A DNA stretch of 64,000 nt from Pleurotus ostreatus/Saccharomyces cerevisiae fusant. Lineage: Eukaryota > Opisthokonta. Of this stretch, positions 1 through 64,000 are shown piece after piece. How positions within the stretch are numbered: position 1 is the first letter of the stretch; every line of letters begins with the position of its first letter. The notes beneath the pieces were generated by a model. That model ran no database searches, was not told the origin of the DNA, and saw only the letters and a program-made list of their open reading frames with translations. The DNA lies in NCBI GenBank assembly GCA_024196135.1, contig JAMQCK010000047.1, positions 62,001 to 126,000 of the forward strand, written 5' to 3'. The translations under genes were made by a program, and so were the position numbers.

Positions 1-1145
1 GTCGGGCCGTATTGCGCTCGAGGCGGGCATTCGCCACATCGACACCGCGCAGGGGTACAAGAACGAGGATGCGACGGGTGAGGTTGTGAAAGGCTCTAAC
101 CTCAAGAAGGACGATGTCTTCGTCACGACTAAGCGTGCGTACCCATCCAGCTTGCATGTTCCCCAAGCTGACTTAGGATCAGTGTCTGGTCGCGCGGACG
201 ATAAGACCCAGCAGGGTACTCCTGAGTACGTCCACGGCGTCAACGACATCCGCACCGTGGTCAAGGGATCCATCGATCGCCTTGGTTTCATCCCGGACCT
301 CTTCCTCATCCACAACCCCAACGTCGTCGCCCGCTCCGATCTCAAGGCGACCTGGGGCATCCTTGAGGACCTCAAGGACTCTGGCGAGCTCAAGGACATC
401 GGTGTCAGCAACTTCCGCCCTCAGGATCTCGAAATCATCTTGGAGGGCGCGCGCCACAAGCCGGTGGTGAACCAGGTATGCGTCTTCGACCGATGGTGAA
501 GAGAAATATACTCATCACGCAAAAGCTTGAGTACCACCCATACGTACTTGCGCATCTCCAGCCCGTTCTCGACATCCAGGCGAAGCATGGCATCCTCACC
601 GAGGCCTACGGCCCATTGACGCCTCTGCTCCGCCACCCGACGGGCGGCCCCCTGAAGCCCGTGCTCCAGCGCATTGCTCAGCGTATCTCTGCTGATAACA
701 AGGTGAGTAATCTCAGCCCCGTACCTCGAATTTTCCCACTCTACGCATACGACTCCCTACCTCCTCCGATTCGGAGCTGACCCATCCCTCCCCGTCTCCA
801 GTCCCTCACCACTCCCATCGATGCCGTCACCGTCCTCCTCCTCTGGACTCGCGCGTCCGGCGCCGTCGCAGTCACCGCCTCGGGCAACCCCGACCGCATC
901 CGCGGCCTCGCCGCCATCGCGCACCTCCCGGGCGACCTTCTCAAGCCTGAGGAGGTTGAGGAGATCACGCGCGTGGGCAAGACCGTGCACTACAGGCATT
1001 ATGTGAGTATCGTATCATATTTCTTGGGTGTGGCGCTCTCGGCTAGAGAACGCGTTCTTGCTGGACTTGGTGCTGACGCCTTCCTTAGCGCGAGCATATG
1101 ACGGTCGACTTCCCCGCGCCTTCGCTGCCCGATGGCACCAACTGA
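1..1145 (+). CDS. Aldo/keto reductase, 5' end outside window
   Basis: NADPH-dependent aldo/keto reductase, reducing carbonyl compounds in the cytosol; the substrate is not predictable. The visible exons are 1-134, 183-475, 526-702, 802-1002 and 1089-1145, all joined by GT-AG introns that keep frame. The reading frame is open at the window edge, so the start is missing. Family signs are the DTAxGY block near the left edge, carrying the active-site Asp and Tyr, then LxLIHNP, a GVSNF block before the intron at 476, and NQ-LEYHPY across that intron. The C-terminal part is short and ends in PDGTN. The next gene on the right is more than 4 kb away, so no partner can be inferred. Confidence 0.85.
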
Positions 1146-4100
1146 GGCTGAAGCGCCGTACTCAATCGAGCGCATCAACGAGGCCAGGAAGGAAGAAGGG
1201 GCCGGAAAAGTGAACTTAAAAATGTAAGATCCCAAAGAAGAAGGAATGTACTTATGCGATATGTAAATGAGTCTCGCGATTGGATTCACTGCTTTGCGAG
1301 AGCTTACATGATCACAACAAGAAGAACAATCGAGTCTCTCACAGACCTACAAGGGATGCGCTCGCGGGCAAGAGGGAGGGCATGAAGGGCGTCAAGGGTA
1401 CAGACCACGGTTTGCGCAACGATGACACCAGGGGTGATATGTAGCTGTCCAGAAGCGAAGTGATGGACCTTGGTAAGCGGGCTTTTCAGAGACAATGGCC
1501 ATATTGATTCATCGGGTACAAGTTTGCATAAATGGCTGGCAAGGAAATCGTACAAAGGGGAAAAGCTAAGCGAGGGTCTCGACCCATGGGTAGTAGGCTC
1601 GACGAAAGAACTCGGTCAGAGAGAACCAAACCTGGATGAATTCAAAATCACGAGAATATAGCGTAAGCGAAGGGTGAGGACGCTGCACAAACAAGGTCGT
1701 CACTAACCAGATCGCAGGGACGCGTCGCATCGTAGGCGAATGGAAGGGCGTCGTCAACGGAGTCGCAAAGAACCCGCGCGAAAGGAGCCGCAGGGACGCA
1801 GCACGGAAGGAATCGCAGGGACGCAGCAGCGCAAGCGAGAAAAGTCAGCCCAGAAGCGCGAGAATCCCCAGACAAAGCCCGCTCTTCCTCCGCACGAAAT
1901 AGGCTCAGATACTTCCGCGGGACTAGTGGGCTGCCCCATTAGGCAACGGCCGTCTCGGTTGGAGCCTGCGTCTTGGCGCGAGCTGAGGTTAGCTGGCAAA
2001 CTGCGCGAAGGTGAGTACGGGCCATAGCAAGGGTGAGCTTCTGTTGCGAGCGAGTATGGGTGGGTGGCGCCAGTATTCCAGCTCTGGTGGCGATACCAGC
2101 ACAAGGGTGCTTGAGTCAAAGATCGAGTTAGGCGCCTGCGAATTGAACAATCGAGAACCGGGTAACGCGATTAGCTTGACCCTGCGAACGGCTTAGCGAG
2201 ATGCGCCGCAGCCAGGATCAGACTTCGCGGGTGTCTGGAGGTGGAACAAAAGCCCGCTCTCAGGTCTGTGCGACAGTCAACGAAGACGCTACAGTCGAAG
2301 CCAAGTCGCAGCCGAAGGACGCAAAGTTGCCGCAAGATAGACGCAAAGTCGCGGCCCTGTGCGCGCACAAGCCGGCGAGGACTGGGTGTGGCGCTCAAAC
2401 ACGCCCGCAGGTGAAGGCAGGGATAGGAGTCCACACTGCACAATAGGACCCTGAGGGTGTACTTTTTCGGAGTTGGAGGGTAAACTTCAGAGTGCAGGGG
2501 GTGGAAGAGGGAACGGAAAGGCGGGACAAGGCCGAGGAAGCCACGGGCCGTCAGCAGAGCAAAGTTCGTCATCGTCGGTTGGCGGGGCTGTCGTGCAGGT
2601 ATAATCAAAGGATTGCAGCACGAGTGACGAGATGCAGAAGGAAAGCCGCGTTGAGGCAACGGTTGGGAGAGCTCGAGATTCGAGAGGGGTCGTTGCAGCC
2701 GCTGACCATGTCGCTTAGCGTCGCCATGGGTGGTAGGCTGGCTGTGCGTCCAGCTGACCCGTGCCCCGAAGTTCCATTTTGTCGTCAAGGCGATATAATT
2801 GCGCATAATGAAGCCTGCTGGCGGACGGACGGATAGGCATTGGATACGCATATGAGCGGACGCAAAATGCAGTGCAACCACTGCGCCTCGACGCAGCAGC
2901 AGATGGATTTCCACCCTCGAAAGTTCAACAATGCGAATATGGCAGGTGGGGAGACGGGATCTGGTGCCTAGCGCCCGGGCTTCGGGGGCAGTACGCGCTT
3001 ACATCGAATTAGCGAGGGAGAGACTAGCCGGGGAATTTGAAGGCAGAGGTGAACTCTATCGAGGGTGTCTCAGGGCCTGTGCTCGTCATGGCCTGCGGTC
3101 CGGAGGTGCGCACGGGCATCGTTTCATGCGTATGCGCCGTTGCGCGCCAAGCGGGTTGGCGTGCCCTAGAGCATGTGAGCGAGCGCGTCTTCCGTCCTTA
3201 CCGTGTATCGGCGTGGGCGACGAAGAGCCAGCTTCACGAGATCTGTTCAGGGAGGAGGACGCCGAGAGGAGCGGCGGGCGTGGGAGGGCGTGATAGATTG
3301 TCGGGGCACCCTTGCTCGATGTTCCTCTGATGCGAGGACAAGGTTTACGCCGAAGTGCAGTCCGATTGCGTGTTGGGTGAGACTCATAGCACGCGTTGGA
3401 GAAGGGAGGCCCCGGTGCTCAGTGTTCCCCGTTTTAGCCGAGCGCGAGTCCATCAGAGTGAGGCGCAGGGAGCAGCGCAAGGCAGGAGGTCGTCGTGAAC
3501 GTGCCCAGCGGCGAGGAGAGAGCACCTGTACGCCGTCCGACACGCGCGTGAGCCTCTGCGGTCGGGCGGCGCGCCCGACGTGATCGTGTCGAGTCAGAAG
3601 AGGCGAAAACAGGAGCGCTGGGGCTCGAGGTGATCTGTGAGGAGAGACGAAGCGTCACTGGGTGCATCATATCGCAGACGGAGTCGCAGGAGAAGTCTGG
3701 CCACAGAAAGAAGATCAGGACACCCCGGCGCGTCTGGTGAGATTGGAGCCGGAAAAGGTAGGGCTGGCGCGAACCTGTGCGTTGCGTTGCGTACGGCCGT
3801 CTTGTGCGTCTGGAGGGAGAGAGTTCAGAAGCCTGAAGTCTTGTGACGAGCCGGACATCAAGGTACCCCGCCAGATAAGCAGTTCCGAGGAGGCCTTTCA
3901 AGCACCGAGCTCGGACGATACAGAAGGTGCCCTCCAATTTCGCTGGCTATGAGTGGGAATACGCCCATACAGTCGCGCAAATGACCTCGAACGAGACCCG
4001 GAGAATGAGACGATCCGGGAGAGTCGAAACTTGGGCAATCACGGGACGTCTTGCGGTCATTCATGCAATCGAAGAACGAGAAGTAGCGGCCATCAGTTGA

Positions 4101-4900
4101 AAGCCGGAGATTGAGAAGTCGAGAAGATCATACAGAGTCCGGTTCAGAGTTGCAAGTCGCGCGCAGATCGACGCAGGATGGGAAAGGAAAGCGACATGGC
4201 GATGGCGTTGCTGCAGAAACCTTGCTCATGGCGGTCGGTGCCATGGAGTCTCTAAAGAGGGTACGCGGCGCAGTAGGAAGTACATGCGCATCGCTTGTGG
4301 CTATAAGCAAATTGCCAATTTTTAGTGCGTCAAGTTCAACTGCCTGAAGCGGAACGAAGGACCCGACTCAGTTCAGCGGCGCGCAATATAACGGCGAGCC
4401 TCGATATGTATGCAGGGTTCCGGGAGCTCGAGGAGCTTCGTCCGAGGCCAGATGAATCCGCTCGAAGGGAAGACGCGGGCCAAGTGCGCGCAGAACGAGC
4501 AGAGAAGCCGGCACCCGATTCAGAATCACACCGTCGCCAAGGCCATGCGATACGCGGGCTTCGCAAAGGGCTCCTTGCAGAGGCAGCGCGCAAAGAGACG
4601 TGTTCCCTGCGCGGGCTGGCCGGCCTTGTGCGCGCGTGTTGCGGGGCAAAGAGCGTCGGGCGCAAGCATTCCTCGACAACCCTGAGGGCCGGCGGGACGA
4701 GATGGAGGCAAATTGCGTGCCACGTGCGGCGCGATCACGCGAAGCCGCCCGGGAAATTAATTTTGATGCCGGCATTCACGCCCGGGAATCTGGTTCCACG
4801 GATTTACTACATTTACCACGCCGCGCTCGCGGGCTTCTGCGTGGCGGGAAACCCCAACTTTTCCTGCCCTTGCTCTCGACCGTCATCCGGTTCGCGGCGG
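1146..4900. other. Gene-poor stretch of about 3.75 kb
   Basis: No recognisable gene, RNA or transposon was found here. Open frames exist (for example minus 2171-2914 and minus 3434-3937). Their translations are low-complexity, rich in Arg, Ser and Cys, and match no family I know. The plus strand is noticeably purine-rich between about 1700 and 4700. Small direct repeats of the type CGCAGGGACGCAGCA occur near 1790 and 1815, with a shorter related copy near 1713. It may hold the 3' UTR of the reductase, a long upstream region of the PUF gene, a non-coding transcript or a decayed gene. Confidence 0.5.
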
Positions 4901-4917
4901 CCCCGTGTACATTCCCT

Positions 4918-5179
4918 CCTTATATACGCCTACCCTCCCCGTCTCCCTCCTCTTCGTGAGTCGCGTTTCTCCCCAGACCGCGCCTCGCATCCCTTTGCGC
5001 AGCGTGCTAGCCGACACACCGTCTGCGCTTTGTACAAACGGCCTTTGACGCGTATTCCTTTCTTCGTCAGGCTCAAATACATACTCGTAGTGTCCCTAAT
5101 TCTTCACCAACGGTGCGTCCTCCTCCCCTCCTCACCGTCGCACCACTCACCCCGTTGCCCAGTTCTAATTCGTCTGCGT
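4918..5179 (+). promoter_or_regulatory. Core promoter and 5' UTR of the PUF gene
   Basis: A TATA-like TTATATA lies at 4920-4926. It is followed by a C/T-rich tract (about 4928-4955) of the kind that marks transcription starts in basidiomycetes. A GTGCGT...TTGCCCAG segment at 5113-5162 has the size and signals of a 5' UTR intron just before the ATG at 5180. Inferred from sequence signals only. Confidence 0.5.
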
Positions 5180-8146
5180 ATGTCTGCGGACGCCTCTCGC
5201 AAAGTCTCAGGATCCTCGCCTCAGAACGTGCGTGCACTGCCCCCTCCTGTCCCTCCACACCCTCACACCGCCCTGCAGTCCCACCGCACCCTTCCCTCTA
5301 CTTCCTCAGCCAACATCCTTGGAGCAGCAATGGGCAACCCCAACAGCGGTTTCAAGACCCTCAACTCTGGTTGGCCCGTGCGTACTCCCGCTTCCCTCCG
5401 ACCCCTCGTGTCCCTGTCGCGTAATTGCTCACGCATGCTTCCATCAGGTGTGGGGCAACAACCCGACGTCCAAGCGTAATCTTTCTGTCTCCTCGGCTAC
5501 GAGCTTGACAGACCAGTCGAGCTCGACCGCGCGCTCCGAGAGCTGGACGTCTTCGCGTCCTACCAGCGGCGTTTGGGAAGACGAAAGCACCAGCCCAGCC
5601 AAGAAGGACAACGCGCCTCTGGTACGTCTTGCCTCCTGTCTTACCCTGTCACGCCAACAATAGCTGACGTTCTGCAGGACGCATCCATTTTGCACGCGAG
5701 GCAGAACCCTTCCACGCTGTCTGTAGGTAGAATGGTGCGTGTTCTTACCAGTAAACTCAACCTTTCATTCTGACGCCTCGTGTCCGCAGGATGAACGCCC
5801 TGCCGGTGCCAAGGGCGGGCAGTACTCGCCTCAAGGGTACGACAACGTCAAGGAGAGCGCGACTGGCAAGTACTTATCTACCGGCAGTTTTACTACGATG
5901 CCAACCCCCTCGACAGGCGCCTACGACGGTCTTCCGGGCTCCGGTGTCGACAGTGAGCTCAGCCTCGCGCTCCGCGGTATGGTCGTCGCGGACGAGTACA
6001 ACGGTCAGGGCCGCGCCGCCGGCCCTCCCTCGCCAATTCGGATTCCGCCTCCGATGACCGCGCAGCGTCCCTATGGCGTCTATTCCCCTGCCGATTACGC
6101 CGGGTATTATGCCAATCCCGCGACCAGAGAATCGTACATGGACTATCCGTATGGGTAAGGAGAACGATCTAACAATTCACGCTTCTTCGGGACGCGCTAA
6201 CGATCGCCGCTATGTACTCTAGGTTGCAGAGCGTGCCCCCGAGCCCCATCTCTGACATGCACCGCCAACAAACGGGTCTCTACTATGACTACTCTGGCGG
6301 ACGTGGCAACCAGTTCTACTACCCCATGTACACGCCGCCGACGCCGATGCTGACCCCTACGTCGGCGCCTTCCACGCCGGCCACGTACAGCGACAAGAAG
6401 AGGGAGATGCAGGTGCGCAGCCACTTTTTTTTGCTAGCTCAAACTCAACACTAACGCGTCTATCCAGCTGAACATCCAGCAGGGCCTGGCCTCGCCGGTC
6501 ATGATGCGTTCGACGCCGTCCTCGCCCGTGTACCCACGCTCCATGGACTACGGCAACGGCGTGCCGATGATGATCACGGGCAACAACATGTACTCGCAGC
6601 CGGCGATGTACGCGCCCCTGCGCCACGGGCGTCACCGCAGCATCGCCCTCCGCAGCGCGCTGCTTGACGAGTTCCGCGCGAACAAGGCGAGGAAGTGGGA
6701 GCTCAGGGTGCGTCGCAGTCAGTCGATCGCGATCGTCTCGTGACTGACCGACATGCTCTCAGGATATCTTCGGCTACATCGTCGAGTTCTCTGGCGACCA
6801 GCACGGGTCGCGCTTCATCCAGCAGAAGCTCGAGACGGCGTCGACCGAGGAGAAGCAGATTGTGTTCGACGAGATCGTACCAGACAACGCGCTACAGCTT
6901 ATTCAGGATGTCTTTGGTAATTACGTGCGTGCTTTTCTTCTGCTTGTCTTCGACCTCGTACTGACCCTTCGTGCAGGTTATTCAGAAGCTATTCGAGCAC
7001 GGTACGCAAGTACAGAAGACCGTGCTCGCCAGCACGATGGAGGGCCACATCCTTCCCCTGTCACTACAAATGTACGGTTGCAGAGTTGTGCAAAAGGTGC
7101 GTCGTGCTCGCTGGCCCGCGCCACAAGAATGGTGGCTCACGCGCCACGCCAGGCTATCGAGTGTATTCTACCGGAGCAGCAGGGCGCGTTCGTTCGCGAG
7201 CTCGAGGCGCACGTGCTCAAGTGTGTGAAGGACGCCAACGGTAATCACGTCAGTATAGTTTGCCTTGTAGTCGTGGGCCGTGCTGACGATGGCTTCCATA
7301 GGTTATCCAAAAACTAATCGAGCGTGTGCCGGCGGATCGGCTGCAGTTCGTGTCGACGTTCCGCGGCAACGTTTACGACTTGTCGACGCACCCCTACGGG
7401 TGCCGCGTGCTCCAGCGCTCTCTGGAGCACCTCCCGCACGACATGACCTACCCGCTCATGGATGAGCTGCACAAGTATGTGCTCAACCTGGCCCAGGACC
7501 AGTTCGGCGTACGTCTCCCGCGTTTTATATGAAGTCGTCTCGTACTGACAGAGTCACAGAACTACGTCGTCCAATTCGTCATCGAGCACGGCTCTCCGAC
7601 CGACAAGGCTCTGGTGCTCAACCAGATGCGCGGTCAGATCCTGGCTCTCGCGCGCCACAAGTTCGCGTCGAACGTCTGCGAGAAGGCCCTGGTCTTCGCG
7701 GACTCGGAGACGCGTGCGCACCTCATCGACGAGATCATGATGCCGACTGCCGACGGCGTCAGCCCGCTGGTCATCATGATGAAGGACCAGTTTGCGAGTA
7801 GGTGTCTTGCGAATGAGTTTTTTCGCGAATGTTCTGACCACCTTTCGCAGACTACGTCCTTCAGCGTGCCCTTGCGACCGCGGAGGGCGAGCAGAAGGAG
7901 ATGCTTATCGCCAAGGTGAAGCCGCATATCGCCAACATGCGCCGCTACTCCAGCGCGTACAGCAAGCACCTCGTTGCTGGTGAGTATAGTCTTACCTTCT
8001 CTTCGGGCTGAGCTGACCGCTCGGCAGTCGAGCGTCTCTTGAACAAGCAGGAGGCCGCCGTCTCCGGGTCTAACATGCAAAATGCGGCTCGCCCTGTCGA
8101 TCCCCGTCAGGCGCACGATTCGTTAACTACTATACCCGAGCTTTAA
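5180..8146 (+). CDS. Pumilio/PUF-family RNA-binding protein
   Basis: Sequence-specific mRNA-binding repressor or stability factor of the Pumilio/Puf3 type. Fourteen exons: 5180-5227, 5279-5377, 5448-5621, 5678-5734, 5790-6154, 6223-6412, 6468-6707, 6763-6924, 6977-7096, 7153-7248, 7302-7508, 7560-7797, 7851-7979, 8028-8146; 747 residues. The N-terminal half (to about 370) is low-complexity, rich in Ser, Pro, Tyr and Gly. The C-terminal half carries eight PUF repeats whose RNA-contact positions read SR-Q, NY-Q, CR-Q, NH-Q, CR-Q, NY-Q, SN-E, NY-Q. By the established PUF code this is the canonical series that reads UGUANAUA, repeat 7 (S/E) contacting the guanine. Introns separate several of the repeats. 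A short tail ends in IPEL. Confidence 0.95.
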
Positions 8147-8983
8147 TCCTGGTTCATGTTCATAACCACCATCCTTCACGCATATCTTTCGTCTCGTCTC
8201 GATCGCCTCCTTCTGTGCACGTTGTTACTCTATACCGTCCACATTATTTCTGACCGACTCGCTCCTCTCATCATCATGCTGCATCCCGTTCCGCACTTCT
8301 GCTTGACTTTCTCCATACACCTCATTCATCCACTGCATCTTCACCAAGCACGCTAACTTACTGCATTGTCGCATCATTCATTGGATTATACGCGCACGCT
8401 CTCCATATCCTTCTAATGCCGTACATAGTTGTCTTCATGCATGAACAGTCGTACTATACGGGCCACTTCATGATCCCTTTGCTTTCCTGCTAGGCCTCCG
8501 TCTATTGCTACGCACGTTCTTATCGCAGCTACCAGTACGAATATCTTGGTAGTCGGTCCATGCCCGTGCATGCACGAATCTATGGAACCGAATCCATGCG
8601 TCTGTGTACTTTCTGTCTGAGACCGAATTTTTTGCACTGGAAAACCGCCTGAGGGAAGGGCTTCAAAAGACTGGAAGTCCGAAGTTGGCAAAGAGCGTGC
8701 GGACCCATAGGCCATGGCACCCGTGTAAATCAACGCTGTAGCTTCCATTCTCCACGGTGGTCCTCGTATATATCGTAGTGCACTGGCTGTGTACATTGCT
8801 AACTGTGAAAGTCGATATGCGGATGCGTGTATGAACTTGTGCAAAGATAAAAAAGTGAATCATGTGATTGGCAAGATGACGTGTTACCGGTGACGTTCGT
8901 GACAGTGTCACGTCCAAGTCACACCTGAATATCGTCCGCCTCTCGCTCGAAGTTGCCTCATCCCTCTTACATTCCTCGGCGGC
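8147..8983. other. Intergenic: PUF 3' UTR and SEC16 promoter
   Basis: AT-richer than the flanking genes, without a supported gene. It should contain the PUF 3' UTR and polyadenylation signals on the left. On the right it holds the SEC16 promoter, including an A-rich stretch near 8845. No tRNA or repeat was seen. Confidence 0.5.
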
Positions 8984-11900
8984 ATGGAAGCGGCGGCCTC
9001 ACTGTTTGGCGCCGAAGGTGCAGCGTCCGACCTCTTCTCCAGCCTAGGAGAAGATTCCGCTAACGACGCCAGCAACGCCGACACTGGAGCAGCACCCGCG
9101 GGCGACCTCTTTGGCAATGAACCTGCCAGCGGAGGCGACTTCTTCGATCAGATAGCGAGCGGGAACAACAGCGGGACTTCCCAGGAGGGCGGAAACGCAG
9201 TGGGGAACGGGCAGGACTCAGCGAGTCAGCAAGGTTACGCGACGTCAGCTGCCGCGCAGACTCCGCAAGTCAACGGTACACCAGCGACATACGGCCAGCA
9301 AGGGTACTACGATGCGCAGCATCAATGGCAACCTGGAGGACAGCAGCAGTCGGAGAACACCCACAGAGGTGCGCTAGTGCGACCCCGATCTGGTCACTGA
9401 CAGCTAATTTATCCATCCCAGCAGCGGACACGTACGCCCCCTCCACGATGGTATACGGCTACGAGAAGTACTCCAAACCAGCGTCGACAGGCGCGACGAC
9501 GTCTTACGATCCTTACCGACCTCCCACGCAACCGGCCCAGAACACGTACCAGAGCCCATCCATCACGTCTTCGCAAATGGAGAACGACCCATATGCACCA
9601 CCCGCCTCAGCCTTCCAGTCTCCGGCGGCCCCGCAATATAATTCCTACACCCCAAGTGTAGGCACGACTGCATCCCCGTATGCCACGTACAGCGGAAGTA
9701 CTGCATCCCCATATGCGACTCAGAACGCTACGGCTTCTCCGTATACACCATACGCGACATACTCTGGCGCGACATCACCGTACATAACCCCGGCAGCAGA
9801 GACCCCTGCGCCTCCGCCCTCGCAGCCTCCTGTAAGGCCCAAATTGGCGAATGCGTACGATCCACCGATCCCAACCGTCTCCAAGCGGAAGTCAACAACC
9901 CAACTGGCTCCCGCGGCTTCGGTGTACGGTGCATACCCGAGTCCCGCAATGTATGGGTCTTTCCAGCAGCAACAGCAGCAGCCGGTGCAGCCTGCTCCCC
10001 CTCCGCCCCGCAAGGTGTCTACGCCATCTGCTCCGCCTCGGCCGCCTAGCACCTCTCGCTTTGCCAGCCCACCTCCACCTCGCCCGACTAGTTCGAATCA
10101 TGTCGTTGGACTGCCCCCTCCTTCGCGTCCAACTAGCACATCGCAATACTCAGGCTTACCTCCGTCAACTTCGTCGCCTTATGCGCCTCCATCACCGGCC
10201 TCATACGCGCCTCCCACGGCTGCAGCACATCCTCCGCCACCTCGGTCGCCCAGTGTCCCGTCGCAATACGCAAGTCCGCATCCTCCCAGGCCTTCCAGCC
10301 AGAATTGGAACCAGCCGTCGTCATATGCACCGACAGCTGGTTCGTATGCACCCTCAGCGCCGGCAGAGTCGTCGTCGTCGTCCGAATTTAAGGGTCCAGC
10401 GTCCGATTACAAGCCTTCAGCATCTACTTCGGACCCGTATGCCCATACGTCGGAGAGTGCTGCGCATGCAGCTGTGCCTTCACAGGAAGCGGCGGCTAGT
10501 GCGTCAGCGCTTGACGCTGCGCTCGATCCTGAGGGCGGCGGATATAGTTATGGGCACGATGAAGCCGATGACCCTGAGGGTGGACAGCACTTCAACAATG
10601 TAGAAGGTGGAGACGACCCAGAAGCAGCTGTATCCCCAGTTCACGCAGGTGCAGATGCGCATGCTACATCGCCGACTTCGGTGCCCCTACCACCCTCGTC
10701 CGCTGGAACTCCGCCGTTGGACAAGGCCGCTTCGCGGTACACGGTGCCAGCATACCCTGAGTTTGCCTACCCATCGCCCCCTACGTCGACGATATCACCA
10801 CCTCCTACCAGACCTTCAGCTGGCCCGCCGCCTCCCAAGTCGAACCGCTCGTCACCTTCTGGGTCTCCAGGATCATCCGTGGACCTTACACAGCGCTACG
10901 GTAGCCCTTCTGTGCCTGAACGAGCTTCCTCGCGCGGCTCCCTGCGTCCAGCGAGCGGGACGGCGAGCCCGTCGGCCAACAGCGTCAGTGCGTATGGGAT
11001 GGCGTACGCGACGCCTGGGGACCGTACGACTTCTCCAGTTACGCATACCACTGCAAGGTCTCCGTACGAGCCTTATGCGCCAGCGTCTGCTCAAGCCGCA
11101 AGCCCGTATGATCCCTACTCGCCTCAAGCGTCGTCGGTCAATCCGCCTGCATCTACTGCACCTCCAGCACCTGCTGCATTTGACCCGTACGCGCCGCCGC
11201 CGAATGGCGCCGCTCCGGCAAGGGTGTCGTCGCCGGGCGCACAGTCCATCTCGTCCATACGGTCCACGACTTCGAGCCGCTATGCACCACCACCAAAGAT
11301 GGCTCCGCCTCCCCGCGGGGCCACGCAACACGAGAGGTCTATGTCCAGCGGCTCGGTGAGGTCTGTGAATTCGTTAAGTCCCGAGGATGCGTACGCGCCG
11401 AATAGGCAAAACCACTATGAGGCGTCCAGTGCCTACGGCAGCAATGGCGCGTCACCGTATGGGTACGCGCCATATGCCTCGAACGATGCTCTGGCTGCTC
11501 CATCAGGCGCGCAGGAGCTCACGGTGAAGCCAACGATCTCACAGTACGCCCCTTCGCCCTCCCTGCTGGGCACAAACGACGTCCTGGGACGCACGGCCTC
11601 GCGCGCTCCCGTCATCAGTTTCGGCTTCGGCGGCAAGCTCGTCTCGTGCTTCCATGGTGGCGACTCACTCAACACGGGCTTCGACGTCGCACTCGCGGCG
11701 CGGAACCAGACCGGCGTCCGCGTGCAGACTCTCACGAAGCTGCTGCCTGAGTCCGCGCTGGATTTCCCAACGTCGGTGTTTCCGGGCCCGCTGATCGGGG
11801 ACCCGGGCGCGACAACGGCGACGAGCTTGGTGAAGACGAGCGCGTCGGTAGCGAAAGCGAAGAAGACGGCGGTGCTCAAGTACTTGACGGATCGGATCGA

Positions 11901-14715
11901 GGAACTGGCGCGCGGGATTGCGTATCTGCATAGCGAGAGCGTGGAGGGGAGGCGTGCTGAGGGGAAGTTGGTGTTGCTGAAGCTGCTCAAGGTTATGGTG
12001 GAGCATGATGGCAAGCTGACGGGAGTGTGAGTTGTCGTCGCCCAGGAGTGATGCACGTCTTGACCTTGCTATAGCCCTCAGCACGAGAGCGCCATCCGCG
12101 CAGCTTTATTACCTCACATGTACCCCGCGGACGCCACTGGCGAGCCGTCGCCAAGCGCGTACTCTTTCACGACGCCCGCCGATGCAGCAGCCCACTCCTT
12201 CACGGTCCCAGGCATCTCGACGGACTCTAGCAGCGAGGCTCCTCTGTCTGTGGTGTCATTGCGCAAGTCGACCCTTGACAAGATTCAAGACTTCCTCCGC
12301 AAAGGCGAGCGTCGGGCGGCGTATAACTTGGCCCTGGACGAGAAGCTCTGGGCGCATGCTATGGTCATTGCAAGCAGCTTGGACAAGGAAGCATGGCAGG
12401 AGGTCGTCAACGAGTTCCTCAAGGGCGAACTTGGCGTGAAGGGCTCCGATGATCTGTCGGCGAAGCCTGCGGTCTCTAACGGGTATGAGAGCTTGCGCGT
12501 GGCGTACCGTTTGTACTCTGGACAAGGTCCGGCGTCAGGTAAGCAGGCTTCACTGCGGTCCTTGATGTAGTGCTGACTGCTCTTACTAGTGCAAGAGATG
12601 GTTCCTCCTAACTTGCTGGCGCAGGCCGCTGTGACGGGACTGCCACCTCCATCCAACGGCGCAACCCCCATGGCACCGAACTTCTCGCTCCCCGCTGGGT
12701 CCTCGCACATTTCTGAAGAGGCGCTCGCAAAGTGGGCCGACACGCTGGCGATGATGTACTCGAGCAACATGTCCCCGGATGTCTCTGCAGCCATAACGGC
12801 GTTCGGCGACCAGCTGCAACTCAACGGATGGGTGGAGGCAGCGCATGCATGGTCAGTCCGACCTTTCTTCCTTCGCTGGACAACGCACTCACTGTACTTG
12901 AACAGCTACTTACTCTCGCCTCTCACGTCGCCCATCGGCGGCTTGACTGTACCTGGCGCTCGAATCGTCCTCCTCGGTTCCCGTGGTCCTCAGGCCCTGC
13001 CTAACTTCGACAAGGATCCGGACGCGGTCGTCTTCTCCGAAATTGGGGAGTTCGCCATGTCGTTGGCCACACCCATCAAGGGCCAAGAACCTTTCCGTGG
13101 CTTCCCGCATATGCAGGCGTATCGTCTGCTCCGTGCGGCTGCGCTGGCAGAACTTGGGGAGGTGCAGCTTGCACAGAGGTGATTAGAAACACCGAATTTG
13201 CTCGTCGTTGCGCCTGCTAACACGTGTTCAGGTATTGCGAGGCCATCTCGTCGATGTTAGCGCAACCGTCGCCATTCTACACCCGGACGATGCTCGAGCA
13301 GCTCAAGGAGCTGTCGGACCGTCTTGCAGGCTGTACTGAGGGCGACAAGTCGGCGTCTTGGATCGGTGGCAAGATCAGCAAGCCCAGTCTTGCGTCCGTC
13401 GGTGGCTTCCTCGAGAAGCGCCTCACGGCCCTTGTCGCTGGTGCGGACGGCGACGGGGAGAGCGAGCCCGAGCCGAAGAAGTCAGAGGCCTTCTCTGGGC
13501 CTTTCGCCCTCTACGGCACGCTATCCTCGACGGAGCCGTCGCCTAATCCCTCGGTCACGAACCTCAACGAAGGCATGAATGGGTACGGGCCTCCAGGGCG
13601 CTCCTCGTCGGCAGCAGAAGTGAGGCGCACTGCTCCGCCCCCACTCAATCGCACTGCGTCGGCCAGTGTGAGCTACGGGGCGCCGTATGGACACTCGCCG
13701 AACCCGTACGCAGCCAGCGCGCTCAGTCCCATTCAGGACGAGCCGTCGCCGCAGACCGACAAGGGCGAGCAGCAAGATCAGGGGCAGGAGGTGACATGGT
13801 GGGGCGCGGGTTCGTATAGCAACACCGAGCAGTCGTCGCAGACGCCGAAGGCATCGAACTTCGTCCACCTTAACGAGGGTCTGCAGGTGCCGCAGACGGA
13901 CGGCTTCATCTCGCTGATGGACAACGCCCCCACGCCGTTCTCTGCGCCGCCATCGTCGATGAGCTTCCGCAATACGGACCCGCCGCGCAACAACGTGTAT
14001 GATGAGGAAGACATGGAGGACCTTGGCTTCGGCAACTCGAAGAAGGAGAGGAGGTCCGAGGAGGTGGAGAGGAAGCCTGAGCCCGAGAAGCCTGCGGAGC
14101 GGCCTGATCCCAAGCCAGTGCAGCAATCTTCTTCCGGTGGTTCCTCCCGGTCGAGCTGGTGGCCGTTCTCTTGGAGGAAGAGTTCAGAGGGACAAGGTCA
14201 GGGACCCATCAAGGCGAACCTCGGAGAGGAGGTATCGTTCTACTACGATAAGGAGCAGAAGCGGTGGGTCAACAAGAATGTGAGTAACCTTTCGATCCGC
14301 ATTTGCGTGTCACTCATGTATTTGACAGGCTGGCGGCAACGACAGCAAACCGGCCGCTCCGCCCCCGCCTCCACCGCGCGCGCAGACGGCGTCGCCTGGG
14401 ATGATGATGAATCACAATCCGCGCATGACGGCGGCACCTCCTCTGAGTGGTACGCGCCCTCCAGCGCGCGCAGCCTCGGTGGCGGACATGGCTTCCGGAC
14501 CACCACCCGGCAAGACCATCCCTCGAGTGCGCTCGAATTTGGTGCCTACGCCCGAGGGGCCGCCCACTCCGGGGTCGCCGTTACCGGGCAGCAGCAGCTC
14601 CAGCTCGATGCTTGCTCCGCCTGGGACCCCGCCACCTGGGCGCCCGCGGTCATCTGCGTCGAAGCGTCCTGCGCGAAGCCGCTATGTGGACGTATTCAAT
14701 CAGCCCGGGCAATGA
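8984..14715 (+). CDS. SEC16: Sec16, COPII scaffold of ER exit sites
   Basis: Large peripheral ER protein that organises ER exit sites and binds COPII coat subunits (Sec23/24, Sec13/31). Seven exons: 8984-9368, 9422-12026, 12075-12538, 12590-12851, 12906-13178, 13232-14279, 14329-14715; 1807 residues. Residues 1 to about 800 are disordered, rich in Pro, Ser, Tyr and Ala, with repeated YAPPPS/SPYA-like units and a short Gln run. The central conserved domain starts near residue 840 with ISFGFGGKLVSCF and continues into the helical ACE1-like part (the blocks around DKIQDFLRKGERR and LNGWVEAAHA). The C-terminal region carries a WWPFSW patch and a KANLGEExSFYYD...RWVNK block typical of Sec16, then a proline-rich tail. 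The start is the first ATG of the frame, followed by LFG and DLF motifs. Identification is firm from the central and C-terminal blocks. Confidence 0.93.
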
Positions 14716-15037
14716 GCGGGTTTCCCGTAGATGTCTTCCTCGAGACTGTATCATAGACGTAGGCCTCTCCCTTCATGGACTATGGACGATATTCTCTGTC
14801 ATAACATGCTTAGCTTACTATCGGCTGGATGAGCTTCAGAGATTCAGAGATCCTTATGAAAGAGTAACTTATTCAAATGGAGTGCTTGTTGAAGGAATAT
14901 CTGACGTCTGACCCTGCTGGCGTGCGGATTCCGGACCGAGTGACACTGTGTGGGTTTGGCGTGGGTCTCTGTCGAGGCCTGCTTGTCTTCTGCGGTCACT
15001 GTCGAAGATTCCTTCTACCCTGCAGGTTCATTTTGCT
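14716..15037. other. Intergenic, SEC16 to F-box gene 1
   Basis: About 320 nt holding the SEC16 3' UTR and the promoter of the following F-box gene. No further feature was seen. Confidence 0.5.
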
Positions 15038-16735
15038 ATGTCGCAGCTGGGCATGAGCACCCAGTGTATGCAAGTTACAGAGATCCTTATGCACATATGC
15101 GAGGAACTCCGTCAGACTGAATCTTGGGTCACTTTAGCCGCGCTTGCCTCGACCAGCTCTGCGACTTCCCAGCCTGCCCTAGATTCCCTCTGGAAAGAGC
15201 AGGATGCCGTAGCACCTCTGGTCCTTACCTTCCCTCAATGCGAAGTCGTCCAGCAGAACCATGAATTGCGATCGTTGGTACGTCGTAACAGTCATCGTTC
15301 GTCGAGAAGTACCTTGAACCAATTTGTATCGCAGAAACTCAAAGGGTTCATCTCGCAAGCAAGTTGGGATCGCTCTCAAACTTACGCTAGACGCGTCCGA
15401 GTTCTACGCTTGGGACCCGCTTCCCACTGGTCTCTGGGAGATGATGGTCTGGGTGTTACGGCCGAGACCCTGAAGGTACTCATGCTTCGTGCTGGTGGCT
15501 CGCCGGTGTACCCCAACCTTCAGGAACTCGATCTGCATGACATGGATGCGAACCTCCAGTCCTTTATTCCTATGTTTGTGGGCCCGGCCCTCACAAAACT
15601 GAGACTACGACCAGGCGCCTACCTCGAATATCTGTTCATGATGGGAAGCTTACCCTCGAGGTGCCCTCAACTCACCACCTTTGAGGCAGCATGGGATGTT
15701 TTCTACGCCGACGCTTCAGAGTGGCAGGCCAACTATCCCGGCTTAGAATACTCTCACCAAACGCGGCAGGTTGATGAGCAAAATCAGGACGTGCAGAACG
15801 CCATACGTGACCTCTATCGGGGCTGGCCGTCACTGATCTCAGCCAGTATCCCTGATGCGGATCCAGAATTGTTGCGCTACCTCGGACAACACTCTAACCT
15901 TCGTCACTTGTCGATGGGTGTGATGTACTCTCATGACTGGAAGCCTGCGACACACCCATCCTTCACCCGACTCCAGTCCATCGCAATCCTGCACGCATCT
16001 CATTCAGAAGTATCGCGGATCCTGATGTCCTTGTCCGCTCCCCCTCTGGCAGTGAAGTCGGTCTTCCTCTCCTGCTCCCCCTCCGCGGACGATGGTCACA
16101 GGCAGCGTAACCTGGACACCATTGCTCAGATATGTGATGCATCTACTTTGCAGAGCGTGTCATACTTCGAAAGATCAATCGGCCCGAGCTACCTACCAGT
16201 ACCAGAGTCCGTTCCCCCTGCTTGTCTTCTGCAATATCGTCGGTTCGCCAACATGACGGAGTTCGCAATCGGCGACTGTTTGATCGATGTGACAGACAAC
16301 GACATGGCGGCACTGGCCACCGCTTGGCCTCGCCTGCTTGCCCTTCGCTTGCATGTCTGGCCTTCGACCTCTCAGTCAGTCGTGGAAAGCAAGCTGACGC
16401 TGTCGGTTTTGTTGCCGTTTGCGCAGAATTGCCCGTCGCTCACCGCCCTCGTGCTTTTGCTGGGTGCGACGAATATACCAGCACCTCCCTCGCCGCCAGT
16501 CAATGCGGAACCCACCAATCACACGCCGCTTCAGCTGGACATCATCTCCTCGCCTGTAGAAGACGTCGACGCCGCGGCGCACTTCATCTGTGCCGTCTTC
16601 CATGATAGGGTCACCATCACCGTCGACGATGGGGTAGAACATCTGGGTCGTCGCTCGCCGACCCTACAGAAGTGGGCTGCGATACGGGAGAAAGTGGTGG
16701 AGATATGCAAGGCAAGGGCGCTTATGGGGCAGTAG
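15038..16735 (+). CDS. F-box/leucine-rich-type protein 1
   Basis: Probable substrate-recognition subunit of an SCF-type ubiquitin ligase. Two exons, 15038-15277 and 15335-16735; 546 residues. The N-terminus has the Agaricomycete F-box-like pattern: a hydrophobic helix (EILMHICEEL), a LAALAsTS stretch and then ALDSLWKEQ. The intron falls just after this module, as it does in the two sister genes at 24257 and 26393. The second exon begins with a WDRSQTYARRVRVLRL block and continues as degenerate leucine-rich repeats (PNLQELDL, LTKLRLRPG). The upstream frame is open, so the ATG at 15038 was chosen because it directly precedes the conserved module. The target is unknown. Confidence 0.8.
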   Translation: MSQLGMSTQCMQVTEILMHICEELRQTESWVTLAALASTSSATSQPALDSLWKEQDAVAPLVLTFPQCEVVQQNHELRSLVRRNSHRSSRSTLNQFVSQKLKGFISQASWDRSQTYARRVRVLRLGPASHWSLGDDGLGVTAETLKVLMLRAGGSPVYPNLQELDLHDMDANLQSFIPMFVGPALTKLRLRPGAYLEYLFMMGSLPSRCPQLTTFEAAWDVFYADASEWQANYPGLEYSHQTRQVDEQNQDVQNAIRDLYRGWPSLISASIPDADPELLRYLGQHSNLRHLSMGVMYSHDWKPATHPSFTRLQSIAILHASHSEVSRILMSLSAPPLAVKSVFLSCSPSADDGHRQRNLDTIAQICDASTLQSVSYFERSIGPSYLPVPESVPPACLLQYRRFANMTEFAIGDCLIDVTDNDMAALATAWPRLLALRLHVWPSTSQSVVESKLTLSVLLPFAQNCPSLTALVLLLGATNIPAPPSPPVNAEPTNHTPLQLDIISSPVEDVDAAAHFICAVFHDRVTITVDDGVEHLGRRSPTLQKWAAIREKVVEICKARALMGQ

Positions 16736-16930
16736 ACGGTCGGTCACACTCCCGAAGCGCTTGTCGTACCATCCATTCTCACCCCGCGTCCACAGCCTGT
16801 CCTGGATTCTCGAGACATGTTTAGTCCTTGATGCTGTAAATGGCAATGGGTTGCGAGCGTCCCTCGGATAGCGTCGATATAATATGAATAATGGTGATCT
16901 ACGTCTACCTCAGTGCTTCCAATAGCCTCA

Positions 16931-19656
16931 TCAACGGCCTGCATCCGACTTCTGTCGCCCTTGTTGTTCCCTGATCCGAGACGAGCGTCTTCGCCCTGAG
17001 TGGTCTTCCAGGTTCTCCGCGTTCACGCGCCGCCGTTTGCCAGATGGTCGCTCGCTCTTGTTCTTTGGTGCGGCGCGCTTGCGGCCTCTGGTGTTCCGCG
17101 CTGCCGCGGAGGGCTTCGGGGCTGTCACAATCTCGTCTCCGTCCTCGTCGCTGGTAGCCGGGGACGCCCTGCGCTTCACTTTTCCTCGTTTCCGAGGCCG
17201 CAATTCGCGAGGGGGCGTTGCCGATACCGTGGGCTTTGGTCGAGGAGTGTAAGGAGGAATATCGACGAACAACTCAGGATGATCAAGATAGTAGTCCCTA
17301 ATCTCGCGGAAGGTCTGCTCGAATTCCGTGTAGATGTCGTCCTTGAAGAGATCGGGGTGAAATATGCATCGTCCGTTGGGCAACCGCAGTGTCCGAGCGT
17401 CATGCTTCTCCAGCTCGGCATATGCATCGCGCAAGCTCTGGATGAGCACGATAATATTCGGGACCGGCGACGCGTCATCTATCTTGTGCAGAGCGTCGAA
17501 AAGGGCCTGTGTCAGTCGCATATCCTTCATATGCAGGGTGCGCGAGCGAGATCCATCCGTCGCATACGTGAACAACTCATTGGCGTATTTTCGCAGCACA
17601 GAAGCGGCCTCCTCTGCGCGAGCCGCGTCGCCGGACGATATCGATTTCGGCATCTTGAATATGACGAAATGAATAGCCATCCACAAGGCGGACTCGAGGT
17701 CATGGTAGGGGTTGAAGGCGAAGTTTCTGCAAGGATCATCCTCGCTCTTGTATTGAGTAGCGCGAAAGCTCCTGAGGTCAATGCGAGGCCCGCCATTGGT
17801 ATGTTCGTACTTACGGGCCTGCACCTCTATTGCGGTGAAGAATGGAGTCCCCTGTTGATCAGTTGATTAAGCCCAGACGACAGGCGTTGTGCCGAAGGCT
17901 TACCACGATGGGGTCATGCCCAGAGCTGTCCTTGTACTGCCGAGAGTTTTCCAAGTCGGAAACGATGGTCACCCAGTCGTCCAAAGAGGCGCGCGTAACT
18001 GGAGATGCGAGGTCTGGAAGCGATCTCGAGAGCTGACGGAGGAGAAAGTTGCGCGGACTAACGTCCCCATGGATGGCGCCAATGAGGTTGAAGGAGTGCA
18101 AGACTACAAATGCTATTCAGTGTCATTCGGCGCGGTTGTGATGCCCAACACTCACTTTGAACGACTTCCGTCATCGCGTGAAAGAACAACACCGGGTCGT
18201 CGATATCGAGAAGCTCTACGCAGCGATGCTTGTATACGGTGCGGCAGCGCTTCTTCAGATCCAAACGAGGCAGAGGGGGCGTCGTCCAGCAAAAGGAAGG
18301 TGTACCCACGTAGGGAAAGTACTTCGAATCTGACGGGGGCCTCGGCACCGTGCAAGCACCATTTCCATGGGCTGCTGGAAAGCGAACGACGCCATCATGT
18401 TGGATCGTCATAAAGTGCTTTTCGGCCTTCTTCCAGACGGCGGGCAGCTTCACCATACGCTGTTGAATATCCCGCTGAATGTCGAGTTCATCGGCGACTT
18501 CGTCGTGCACCCAGCAGTCCCGAAGGACGTTTTGCTCTTCGGCGAGAAGTCGTTCCTTCGCATCGTCGGAGTTCTTGATGACAAGGCGGACCTCGTAGAC
18601 ATGTGTGGCTTTGCAGTATACAAGCTGATTGTAGTCATTGCTCAAGCGGCCCGTCGTTTGATACGTGATGGGCTTGCGCGCGGTCTCCGACGCATAAAGG
18701 TCGAACTGGTACTGCAGATCACGGTTCTCGTCCAGAACAAGCCTGACAGTGGGGTCGAAGCCGAGCTCGGGGAGGGATGCATACGTGCTGAAGAGCACGA
18801 ACTCTATGAACCATCGCTTGTCCTGAAGAAAAAATCAGCTTCGAGCTAGGCCAGAGCACTGGGACACACCTCGTAGATATCGATTTCGGTCGTGACTGCC
18901 GAGTGTGACCGCGTGTGGTACCATATCCGCAACTTCGAGCGCTCAATGGTGAAGCTGAAGACGCCGATGCGATCATCAGAGTTCCAGAAGAGAAGAGCTG
19001 GGTGAGTGCAGACTTGAATTCCGTTCTGCGTGATACGTAGGTCAGACAAGAATATTTGGTGGAAACAAATCACTACGTACATCAAGTTTGTCGTCTATTG
19101 ATGCATCGTCTTTCAACTCGCCAATGGCAGTGAGATCGGCAGCGTAGATGGGACGACCGGCCCCCTTCACCATGACTTGAGGCTGTTCTTTGAGATCGAT
19201 TCCGGGAGGATAAGACGTTTGCTTGCGTACGAAGAGGCAGCCAATGGATGTCCAGGATCCGTCAGGCTCGGAGTAAAACATACGGTAAGGGCGGCAAATG
19301 AAATCTGTAATGCGCTTGTCCGGGCTATAGCGGTCTGGGAGGACTTTCTCTGCCGCAGAGAGGGTCTGCTCGACAACGAGTCCGAGATCTTCGAAGTGAT
19401 TCTTCTCTTTCTTGTGCGCCGGCCCGCTCACGTCGTCACTGATCGGGCGCCTTCGTGGCATCGGGAGTGCAGTCCATTCTTGGGTGACGGGGTCGATGCT
19501 ATTCGAGTGTGAGAGTTTCCGAAGCAGCGCATTCATAATCTTGCTGTTGAGGGTCTTGTGCTCCGGAGCGTATGTCGCGAAGAAAAGGCGAGGTTCGCAC
19601 ATGCGAGTTCTACCGCAGGCGGCCCTGTCGCGGTGCCGGTTGTCTCCGGATCCCAT
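16931..19656 (-). CDS. FunK1-type fungal protein kinase A
   Basis: Member of the FunK1 family, protein-kinase-like genes expanded in mushroom-forming fungi. Exons in reading order: 19656-19081, 19025-18870, 18822-18156, 18103-17904, 17851-16931; about 839 residues. The catalytic loop near residue 475 reads HGDVSPRNFLL. The Arg of the usual HRD is Gly, while the catalytic Asp and Asn remain. The metal-binding motif is DLE in place of DFG, as is usual in this family, followed by GTPFFTAIEVQ. The last 120 residues are basic (RGRKRAAP, GKRRR, RRRSSR) and look like a nuclear localisation region. It is a close paralogue of the gene at 28651 with the same exon pattern. The start is uncertain: the frame stays open to 19758 and an upstream exon is possible. 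Confidence 0.82.
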
Positions 19657-20211
19657 AGCGTAGTGAGGACTATCCTTCGAGGGAGGTCTTGTGTATGAGA
19701 GCGTAAAATGTGTAGCAGCGTGATGCTCACTATGCCGTGCGGTCAGTAACAGCGGCACAAGCGGCGTGGCGGAGCTGGCAAGAGCGCATGCAAGTAATCT
19801 GGTTTGCGCACCTATTCCTTAGTGTGTTCACTTGATATGGAAGTAAGCTAGCGAGAGTAGTAGGGTGACTACCGAGTAGGAGATGATGGTGGCTGAAAAC
19901 AAGTCAGAACACAAAGCGCGCCGGCCAGGTTTGAACCGGCAAATGCCGAGATTTCACGCGTACGATGTAAGCGAACTGTGACTGTCACTCTGAGTCACCA
20001 CCAGCGCTTACGAGACACTGACTCTGCGCTGAGCGTCCGACATTCCGGATTGTAGCCGGGGGTGCGATACTTCACGACACATTATTTCGCTGTGTTCCTC
20101 AAATGATAGTAAATATCTCTTTTGATGACGAGAGCTGAGACATTGTGCGAGTTCGGCTGCCAACATGATGTCCATTGTCCAGCTGTATACATTCCGCAAT
20201 CGCTTCTAGGA
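19657..20211. other. Intergenic: FunK1-A upstream region and OST3 3' end
   Basis: No supported gene. The minus strand contains a GGTTCAAACC T-loop-like element near 19927-19938, with partly pairing flanks out to about 20007. It does not fold into a complete tRNA (see rejected items). Confidence 0.45.
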
Positions 20212-21411
20212 CTACAGAAGAAGCTTGAATGGGTATCCTAGAGACGCGTAAGTAAGAAGAGAATGGATTTGTCAGCTTGACCGCACCTCTGTTCTTGATC
20301 CTGAAGAGCGAGAACAACAGGGAGTAGAGGATGAAGATGACCGCGGTCCAAATGTAAATCTGCGTCGTCTGACGGCTGACCGACTTTTGCAGCGGGACGA
20401 CGTTGATGAGCATCACGAACGAGAACGCAAGGAAGCCGTCTGCAGTCGTGTTAGCTTCCGTCCGCTCGCATGTCCATACCACCTACACAAGAACGCCACG
20501 ACCTGCACTTCCTGGCCGAACTGGTTCTGGTATCCGCCCGCGATCCAGCCGCCGTCCGCGCCCACGTACGGCACGTTCCGGATCTTTGTGAACATGTACC
20601 CTCCCGTCATCACCAGGCTTGTTGCGATCGTGCCCGCGGCCCACACCCAGCGGTTGGTGAGGATGGGCCCGATCCAGCGGAGCGCGAGGACACCAAAGAG
20701 GATGATGGAGATCGTCTGGAAGAGCTTGCCCCAGTTGAAGGGCTCCTTATAAGGGATGGGGACGGGCGTGTGGCGCGAGAGCTGGGCGGCGAGCGGGCCA
20801 GGTTCGAATCCTCTGGGTGAGGGTCAGAGGGGAAAGCGAGGGTGGAACGAACAAATGCTCACTGGGAGAAGTCGTAGGAGATGGGGGCAGAGCGGGAAGT
20901 GCCGCGGGGGCCGCTAGTGGGAAGGTATACGTGCACGGCTGGCGCGGAAGCCATCTTCAGCTATGAGTTGCGCGTTAGTTGTCGGTCGCGCTTCAGTCGC
21001 CGCACACGTACCTTGGTGAAGGTCGCAGGGTTCTCATCGAAGTCAATGACTGCAAAGAAGTGTTCATCCCTCTGCCCCTCTGGCACGCTCTTCCAGGACT
21101 TTGCGACCGCGTTCCACGCGGGATCGAACTCCCTGTGACATGCTATCAGCTTCCTTCGTCCCCCGTCCCCTCGCGTCCCCCACGTACCTGCACGGCCCGC
21201 ACCGCCTGCGCTTGTCCATCGCAGTGAACAGCACCGTCGCGGACCAGTTGCGCTGCGGCGCCGTGAGCAGGTCATACGTCTTGTCATCGAGGCGGATGAC
21301 GCCGTCGCTCGCATCGGCGAGCGCTTTCAGTTGCTCGTGGGGGCTGAGCACGGCCTTCGCTGCGAGCGCGAGGGGCGCCAGTAGCAGCGCTAATAGTCCG
21401 AATGCGCGCAT
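20212..21411 (-). CDS. OST3: Ost3/Ost6-type oligosaccharyltransferase subunit
   Basis: Subunit of the ER oligosaccharyltransferase with a lumenal thioredoxin-like domain, which holds substrate proteins by transient disulfides during N-glycosylation. Exons in reading order: 21411-21188, 21132-21012, 20954-20863, 20812-20487, 20439-20287, 20237-20212; 313 residues. A signal peptide (LLALLLAPLALAA) is followed by the thioredoxin fold with an intact CGPC redox motif split by intron 1. Four membrane segments follow, including LFQTISIILFGVLAL and IYIWTAVIFILYSLL. The tail after FRIKNRGYPF is only three residues and is encoded by a 26-nt last exon. Size and topology match yeast Ost3/Ost6. It is divergent from the SAM carrier gene, with only 153 nt between the start codons. 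Confidence 0.93.
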
Positions 21412-21564
21412 CGTCGTGCTCGGTGTTGAGGTGCAGGAGCAGCGGGCGACTGCGCCAGACGTGTCCGGGGCACGTGGTCGGATGAGCGGTCCGATTGACC
21501 GCTTGCTAAATAGGCGCTCATCCACGGTCCGCAACTCACCGGAGAGGCTTTGGGAGAGGCGACC
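21412..21564. promoter_or_regulatory. Bidirectional promoter, OST3 / SAM carrier
   Basis: Only 153 nt separate the two divergent ATG codons, so both promoters must lie here or overlap the genes. No clear TATA box was seen. Confidence 0.5.
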
Positions 21565-22658
21565 ATGTCAGCGGAGCATAAGCCACCAAGCTTTGTGCAG
21601 GCACTATGTGTGAGTGTACTGTCGGCTAAGCTTGACGCGCAAAGGCTGACTCGGTGACAAGGCAGGAGGGATGGCCGGCACCTCGGTCGACATCCTGTTC
21701 TTTCCGCTCGACACCTTGAAGACGCGACTGCAAGCCCCCCAAGGCTTTGTCAAGGCTGGGGGGTTTCATGGCGTATACAAGGGTCTGGGTAGTGTGGTTG
21801 TGGGCAGCGCTCCTGGCGGTACGTTCCGCATCACATCCATTATGCACGGCTAATCGAGCGATCCCAGCCGCTCTCTTCTTCTCAACCTACGAGTTCATGA
21901 AGCACAACCTCCCCTTCCCAGACCACCTCGCCCCCCTCGCACATATGGTCTCCGCGTCAGTCGCAGAGACGGTACGACGCGTGTTCCCCATCCAAAGCAC
22001 CTCCTCATGAATCCCAGGCAGCCTGCCTCGTTCGAGTACCCGTCGAAGTCATCAAAACACGAACGCAGACCATGACCTTTGGGCCCGAGGGAAAGTCCTC
22101 TTTTGGCGCGCTCAAACTTACGCTCCAGCACGAAGGCCCTCGAGGGCTATTTCGAGGCTTCGGGACGACCCTCATGCGCGATGTGAGTGCGGCGGGGGTT
22201 GCTTCGTATTCGGAAACAACATTGTTACTCACGCAACTGCTCCCAGATTCCCTTCACCGCACTGCAGTTCCCTATGTATGAGTTCTTCAAGCGGACGGCG
22301 GCGAAGGCGCTCGGTCACGAGCGATTACCTGCTTATGAAGCTGCGTTGTGCGGAAGCGTCGCGGGCGGCATATCCGCGGCGCTGACTACTCCGCTGGATG
22401 TGTTGAAGACGCGTACGATGTTGGATACGAGAGTAAGTCACGAGCATGAACAGTCAGGATGTATCTCACCACCTTTCTCTCTCTGATTAGGTCGGCAAGG
22501 AGCATCTTCCTTCCTTGACCCAACGGGCAAGGTCTATTATTGCGCAGGAGGGCGTGAAGGCCCTATTCTCCGGTATCGTACCGCGCACGATGTGGATATC
22601 GGCTGGTGGCGCAGTATTCCTTGGCGTGTACGAGTGGGGGATCCAGCACGTCGTGTAG
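21565..22658 (+). CDS. PET8: Mitochondrial S-adenosylmethionine carrier (Pet8 type)
   Basis: Inner-membrane carrier exchanging cytosolic S-adenosylmethionine for matrix S-adenosylhomocysteine. Six exons: 21565-21609, 21662-21818, 21868-21971, 22018-22182, 22247-22432, 22491-22658; 274 residues, close to yeast Pet8. Three carrier repeats are visible with signatures [20 protein letters not shown] and [10 protein letters not shown], each followed later by a G-x-GLFRG-like block. The [13 protein letters not shown] start and the [15 protein letters not shown] block are those of SAM carriers rather than of other family members. The first intron ends in AAG, chosen because it alone restores the conserved CAGG. 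Confidence 0.92.
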
Positions 22659-22865
22659 AAAGTTTATAGAGTGAATTAGAGCGCATACCATCCGCAGACT
22701 AGATAGAAAAGGTCCAAAATTAAGCTGATAGAAAGCTCAGCAAGTGCTCTCCGAAAGAGGCTGGCTGTTATGTACAGTGAGCCGATGCCGAAGACGAGTT
22801 GCAGACTTGAAGTTGATCAATTAGCGGTCTTCGGCAATAGCCGAACTCTCGCTGGACCTACCATC

Positions 22866-23745
22866 ATGTCTACGGAAGTGACGCTGTTCGAGTCGTATGA
22901 GCAGGACTTCAATGGCCTGCTCCTCTCCATTCAGAGCAAGCTCTCTGCTGCGACGTCGCAGGGGATAGGCTAGTCCCCCGCGCGCAACCCTCACACTGAC
23001 GCTGACGATCGAATAGAGCAGCGCAAGGCCTCCATCCGCAGGGCGGAACTGGAGATGGACGAGGCGGACGATATGGTGTGTTACTTGATCAACATTCCTG
23101 AAGTCATATTGATACTTGGCCTATTCAGCTGAGCCACCTCGAAGAGCTCCTGTCCCACATCCCCCAAACGCAGCGCAGCAAACCCGCCTACGTTTCGCGC
23201 GTTCGCGCAGCCAAAGCCACGCTCACTGCTTGCAAGAAGCAATCTCGCGACCTCTACCACAGCGCTACGCGTGCCGAACTCTTGCAGCGAAATGATCAGT
23301 GGTCCACTGCCGAGCCGGACGAGCGCACGCGCCTGCTGGCAGGACACCAGACGCTTGAGGAGGGCAGCGCGAGGCTGGAGGACTCCACTAGGGTGGCGCT
23401 CAGGACGGAAGAAGTGGGCGCGGAGATCTTGAGGAACTTGCGCGGCCAGAGAGAGCAGATTGTGCACGCGAGTGACACGGTGAGCGCGAGTGGGCTATGC
23501 ATGATAGGGGCGAGGCTAATGCAGCCTCGCGTAGCTTCATACAGCGGACACCAACATCGATCGCTCCTCAGGGATTATGAAGAGGATGATTCGGCAGTAC
23601 GTTCTTCTGGTTTTGGCTGATATACGGGCCTTCCTAACATTGTTTATCCTGCAGGATGTACAGGCAGCGTGTCATATTCGCTCTCATCGGCGTATTCTTC
23701 CTCGCCCTGATCAGTATCATCCTTTACTTCAAGCTGCGTCGGTAA
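22866..23745 (+). CDS. VTI1: Vti1-type Qb-SNARE
   Basis: Qb-SNARE for Golgi, endosome and vacuole fusion. Five exons: 22866-22968, 23017-23075, 23129-23479, 23535-23596, 23655-23745; 221 residues, the usual Vti1 size. An N-terminal three-helix domain (ESYEQDFNGLLLSI) is followed by the SNARE motif, with the zero-layer Gln in RGQREQI. A C-terminal membrane anchor (VIFALIGVFFLALISIILYF) ends the protein two Arg before the stop. The first intron needs a GC donor (22969-23016); no GT donor keeps the frame. The only downstream gene on the same strand is the F-box gene at 24257. Confidence 0.92.
22969..23016 (+). other. GC-AG intron in VTI1
   Basis: The first VTI1 intron starts with GCTAGT and ends with AATAG. 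Splicing here joins SQGI to EQRKAS in frame, as expected for the N-terminal helices. The GT further right (GTCCCC) would create a stop codon at the junction. Confidence 0.65.
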
Positions 23746-24256
23746 AAACCCAAGTCTGCATACCGCGGCTCTTCTCATGGACCTACGATCCGCCTTGTAT
23801 CCTTACCGCCCGTTTAACCCCCTCCGCTTTCGTTCATCGTCCTCTTGCTTTTTCCACCCTCGCACATGCATCCCTTGTTATACTTATTGGATACTAATTA
23901 TTGTCGCGTACACACAAATTTTTACGGACTTGCCGACTCGCACCTGACAGACATGAACATTATTTCGGATGAACGGGTTTGCTCTGCGTTTGGTGGCGCG
24001 CTTCGGCCTGGCTTCGAGGATGCCCCGGGTACGCGGACCGTGCCTCTATAGGAGGATAGACTTCACCGGAATTACTCATTTTGGCAGCTGGCCCACATCG
24101 CAGGCGGAGGTAGATCCCAGGGGAGTACAACCGACCTGCCGGATGGTTTGCTGAAGGACCGAGGTGGGTTCTTCCGTTTCCTCAGCGCCTCCCTTCGTCC
24201 GTGCTTGTCGCACTTATTACCTTGCTCTCCACTCTCACCTCCCTACTTGCTCACCC
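23746..24256. other. Intergenic, VTI1 to F-box gene 2
   Basis: About 510 nt holding the VTI1 3' UTR and the promoter of the next gene. C/T-rich tracts at 24175-24250 lie directly before the F-box ATG. Nothing else was seen. Confidence 0.5.
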
Positions 24257-25875
24257 ATGTCTTCCAGGCGATTTTCGACGACTTTGCGCTGCTTGCATAT
24301 CGCGGAGCTCGTATTGCTGATCTGCGCGGAGCTCAGAGATGCGGAGTGCCACAAATCATTGGCGGCGTTTGCGTTGTGTTGCAGATCTGTGTGCGAGCCC
24401 GCACTCGATGTATTGTGGGAGGAGCAGTATTCACTGGTTGGGCTGACGACGGCGCTGTCTTGTCATCTACCTGGGGACGATCTGCAGAGGCACGGGCGGA
24501 AGGTATTGTATACTCATACAAACGCTGATTTACGCTGACGATCTTCATTTAGCTGACTCCTTCAGACATCTCACCGCAGGACTGGGAGCGCGGACAAACC
24601 TACGCACGACGCGTGAAGAAGTTCTCCATACCTTCGTGCAACCTCAGCTGCGTCGAACGCGTCCGGCGGCCGACCGTGCACAGAAGCGTTCTAGAGACAC
24701 TCTTCTCACACGCCGCCGACTCCCGCCTCTTCCCTAACCTCCGGACCCTCAACTTCAGCTACGAGCCCGCCTACAAGCGCTATCTCCGCCTCTTCGTCGG
24801 GCCCACTCTGCGCTCCCTGCGCATCCACTTCTGGCACGACGAGGACCATGGGTACCTCCTGCCCGCGCTCCCCTGCATGTGCCCCGACCTCGAGTCGATG
24901 GCGCTTGAGGGCGTGAGCCGGCCCGCCATTAGCGCGCTCGCCGCGCTGGACCAGATCCTGGGCTGGCGCTCGGTCACGCACGCGGAACTTCCGTGTACGA
25001 TCACGGGCAGCCTCGCTCATGTCAGCCGCCAGGCGTCGCTGCGGTCGCTCAGGCTGACCCTCGACGCGGAGGACAGCTGGGTGCCAGCGACGCGGCCGGG
25101 ATTTGAGAGGCTGGAGCGGCTGGCCATACGAACGGAGTATCCATCGAAGGTGGTGTCCTTGTTGCGGGCCATGTCGAGTGCGCCGCTGACGCTCGAGTCT
25201 TTCTCTGTCGAAATTGAGAGCGGGGCGTGGATTGCGCGCAACACCGAGATAGAGCGGAGCTTTCAGAAGTTGGCGGGCTTGCTGGACCTTTCCGTGTTGC
25301 GTAAATTCGTGTACACGCAGGAACACAGAGGACTCCATCCTGCGGATGCATGGCCAGTCGTCTCTGCGTCCAGCATCGTCGGCTTCTCTCGCTGTCCCAA
25401 CATGGTCCATTTCGAGGTCGCGTGCGAGTCGGACGTCATCGACGCGGACATAGCGGTGCTCGCGCGAGCGTGGCCACAATTGGAGTGCTTCTCGCTTGGC
25501 GCAAACGAGTGCACTAGCGATCGACAACTACCGCGCGCCTCCTCCCCGACTCTGGCCTCATTGACATCCTTTGCTACATACTGCCCTTTGCTTTCGCGAC
25601 TTCAGCTCGTCGTCGACGCAACATCCATTCCGCCTCTTCCACCGACACCGCTCAGTCACCAATGCTCAGCTCCGAGCATATGCCTTCGCCTTGAAGCCTC
25701 TACGATGCACGGCGATGCACACGCAATCGCCGACTTTATCCTGGCCATATTCAAGGGCAAGAAGCAGATCGATCTACCCATCGAGCCGGGGACCCTTTCC
25801 CATCCTGCAGTCTTATGGGCTGCGGTGCAGAAACGGGTAAAGTGCTTGCAGAAACAAAGGACCAGCATAGCTTGA
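24257..25875 (+). CDS. F-box/leucine-rich-type protein 2
   Basis: Probable SCF substrate adaptor, paralogous to the genes at 15038 and 26393. Two exons, 24257-24502 and 24553-25875; 522 residues. The first exon carries the F-box-like helix (ELVLLICAELRD), LAAFALCCRSV and then ALDVLWEEQYSL. The second exon starts with PQDWERGQTYARRVKKF, the counterpart of the block seen in its sisters. It continues as leucine-rich repeats (FPNLRTLNF, LRSLRIHFW, LRSLRLTLD). The ending (LWAAVQKRVKCL) also matches its sisters. The target is unknown. Confidence 0.82.
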
Positions 25876-26392
25876 GGTACGCTCATTATTAGGGCTTGCG
25901 CTATAGTTTGCTTACGACGTTCGTGCAGTCTTCGGTCAAAAGTGATTTATAAATCTTCTGCGCCACCGCGCCTGCTATGTATACTGTGAGTCTGACGAAT
26001 GAGCGGTGCATATGTCGGTGTCTTATGCTATTCTTGCAGACCATGATACGCTGCGATATTCCTAGTACTGTCGTTCCCATACAATCCAAATATAGATAAT
26101 TCAGAGCCGTGTTCTTATTTCTATCGACTTTCCGCCAGTAGCTGGATGGCCTGTGTTATTGGTATAACAATCGTTGGGCTACGCGTGATGTCGGTCACAG
26201 TGATAGTAACATGCAGTCGCTCCCGGGCCCGAATGTCTTCGTGGCTTCCACTTCGACTGACGGAGTCCCTATTGGGCACAGCAAGAGCATCATGTTCATT
26301 CAAGAGGAATGGTAGTAGTGGACTCGTGTGAGAAAGGAGGAGCGCTGCGATACTTGGCTACTCTGCAGAATCCTCCATGCCCTTCTTCCTTT
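25876..26392. other. Intergenic between convergent F-box genes
   Basis: About 515 nt between the 3' ends of two convergent genes. It is AT-richer than the coding sequence and shows no supported feature. Confidence 0.5.
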
Positions 26393-28119
26393 TCAAGAAC
26401 CAAATGCTGCTGCCAGGAGATGCCTGGACCATCTACAGAACATCAGCATCGTACACACGGTGCGGACTGTAGGGCTCACCTCATACGGATTTGTGTATTG
26501 CTGGAGATCATCGAGTATCGGTGCCACGGCATTCCATCTCGACGTATATGGTGGTCGCACCTCCGTTATGTAGAACGGGAGAGATATGCGCGGATTGCCA
26601 CGGAAGGCGGCGTGCAAGAAACCCGCTACGGCGGCGGAGTCCTTGATGGGGCAGTTGTAGTGCTCGAACTTGACCACCCTACCAGGAGCATGGCCAGGGG
26701 GTGCTGGTTCGAAGGGAGGAACCACTCGGGCGTCGAGGCCGTCCAATTTGAACTCATGCAGGAAGGGGCAGGATTGCCCGAAGGATGCGACGGAGGCGAG
26801 CGTCGCTCCCGTGAGAGGGTAAATTCTCTTCCACTCGAAAGGCTGCTGAGGGTGGATGAATAGGCATTCTAAGTCCGGCCAAGCTGCAGCGAGCGCCGCG
26901 TAATGGGTATCCTGGACGTCGAAGCGAGCGTCGACGTGGAACTCCTTCAACCGCGTGAACTTCGCGAACTGAACGAGCGTCTCCGCCGGCAGGGCCTTCT
27001 GCGCGGAAGGTTCTTCTTCGTGCGTGTGGGCGTAGCGGAAGTGGGCGAGGGAGTCTGGGGTGATCATCTGCGCGATGGTGTTAAGGTTGTGTAGCCTGGC
27101 GCGGTCGCCGTCCTCCGCAGGGCTCTCGGCAACATTGATGATGACCTTCTCGACGGCGATGGGCGTGCTAGACAGAGCTCGGATGAGGAACACCGGATGC
27201 CACGACGCCGACAGCCAGAGCGAGAGGCGCTTCAGCCCGTTCACGAAGCCCGGCGTCGTTGCGGGCGTCCACTCGTACTCGTATTCCCCGCTGAGCGTGA
27301 GGTCCAGAATTCGGAGATCTGGCAACTGGCTGAGGTGGCGCAGAGTTTCCGGATGCGCGTCGTCGATCGCGACCCAAGTCAGCGCACGCCAGCCTGCGAT
27401 GGTCTTCTCGTAGGGCAGCCTCATTTTGCGCGGCTTGGCGTATTGCCTCCGCGGAGGGTCCTCAATGCGTATTTCGTGTAGGTTGGGACACGCCGATGGG
27501 ATGGTAGGCAGCAGCTTCAAGGTCTGCGCGCTGATGCGAGGGCAGATGGTCAACGAGCGGAGCGTGGGGCTGAGGAACGTGGGGAGAAGTGCAAGGTCGC
27601 GGGCACTCGGATCATCGTCGCCTCCTCTGAAATCCAACTCCTGAAGATTTGGGAAGATGGGCGCTTCGCCGGCGCAGAGGCCCAAGTAGTCGACGGTCTC
27701 CTCTGCCACAAAATATCGCCAGTTGCCATAATCTGAATTGCCACTGAATGAGAGGCGCAGGCTCTTGACACGGCGCGCGTAGGTCTGAACACGATCCCAG
27801 TCTTCATCTGGTATGTCGCCTTCAATTTCGAGCCGCTGCGTGATCGAGAGTGAGTGCTCAATATTCGCCGAAAGGGGAAGTGAAAGCGACGCACAAATTC
27901 CCGTTGCCATGTGTGCCGATGCACTTTGTGCTGAGGGATCGCCTGGACAAAGTGGACGAGGCTCTTCTGTTTTTCCCAAAGGACGTCGAGGGCGATTTCG
28001 CAAACGGTTTTGTTTGTCACGGCAAGCGAAACCAGTGTTCGGAGAAGACCCTCTTCCCGCAAGTGCTCGCACATATGACGTACAAACTCCGGTATTTGTA
28101 GACAGCGCGCGCTAGACAT
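26393..28119 (-). CDS. F-box/leucine-rich-type protein 3
   Basis: Third member of the same F-box set. Exons in reading order: 28119-27895 and 27835-26393; 555 residues. The N-terminal module is EFVRHMCEHLREE, then LVSLAVTNKTV, then ALDVLWEKQKSL. The intron sits at the same place as in the sisters. The second exon opens with PDEDWDRVQTYARRVKSLRL and runs as irregular leucine-rich repeats (FPNLQELDF, LRSLTICP). The C-terminus after ILDDLQQY differs from the sisters and ends in a Cys/Arg-rich stretch, so the last 25 residues may be affected by an unrecognised intron. It is divergent from FunK1-B. Confidence 0.8.
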
Positions 28120-28650
28120 CTCTTCGGGGATAGGCCAACGGCCTTCCGCAGACTTGGAGGATAACGGTCGTGCGGCGAACCCGAGTGTTCGGGTTGAGGC
28201 GTTTATTACTTTGCTGCATTTTGATCCCGCGCACGTGGCGTCGGCGTCGAATTATGCATGGGCATGAGCGCTGCGAAATTCTACAAAAATATTCAGGAGC
28301 AAGGGACCTGCAGCTACAGAATTTGTAACTGTTCAACGGGCTGTAGAGTGCTCACAGACTCCGTGAGCGGAGGCACTTGCAAAAGATGGGTTTCGTTGAG
28401 TGATTGCAAAGAGGCCGGAGATTGCCGATCGGAACGTGTCTAATGCACGTGCGGTTTGTTGTTCAACTTGACTTTGGCCACCACCACCACCACCACCACC
28501 ACCGCAAACTCGAGGGCATTCCATTGCTCTCCCGCGCCAGCTTTTTGACTCACGTGCGCTATAGTACAAAAGGTATGTACTCTGCCCTCACGTTTTCTCA
28601 ATCTCTTCCCCATCCCGCCTCGTTGTGCCACTCGCGCGCTCTTGCTCATC
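28120..28650. promoter_or_regulatory. Divergent promoter region, F-box 3 / FunK1-B
   Basis: About 530 nt between the start codons of two divergent genes. It contains a CAC trinucleotide run (28478-28503) and C/T-rich tracts near 28590-28630. An additional N-terminal exon of FunK1-B could also lie here. Confidence 0.45.
28478..28503. repeat. (CCA)n microsatellite
   Basis: An uninterrupted CCA/CAC run of about 26 nt in the intergenic region before FunK1-B. It could read as a His or Pro run in some frames, but no supported gene covers it. Confidence 0.85.
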
Positions 28651-31640
28651 ATGGAACTTCGCAGGTGTCGCAACCCTCGCAGCCTACCCAACGCTACCGG
28701 ACACCTATTTACACCCCACAAGCCTCGCTTCATCAGCGCCGACTACTACGACATGGAAAACCTGGAGCAGACCCGCAAGCGGCATCGCGACAATGCTGCG
28801 AGAGGCAGAACTCGCGCCTGCCACCCGGAACTATTCTTCGCGACCTACGCATCCAAGCACAAGCTCCTTTCCTCTTCACAAAGGACGGCTCTGATTCGGG
28901 CGCTCTCCAAAGGGTCTGCTTTCCACCCCAGCACCAATGAATGGGCTGTACTTCCAATGCCACGCACTCAACGTATCAATGACGACCCGAACAACCCCGT
29001 GTATAAGACGGAGGACGCGCACTTCAAGGGGCTGGAAACGGTTGTCGCGCAGATCCTTTCTGCGGCGGAGGAAACCTTGCCCAAGCGCTACAGTCCGGAG
29101 AAGCGCACCACGGAATTCATGTGCCAACCGACTCGTATCACCCTGTCTGAGACGACGGGGTCCTCTCAGCGCATGGACAACTTCTTTGTACGCCGGACGT
29201 CCTCGTACCCCTCCGGCCTGGATCTCAATAGAAATCCGGAAGTCTCGGTAGAAGAGACCGAGGCTCCTCGAGTTATCTACACCGCCGACGTCACCGCCGC
29301 CGGCGAATCAAAAACGGACGAGAAACCTAAGGACAAGCTCGATGTAAGTAGCTCCCTTGTCGCCATCAGCGCTTGACTCATTCGTTACGCAGAACCAGAA
29401 GAAAGTCTGCGGCCACCAGGGCCACATCTTCCAGAACGACATTGGCCGCTTCGCTGTCTTCACGTACACCATCGAACGCTCGAAATTGCGGATCTGGTTC
29501 CACACGCGATCCCACTCAGCAGTTACGACTGAGATTGATATCTACAACGTAAGTCTACCGCCCTGCAACTCCATAATCGTACTGATGTACTCCAAGCATG
29601 ACGAGGGATGGTTCTTCGAATTCATCCTCTTCATGACCTACGCGCCGTACCACGAGCTCGGCATCGACCCTTCTGTCAGGCGTGTTCTGGACAAGGAACG
29701 TCGCCTACAGTACCAGTTCGACATCTACCCCTCGAAGCGCTGCAAGAAGCCTGCCATTTACCAGACGGTACGGATTCTGGACGAATCCTCCAGCCAGACC
29801 GTGTACTCTCGGGCGATGCGTGTTTTCGATGTCCGCCTAGTCATCAAGAACTCCGACGATCCAGAGGAGCGGACACTGGCCGAGGAGGCGAACGTGCTTC
29901 GTGACTACTGGGTGTACGACGACGTGAGCGACGAGAAGGTCATCCAGTCGCGCATCCTCGAGCGTATAGGGAAGCTAAAGGGCGTCGCGAGCAAGGCCAA
30001 GAAACATTTCATGGCGATCTTGCAAGATGGCATCGTGCGCCATCCATCCATTAAGGATGAGAAGAGCGGCACGGTGCCATCCCCGCCCAAGGCGGCGAAG
30101 CCCTTCCGTTTCGAGCTCGACGACAATCCCGCGCGCGCCAAGCCTGCCAAATCCCAAATAAAGGAGTCCGAGGAAGTTAGGACGCCGGCAGCTCTGCAGG
30201 GGAACATTCCCGGCGCACCGAAGATCGACGCTGTCCCGTTGCTGCAGCTCCACGGAAAGAAGCACTGCCGCACCGTCTACAAGCAGCTCTGCATGGATCT
30301 CTACAAAGTCAACGACCCCGCCGTCTTCTTTCATGCTCTGGCCGAAGTAATGCAAAGTGAGACTTCGGCATAATTTCAGGACCGCAAGCGTACTGACGAA
30401 CTCATAGTCTTGCACTACTTCAAGCTCATCGGCTACGTACATCGGGACGTGAGCCCTGGCAACTTCCTTCTTCATCACATATCTGGCGCGCTGCCGGACC
30501 TCCCGCAGCAGATAACTCGCGATGTACTAAAGGAGTGGGTGACCATTGTTTCCGACCTCGAATATGCCAGACCTTACACCGGAAGTCTCGGTCACGACCC
30601 CCTCACGGTACGTGCTTGTGCACAGCCCGTCATGATTTTACTCACAACCTTGTTAGGGCACTGTGTATTACACTGCGATTGAGGTGCAAGGTGGCAGGCA
30701 TCGCTTCGTCGACGCTGCGGACACCGACCTGGACGAGGAGCCTACCATCAAGGCTCAAGATACGAAGAACGACCCTACGTCCAATTTCGCGTTCACCTTC
30801 TATCACGACATCGAGTCCGCCGTGTGGATGGCTATCGACTTCATCACGCGCAAGATGCCAAAGACGATACTGGATGGTCGTGCTGCACGCGCGGACGAGG
30901 TGGCTGCTATGCTTCGGGGCTGCGCTATTCAACTCTTCACGGACAACAGGGAAGGGTCCGTCTCGCGCAACGACTTCGTCACCGATCCGCAAGAGACACG
31001 GAAGGTACACGACAAGATCAAGGACGTCTACGCTGGTACACCGGTTGCAGAGGTCATTAGTCTTGTGCAGAAGCTACGGAGGGCATACAAATCGCTTGAG
31101 CAGCCCAAAGCTCGGACGACGAAGGTCAAGAACAACTGCCGCATATTCCACCCCGACCTCTTTGAGGACACGATCTACGAAACTTTCGAGCAGACGTTCC
31201 GCAAGATCAGCGATTACTATCTTGACCACCCCGAAACCTTCGTCGACGTGCCACCGCCCCCACCTCCTAGCGCACCGCCAACACCCACCCCCGCCCCTCG
31301 AAAACCGAGGAATAAAAAGGGCAGGGGCCCGCCCTCGCAACCCCGGATCGACGAAGATGTCGAAATGGAGGCCGCCAGCGAAACTCTCGTCGAAACTGAC
31401 GAGGAAGAGGAGGCGGTGCCAGCGCCCTGCCCCCTCACGCAAGGCAGCAGGGGTCGCAAGCGTGCAGCACCGAAGGACAGGGGTCAGCGTTCGCCCAAGA
31501 AGCGGCGCTCAGGGGACGAGGCCTCAAGCTCCAGCGCTGAGAGATCGGACGGGTCATCCGGGCGACGACGCTCTCCTCGCCTTCGAGCACGAGAGTTACA
31601 ATCGCAACGGAAGTCCAACTCGGGCCGCAGGTGTGGATGA
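28651..31640 (+). CDS. FunK1-type fungal protein kinase B
   Basis: Paralogue of the FunK1 gene at 16931. Exons: 28651-29343, 29393-29548, 29597-30356, 30408-30607, 30657-31640; 930 residues. All four intron positions match those of the paralogue. The catalytic loop near residue 545 is a complete HRDVSPGNFLL, followed by VSDLEYA (DLE instead of DFG, normal for FunK1) and GTVYYTAIEVQ. A proline-rich linker (VPPPPPP) leads to an acidic patch and a strongly basic end (RGRKRAAP, SPKKRRS, GRRRSPR), suggesting nuclear localisation. The third exon uses an AAG acceptor at 29594-29596. The start is uncertain: the ATG at 28651 is the first in the open frame, but a CAG acceptor lies just inside it (ending about 28664) and could give a different first exon. 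Confidence 0.82.
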
Positions 31641-31867
31641 CGGCGAGGTATCCGGATTTTTGGTAGATAGATTACTGTACAAAGGATTTCTTTCTCGCTT
31701 CTCCGGAGCTTTATTTGTTCTCGCTCACAATAGTCCGATTGCCCATACGTTCTTGCCTTAAATTCATGAAATGGTAAGTAAAATGAAGCATGAGACCGAT
31801 CCAATCCTAGTTAGGTACATGAACAACGACAGCATAGTAGCATAACAAAGTACATTAGTAAAAGTCA

Positions 31868-33445
31868 TCAAAACAACACTTCGTCCTCGTCCAGCCGAGG
31901 CACGATACTCGTCCCCCGCACTTTCAGCCGCTCGATATGCGGCAGCGCGTCCCGGATCTGCGCCCCCACCTGCCTGCTCGTCTCGTCGAACCCCTCCTTG
32001 TCCGCACAGCACAGCCGGCCCCAGGTGTGGTCGAGCAGCAGCGTGCGCAGGTGCGTGCACGCGCGCAGCCAGCGCACCATGCGCGGGGAGAAGACGAGGT
32101 CGACGTGCACGCGGCTGACGTTGATCATGAGCGTGCTCGCGGCGAAGACGCAGGCGTCGTGGTCGTGCGGCGTGGGCTGCTGGTCGTCCTCGTCCCACGG
32201 CCACTCGCCGACGTCGAGCTCGAAGGTCGTTGTCACTCCCGTAAGGCGGTTGTGCACGGGAACCAGCGGGCGAATGTTGCACAATGAAGGTGTGATTGGC
32301 GCATCCCAGTAGCAGTCGAGCTGAACGTGAACGTGGTGCAACATGGGCGTCCTGCTCGCGGAGCCAAGCACGAATGCGACGACGGGCGCGGCGGCAAGCA
32401 GCTGCTCGAGACGAGGCAGCTCGAGCGTCGGCGGCGGACGTCGCGAGCCCCGTCGAGACAGGAAACTCTTGGCGCAGTCACGAATGTCCAGAGATCGGAG
32501 GTTGGGGTGCCGCGCTAGGAATGCGCAAAATGTCCGCTGAGATGCCCGTGACATGCGCATAGAGAACTGTGTGAGAAGGGGTAACGTGAGACGATCCAGT
32601 ACGTCGTCCCATTGAGCTCGCGATGTCAAGCGAGGTGGTAGCGAAAGCGTCAATGAGGTAAGGAAGGATTGGTTGAGGACGTCGAGTACACGCGTTTCTA
32701 CGCGCCAGGACGGCCCGAAGGCCCTCCCACCCAGCAAGGCCTCGTCGACAGGCGAGTCCAGCAGTATCAAGTCCTGCGACTCCGCGTATGGCGGGAACAG
32801 GTACTTGTCAGGCGCTGAGATGAGACGCGTCTTTGAAAGACACGTCCGAAGTGCCCAGGCGCCTTTCAACATAGTGGGGGCGACGCGTAGCCGGTCAAGC
32901 GCTCCGAGCGGCGAAAGTGCACTAGCACCGCCATCGACGATCGCTAGCGAGCGGCACCCTCGGGCTGCCGCTGCTTCGAGGACCCGAGCAAGCGCGATGC
33001 GAACGTCCACAAGTCGCATCTTCCACGCGCGCGAAGGTCTGCTGGCTGCCGCCAGCGAGAAGTCCACCGTAAACTTGTCGATCGCGACGAGCTTCGTGAC
33101 CAGGCGGAACATGATGCGAAACTGGGCTTGTAGGCCCACCGAGCGTGGATCTTGGACATACCAGTGGATGTGCCGTGCCGTCGTGGGGTAGAGGGACATG
33201 ATGAGCGCGCGGTGGAGCTGATAGGGAGTGGGGGCATTGCGCGAGGAGAAGAAGAGCGTGAGGCGCTCGATGCGGCGGGGGTCGGTCTGGCCGTAGCGCG
33301 CAAGGAGCGCGGGGATCGCCAGGAAGTGGAGCTTGCGGCATACTGTGGCAAAGAGCAGGAGGGCGTCGGGGTCTGATAGTTGCAGTATCAGGTTGATGAG
33401 TTCTTGAGGGATGATAGTGAACAGGTCGATGGTCGCAGCAGCCAT
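31868..33445 (-). CDS. F-box protein 4 (different subtype)
   Basis: Single-exon gene of 525 residues. The N-terminus is a canonical F-box: IIPQELINLILQLSDP, then LLLFATVCRKLHFLAIPALL. The rest has scattered leucine-rich segments (LRSLDIRDC) without a recognisable catalytic domain. It lacks the ALDxLW signature and the intron of the other three F-box genes, so it belongs to another branch of the superfamily. The expected role is substrate recruitment to an SCF ubiquitin ligase; the target is unknown. It converges on FunK1-B with about 230 nt between stop codons. Confidence 0.8.
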   Translation of the reverse strand: MAAATIDLFTIIPQELINLILQLSDPDALLLFATVCRKLHFLAIPALLARYGQTDPRRIERLTLFFSSRNAPTPYQLHRALIMSLYPTTARHIHWYVQDPRSVGLQAQFRIMFRLVTKLVAIDKFTVDFSLAAASRPSRAWKMRLVDVRIALARVLEAAAARGCRSLAIVDGGASALSPLGALDRLRVAPTMLKGAWALRTCLSKTRLISAPDKYLFPPYAESQDLILLDSPVDEALLGGRAFGPSWRVETRVLDVLNQSFLTSLTLSLPPRLTSRAQWDDVLDRLTLPLLTQFSMRMSRASQRTFCAFLARHPNLRSLDIRDCAKSFLSRRGSRRPPPTLELPRLEQLLAAAPVVAFVLGSASRTPMLHHVHVQLDCYWDAPITPSLCNIRPLVPVHNRLTGVTTTFELDVGEWPWDEDDQQPTPHDHDACVFAASTLMINVSRVHVDLVFSPRMVRWLRACTHLRTLLLDHTWGRLCCADKEGFDETSRQVGAQIRDALPHIERLKVRGTSIVPRLDEDEVLF

Positions 33446-34313
33446 GGCGCCTGATAGTTATCCGGCTAGACGACGATTAGATTCGCTTGCGAGGCGAGCA
33501 AAGGTGGCCGCACCAGATGTGGTCAGCGTCCGATCCTGCGAATGTCCTTGTACTCCAAAGGTACAACAGCAGCACCCCGAGTGATCCTCTGTACACGGCA
33601 GCAACGTGGTTTCGTCAGCAACAGCGAGGCGTTGGCGAAGATGGCATCAGCGCTCACCTTGGTGTCCAATCTCAACAGGCTATCCAATGAGTCAATCTAG
33701 CGTCGTGCGCGTCGTACAGCGTTCAAGTTCGTTGGAAGGGAAGGAGAGGCGGTGAAGAGAGACTTCGTGGGCGCCGTGATGGCGGTTCCGTCCAAGATGG
33801 ACGTCGACCGGCGCAAGCCCATTGTTTAGCCGCATTCGGAACGGATGCATTCTCGGCGCCCGCCGATCCCAGGACGCTCGACTCTTCCTGAACATCCTGT
33901 CTCGCCGTACGACGCTCGCACAGCAGCTGAAGTCATTCCGACGACGAAGATCATCGCCTGATGCGCGAGTCTGACTCGCAAGCGACAGCTAGACGCCCAG
34001 TGGCAACGGTGGCACACCGCCCTTCTCGCACGCAGCCACAGTTCGACGAACAAATGCCAACAACATCTATTCGTACTCCAAGGGTGAATATATATTATAC
34101 AGGTATCTCTGGAATATCAGTAGGTGTTGCAGCGGTACCGTAGATGAAGCTAAATGAAGGCGCAATCCTAGCTTGCCCTTCGCCATTATTTTAGTAAATC
34201 GGGTCATCGGGGAGACGTACAAAACCAGGGACGAGTCGTAGGAGGCATGAACGGTAACAGGCAGGGCGAAAGGACTAGCAGCAGCAAGGAATATCAGTCT
34301 TAAAGACCGATCT
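33446..34313. other. Intergenic, F-box 4 to ABC transporter 3' end
   Basis: About 870 nt with no supported gene. The right part should hold the transporter 3' UTR; the left part is upstream of the F-box gene. Short open frames here have no recognisable content. Confidence 0.5.
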
Positions 34314-37300
34314 TTACTGCTGGTCCCGGTGCAGCGCCTCGAAGCGCGAGCCAGGCATGCGCAGAAGCTCCTGGGGAACGCCAATTTCGACGATGCGCCC
34401 ATCGGCCATGACCATAACGGTGTCATAGTCGATGATGGTAGCTGTGGCAGACGGTCAACTAGCGTATCAGGCAATCTCAAGTCACAACTCACAAATACGG
34501 TGCGCGACCGAGATGACAGTCGTGTCGCGCAAGGCCGTCTGTAGCACCTCAAGGAGCTTCTTGTCCGTGGCCATGTCCATGCTGTCAACATCGGTCAGCC
34601 CAATCAACCCCAAGCAAGAATGATGCTTCTCGTACCTTGACGTCGCCTCATCAAGCACCACGATGCGGCGCTTCTGCAAGAGCACGCGCGCAATGCACAG
34701 CAGCTGGCGCTCACCGCCGGAGAACTGAAGGCCGTCCGCAGAGATCAAGGTGTCAAGCTTTCCGTCGAGGTTCTCCACGGCAGCCTTCATGCCGACAAGA
34801 TCGAGGGCGGACCAGATTTGCTGATCGTCGATACCTTCAGCGCAGCCAAGGAGAAGGTTGTCGCGGAGGGAGGCGTATAGGAGGAAGGGCGTTTGAGAGA
34901 CGGTGCTACAGGGGGTGTTCAATAGAGGATAGAGACATTGGAGGTGCAGCTTACCTGATCGCCTCGCGCAGCCTCTTGACTGGCACGGTCGAGATGTCCA
35001 CACCGTCGATGAGGATCTGACCTTGCACCAGGTCCTCCTGGTCAAGCCCACGAAGCAGTGCAAAGACGGTGCTGCTCTTGCCGCTGCCCGTGCGCCCACA
35101 GATGCCCAGCTTCTGCCCGCTGCGCACCGTGAAGGTCAGGTCGTCCAGCACATACGGCGAGTCCTCCGCATAGCGCAAGCTGACGCCTCTGTACTCGATC
35201 TGCCCCGCACTCGGCCAGCTCGGGCCAGGGTCGACCTTCGCGTCCTTCTCCGGGTCGTAGTCCTTGCGCAGGGAGTCGAGCTCGAAGACACGCTCGACGG
35301 AGACAACACCGTTCTCCACGCGGGTGTAGGCGAGAAGGAGGTTGATGAGGCTCTGCGCGAGGCTGACCAATTGCGAGAGCGCGACACCGAGGAAGCCGCC
35401 GGAGGTCGAGCCGCGAAGACCGACTGCGAGGGCAGCAATGGCAATGGCGATGAGCGCCGTCAGGAGGTTGAGTGCAGTGCGGAGGAAGCGGATGCCGGCG
35501 TAACGGTAGTACATAGGCGCTTGTGCGCGGTCGAGGTGGTGGGCGCAGGCCGTCTTGAAGAGACGCTCAGCCTGGAAAGCGCGGATAGTGACCAGCCCAT
35601 TAAGCGAGGACGTGAATGCAGTGTACATGGGCGTCTTCGAGCTCATCGTCAACCGCTGTAGCTGCCTCGAAGTCGCCAAATAGACGCGCTGCAACGACCA
35701 ATAGAACAGCCCAATGAACGGTACTGCAATCGCCAGCCACGGCACCGCAATCAGAATCAGCACGACCGCGCCAATCACATACACCGCCGTGAACGTAAAG
35801 TCCTGAATCGCGCGCGGGAACGCAAAGTCCGCGACGAACATGTCGCTCGACCAACGGTTCTGCAGCATGCCCGCAGGCGTGCGCTGGAAATACGTGACGG
35901 GCGCGCCGAGCACCGCGTCGAGCTGGCGCGCGTGGATGGCGAGCGAGGCGTGCGGCGCGGTGTGCTGCGTGTAGGTGTACATGGTGACGAAGGACGCGAG
36001 GAAGCAGGCGACGGTGAAGGCGGCGTAGCCGCCGAGCCAGGGCCCGTGGTTGCGCGAGCCGCTCTCGGACCAGAAGCGGAGGAGGATCTGGAGGCCGACT
36101 TGCATGCCGGTGTAGAGGATGAGGCAGGCGAGGCAGAGAAGGAGGCGCGGGTAGCCGCAGGCGTGGAGATAGAAGCGGTAGGGCGCCCAGGAGGAGACAC
36201 TCGGGGCATCCTTCTTGTCGTTCTCCGCGTCCTTGGGCTTTGCGGGTGCCTGCATCCCCGTCTTCATGGGTCCAGGGGCAGGCGTCGTGGGCGTTCCGGC
36301 AGCAGTCGCGGCAGACTCGTCGTCGTCCGCAATATCCTGCTCCTCCTCGTCTTTCTGCTCGCCGACATACTTGCGCAGATCGACATGGTGCGCATGCAGC
36401 TCGGCGAGCGTCCCCTCCGCCACCACCGACCCCGCATCGAGCACAATGACATGGTCCGCGACGCCGAGATGCCGATCTGGGAAAACCGGGTCAGCGGGCC
36501 GATCAAGCGAAGCATGCCGACGGCGGCCAATGGCCGCGCGCGCATCTCAAAACAAACACTCACGGCTGTGGGTGGCGAGCACGACGATCCCGCCGCGGAG
36601 AAGGCCCTTGCTCCCGAAGAGCGCGTCGAACACGGCATTGGAAGTGTGCGCGTCGAGTGCGGAGAAGCAGTCGTCGAGGAGTGTCACCCGGCAGCGGGCG
36701 TATACCGCGCGGGCGAGGGACTACGGCATGGCTTGTCAGCAAGAACAACGACGACAAACGACATCTGGCTTACGATACGCTGCCTCTGGCCACCACTCAC
36801 GGATCCACCTGCGTCCGCCATCACCGTCATGTCACCCTTGTCCATGCGCGCCAGGTCGGGGCGCAGCGCGCACGCATCGATCACAGTCTCATACCATTCG
36901 GCATCGAACAAGTTGTCAAGAACGATGTTTTCGCGCACGGTCGTCGGCCACACGAACGCCTCCTGGGGCGCATATGCGATACGTCCAGTCGGCAAGGTGC
37001 CCGTTCCCGTCACGATCTTCGTCTCACCGAGCAAAGTCCTCAACAACGTTGTCTTGCCCTACTTCTCGTCAGCCTACCAGCCGCAACATGCAAGGGGTCG
37101 GCACTCACCGATCCCACCGGACCCGCAATCATGTTCAAGCTGTTCGGATAGATGTTGGCGCACACGTCGGACAGGATGGCCTTCCCTCCTGTGTTGCCCT
37201 CGACCGTGACATGCGAGAGCTGCAACTGCCTCGGGACTGCCGTAATCGACGATCTCGCCGTCATCTCCCCGTCATCCAGATCTTCGTTCAGCAGCTTCAA

Positions 37301-39258
37301 GTCCGCCGTCTGATGCAACCCATCGCTTGACGGGCGCTCCTCCATGGACAAGAAGCCCTCAATGCGCTTCATACTCGCAAAGGACGCCAGCAAGAGCGGG
37401 AAGCAGTTGCCTACGGTGCTAATCGGTAGTGTCGCGAGGTTGACCACGGTCAAGATTGTGAAGAGGTGCTCAGGCCTGAGCTGCTCGTCCTTGATGCCGA
37501 CGTACGTGCCGAGCGCGGAAACGCCCGCCAGGTTGATAGTTGCCGAAGAGAGGACACCGACGATGACCAGCTGCTTGAAGAACGAGCGCAAGAAGGCGAT
37601 CTCCTTGTTGCGGACCGGTTCTACCCACTTGGGCACGGCGGGCTCGACGGCGAGGAGCTTGATGGGGATGATCTGCGACATGACCGACGTCTGCGAGAAC
37701 GAAACGAATGAATCGGGCACTTATGTTCAAGGGAAGAAGCGACCAACCAGGACTTTGATCCGTGCTTGCGTGCTACCCATCCAGTTCTTCTGGGCCTTTG
37801 CGACGCGCTTGCCGACCCAGCTGGTGACAAAGCAGAAGCCGGCCATGATGCAGATGGGAGGGATCATGGCGAACGATGCCTAGTGCAATGATAAGTATGG
37901 ACCAGGCTGGGTACTACGATTAACATACCTGGAACCAGAGCACGACCGCTGCGACGACAATGGACACGACAGCCGACCACGTCTCGTGGAAGAACGCAAT
38001 GCCCTCGCAGACACGCTCGACGTCGACGGACATGTACGTCACCGCGGCGCTGCGCCCCTCGCTCTCCGCCACCGTCGCAGACAGCAACATCGACTTGTCC
38101 ATGATCACGCTTACGAGCGCTGCGCGATATGTGACGACCATCGTGTACACGCGGTCCCAGTACAGGCCGGTCAAGAACGCGATACTCGGGTACACAATCG
38201 CGTACGCGCCGACGAGCGCCCAGCCCTGCGCCGCATCCTGGTGCACATTGTCGTCCGAGTACGAGTCGATGAAGCTGAGCATGCGCTTCACAAGGTACGG
38301 CTGCGCGAATGTCGCCGCGACCAAGAGCAGCTTCGGCGTCACCGGCGCGAGGAATTCGGGCGCGAACGCGCGGATGGAGGGCCCGAAGATGTGGTGCCGG
38401 CCATCCTTGCCTTTGTCGACGGCGAGCATCTCGCGCAGGCGGCGGTTGGCGGGGGCGGAGGAGAGGTTTTCGGGCAGGCCAAAGGCGTTGAGGTCATCGA
38501 GGGTGAAGGTGCGTCGGAAGCCGCTGATCAGGACGGGATAGAGCCAGACGAAGAAGAGGCGCGCGGGCAAGGACGCTGTAGGCTCGTGCGCGGCGGGCTG
38601 GATGAATCGTAAGTACACATGTTTTCTCATCGTGTTTCCCCGCATACCTTGTGTGACGCCCTGAGGAATCTGCGCTTGTGCGTGAGTTCGACGAACACCA
38701 AGCACGCCCGGGCACCGAATGCCACGGCGAATGCGGGGAAGAACTGCAGGTGCTTCAAGGATGTATTGGCGTATGTGCGTAGTTGGGTCGCGGAGAATAA
38801 TGCAGTGAGCAGGAGATAGCAGGTGATGAGGGTGCTGGGCGCCGGACGGCGCGTGTGATGCAGGTACGACAGCGGTGCGAGGACGACCTGGGAAAAGACC
38901 TGTCAGCGCGGCAGTAAAATACACGATCGCGAGTACGCACCGTCGCCGCCAGCTCAAGCCCAAACGCTGTGGTCGCCCATTCCGCCCAGCCATCGCGGGG
39001 AAGGAGGCCTAGTGTTGCAGCTAGCGATGCCAGAAGCACCGCGTACAGGGTAAGCTTCACGCATACGAGCGCGTCGAGTGCCGATTTGGTGATCGAATGC
39101 CTCCGCCAGAGGTCGGTCGTGCGTGTAATGCCGAGGAAAAGGAATACAGCAGCGGGAAGGATGGCGAGGATGCGGTACTGGAACCCAAGGCTGAAGTCCA
39201 TCGCGCGGCAGGACGCCGCTGGCCCAAAGCCCGCTTCATCGCGGCAGACGGCCTCCAT
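34314..39258 (-). CDS. Full-length ABCC (MRP-type) transporter
   Basis: ATP-driven exporter of the multidrug-resistance-associated family, at the plasma or vacuolar membrane. Exons in reading order: 39258-38941, 38899-38648, 38597-37929, 37879-37748, 37690-37109, 37058-36774, 36720-36564, 36476-34955, 34905-34636, 34581-34493, 34441-34314; 1467 residues. The order is an N-terminal five-helix TMD0-like part, TMD1, NBD1, an acidic linker, TMD2 and NBD2. NBD1 has GPVGSGKTTLL (split by an intron) and the signature SGGQRQRIS. Its Walker B is LLDD, lacking the catalytic Glu, as is usual for ABCC proteins. NBD2 is complete: GRTGSGKSS, FSGGERQ and VVLDEATS. It is divergent from the adenylation gene across a promoter with GATA sites, which suggests export of the cluster product. 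Fungal ABCC pumps also export xenobiotics, so the substrate is an inference. Confidence 0.93.
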
Positions 39259-39346
39259 CGAGCACTGGGAGGGCGGGGGCGCGGAAACTTGGAGGGATGA
39301 GCGCACTAGACTGCGACGGGACCAACGTGTATCTAATCTGCATCAA

Positions 39347-39355
39347 ATCAGATAA
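39347..39355 (+). promoter_or_regulatory. GATA site ATCAGATAA
   Basis: Exact match to ATCWGATAA, the site described for SreA-type GATA repressors that shut off siderophore genes when iron is plentiful. Binding here is inferred. Confidence 0.65.
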
Positions 39356-39548
39356 GCGGGCTATTTTGATCGCCAGGCATCACGTGGAGAGCGTCCGCGC
39401 TGGGTGGGGGCTTCGTGGCTCCTCTTTCTGCCTTCTCGGCGCGGTTTGCATGTGGGGGACCGGCTGTCGGGTGATGGATGGCCTGGGAGGGTTCTCGGGG
39501 GCTTGGCGGGTCGGACGTGGCCGGGATGCGGTCGGCGATGGGCGGCCG

Positions 39549-39557
39549 TTATCTGAT
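39549..39557 (-). promoter_or_regulatory. GATA site ATCAGATAA, reverse orientation
   Basis: The plus strand reads TTATCTGAT, the exact reverse complement of the first site. A CGATAAG (39572-39578, fitting HGATAR) follows 15 nt downstream on the plus strand. Confidence 0.65.
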
Positions 39558-39673
39558 TAGGGCGCATGGCGCGATAAGATTGTGGCCTGACGTTCGATCG
39601 GTGGGCTGATCCGCCTCCGTTGGGCGCTAATCCGGAGTCCGAGCCGGAACTCGACTTGTTCGTCTCTGCCGTC

Positions 39674-42306
39674 ATGCTCGTTTCAACTTCGCACAGCGGG
39701 CCCTACACCTACCACCCGCTGCCTGACCTGGGGTCTATGCAGAGGCAGCCTGCGCATGCTCCGTGTAAACTCAGCGTTTCCTTGAACAAGGAAGTCAGCG
39801 CGCTCGATGACGCCGTCCGGAGCGACCTACGCGCCGCTTTCGCGAGCACGCTCATGAAGTACATCGACAGCAACGACTTTCTCTTCGGAGAGACAGAGGA
39901 GGACTACATTTTTGACCCCGAGGCTGTAGTCATTCGCCTCGCGCGCGCCGAACTGCAGGACGGCCGCTCCTGGCGCGACTTCGCCACATCCCTCGCACGC
40001 GGCGCAGAGTGCTGTCTCGACGATGTGCGCCTCGAGCTCATGCTGGGGGATCACCAGAACCCCCTGCCTGCGATGGTTATCTGGGACGTCCTGCGCTGCT
40101 CTGATCCAGAGGTGTACGCGCCCTCCAGCATCGTCTTCGGCGCGCACATCGACGGCGGACGTGTCTTCCTCGACCTCCTCGCCGATCGCGCGCTCATCTC
40201 GCCCTCTGCGCTCGAGAACTTCGTTGCCCAGATCGTCGAGACCTATGGCGCCATTACTACTTTGCCCGACGAGCCGTGTACGACGCCGGTCAAGATGCCG
40301 CAGGAACTGCTCTCCGTCTCGCCCGCGACAATCGACCCCGCGCAGGAGAAGGTCGTCGTGGAGTGGCTGTTCGAGAACGCAGCGACTCGTCCAAACGCTA
40401 TTGCGCACGAAGTGTATGCCTCGCTGGAGCAACCGCCGCAGTTCGTCACATATGGCGAGCTGAACGAGCAAACGAATGTGTTGGCGCGATGGCTGGTGGC
40501 GAATGGGGTTGGCATTGAGGACAAGGTGTGCTTGTGCAGCCAACGGAATGCGTTCTTCTACGTCGCGATGGCCGCTATACTCAAGGCGGGCGCTTGCTAT
40601 GTTTCGGTACGTCTTCTCGTCTGCATCATGTACTTGTCGCCTGATGACTTCCCCCTAGATCGACGTCGAACTCCCGGTCGAGCGCAAGAAATACATCGAG
40701 CAGGACAGCGAATCCAAATTCGTCTTCGTTACCTCCCAAGACGACGCAGGCGTCTTCGCGCATCCTGCCTTGCTGAAGGACGACCTCCTCCGGCAAGCGC
40801 GTGAGGAACACGGGAACGAGAATATCTGCCTAGCGTCTCTCGACAACTTAGCGTATCTGCTGTATACTTCAGGTTCGCTTGCCTCTTCCTCCCGCATATA
40901 TACAGTTTGCTAATCACGCTCGCTAGGTACCACTGGCACGCCCAAGGGGTGCTTACTCGAGCATCGTGGCCTCTTCTGGGCCATGGTGTCCTTCTGCGCG
41001 CTCCCTCGCCCGGTCACGAACCCCGATACCGACAAGCGGTTGTCGCTTGCATGTAAGTCCTCTCCCTGCCTCTCTTTCGTCTCTACCTTCTCAGCCACAC
41101 CCTAGCCACCGCCTTCGACGTGCACATCTCCGAGATCGTCCAGTCCTGGGGTCTCGGGACACGCCTTGTCAGCGCACCGCGCTTCGAGTTGCTCACCCAG
41201 CTCCGAAAGCATGTCATCGACATCGGGATCACGCACGTCGGGATGGTGCCGAGCATGATCGAGGCGCTGTTGGAGACGGCAGATGGGCTGCCGCTGAAGT
41301 ATCTGGTGTCGGGCGGGGAGAAAATCACGGATATGTTGCTGCAGAAGTGGTCGACAAGGCAGGATCTGGTATTGGCGAATTTCTATGGGTGAGTACAGTA
41401 TTCTCTCGGTCACCGCCGCCGATTAATTCCTGACGACCCCCCAGCCCCACCGAGGCCACCATCGGCTGCACCTCGCGGCGCGTCGGGCCCAACGACCGGA
41501 AGGAAAATATCGGGAAGGCGTTTCCTTCCTGCGGGGCGTATGTCTTGGACAAGAAGTTGCGGACTGTGCCGCTGGGCTGCCCAGGCGAGCTCGTACTGTC
41601 GGGTCCGCTGATTGCGAGAGGTGCGTGCGGGTTCATCGTGATGATGGTTTTCGCGACTTCTTTTCCCTCTGCTTACACTACCCCAGGCTACCACAACCTC
41701 CCCGAAGCCACAGCAAAGGCCTTCATCCACCTCCCCGATGGCACGCGCGCCTACCGCACCGGCGACCTCGTGCGCATGCTGCCCGACGGGACGCTCGAGA
41801 TCATGGGCCGCATCGACCACCAGGTGAAGTACAGGGGCGTGCGTATCGAGACGGAGGGGATTTCGTCGATTTTGGCGGGGTCGGCGAGCAGCACGAACGA
41901 CGTCGAGCTCTCCGTGCTCACCTTCATCACTGGACACCCACAGGTGGGGCCGGAGCTGTTGGTCAGCTTCGTCGCGCCGGCGGCCGCGAAGGACGTGAGC
42001 GTTGAGGAGAGACGGAATGGGGTGCCGGGGGTGAAGAAGCCGGATGCTGGGTGGGAGAGGGGGACGGGGAAGGGGAAGGGGGAGGAGGAGAGAACGGAGA
42101 CCGGTGCCACCACCACGAAGGACCTGATGCGGACGCTCAAGCGTGCGGTCGAGGAGCAGCTGCCGTCGTATATGCGCCCTGCGTATATCATCCCGGTCGA
42201 GTATCTGCCGCTGACGCTAAACGGAAAGACGGACAGGCGGAAGTTGGAGCATATTTTCCAAGGAATGGGCCTGAACGAGTTGTTGCAGGCGCAGGGTGGG
42301 CGGTAG
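39674..42306 (+). CDS. Free-standing NRPS adenylation-domain protein
   Basis: Predicted to activate an amino or carboxylic acid as an adenylate. Exons: 39674-40606, 40659-40872, 40927-41052, 41106-41388, 41445-41620, 41687-42306; 783 residues. The first 200 residues resemble the C-terminal part of a condensation domain (SIVFGAHIDG...FLDLLADRALI), as at the start of the neighbouring NRPS. A complete A domain follows: LLYTSGTTGTPKG, FDVHISE, SGGEKIT, NFYGPTEATIG, YRTGDLV and NGKTDRR with the A10 Lys. Reading the GrsA specificity positions by eye gives about D-V-S-G-V-G-F-I-G-K. The A8 block is odd (VRIETEGISS instead of VRIELGEIE). The protein stops about 17 residues after NGKTDRR, with no thiolation, thioesterase or reductase domain. 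The start is the first ATG; a second ATG lies at 39737. Confidence 0.85.
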
Positions 42307-42848
42307 CGCGATGTATTGCGTCCCTTGTGTTGTGCTATTCAAAGTCTGTATTGTCTGCACGTCGCAGCTGCGCGCAGAATGCACCATCGAGCAAGGTAGC
42401 TATGGCGCGATCTGAAGATGACGATGACCGGATGCTCGTCGGTTCAGCCGTCCGACAGGGCGAAGATGAGCAGGCTGCTCGACCTTGGCGCACATGTCGG
42501 CGAATGCAGGACGGCGTTCCAGACCACTAAACCTGTCATTGCGTGGGTTACGCCCTGCCATCGTACGCATGCCGAAAGCCCTCGCGCCTGAGTCAATGGA
42601 GGGTGTGAAAGTCGAACGTCGACGTCCGGGTGCCCTGCCATCAGCCCGCGTGCTTCATCTAATCGCCATTGCAAATGGTCTGTTAATCTGATATGATAAG
42701 ATTTCGCCCGGCGCTATCGCGATCTGGTGACATGACAGATCCGCTGTCCTGCCGGAGCGTGCTGCGTTCTGCTCCTCTCTCTTCGTCTACCACGACGCTC
42801 GCCTTGCGCACTGAAGCGATCAACTCGCCTACTACAGCCTCACCAACC
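42307..42848 (+). promoter_or_regulatory. Intergenic region upstream of the NRPS, with GATA doublet
   Basis: About 540 nt between the adenylation gene and the NRPS start. A doublet ATCTGATAT / TGATAAG lies at 42686-42700. The first element misses ATCWGATAA by one base and the second fits HGATAR. The reading frame of the NRPS is open through this point, but the ATG at 42849 in ACCATGG context is the better start. Confidence 0.5.
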
Positions 42849-45800
42849 ATGGCTGCACCACCCGCACCCGCGATGAACGCGCTACCCGCGACGCGAGTGC
42901 CCTGCTTCTACCCGAATACACAGACTATCGGCGGGGCGACCGAGGGAGTCGTCCAGCAACGAATCGACAGCCCGCCCGACTCTACGCTCGAGACGCGCTA
43001 CCAGTCCTGCGCGGCGACAGTGCGCGCGCTGCTCGGCACCACTGGCGAGTTCGCGTTCCGCGTCGGCGATCAGCGAGTCGCCGTCGTCGAAGGCGTCGAC
43101 GAGCCGGGCGCGCCAGAGACGCTGAACATCGTCGATGCGTCAGGTGCCGAAGGACTTGACGCGATCGAGGTCAAGTTCAGCGCGGGGAAAGGATCGGGGG
43201 ACGAGAAGGCAAAGTTCCATATTGTCGACACCGGGAACGAAGTCAAGATCGTGTATGCGCATCAATGCGTACCGGACGATCTCGCGAACAGGCTGCTCGC
43301 ATTCTATGTGCGGCAAGCCTCCAAGACGCCCTCCACCAACGACCAGGAGGCATCATTGTCCATCCTGAACCACCCACCTCAAAACTACCCGGCGGATACC
43401 CAGGCTCCCGCCCTACTTCACGCGCCATTCCTCCTTTCCGCCAAGGCGCGCCCTGAAAACATCGCGGTCGACTATCTCGGACCCGAGGACGCAGAGCGCC
43501 AGCGCCAGGCGATCACGTACGGCGAGCTCGATGCGCAGTCCGCGGCACTAGCGAAGGTCCTCCGTAACATCGACGGCGCGCGCAATAGCATCGTGCCGTT
43601 TTTGCTGCCCGCGTCTGTCGAGATCTACGTCGCGTACTTGGGCATCTTGCGGTCGGGAAAGGCGTTCAGTCCGCTGCCGACGCTCGACGGCGCGCCCGTA
43701 TCGCGGGTGCAGGAGCTCATTGAGGATTTGGCGGCGAAGGTTTTGGTGGGAATGGGGGAGCGCCCGGCATGGCTCGACGAGAAGGTCGAGTGGATTGACA
43801 TCGCGGACACGGAGGCTTTGCTGGCGCGCGCCGCGGGCATAGAAGCCGCGCTCGACGAGCTCGCGCAGAGCCCAGACGATCTGGCATATGGTGAGCGCCA
43901 TACACGCATCCTAGAGCGCGTCTAACGCACCTCACTCCCCAGTCCTCTTTACCTCCGGCTCAACCGGCAAACCCAAGGGCGTGCAAATCGCGCACCGCTC
44001 GGCTTCGACGTCTATTCACGGTCACTTGAGCGTCAGGCGCGTGTCGCCCAACGCGAGGTGGTTCCAGTTCGCCGCTGCTACGTTCGATCCAGTGAGCGCT
44101 TCGCGTCGAGGGTCGTATACAATGCTAAGTCGCGTCTATAGTCCGTCATGGAGATCTTCTGCACCCTATCTTGCGGCGCGACACTATTGAGCGCCTATCG
44201 ACCGCGCTTCCTTACCGACCCGGACAAGGTCCTGGGTGAGCTCGGCGCGACGAACATGATGGCGACGCCGAGCATGGCCGCAGTGCTGAAAGCGGAGCGA
44301 ATTGGTGCGTTTACTGAGTCCAAATTTTCTGCTCTTGCTGACATTTTCATAGTCGAAATCCGCGAGAAAACGTACGGCCCCGTCGCGGACGATCTCGAGT
44401 ACGCGTTCGAGCTGTGGACGATGGGGGAGAAGCTGAGCGACCGCGTGATCGCCGAGTTCGATCGCGCGCCCCGCTTCTCGGTGTGGAACGCTTATGTCAG
44501 TAGGCTCGGCATCTTCCGTACTTCCTCTGCCTTGAACTTCGTGCTCATCGTTTGCAGGGCCCGACGGAGGCGTCTATCAATGTTACGCTCAGGAAGCATC
44601 CGAAGGGGGAGTCGGGGAGTAGGCTGGGGCCCCCTATACCGACGGCGTCGATGTTGGTGCTGCATCCGACGGAGCCGCGCGCAATTGCGCATGGCTTCCC
44701 CGGCGAGTTGGCGCTGGGAGGGGTACAAGTAGCAAGAGGGTGAGTTGGATTTATTATTGTCCGCATATAAGCGCTGACATCTTGGTCTTCAGCTATCTGA
44801 ACAACCCGGAGCAAACTGCACGCGTCTTCGTTGATATTCCCGGTGTCGGTCGCGTATATCGCACGGGCGATTGGGCGCGTACAGTCGTCGGCCAGGATGG
44901 GCAGTGGTCCGAAATTGAGTACTTGGGAAGGATGGGTGTCGATCAAGTCAAGCTCTCTGGGCGACGTGTTGAGCTTGGAGAGGTGCGTTACTTGCCATGT
45001 TTACAGTGAAGCACGCTAAACGGGTCCCAGATCGACGCTGTCTTGGGACAAGTATCGGGCGTTCAAGCCGCCTACTCGGTCGTCGTGGAGGGTCGGCTGT
45101 TGGCCCTCGTCATTCCGGAGGACCCATCGATCGTCGACTCCGACGCCGACAACGCCCAGCTCGCCAGCAAATTGAGCGAGCACGCCGACATCCACCTGCC
45201 GCTGCATATGCGCCCATCCTCATACCACTTCGCAACAGAGACACCGAGGTCTTCCTCTGGCAAGGCCGATCGTCGCGCTATTGCTCGCATTGTTGCCGAT
45301 CGCGAGTCCGCCACGGAGAAGGCGCCGGAGGATGCCACCGCATACGACGCGACGAACGAGTCCGGGTCCATGTCGTTGGTCCGCAAGCTTGTTTCTGAGG
45401 CGGCAGATGTCCCTCTGTCGGCTGTCACCCCTCGCTCGAATCTACTCCGTCTTGGTGTCGACTCCCTCAAGGCCGTTCGGCTCTTGTACCTCTTGCGACA
45501 GGCTGGCGCAGAGGATCTGGCTCGCCTCAACGTTACTGACATCCTGTCCTGCTCCACGCCTGCGGACATCCTCGCAGCCGCTGCGTCCAAGACGACCTCG
45601 GACGACGCGACTGCAAGCACCCAGGCCTGCGAGCAGGCCATCTCGGACTTCAGGACCGTCGCGCGCCGCACGCTGGGTCTCTCGGACGACTCATCCGTCG
45701 AGATCTGGCCCGCGACCCCCATGCAGGCCGGTGTGCTGGCCTTGTACCTGCGCAGCGCGGATGCGAATGGCTACATCAACCACTCCGTCTTCCATCTCGC

Positions 45801-48800
45801 GCCAAGCGTCGACGTCACAAGGCTCAAGAAGGCGTGGGCGCGGGTTGTGAAGGACAACAAGATTCTGCGCGCGAGGTTTGTGTTGGTCGACCAGTCGGAG
45901 GTGTCGCCTTTTGCGGTGGTCGTGAAGGAAGGGGAGGCCGATGTAAAGTGGATCGAGGATAGCGGGGAGGGCGCGCTGGAGCGGTACTTGGCAGAATCGC
46001 CGAAGAGGATCGCACCGGAGCAGCCATGGTCGGTGGCGATACTTGATGGCGAGCAGAAGCCGACTTTCGTCCTGACTCTGCACCATGCGTTGTTCGGTGC
46101 GTTGAGTTGCTGGTTGATCTCTGCCTACACGCTGACAGTAGTATAGATGGCGCTTCTCTTGCGCTGATGCTTGAGGAGCTGGAGGTGTATTACAATGAGC
46201 GTTCCGACCTTCCGCATACTGGCTTTGAGCATTCGGTTCGCGATGCTCTTTCTGTCGACGCGGCGAAGGCGACAGATTTTTGGAAGGGCATACTCCAAGG
46301 TGAGCAAAGGCTTCATCTATATACGGAGCCTCGATCTAATTATTTTGCAGGCTTCTCCCCGGACCCCTTCCCGGACCTTACCGGCCTGCGCGCGTATGCA
46401 AAGGCGTCCTCGCCTGTCTTTACCGTCGACTTCTGCCCCACGCATCATGCGTCTACTGTCATGTCCCGTCTGGCATTCTCGCACCTGCAGTCGAAGTCTC
46501 GCGAGCTCGAGACAACTCCTCTCGCCGTCGTCCAGGCCGCCTGGGCGCAGCTCCTACTCAGCTACTCCGAGTCCGACGAGCCCGACATCGTCTTCGGGTC
46601 CCTCGTCGGTGGACGCACGACGGACGCGCTCGAGGTCGCCGTCGGCCCGGTCTTCACCGCGGTGCCCATCCGGGTGCACGTCAACAAGTCCGGCTCGGGC
46701 GTCTGTGCGACCGCGAGCACGAAGGAGGTTCTGGCGCAGCTGCGCGACATGAATATCAAGAGCATGCGCCACCGGTACCCGCCCGTGAGCGTGCTGAGCG
46801 GGGCGAATGGAATTATCTACGACACGACGGTTGCGCTGCAGAACTTTAGTCAGGGCAAGAGTCAGACGGAGCTGTGGACGAGGGCGGAGTATCCGCCGAT
46901 GGTGACTGAGGTGCGTTAAACGTTGGCTTGGTCGGGTATCGTTGCTGATGACCTTCAAGTTTGCCGCCGTTCTAGAGATCTGGCCTGAGGAAAACGACTC
47001 GATCCGCTTGCGGCTTACGGGCTCGAACAATGTCCTGACGCCGGAAGCGTCGCGGACTCTGTTGCAACAGTTTGACGACATCGTCGCCGCCATCCTCTCG
47101 CGCCCTGCTAACGAGACCCTCGCCACCACTTTGTCCGCCATGCGTCCAGAGCTCCAGGCCGCCGTGAACACCACCCCAACGCCCGTCGAAACGCCCTCCC
47201 CCAACACGCTTATCCACCACCAATTCGAGGCCAACGCGCGCGAGCACGCGGACAGCGTCGCCGTCTGGTTCAAGACCGACCTCGCGCGCCCCGAGTCCGA
47301 CATTCGCTTCACTTACGGTGAGCTCGACGCCCGGGCGAACCAGCTGGCGAACCTTCTGCTTTCCACCTACGGCGACCTCACCGATCAGGCGGTCCCGCTG
47401 TGCATGGAGAAGAGCCCCGAGCTGTACATCGCGATTCTGGGTGTTTTGAAGGCGGGCGGCGCGTGGTGCCCGGTGGATGCGCAGGCGCCGGAGATTCGCA
47501 AGCGGGATCTGTTTGGTAGGGCTGGCGGTACGGTTGTGCTGGTGAGGAGTGCGGCGGGGTATGGGGAGCATAGGGCGGCGTTGCCGGAGGGGTTGGATAT
47601 GTTGGCGCTCGACGACGTCAAGATCGACGAGCAGTCGAAGGAGAAGCCGAGCGTGAGGACAACCATCGAGGACCTTGCGTATCTCATCTGGACGAGTGGG
47701 ACGACGGGCGCACCGAAGGTGAATACCTTGATACTTTCATCGTGTTCCTTGTCCTGACTTTGCCGTAGGGCGTCCCCATCCAACACAAGGCGGCAGTGCA
47801 GAGTCTGACGGTCCTTCAAGAAGTTATTCCCTTCGGCCCTGACCCGGTGCTTTGCTTGAACTTCTCGGCGTACACCTTCGACGTCTCAGTTCTCGACGTC
47901 TTCTACGCGTTGGGCAAGTCGTGCGGCACGTTGTGCTCGGCGTATAAGGACATCCTCGTCGGCCAGTTCGCCGAGGTCGTCAACGCATTCGAGGCGACGC
48001 ATGCTTTCGTAAGTGCAATCTAACTCAAGTGTTAACCACATGCTCACCCGTTCCTGTAGCTCACCCCGGCGTTCATGGCGCAGTCATCGCTTGCAGAGTG
48101 CAAGACGTTGCAGAGCCTCATCAGCATCGGCGAGAAGCTCCCAGACACGGTGGCGGACAAGTGGTGTCGGCCAGAGACGGTCTCGCTAAACACTTACGGC
48201 CCTGCCGAGGCGACGATCATCGCGACGTACCGCCGCTGGCAGCCGCAGGAGGCGACGAAGGCGCACAATGTCGGATTCCCGATACAGACCGTGAGCTGTT
48301 ATGCGGTGAAGGAGGATCTAGTGCTGCCGCGTGGGGCGGTTGGAGAGCTTGGTACGTGAAATGGCATCTTGTAAGAGATGTGAGCTAATGGATACGGGTA
48401 GCGCTCGGCGGGTACCAGAATGCGCGTGGTTATCATCGCCAGCCTGACATGACGGCGAAGAAGTTCATCGAGCATGCCATTGCCGGCAAGGTCTACCTTA
48501 CTGGCGATATCGTTCGCGTACGTATACCACGTTCTCAACATCGCGTGTCGAGCTGACACGGACTTCAGTTTTTGCATGATGGCTCAATCGAGTTCGTGGG
48601 CCGGCACGACGATCTTGTCAAGCTGGGAGGCATCCGTGTCGAGTTGTCGGAGATTAGCACGGCCCTCGAGGGCTGCCATCCGCGCGCGGCGGAGGTCGCA
48701 ACGCTACAGCTCAGTCGCCCGGAGTAGGTCTTTGCCCTATGCGCGTCCTCAACGAGTCGCTGACAGTACGCATAGCCGCCCGCAGAAGACGGTCTGCTCC

Positions 48801-51800
48801 TTCATCGCTGCATCGTCGTTGCAGCCGCCGGACGTGGTGTGCACTGGTCCCGATGCCCTTGAGGTTGCAGGCGCTGCTATAAGGCGAGCCGACGAGATGC
48901 TTCCCGGCTTCATGCATCCTAGGTACGGGTTATCTTCCTTCTGGCCCTCGCACGGGTTGTTGACCTTCCGGCAGCGTGTACATCGTCGTCAAGCGCATTC
49001 CTCACACGGCCTCCAACAAGGTTGACCGCAAGGCTTTGGCGGAGTACTATGCCTCGATGGACATCTCGACTTGGGAGGAAGCGCTGGCGAAGGACCACGG
49101 TCGGCTCGAAGACGAATCCTGGTCGCCGCTTGCGACGACAATACGTGACGCAGTGGCTGACCTGACGGGAACCCCTGCTGAGCGTATCAAGAAGACGACG
49201 CCGCTTAGTGCTCTTGGTGTTGATTCGGTACGTAGTGCGCTATATCGCTGTAGTCCATGTGCTCATTGTTGTCGCAGATTCGTGCGCTTCAGCTTGCATC
49301 GAAACTGCGCAAGGCTGGCTCTTCGATCTCCGTCGGCGAAATCCTGTCCCATCCTACGATACAGCGTCTTGTGAAGGCGAGCGAGAGCAAGGCCGACAAG
49401 GCCCCGTCGGCGGCGGCTTGGTGCGACGAGTTCGACAAGAAGTGGAGGCCGGCTGTTGCACGAGCAATGCCTGATCAACAGGTGGAGCGCGTCATCCCCT
49501 GCACGCCTTGTGCGTACTCCATCCCCCGCCACCATGCCAGCTACTGATGTTATCATAGTGCAAGAAGGCATGCTAGGCGAGACCATCAAGGATCCAGCGG
49601 CGTACTGGTCGCATCGTCTATTCTATCTCGAGAACGGCTGCGACATCCAAAGATTGATCAACGCATGGAAGACGATGGCTTTGCGCACGGAAGCTCTCCG
49701 ATTAGCGTTTGCGCCTGCAGCGGCGTACAGTGCTGCTGTCGATGGATTGCAGAAGGACGATTACACACCGTGGGTCGTTTCATGATGCGTCTTCAAGAGA
49801 CTGACTCGCGGCTCCAGGGTGTTCGTGCAGGTTCTGCTGTCGTCAGCGAAGGTCAGAGTCCAACGGGAGCCAGGTTTATCTACGAACAGCGCGCGCGACT
49901 TTGCGCGTACTTTGGCGACTTCGCTTTCTCGAGCACCAGCACCACTATGGGCCGTGACGATACTGGGCGAAGACGTCGGAAAACCGGCAATGTTGCTTAG
50001 CATGCACCATGCTCTCTACGACGGCCATGCCTACAAACTTCTACTCGACGATGTGCTTCAAGTTTACGATTGTCAAGCCGTAGCACCTCGACTGCAGCTC
50101 ACGTCCGCCGTGTCTCGTGCTTTCTTCCTCGAAGACCCGAAGAAGCCGCTCTCGCTTTGGGAGCAGATTTTGTCGCCGTTTGCGGACGCCTACGCTCGAC
50201 CATTCCCTGATCTTTCGGATGGTTCGCGCGATGTCAAGACCGGGTTCACGACGCGCAAGTTCGAGCTAGATCGTGCCGTATTGTCGAAAGCGTCAAGCGC
50301 GATCAACGCGTCGATTGCTCAAGTTCTTCAACTTGCCTGGGCGACAATCCTGGGCGCGTACATGCGGACCGACAAGGTGGTCTTCGGCGAGACCCGATCG
50401 CTGCGCTTCGAGGACTCCTCGCTTGAGGGTGTGGTGGCACCGATGATCGCCACTTTGCCCGTCGCTGCCAACGTGGAATCCTCGACATCTGCTCGACAAT
50501 CTTTGGTCGACATCGTCGAACGCTCCTCAGCCAGCCGGTCCTCGTCTTTCCTCAGTTTGCAACATGTCCGCCGAGTTCTGCGCCGCCCCCTCGATCAAGC
50601 TCTATTCCCGGCAATCTTCGTCATGAACTCCGTCGAATCCGCGGACTCCGGTTTCCAGTTGGCGTCCCGTCTGTGGAGAGAAGCTGGCGAGTTGACGAAT
50701 TTGACGGTCGAGCACCCTCTGGCGGTCAATGTATACGTTTCTAGCGATAGGATATCTGTCCATGTTTCCGGAAGTAATCAAACGATGTGCGTTCTTACTG
50801 AGTGTTTCCAGCGCTCTGACTCTGATGTTCGATCGCAGACCTGCGGACAACGTTGAGCTTCTGGCTAAGCAGTATAAGGCTGTCGTCCAAGCGCTGTTGC
50901 GCGATGTGGATCGACCAATGAGCGACATCCTCGATCTTCCGAGTGACCTTCTCTCTATTGTGCGAAGTCCCGAAACGTCAAGTGCGCCTGCCGTCAACGG
51001 GACGCGTGATGTCGAATCGCCTTCGCTTCGTCGATTGAAAGAACGCGCCGAGGAAACGCCCCGCATGATAGCGGTGGCGTCCTATGACGAGGGGAATGCG
51101 ATTGAATGGACGTACGAGGCGCTCGAAAAGGTATGGCGAACGCTTGAGGAGTCATCGAAACGTGTCTAACAACTGCTGCAGAGGTCGAACCAAATCGCGC
51201 GGTGGATTATTGAGCGTCATCCGCCATCCCGCGTCGCCGCCATCGCCCTGCCTCGTTGTCATGCTGCATATCCGTACATACTAGGGTTAGTGCGTTCATG
51301 CGCTTCTACAGGTCGTACTAATATCGTTGTAGCGTCTTGAAGTCCGGCCGGACGTACTTAGCTATTGACGACGACGACACCCCTTCACGCAAGAGGCTGA
51401 TGCTTCGTTCTGCTCGAGCTGATATCGTCTTCGTGGCCGCCAACAAGTCGGGAGACTTCAGACAACTCTCTAAGCCGCAAGTTGTTGTCATCGATGAAGA
51501 AGCGCACCAGCAAGAGGTCGCCAACGTGAAGGGCGCCGCGGTAGATGCTCAATTGGCTGACCATGCTTGCAGTACGTTCTCCGACTTTTCTCCTCAGCCG
51601 ACTCTCATCCCTGTGTAGTCACTTTCGAAGGAGAGCATGAAAGCAGTGCACAAGCAAGCTTTGTATCGCACAAGAGCCTCTGGAGAGCGGTATCGGCGCT
51701 GGAGAGTCAGTTGGACCCGGCAACGATATTCTCATGGATTGGATCTGGTATATCCTCTTCTCGAATCTCACTGGCGTCGCTCATCAGACCTGCAGCTTCG

Positions 51801-54800
51801 GTCTTGCACTTGGTAGAACTTCTAGCAGCCATCAGCAAGGGGGCGAAGATAGCGGCGGTTTGCCCCGGGCGCCTAGCCGATCGAGGTCTCAAGGAGGTCG
51901 TCAACATGACCGGCGCAGCTCAAAGCATGTGAGTACGGCTTCCTTGTCCGCAAAATTCTCACTAATCGGCCTTCAGAGTTTCTTTTGCTGTGTTGGACAA
52001 CGAGGGTTTGCAGCCCGAAGATGTTCCTCAACTCAAACACCTGCTTCTGACAGGTACTCGCAACGCGGTAGTGGTATCCAGGGCGCACTGACAACCTGAC
52101 AGGCCTCCCTTCGCAATCTCCGCTGATCAAAGACTGGGCGACTGCCGAAGGCAGACAAGTCATTACTGTAGGACTATTTCGTCTCGACTGGTCATTCTGC
52201 GTAGGACTCATCCTCCGAACAGATTTTCGGGCTGCCAGAATTCGGTTCTCTCTGTACCTTCGCAAAAGCAGTGGCAGGGACTCGTGATATTGGTCATCCA
52301 AGGGAGGGTCTCGTCGCTGTGCTTACACGGCAAGGTAAACCTTTGCAGGTGGCCCTACGTGGGGAAATCGGGGTAAGTTGGATTGTCACCGTAACTTACG
52401 TATCGTTGAGCTGAGCATCATTAGGAATTGCACTTTGCTGGCGAGCATGCTGAATACTTGCGACCCTATATGGGCAGCGATGGCGCCGATCACCCATCTT
52501 TGGGTCGCTTCACTCGCTCTGGTCTCTTCGCACGTGTTGGGCCCAGCGATGTTGGTCATTCTGTCTTATGCAGCAGTTCATTACTCACACACCTGCAGTC
52601 TTTAGTGGTCGTCGGCGAGACGGACATCTGCGTCGTTCCGGGGAGACCGTCTATTCCCTCTTCCGACGTCTCCGATGCTGTAGCCTCGGTCTCTCGACAG
52701 ACACTCCGGATAGCAACACTACCTCTCGATCATCCTCAAGGCATGCAGACTTACGTCGTTACCTTCGTGGCTCGACGAGCGGCTATCGGCGCGGACGCAG
52801 GCCTACCCGCTCTGTCGGACGACGACCTTCCTCTCGCACGGGCTTTGCTGGCATCGTGTCGCGAGCGTCTCCCTTCCCATCTGACACCCGATGTCATCGT
52901 CCCCTTGACATTCCTACCCCTCAACAACGTCGCGGTCGGGACATACGACCGAAGGAGCCTTCGCCGATTCTTCTACGCATACCCTCTATCCGCAATCAAC
53001 AGTCAGCAAGGCAAGAGCTCGGCGGTGTCAAGACCCCTCAACGACAAGGAGAAACGTATTCGGGACATACTCAGCTCGACCGCTGGAGTTCCTGCGGACG
53101 CCATCCAAGCATCTACCACGACACTCGAGATAGGCATTGACTCGCTCAGCGCCATTTCACTTAGCCTCAAGCTAAAGGACGCCGGCTTCTTCGTACCGCC
53201 CTACGTCATTCTTGCCGGCCCTTCCCTCGAGAAACTCGCGAGGGCCTCTGGTGCCCCTGTAGATTCCAGGGATGACAACGCCCAATGGGAAGTGGCTCCC
53301 GACGTGCAGCATGAGGCCATACACCATGTCGCGGTAGGCGTCGAGGCAGTCCTTCCGTGCTTACCACTGCAAGAAGGCTTGGTCGCCCTCACACTCAATT
53401 CGCCCGAGCCGATCTATGTCAATCACTTCGTCACTATCCTGGAGGAGGGCACCGACATAGCCAGACTCAGAGCCGCCATCAAGGACACGGTATCCGCGAA
53501 CCCAATCTTGCGGACGTGTTTCTTCGCGGCGCAGGACAGCATAGTGCAAGTCGTTCTCGAGCCTAGCGATGAAGTGCTGCAATGGCTCGATGTGGACGTC
53601 GTCGAAGGACAGGTTCTCGAACATCTTCAAGCGGACTTATACCGTGTCGCAAAGGAAGTCGCAGCGGAGATATCGAGAAAACCTCCCATCCGATTCGCAG
53701 TCTATAGTGGCGAAGGACAACCTTCCTATCTCTGCTGGACTTTGCATCATTCCGTCTACGATGGTAAAGCTCTTCCTTTGTTATCGTGACGATGCTGACG
53801 GCCTTTGACAGGCGAGTCACTCCCGATGATCATGTCGGAGGTGAGGCGCAGGTACGCTGGCACATTCAATTTGCAGCGCCCGTCGATCGTCAAGCTGCTT
53901 CAATACTTGGCCCGCCAGTCCTCGGACTCTGCTCGCGCATTCTTCACCGAGTACCTCGACGACGCGCCTCGGAACCTTGCCTCCAACGATACGACGGCAG
54001 AATCCAGGCATCATCGTCTGCGTCTCGACACGCCACTTTCTGTGCTGGAGAAGAATGCTCGAGCGCTGCATGCTAGCCTGCATGTACTGGCGCTCTCTGC
54101 CTTCGGGACCGCCCTGGCAGAATATCGCGAACGCAATGATGCCGTTTTCGGGGTTGTTCTGTCAGGTCGGACGGTGGACGTCGACGGGATTGCAGACATG
54201 CTGGCGCCCTGCATCACGACAGTACCGATGCGCGTTCGCTATACAGAACAACCGTTGTTCAATGATGTCGTAGCGCAAGTGCAGGGCGACATTGAGCTCG
54301 TCATGCAGCACCAGCACACGCCCCTCCGACACATACAGAGGTGGCTAGCTAGGGGCGAGCCGCTCTTTGACGCCCTCTTCAATCTCGTCCGGCAGGGTGC
54401 GCCGAAGGAGTCAAACGCAGAGGAGCCCGAGCTTTGGGGATCGCTCGACAGCAAAGCCGTGCTCGACGTGCGTCTCTCCTCCAAACCTCTGTCGCCCGTT
54501 CGCTCACTCTGCTTTAGTACCCACTAGCGGTTGCGGTCGAAGTTGATGCCGTGAACGACGCTGTCTTCATCCGAGCCGGGCATCTTCCCACTTTCGGATC
54601 GTCAGCGTCCGTCAAGACCCTCATCGAGCGCATAGCTAACCTGCTGCAACATCCCGAACAAACGCTGACATCGTACGACGTCTCCGACGCGCAACAAAGT
54701 GACACACGACCGGCTTACGACAACTCGCACTGGTCGGAGGACGAGATTTTGATTAGGGATGTGGTGGCGCAACTCTGCAATGTCTCAGCAGATGTGATCA

Positions 54801-57800
54801 CTAAGGATCTGTCCTTCTTGCAACTGGGCGTCGACTCCATTACCAGCATTCGCCTTGCTCAGTCCCTCCGTTTGCGCGGGCTTGCTGTGCCGACGCATGC
54901 GATCATGCGCAACCCTTGCGTCGGCGCGCTCGCTCTATACCTGCGGGAGACACCTCCCGAGGGTACAGCTGTGGTAGCGCAACGTGAGTTCGCCGAGATG
55001 GAGGGTCAATTGCGAGAGGCCTATGCGAGCAGTATCCCGCTACTCGACGACGCCGACAGAGTCACCAGCGTCTTCCCGGCGACCCCTCTGCAGACCGGTA
55101 TGCTCACGGAGACCTTGTCTTCGGGCGGCAGACTATATCTCGTGCCCCACCCTCTGCAGTTGGACGCCTCCGTCAAGGACGACGACCTCCGGGTCGCCAT
55201 CGAAAAGGTCGTGGCCTCGACGGACATCTTGCGCTGCAGCTTCCACGCTATGGCCGAAGGCGATCATCCATGGATTTTAGCAGTGCATGCTGTTGCGCCG
55301 CTCTCCTGGACAGAACACGAGTTCGCGTCGGCTGAAGAGTTGCACCGACAAGCGCTGAAGATCGTCCAGTCCGAGAAAATTGCCGACGAGAAGTCCTTCG
55401 AACGTCCACCGATGTTTTTGCACCTCCTCAAGGCCCCCGGTTTGCGCGTCCTCCTGATAATCATGCATCACTGGTATGTTTTCCAGCTTCATGACCTTCA
55501 GAGCTTTCGTTGAAGCAAGCCCTTCTAGCCTGTACGATGGACTGTCGCTGCCCTACATCCTTGGCGATATCGCCACGTACTATCAAGGCCTTGATCCCTC
55601 GCCGCGCCCGCAGTTTGCAAGCGCTGTTCCCCATATCCTGTACAGCTCCAAGGATTGCGCGAACTTCTGGTCAAGGCTCCTCGATGGCTTCGTCCCAGCA
55701 CCACTACCGACCGTAGAGGGGATGGCGACCACAACACAACTCGCGCGCCTGCCATTCGTTCTTCCTGATGGCGCTCTGCAAGCCATTAAACATATGGGCG
55801 TCACTGTACAGGCTGTAGCACTGCTTGGATGGGGTAAAGTCCTCGCGACGCTGGCTGGGTCGACGGATGTTGTGTTCGGGCAAGTTGTGGCTGGTCGGGC
55901 GATCGAGCTGGAGGATGCGTTGCACGCGAGTGGTCCGCTGTTCAAGTTCGTGTCTCTCATATCTCTGCTCTTCGGTGTTGCTGATGCCGTTTGTCTGTTC
56001 AGTACCATACCCTTCCGCTTCCGTATCACGGACCCTACCTGGTCGAACACGGAGGCTGCACAAGTCCAGCAGCAGGCCAACGTCCAGATCGAACCGCACC
56101 AACATGTCCCGCTGCGCAAGATCCAGAAGGAGTGGCGCATGAAGAACGAGATTGGCAGCGCAACGCTCTTCGACTCGCTGTTCGTCTTCCAGCAGGTTGG
56201 CGAGAAGAAGCAGGATCGCTCGCACCTGTGGAGGCCTTATGAGCTGTCCGACGAGCCGACATCCGCGCAGGTGAGTATTAGCCCGTGTACGATAGAAAAC
56301 TAGGCTGATTTGAACGCGCGCAGTACCCTCTGAGTCTCGAGATCATACATAACGGCGACAAGATTGAGTTGCGCGCCGGCTGCCAGGGTAACATCATGTC
56401 CCAAGAACAACTCGCTTCCATGCTGGACACCCTCAAGAACACGTTCATTGACATCGTCACCCAGCCGGACGCCTGTGTCGCTGACTACCCGCTCGAGCTC
56501 AAGTCCGTGCGCGAGGCCCCGCGCAAGCGCCAGCAGCCGACCGTCAACGGCGACCCCCCACAGCCCGACCGCGACTTTACCGCCAACGAGCGCATCCTGC
56601 GCGACGTGTTCGCCGAGGTGTCGAAGATCCCCGAGGAGCGCATCGGGCTGACCACACCTCTCTACGCGCTCGGGCTCGACTCAGTCGCGGCCATCCAGAT
56701 CTCGGCGCGCTGCAGGAAGCAGGGTCTGCCCATTCTGGTCGCGGATGTGTTCCAAGGCGAGACGGTGATGGGGATTTGTGCGGTCTTCGAGGAGCGCGGT
56801 CGTGCGCTCAACGGCACAGCCGAGGCCGATGTCGATCGCGTACTGGTCGCGCCGGACACGAGGAACGCTTCGCTGCGTCTCCTCAGCGTCGCGGAAGAGG
56901 ATGTCGAGGACGTGCTCCCGGTGTTAGCGGTACGTTCTATCCCTTGTCCGTGGAGAAGAACTATTTATTGACGGCATTTACAGGGCCAGGACTACCATCT
57001 GGCATCTTGGCTGGCGTCGGGAGGGACGTTCTACCAGCCCGTCTTCGTGTATAAGGCGAATGGCGCTCTGGACCCCGCGCGAATGGAACAGGCCTGGCGG
57101 GCACTGCAGCAGAGGCATAGCATCCTCAGGACTGCATTCGCCGCGACGTCTCCCTCGTCTGTTGTTCAGGTCATCTTGAAGGCGGCTCCTACTACCGACT
57201 GGCAGTTCATCGAGAAGGATGGCGATCTCAAGGAGGTTGTCAAGGCCTACGTTCAGGCTGAGTACAACACTCCGGCCACTTTGTTCCGCCCCCCTGCCCG
57301 CATCAAGCTCCTTCGCGTCGGTGGCGAGGACGTGCTACTGTTGTCTCTGCACCACGCGACCTACGGTATGTCGTCGTTCTTGCAATCGCCTAGACCATCC
57401 ACTCATCGTTCTCTTTAGATGCGTGGTCCGTCCCGCTGCTCATTGCCGACCTCTGCGCGCTCTACCGTGGTCAGGACTGTCGCAGCGTCACCGACTTCTC
57501 CGGCCTCGTCAAGCACATCGCGTCGCAGATGCCCAACGAGAATGCAACCAAGGAGATGTGGCGCAACGCCATTGGTACGGAGGGGACCCTCCTCGCCTGC
57601 CAGCGCCCCACCGCGGGCATGAAGCAGGTATTCGCGCGGGCGTCCGGCGTCGTGTCCTCCGTCAGTGCGCTTCAGGAAAAATGCCAGGCCGCAGGGATCA
57701 GCGTGCAGGGCCTCGTGCTCGCGGTATGGGGTCGTGTCGTCGCTAAGCTGTCTGGCTCGCAGCAGCCAGTTGTCGGCGTGTACCATACGGGACGCTCTGC

Positions 57801-58436
57801 GGCTTTCGACGGCGTGGATGTTCTGGCGGGCCCGACGGTCAACGTCCTCCCGATGCGGCTGCCCGGTCAGGATAATGTTTCAATCCATGATGCGGCGCGC
57901 GAGCTTCAGACGGAGATGGGCCGGCGCACGGCGCACGAGCAGACGAGGCTGCGGGATGTGGTGTCTTGGACGCTGGGTGAAGGCCGCGGCGCAATCTTCA
58001 ATGTGTGGCTCAACCTCTTGTGGCACGGGGACAAGATCCGGACGATACGAAAGGGGAGCGAGAGCTTGCTGGAGAGCTTCTCGGTACGTGCTTGGTTGAC
58101 TTACCTGGATGCTCGTTGTGTGGCTGACCGTGAACGTATTCCAGGTCGGACCACCGACGGACTTCATCTCTGCGAAGCCGTTCGAGGAGCTGAAGTCGTC
58201 CGTGGATGCGATGGATACGTCGTATTTGCCCGAGGTGCGTGGCGTCTGCCTTTGTGCCGTGCTTACGCTGACTTGCTCTGTAGCATGGCTTCTTCGTCGA
58301 TGTCGTCCTCAACACGGAGACGGACAGTATCGGTCTTGCTATGAGGAGTCACGAAGCGCTGCTCGATGCTGAGGAGCTGCAGAAAGTTATCGATTTGTTC
58401 GCGAGCGGTGTTCGTAAGGCGGTCGGGGAGTTGTAA
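42849..58436 (+). CDS. Multimodular siderophore-type NRPS
   Basis: Peptide synthetase of the fungal ferrichrome-synthetase layout, 37 exons and about 4580 residues. The domain order (approximate residues) is A1 190-700, T1 763, C1 848-1210, A2 1300-1800, T2 1868, C2 1947-2370, A3* 2400-2910, T3 2974, C3 3045-3450, T4 3505, C4 3587-4000, T5 4064, C5 4151-4580. A1 ([27 protein letters not shown]) and A2 ([25 protein letters not shown]) look active. Hand-read codes are about DPMMWMAINK (A1) and DVLFIITIIK (A2). A3* lacks the P-loop and the A10 Lys. All five T domains keep the Ser in (L/I)GxDS. C1 to C4 keep HHxxxDG; C5 has HHATYDA. No thioesterase is present, so a terminal C domain would release the product. 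Exons 1-7 are 42849-43890, 43943-44091, 44142-44304, 44353-44495, 44558-44739, 44793-44982 and 45031-46096. The last exon is 58284-58436. Ferrichrome-like product is an inference from architecture. Confidence 0.93.
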
Positions 58437-59215
58437 TGATGTTGGTATCTGAAGGCAAAGTCTTGACATATCATCGAAGTATAGAATGTATGTAGAGCTG
58501 TAGAAATTGTGTGTATATGTTGATCTAGCAGTCGCATTCGCCACTGGCCGTCGCCCTGTAGCAAACAACAATAAACCCACACAAGCACGGCAGTTTGTTG
58601 ACTCCATGGGTCCTCGACTGGTTGGCACCTGCCTTCATGTCGACCCACGACCCATATTAAGGCTCTGCATCATCGCCTCGCCTGGCTCTTGACGTCGGTG
58701 GAACTCCCAAAGCCCGTGCTAAGTCGTCTAGCAGCTGTCTTCTCGTTAACCTTAGCGTGTCTCAAGCTCGCAGCTCACGTTCACATCCGTCACGCGCCAG
58801 TGCATTGACTACCCTGATTACTACAAGGTAGCGTACACCGCGATGCAAAGTTCTATCTTGACGAGGATCATGTAAGCTCTCGCGCCAACGATACTTCGCC
58901 GGCCATCATCGAGGTCTGATGCTCGTGGTTATACGTGACTATATCTCCACCTGACCCTCCAGTTGGAAGCTATCAGCAACCTTAACTCTACCCCTTCGGC
59001 ACCAAACGTCTGTCACCTTCGAATCGAACACTTCGACTTGCTTGAGCCCTCGATTTTGCCCCAAATGAGCCTGAGTACGCAGCTCCAGGTCGACGTGTAT
59101 ACGTTCTCTCAACGTGCGCGACGTTAACACGGATCCACATCGACGAAGGGATATAAAGCTCGACTGTACTTCCAATGAGCTCGATATCGACCTCTCGTGA
59201 ACCATCCCCAGCATC
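58437..59215 (+). promoter_or_regulatory. NRPS 3' region and decarboxylase promoter
   Basis: About 780 nt without a gene. TATAAAG at 59152-59158, some 60 nt before the decarboxylase ATG, is a good TATA box. No ATCWGATAA site was found here; there is only one weak TGATAG on the minus strand near 58972. Confidence 0.5.
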
Positions 59216-62200
59216 ATGGACGCCAATCTGAACCAGCCCACTCCTCTCAAGGACATGCACGAATGTGTATCGTCCTGGTTCCTCGGTCCTCGCGCTGAGA
59301 ACTTTGACCTCCTCAAGGATATCTTCTCCGGCGTGCTCGACGAGCATCGCCGCGTTCGCAAGGAATACCATCCCGAGGACGGCGTATGTGATTCCTTTCT
59401 ATGCTCGCCGTTGTGCCTATGACAATGTCTTCCAGACCTTCATCACCAAGTCTATTCACGAGTCGAAGACCTTCCAAGAAAATGTTGACCTGCTACGCTC
59501 GGAGATTGATACGGTCAGCAGGCTGCTGAACGAGTACTCCGTCCCGTTCTTCTCTCCTCGATACATGGGGCATATGATTTGGGAAACGCACGTTCATTGT
59601 TTTCGCACTGTACGATCTCAGCTGAGTACCCAACAGGTCTCTTCCTGCGCTGGCGGGCTGGCTGTGTACACTCCTCTTCAACCAAAACAATGTACGTGCT
59701 CTCCTAGGCAACGGACCGACTCCGTACTGAGGACTTCGCCAGGTGACTTTCGAGGCCAGCCCTCTGACGACGCTGGTCGAGATCGAGGTCGGGAACCAGC
59801 TCTGCAGTATGCTGGGCTATTCCAAGGGTGACGAGAACCTGCCCGAGTCTTGGGGCCACATCGCCAGCGATGGCACGCTGGCCAACATGGAATCAATGTG
59901 GGCAGGTATGCGCGTTCCACGTCACTCTTTACTTTCTCCTGACAACATACGCAGCGCGCAACCTGAAGTACTACCCGCTCTCCGTGCACGCGGCCATGAA
60001 GTCAGGCAGGCTCGCCTTTATCGCCGACAAGTTTAAGGTCACCACCGCCGACAAGCCCAACGAGCCTCGGCTGTTCAAGGACTTGACGACCTGGCAGCTG
60101 CTGAACCTTCCGCCTCCCGTGATCCTCGGCATGGGCGACCAGCTGCACCTCCAGTTCGGCATCACGCCGACCTTCCTGTCGAATGCGATCTCCCCGTACC
60201 TCGTCCAGTCGAAGGGAAAGGAGGACCTCTTGAAGAACTATAACATCGAGCACCCTCCACAGTGCTTCTTTTCGTCGACGAAGCACTACTCGTGGCCCAA
60301 GGCGGCTGGTAAGTCTAACTCCTCATCCAAAGTCAATACAACTGCTCAGGCCCTCCAGCTCTCGTGGGCATTGGCTCCGACAACTGCATCAACATCCCCG
60401 TCGACTCTGACGCCCGCATCGACATCACCAAGCTCGACGCCCTCCTCCAAGCCTGCCTCGACAAGAAACAAGCCGTCTACTCCGTCGTCGCCATCATCGG
60501 CTCCACCGAGGAGGGCACCGTCGACCCGCTCGACCGCGTCGTCGAGCTGCGCGAGAAATACGCGAAGAAGGGCCTGACCTTCATCGTGCACGCCGACGCC
60601 GCGTGGGGCGGGTACTTCGCGAGCATGATCCGCGACCCGCCCGAAGGGCTGAACAACCGGTACGACGACCAGGAGGACGAGGAGGGGTCGAGGGACTTTG
60701 TGCCGGCGATTACGATGCGGGAGTACTCGGTCAGGCAGTTCCGCGCGCTGGCGAGGGCGGACTCGATTACCATCGACCCGCATAAGGCGGGATATGTGCC
60801 GTATCCGGCGGGCGGGTTGTGCTACAGGGATGGGAGGATGCGGTTCTTGTTGACCTGGACGGCGCCGTACTTGCATGACAGCGACAATGGCGAGAGCATC
60901 GGTGTGTACGGGATCGAGGGGAGGTCTGTCCGAAATTTGCATTCGTGGCGATGGGTGGCTGCTGACTGTTGTCCAGCAAACCCGGTGCGGCTGCCATAGC
61001 CTGTTACCTCCACAACACCGTCGTTGGTCTACACAAGCTTGGTCATGGTGCCCTCCTCGGCGAGGTCTCCTTCACCTGCCGTCGCGTATGTCACCCTGCC
61101 CATCTCTAGGTCCCCTCACTAACTACCCACCCAGTTCTCCGCCCACTGGGCCGCCATGTCCGACGACACCACCGACTTCATCGTCGTCCCCTTCAACAAA
61201 TTCACCCGCGAAGCCGACGGTCCCTCCGGCATCGCCGAAGAAAAGGCCTTCATCCGCACGAATATCCTCGGCAAGTCCAACCAGGCGATCGTCAAGAACC
61301 CCGCCGCGCTCGACGAGATCTGCGCCCTCGGCTCGGACCTGAACATCAACGTCTTCACGTGCAATTTCCGGGATGCCAGCGGGCGCGTGAACACGGATGT
61401 GGAGGAGGCGAATTATCTGAACAATCGGATTTTCGAGCGGTTGAGTTTGACGAGCGTGGGGGGGAGGCCGGAGGAGATTCCGATCTTCTTGACGGCGACG
61501 GTGTTCGATAGGAAGGAATATGGGGAGTGTTTGGATGAGTATAAGCGGTACGTGACTTCAGTCGTTGTCGACGAGAGTATTCTGACAATTTGGCAGCCGC
61601 CTCGGGCTGGAGACGGAGTCGAAGCAGCCCTTGTTCGTCCTGCGTCACGTCGTCATGTCGCCGTTCCAGGGTGCAGGTAACTTCGTCGAGGACATCTGCA
61701 AGATGTTCCAGAAGACCCTTGAGGAGGAGATCTCGGTGAGTCATCTAGCACGTCGTGAGCACCTGCCACTTATCTAACCACTCCCTAAGAACGTCGTCGA
61801 GAGGAACACCGTCTCTCCTCAGATCCACGAATTCATCCTGCAGGGAACCAACCAGCCCTACCTCGTCTACCGCCCGCTGTTCCACCACGCCAACGGTCGC
61901 CAGCAGTTGATCCTCAGCGTCGGCGATATCGAGAAGGGTCCATGGGCCAAAGTCAAGGACGCGATGGCGAAGCACCCAGACGCGGTCTTCAAACTGCAGA
62001 CGTCCTCTGAGACGACCATCGACCACATTCTGCGTGGTTGCCGCTCTTGCGGCGACGCCAGCTTTCACGGCGACATCACTGGCCCGTAAGTCCAGCCTAT
62101 ATGTCGTTATCTGGACCTAAACTCAATCCTTGTTCAGCGGTATCGACCCCAAGTCCGTCAACCTCTCAAAGGTGAAGGTCATCAAGCAGCGCACGCTCGA

Positions 62201-62924
62201 GTCTGCGTACCGCGAGGACTACCCCACGGAGTCCGTCCCCTTCTACCTCTACGGCTCTCACGGCGAAGTGCACATCGACCACATGCTCGTCATCGCCCCC
62301 AACGCGCAAATCTCGTCCGCGCGCGTCCGCCTCGACGTGCAACCTGCCCTTTCCGATGCCCACCTCGCCCGCGGCGTCATCGCGCACATCGAGGTCCCCG
62401 AGGATGCCCTCCAGCCCATCGAAGCCGAGCACCCCTTCATGCCCAAGACCACCTTCCGCGTCACCATTCGCGAGGATACGCACGACGCCAAGGCGCACGG
62501 GCCCGGGCTCACCAAGGGCGGCCGCGAGCTCGCACGGGGCACGCTCACCTTCGGGGACGCCGTCTTCACGGATGTAGACCGCTTGAACACGCAGGACTTC
62601 GCGTCCGACGCACGCGCGGCCGACTATACCTCGAGCGTCGCGAGCAAGCAGGTCAAGGCCGAGTGGGCGCGCGTGGTGCAGGAGCGCCTGGGGCTTCAGC
62701 CGAGCGGCGGGAAGGTCGTTGCGCCCGTGCCGAAGACGGATGGCCAGACGGGTCATGTCGGAGGCGGTCTGGTGTATGATGTCGTGAAGGCCGGTGGAGA
62801 GGTTGTGCAAGGCACTGTGCAGGCTGGGGGAAGTGTGGCCCAAGGCGTTTTGAAGGGTGGAGGTGATGTAGTCGGGGGCGTGCGCAAGGCGGGCCAGACT
62901 ATCTTCGGCGGCTTCAGGGTTTGA
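59216..62924 (+). CDS. PLP-dependent group II decarboxylase with C-terminal extension
   Basis: Predicted amino-acid decarboxylase giving an amine and CO2. Eleven exons: 59216-59383, 59436-59587, 59637-59691, 59743-59905, 59955-60308, 60359-60923, 60977-61085, 61135-61547, 61597-61735, 61790-62085, 62138-62924; 1066 residues. The PLP fold spans about residues 60-690. It shows ASDGTLANMES, the ring-stacking His in STKHYSW (about 290), HADAAWGGY with the Asp (about 375) and the Schiff-base Lys in IDPHKAGYVPYP (about 439). Canonical family members are about 500 residues. Here about 360 more follow: a beta-rich part, then a Gly/Val-rich tail of repeated V-x-x-GG units. The layout recalls the calcium-activated, C-terminally extended aromatic amino acid decarboxylases described from mushrooms. 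Intron 2 needs a GC donor. Substrate is unknown. Confidence 0.88.
59588..59636 (+). other. GC-AG intron in the decarboxylase gene
   Basis: Only a donor at GCACGT (59588) joined to the CAG at 59634-59636 puts ETSLPALAGWL and LLFNQNN, the expected family sequence, in one frame. The GT four bases later (59592) would shift the frame. Confidence 0.6.
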
Positions 62925-63297
62925 AGGAATATTATGTAGTTGTATGATTGTGTGTAATGGACTCATATAGGACAGGCACACTCCATCGTCAGTACTTCTC
63001 TGCTGCGTCTCGATTCAACGCTGGAATCGTTACTGACCATCCGTTGATTCTCCTTTTGTTATTGAGGTGATCCCTGGAGAGTATATTTCAAGTTTTCTTG
63101 GCATATTTGACCACCCGCGGTCTCTCGAGTCTCGTCGTCCGGGAGTACAATGTTAGTGGCCGGAAAAGGACAAATTGCATTGTTCTCCGCTGGACGCCTG
63201 CATGTGGCGCTGATTCCCACGCTTGCTTAACGCCACCAATTAGCTACTTCCCGCCACCACCGCCAGCGCTGGCGCTTTCGACGAGCTCGACGTCGGC
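62925..63297. other. Intergenic, decarboxylase 3' UTR and VPS54 promoter
   Basis: About 370 nt. It is AT-rich on the left, as expected of a 3' UTR, and more C-rich just before the VPS54 ATG. No other feature was seen. Confidence 0.5.
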
Positions 63298-64000
63298 ATG
63301 TCGCGCGCCTCATCCCCGACGCCCTCTGGAACCTCTACCCCTACCACCTATCCGGAAGACAATCAGCAGACGCCAGTCCCCCATGCGCGCGTCCCATTCC
63401 GGTTTACATACGATCCGGCATCGCGTCGCGGGCCCGGCAGCGTCATATCCTCGCTACGTGGGCCTGAGAGCGTCTCGGGGGCGACTGAGGCGGCGGGACG
63501 CGCAGATCTCACCGGTCACAGCTTCTCGCACGCGTGGAGTCTGAATGCCAGCAGTAGCGCGCTCGCTATACCGTCGGAATGGAGTAGCAGCAAGCATGGC
63601 TTTCATGGTGAGTTGCATACTCCTGGAAGACACTCCAGTCTGATCAACATTACTCCTACAGCAATTTCCACCGTCCTGAACAACCCCCACAAGCGCCAGG
63701 CTCCCCCCAAAGCGCACTCCGCTCTTCCATCAGTCCCTCCGGCCGATCTACCGCGCGTCCGTCGCAAGGACTTCGACTCGTACCTCAACGCGGTCCGTGG
63801 TGAATGGGACAAGTTTGAGGCTGCTAAGCGCGAGCTCGCAGCGGAGGCCGACGAGCATGGCAGCGACCCCGACGTGGCCGCAGCACCAGGCGACCTCCCG
63901 CCGACGCCAACGCCCACCAGCAAGGCCAAGGGCAAGGCGAAAGCGATGCCCTCGCTCGACACCGTGCCCCCCGTCTTCTTCGCGCGCGAGTTTGACCTGG
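63298..64000 (+). CDS. VPS54: Vps54, GARP tethering complex subunit, 3' end outside window
   Basis: Subunit of the GARP complex, which tethers endosome-derived vesicles to the trans-Golgi. Visible exons are 63298-63607 and 63662 to the window edge. The N-terminus is Ser/Pro-rich and disordered. After the intron come ISTVLNNPHKRQAPP, RRKDFDSYLNAVRGEWDKF and PPVFFAREFDL, blocks of the conserved Vps54 N-terminal region. The ATG at 63298 is the first of the frame after C-rich leader sequence. The gene is cut by the window end. It is a housekeeping gene and probably marks the right border of the cluster. Confidence 0.85.
   Translation, partial: MSRASSPTPSGTSTPTTYPEDNQQTPVPHARVPFRFTYDPASRRGPGSVISSLRGPESVSGATEAAGRADLTGHSFSHAWSLNASSSALAIPSEWSSSKHGFHGELHTPGRHSSLINITPTAISTVLNNPHKRQAPPKAHSALPSVPPADLPRVRRKDFDSYLNAVRGEWDKFEAAKRELAAEADEHGSDPDVAAAPGDLPPTPTPTSKAKGKAKAMPSLDTVPPVFFAREFDL

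Follow-up and report, generated by a model that had tools for sequence, protein, structure and literature searches.

Two opposed GATA sites as predicted operators of an iron-sensing repressor between a transporter gene and a stand-alone adenylation gene in Schizophyllum

Results

The siderophore locus and its divergent promoter

The window, by which we mean the whole 64,000-nucleotide stretch of DNA analysed here, carries an ABCC/MRP-type full ABC transporter gene on its minus strand (34100..39201; many exons, 3′ end uncertain). On the plus strand it carries a gene for a stand-alone adenylation (A) protein of ~780-800 aa that has no T or C domain (39674..42306), followed by that for an Fso1-type ferrichrome synthetase (NRPS) of ~4,580 aa (42849..58436). 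Both the ABCC and the NRPS genes were delimited by our own gene models. The ABCC protein matches the ABC_membrane and ABC_tran families, and its closest solved chains are MRP1 and MRP4. ABC transporters possibly involved in siderophore excretion have been reported in the SreA regulon of Aspergillus fumigatus (PMC2610380). Upstream of the cluster, two matches to fungal protein kinases (PF17667) are found at 18061-18834 (minus) and 29348-30370 (plus), while an exon of a pyridoxal-dependent decarboxylase (PF00282) lies downstream of the NRPS gene at 60319-60996.

Judged by its proteins, the analysed genome is that of a Schizophyllum close to S. commune, because one SIT-type transporter is 100% identical to the listed S. 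commune protein and the NRPS is 94% identical. In three pairs of contigs (C553/C931, C46/C908 and C498/C1094), closely similar genes occur at the same offsets or with the same scores, as if two haplotypes had been assembled apart.

The divergent promoter of the ABCC and stand-alone A (lone A) genes measures 472 bp from ATG to ATG (39202..39673) and contains three HGATAR sequences; its limits are those of our gene models, with the ABCC start at 39201 (minus) and the lone A start at 39674 (plus). On re-reading, ATCAGATAA was found exactly where the original prediction had placed it, at 39347-39355 on the plus strand and at 39549-39557 on the minus strand, as was CGATAAG at 39572. The two sites had been described as lying in a stretch of 415 nt, a figure that has to be replaced by the 472 bp of the promoter and by a spacing of 202 bp between the sites, start to start. 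Counted from the modelled starts, each gene has one proximal site: the core at 39347-39355 belongs to the ABCC-proximal site, 146-154 bp upstream of the predicted ABCC ATG, and the core at 39549-39557 to the lone-A-proximal site, 117-125 bp upstream of the predicted lone A ATG. Both cores are part of AATCAGATAA, a predicted extended iron-GATA site read at 39346..39355 (plus) and 39549..39558 (minus). The accessory HGATAR site CGATAAG (39572..39578, plus) reads CGATAAGAT.

Upstream of the NRPS gene lies a composite, TTAATCTGATATGATAAG, with two overlapping GATA cores (42683..42700, plus). Within it, the start of ATCTGATAT precedes the assumed ATG of the NRPS gene (42849) by 163 bp; the composite is one mismatch away from ATCWGATAA and overlaps TGATAA. 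We also considered an origin of the opposed promoter sites in a mobile element and set it aside, as inspection by eye reveals just 10 bp in common between the arms and no longer terminal repeat.

Occurrence of the motif in the window and in the genome

ATCWGATAA is present only twice in the 64-kb window, against 0.31 copies expected from dinucleotide shuffles, and at least two copies anywhere in the window were obtained in 4 of 100 shuffles. Two or more sites within the 472-bp promoter arose in 2 of 20,000 shuffles (mean 0.003), and a Poisson estimate at the genome rate gives 3.6e-6 for two sites in 472 bp. This bears out the earlier view that such a pair is unlikely by chance, with the proviso that these figures are post hoc, the motif having been chosen after the sequence was read; therefore, the test on the rest of the genome weighs more than they do. 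The genome is GC-rich and contains about one ATCWGATAA per 176 kb, a composition for which the rate of one 9-mer per 65 kb assumed in the original prediction is too frequent. Sites within one mismatch of ATCWGATAA are clustered in the window but not commoner (10 found, 12.8 expected), with six of the ten falling into two patches, namely the 472-bp promoter and 42684-42699 before the NRPS gene.

Across the 40.05-Mb assembly (1277 contigs), ATCWGATAA occurs 227 times versus 112 for the reversed control, AATCWGATAA 51 times versus 23, and the palindrome TTATCWGATAA at 13 places versus 3. Measured by the reversed control, about half of the ATCWGATAA copies and nearly half of the AATCWGATAA copies are accounted for as chance. 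Among the 51 AATCWGATAA places, the pair in the divergent promoter (C691:101346/101549) is the sole pair at most 250 bp apart.

Promoters of other iron genes

For ten promoters, the genes were chosen by protein family or similarity, and the 500 bp upstream of each predicted ATG were then read. A perfect ATCWGATAA lies within 500 bp of the ATG in six of the ten, against a mean of 0.044 and a maximum of 1 in 1000 rounds of shuffling. The binomial estimate at the genome rate is 1e-13, which indicates no more than the order of magnitude, as four of the six positive promoters belong to one transporter family and are not fully independent.

On contig C869, perfect sites precede a siderophore N-acyltransferase gene (PF13523, at -111) and a SIT-type transporter gene (at -195, with a near-match at -222). 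Two further SIT-type genes have the palindrome TTATCWGATAA, at -65 on C414 and at -218 on C924; a fourth, on C835, has two perfect sites at -151 and -171 as well as three CCAAT boxes. The remaining positive is a vacuolar iron transporter gene (PF01988) on C1, whose perfect site lies ~270 bp upstream. As for the promoters that lack a perfect site within 500 bp, that of sidA, the first siderophore enzyme (C614), has only GATTAGATAGCGATAA; a SIT-like gene on C46 and a more distant MFS gene on C498 have no ATCWGATAA; and the NRPS promoter has the one-mismatch composite instead.

The scope of this count was set as follows. The SIT protein P0190 matches nine contigs. Sites occur on four of these (C414, C869, C835, C924), and the marginal C1145 was left out; the transporter on C869 (locus L040) was assigned to the SIT type after its site had been seen. 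C908 and C1094, apparent second copies of C46 and C498 and likewise siteless, were dropped before the ten were counted. Other PF06609 matches (C1143, C991 twice, C835:12726 and C1179) were judged from their sequence not to be siderophore transporters, and we did not treat the weak PF13434 matches on C391 and C95 as sidA; the loci read there show none. In the 93 kb of loci read outside the window's contig, ATCWGATAA is found only in L040 and L043. Although the genome has several SIT-type transporters, it yields no match to the FTR1 iron permease profile (PF03239), possibly owing to a limitation of the search; reductive iron uptake is therefore unusable as a control.

Genes reached through the motif

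The genes in this section were found through the motif itself, and hence constitute no independent test. A third AATCWGATAA on C869 lies 353 bp upstream of an enoyl-CoA hydratase gene, which brings the count there to three in 21 kb, before the acyltransferase, the enoyl-CoA hydratase and the SIT-type transporter (P ~3e-6). On C425 (L045, L046), two Suc_Fer-like genes, whose matches both fall below the family's curated cut-off, each have AATCTGATAAGATAC 223-268 bp upstream of the ATG. TTATCWGATAA is found ~100 bp before a NifU_N exon (PF01592) of an Isu-type iron-sulphur scaffold on C325 (L070), and as palindromes at -399 and -696 of two O-methyltransferase genes (PF01596) on C713 and C472 (L072, L074). 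On C1211 (L076), two tandem oxidoreductase genes each have the palindrome TTATCAGATAA upstream; PF07992 was matched in the one that was scanned, and the paralogy of the second was judged by eye.

Further palindromes lie upstream of a weakly AMP-binding-like gene on C220, near an ETF-alpha gene on C1270, and upstream of a weakly SIT-like gene on C480, for which one match is not significant and another amounts to 44% over 39 aa; having been found via the motif, C480 was left out of the ten-promoter count. The palindromes on C339, C611 and C173 have no clear target gene. Outside C691:101 kb, C869 and C425 there are 44 AATCWGATAA sites, and among the 15 of these that were inspected none is clearly at an iron gene.

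A candidate iron-responsive GATA factor

The GATA finger profile (PF00320) has 13 matches in the genome. A single 313-aa open frame on the C434 minus strand contains both CPGDGRCDGTGGASACSGC, which has the spacing CX5CX8CX2C, and the GATA finger CANCGTSTTPLWRRDDSGNNICNAC (CX2CX17CX2C), the latter being followed, past a presumed intron, by LYYKLHGTHRPNSMKKTVIKRRKRV. A second finger, CAHCGTSQSSVWQQDQEGNPVCNAC, is encoded upstream on the same strand. The two fingers map to 34299-34376 and 33132-33209, with the cysteine-rich region between them; inspection by eye also shows a heptad-like stretch that might belong to a C-terminal coiled coil. Stop codons cut the upstream finger off from the remainder, and the automatic model joined the finger exons without the cysteine-rich part. 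The exon structure is thus provisional, and one protein holding both fingers and the cysteine-rich region is likely to be encoded here. Iron-responsive fungal GATA factors have two fingers flanking CX5CX8CX2C (PMC4992955; similarly PMC2848559), and the C434 gene looks like a candidate repressor of the SreA/Urbs1/Fep1 type. Another GATA protein, encoded on C658 with two fingers ~40 residues apart, was set aside, since no CX5CX8CX2C was seen between its fingers.

The target sequence of such factors has been described in the literature: ATCWGATAA is over-represented in the SreA regulon of A. fumigatus, and also agrees with the site at U. maydis sid1 and with sites in two S. pombe promoters (PMC2610380). 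We put the probability that the two ATCAGATAA sites are operators of an iron-sensing GATA repressor of the SreA/Urbs1/Fep1 family at roughly 0.85. That SreA/Urbs1-type sites would control both the transporter and the free A domain, as had been proposed in the original prediction, is supported by the six of ten promoters, by the candidate factor on C434 and by the synthetase next door. Repression is the presumed sign of iron control at this promoter. Cir1, the Cryptococcus orthologue without the first finger, is an activator of siderophore uptake (PMC2610380); therefore, the sign in the mushroom could differ.

The cluster might instead be controlled by iron mainly through HapX and the CCAAT-binding complex, with the GATA sites minor or silent. 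In Agaricus bisporus, iron is reported to repress hapX, and forced hapX expression to raise sidD (PMC8152254). Against this, the 472-bp promoter and the NRPS promoter both lack a CCAAT box on either strand, and the former has two perfect SreA-type sites. HapX could act indirectly, and CCAAT boxes do occur in certain other SIT promoters, such as the three on C835; on the whole, we regard main control by HapX as unlikely.

It is likewise rather improbable that the sites serve a GATA factor of another kind (nitrogen AreA/Nit2, light WC-2 or developmental) and that iron is uninvolved. GATA factors of such other types can bind HGATAR, and the 13 finger matches indicate that other GATA proteins are encoded. 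However, it is the extended ATCWGATAA that is enriched, whereas the window shows no excess of plain HGATAR (80 versus 110 expected); moreover, the extended motif gathers at siderophore and iron genes that had been selected by protein similarity, and the genes adjoining the promoter are themselves siderophore genes. As for a chance juxtaposition of two 9-mers, noticed post hoc among many motifs, about half of the genome's copies do match the level of the reversed control, but the promoter shuffles and the success of the motif's prediction at other siderophore promoters make it very improbable.

The stand-alone adenylation protein and the synthetase

The NRPS next to the promoter is, by its sequence, an Fso1-type ferrichrome synthetase, with 48% identity to Fso1 of Omphalotus olearius over the full length (100%). 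Its order is A-T-C-A-T-C-dA-T-C-T-C-T-C, the third A domain being degenerate; there are five T motifs and five C regions, and A-core motifs in A1 and A2 only. The third A domain (window 51200-52900) scores 65 bits, versus 789 and 883 for the first two, and is without core motifs. The seven related synthetases that we checked have just two A-core motifs each. The substrate aspartate of the third A domain is absent from the alignment in our own NRPS model and replaced in S. fasciatum and Wallemia, while D is kept in Fso1, Armillaria and Collybiopsis. The degenerate third A domain of fso1 has already been published (PMC2644324). A1 of the NRPS has nearly the same pocket residues as the serine-assigned A1 of SidC/Fer3; A2 shares 10 of 16 pocket residues with the glycine-assigned A2 of A. 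nidulans SidC and is placed with the SidC/Fer3 A2 domains in the tree. Thus, neither resembles a domain for N5-acyl-N5-hydroxy-ornithine (AHO).

In the lone A protein, the core motifs LLYTSGTTGTPK, YGPTE, YRTGD, GRIDHQVK and GKTDR are intact. Its pocket code, taken from the alignment at 16 positions, is LADVSEQGVVGAFTIG, and the 12 lone A rows, two of which have gaps, differ from one another only at positions 229, 299, 320 and 322. In Table 2 of PMC2644324, whose AHO assignments are themselves predictions, V280 occurs in 4/8 AHO rows and 0/15 others, G301 in 8/8 and 2/15, and G331 in 7/8 and 0/15. As a control of the pocket reading, the published Umfer3 residues were recovered from two Fer3-like synthetases at the 16 positions, bar one residue in one A2 row. 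Phylogenetic trees group lone A with the third A domains of SidC/Fer3 (100/99; 99/99 with eight outgroup rows), and its placement with A1 is rejected (p-AU 0.0008), as is that with A2 (p-AU 0.0005). These trees omit six A3 rows that are degenerate and three lone A rows that are partial; the outgroup tree also omits one long A1 row. By pocket residues and phylogeny, then, lone A looks like an AHO-type A domain. This would be the very type that the adjacent synthetase has lost, a point that had gone unnoticed in the original prediction.

Orthologues of lone A were found in Schizophyllum fasciatum, Peniophora, Armillaria, Rhodocollybia, Collybiopsis, Wallemia, Ceratobasidium and Meira, among others. 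Lone A and NRPS are listed with contigs of equal length in S. fasciatum, Collybiopsis luxurians, Rhodocollybia butyracea and Hymenopellis radicata, a sign that they may be linked there; the lengths are unequal in Cylindrobasidium torrendii, Wallemia mellicola and W. ichthyophaga. In the genome analysed here, lone A ends in a stop codon and the gap 42306-42849 contains the GATA composite, both of which speak for two genes and not a fusion. Two public S. commune models (P0242 and P0243) have lone A fused to the NRPS as one protein of ~5,100 aa.

Given an AHO-type lone A and a degenerate A3 in the synthetase, the domain of the missing type would thus be supplied by an adjacent, separate and apparently co-regulated gene. 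We lean towards the view that lone A replaces the degenerate third A domain by activating AHO and loading the carrier domains of the synthetase in trans. Given that orthologues of lone A were found in Agaricomycetes, Wallemia and Meira, basidiomycetes with an Fso1-type synthetase would generally have this split layout. A literature search by title and abstract, with most subscription journals outside its scope, returned neither a stand-alone A partner of Fso1 nor an iron-GATA regulon of Schizophyllum.

Discussion

Our results can be assembled into the following proposal. When iron is ample, the repressor would sense it via the cysteines of CX5CX8CX2C, as its relatives lead one to expect, and it would occupy the ABCC-proximal and the A-proximal sites, shutting both divergent promoters. 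Upon iron starvation, the ABCC and lone A promoters would be released together with the adjacent ferrichrome synthetase; the siderophore acyltransferase, the enoyl-CoA hydratase and several genes of the siderophore-transporter type would be co-released elsewhere in the genome. The ABCC pump would presumably export the siderophore, and the stand-alone A protein would help in its synthesis. By having an iron-GATA promoter in common, lone A and ABCC would let building-block activation and export switch with the synthetase.

If this is true, the iron code of SreA/Urbs1 is directly legible in the genome of a mushroom, which yields a testable iron regulon of Schizophyllum. It would comprise at least four genes of the siderophore-transporter type, the acyltransferase, the enoyl-CoA hydratase and the vacuolar iron transporter and, more tentatively, the Isu-type scaffold, the two Suc_Fer-like proteins and the paralogous methyltransferases. 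The second part of the proposal, if true, would offer an answer to a question about Fso1-type synthetases, in which A3, the position predicted for AHO in SidC/Fer3, is degenerate: an apparently co-regulated neighbour bears the AHO signature. This would explain how Fso1-type fungi assemble their iron carrier, and split synthetases with a trans-acting A domain could help to engineer hydroxamate siderophores.

The 9-mer is identical to that of the SreA operators of Aspergillus fumigatus and of the U. maydis sid1/Urbs1 and S. pombe str1/fio1-fip1 sites. As in the SreA regulon, it is found in promoters of siderophore and siderophore-transporter genes, and a candidate factor of the same kind is encoded here. 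Unlike in the SreA/Urbs1 systems, the predicted Schizophyllum sites are mostly AATCWGATAA or TTATCWGATAA, and sidA is without a perfect site.

The ferrichrome A cluster of U. maydis consists of the Fer3 NRPS, the Fer4 enoyl-CoA hydratase, the Fer5 acyltransferase and the Fer6/Fer7 transporters, according to the account in PMC10098057. Similar genes are found in Schizophyllum, with the NRPS and an ABC transporter at the present locus and the acyltransferase, the enoyl-CoA hydratase and a SIT-type transporter on C869. These counterparts, likened by gene kind, have the motif in every promoter, the NRPS copy with one mismatch. In contrast to the U. maydis cluster, the Schizophyllum genes are spread over at least two loci, and a stand-alone A gene is added. 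Furthermore, the third A domain is degenerate in the Schizophyllum NRPS, whereas it is intact in the two Fer3-like synthetases checked.

The lone A protein resembles the AHO-assigned third A domains of SidC and Fer3 in its pocket residues V280, G301 and I330, and shares G331 with SidC as well. It differs from them in being free-standing, with an extra N-terminal region of ~220 aa and no T or C domains. Finally, the Schizophyllum synthetase is like Fso1 of Omphalotus olearius in that the third A domain is degenerate in both. The available part of the Fso1 report (PMC2644324) makes no mention of a partner A protein; in Schizophyllum, unlike what is described for Fso1, an intact A protein of apparent AHO type adjoins the synthetase.
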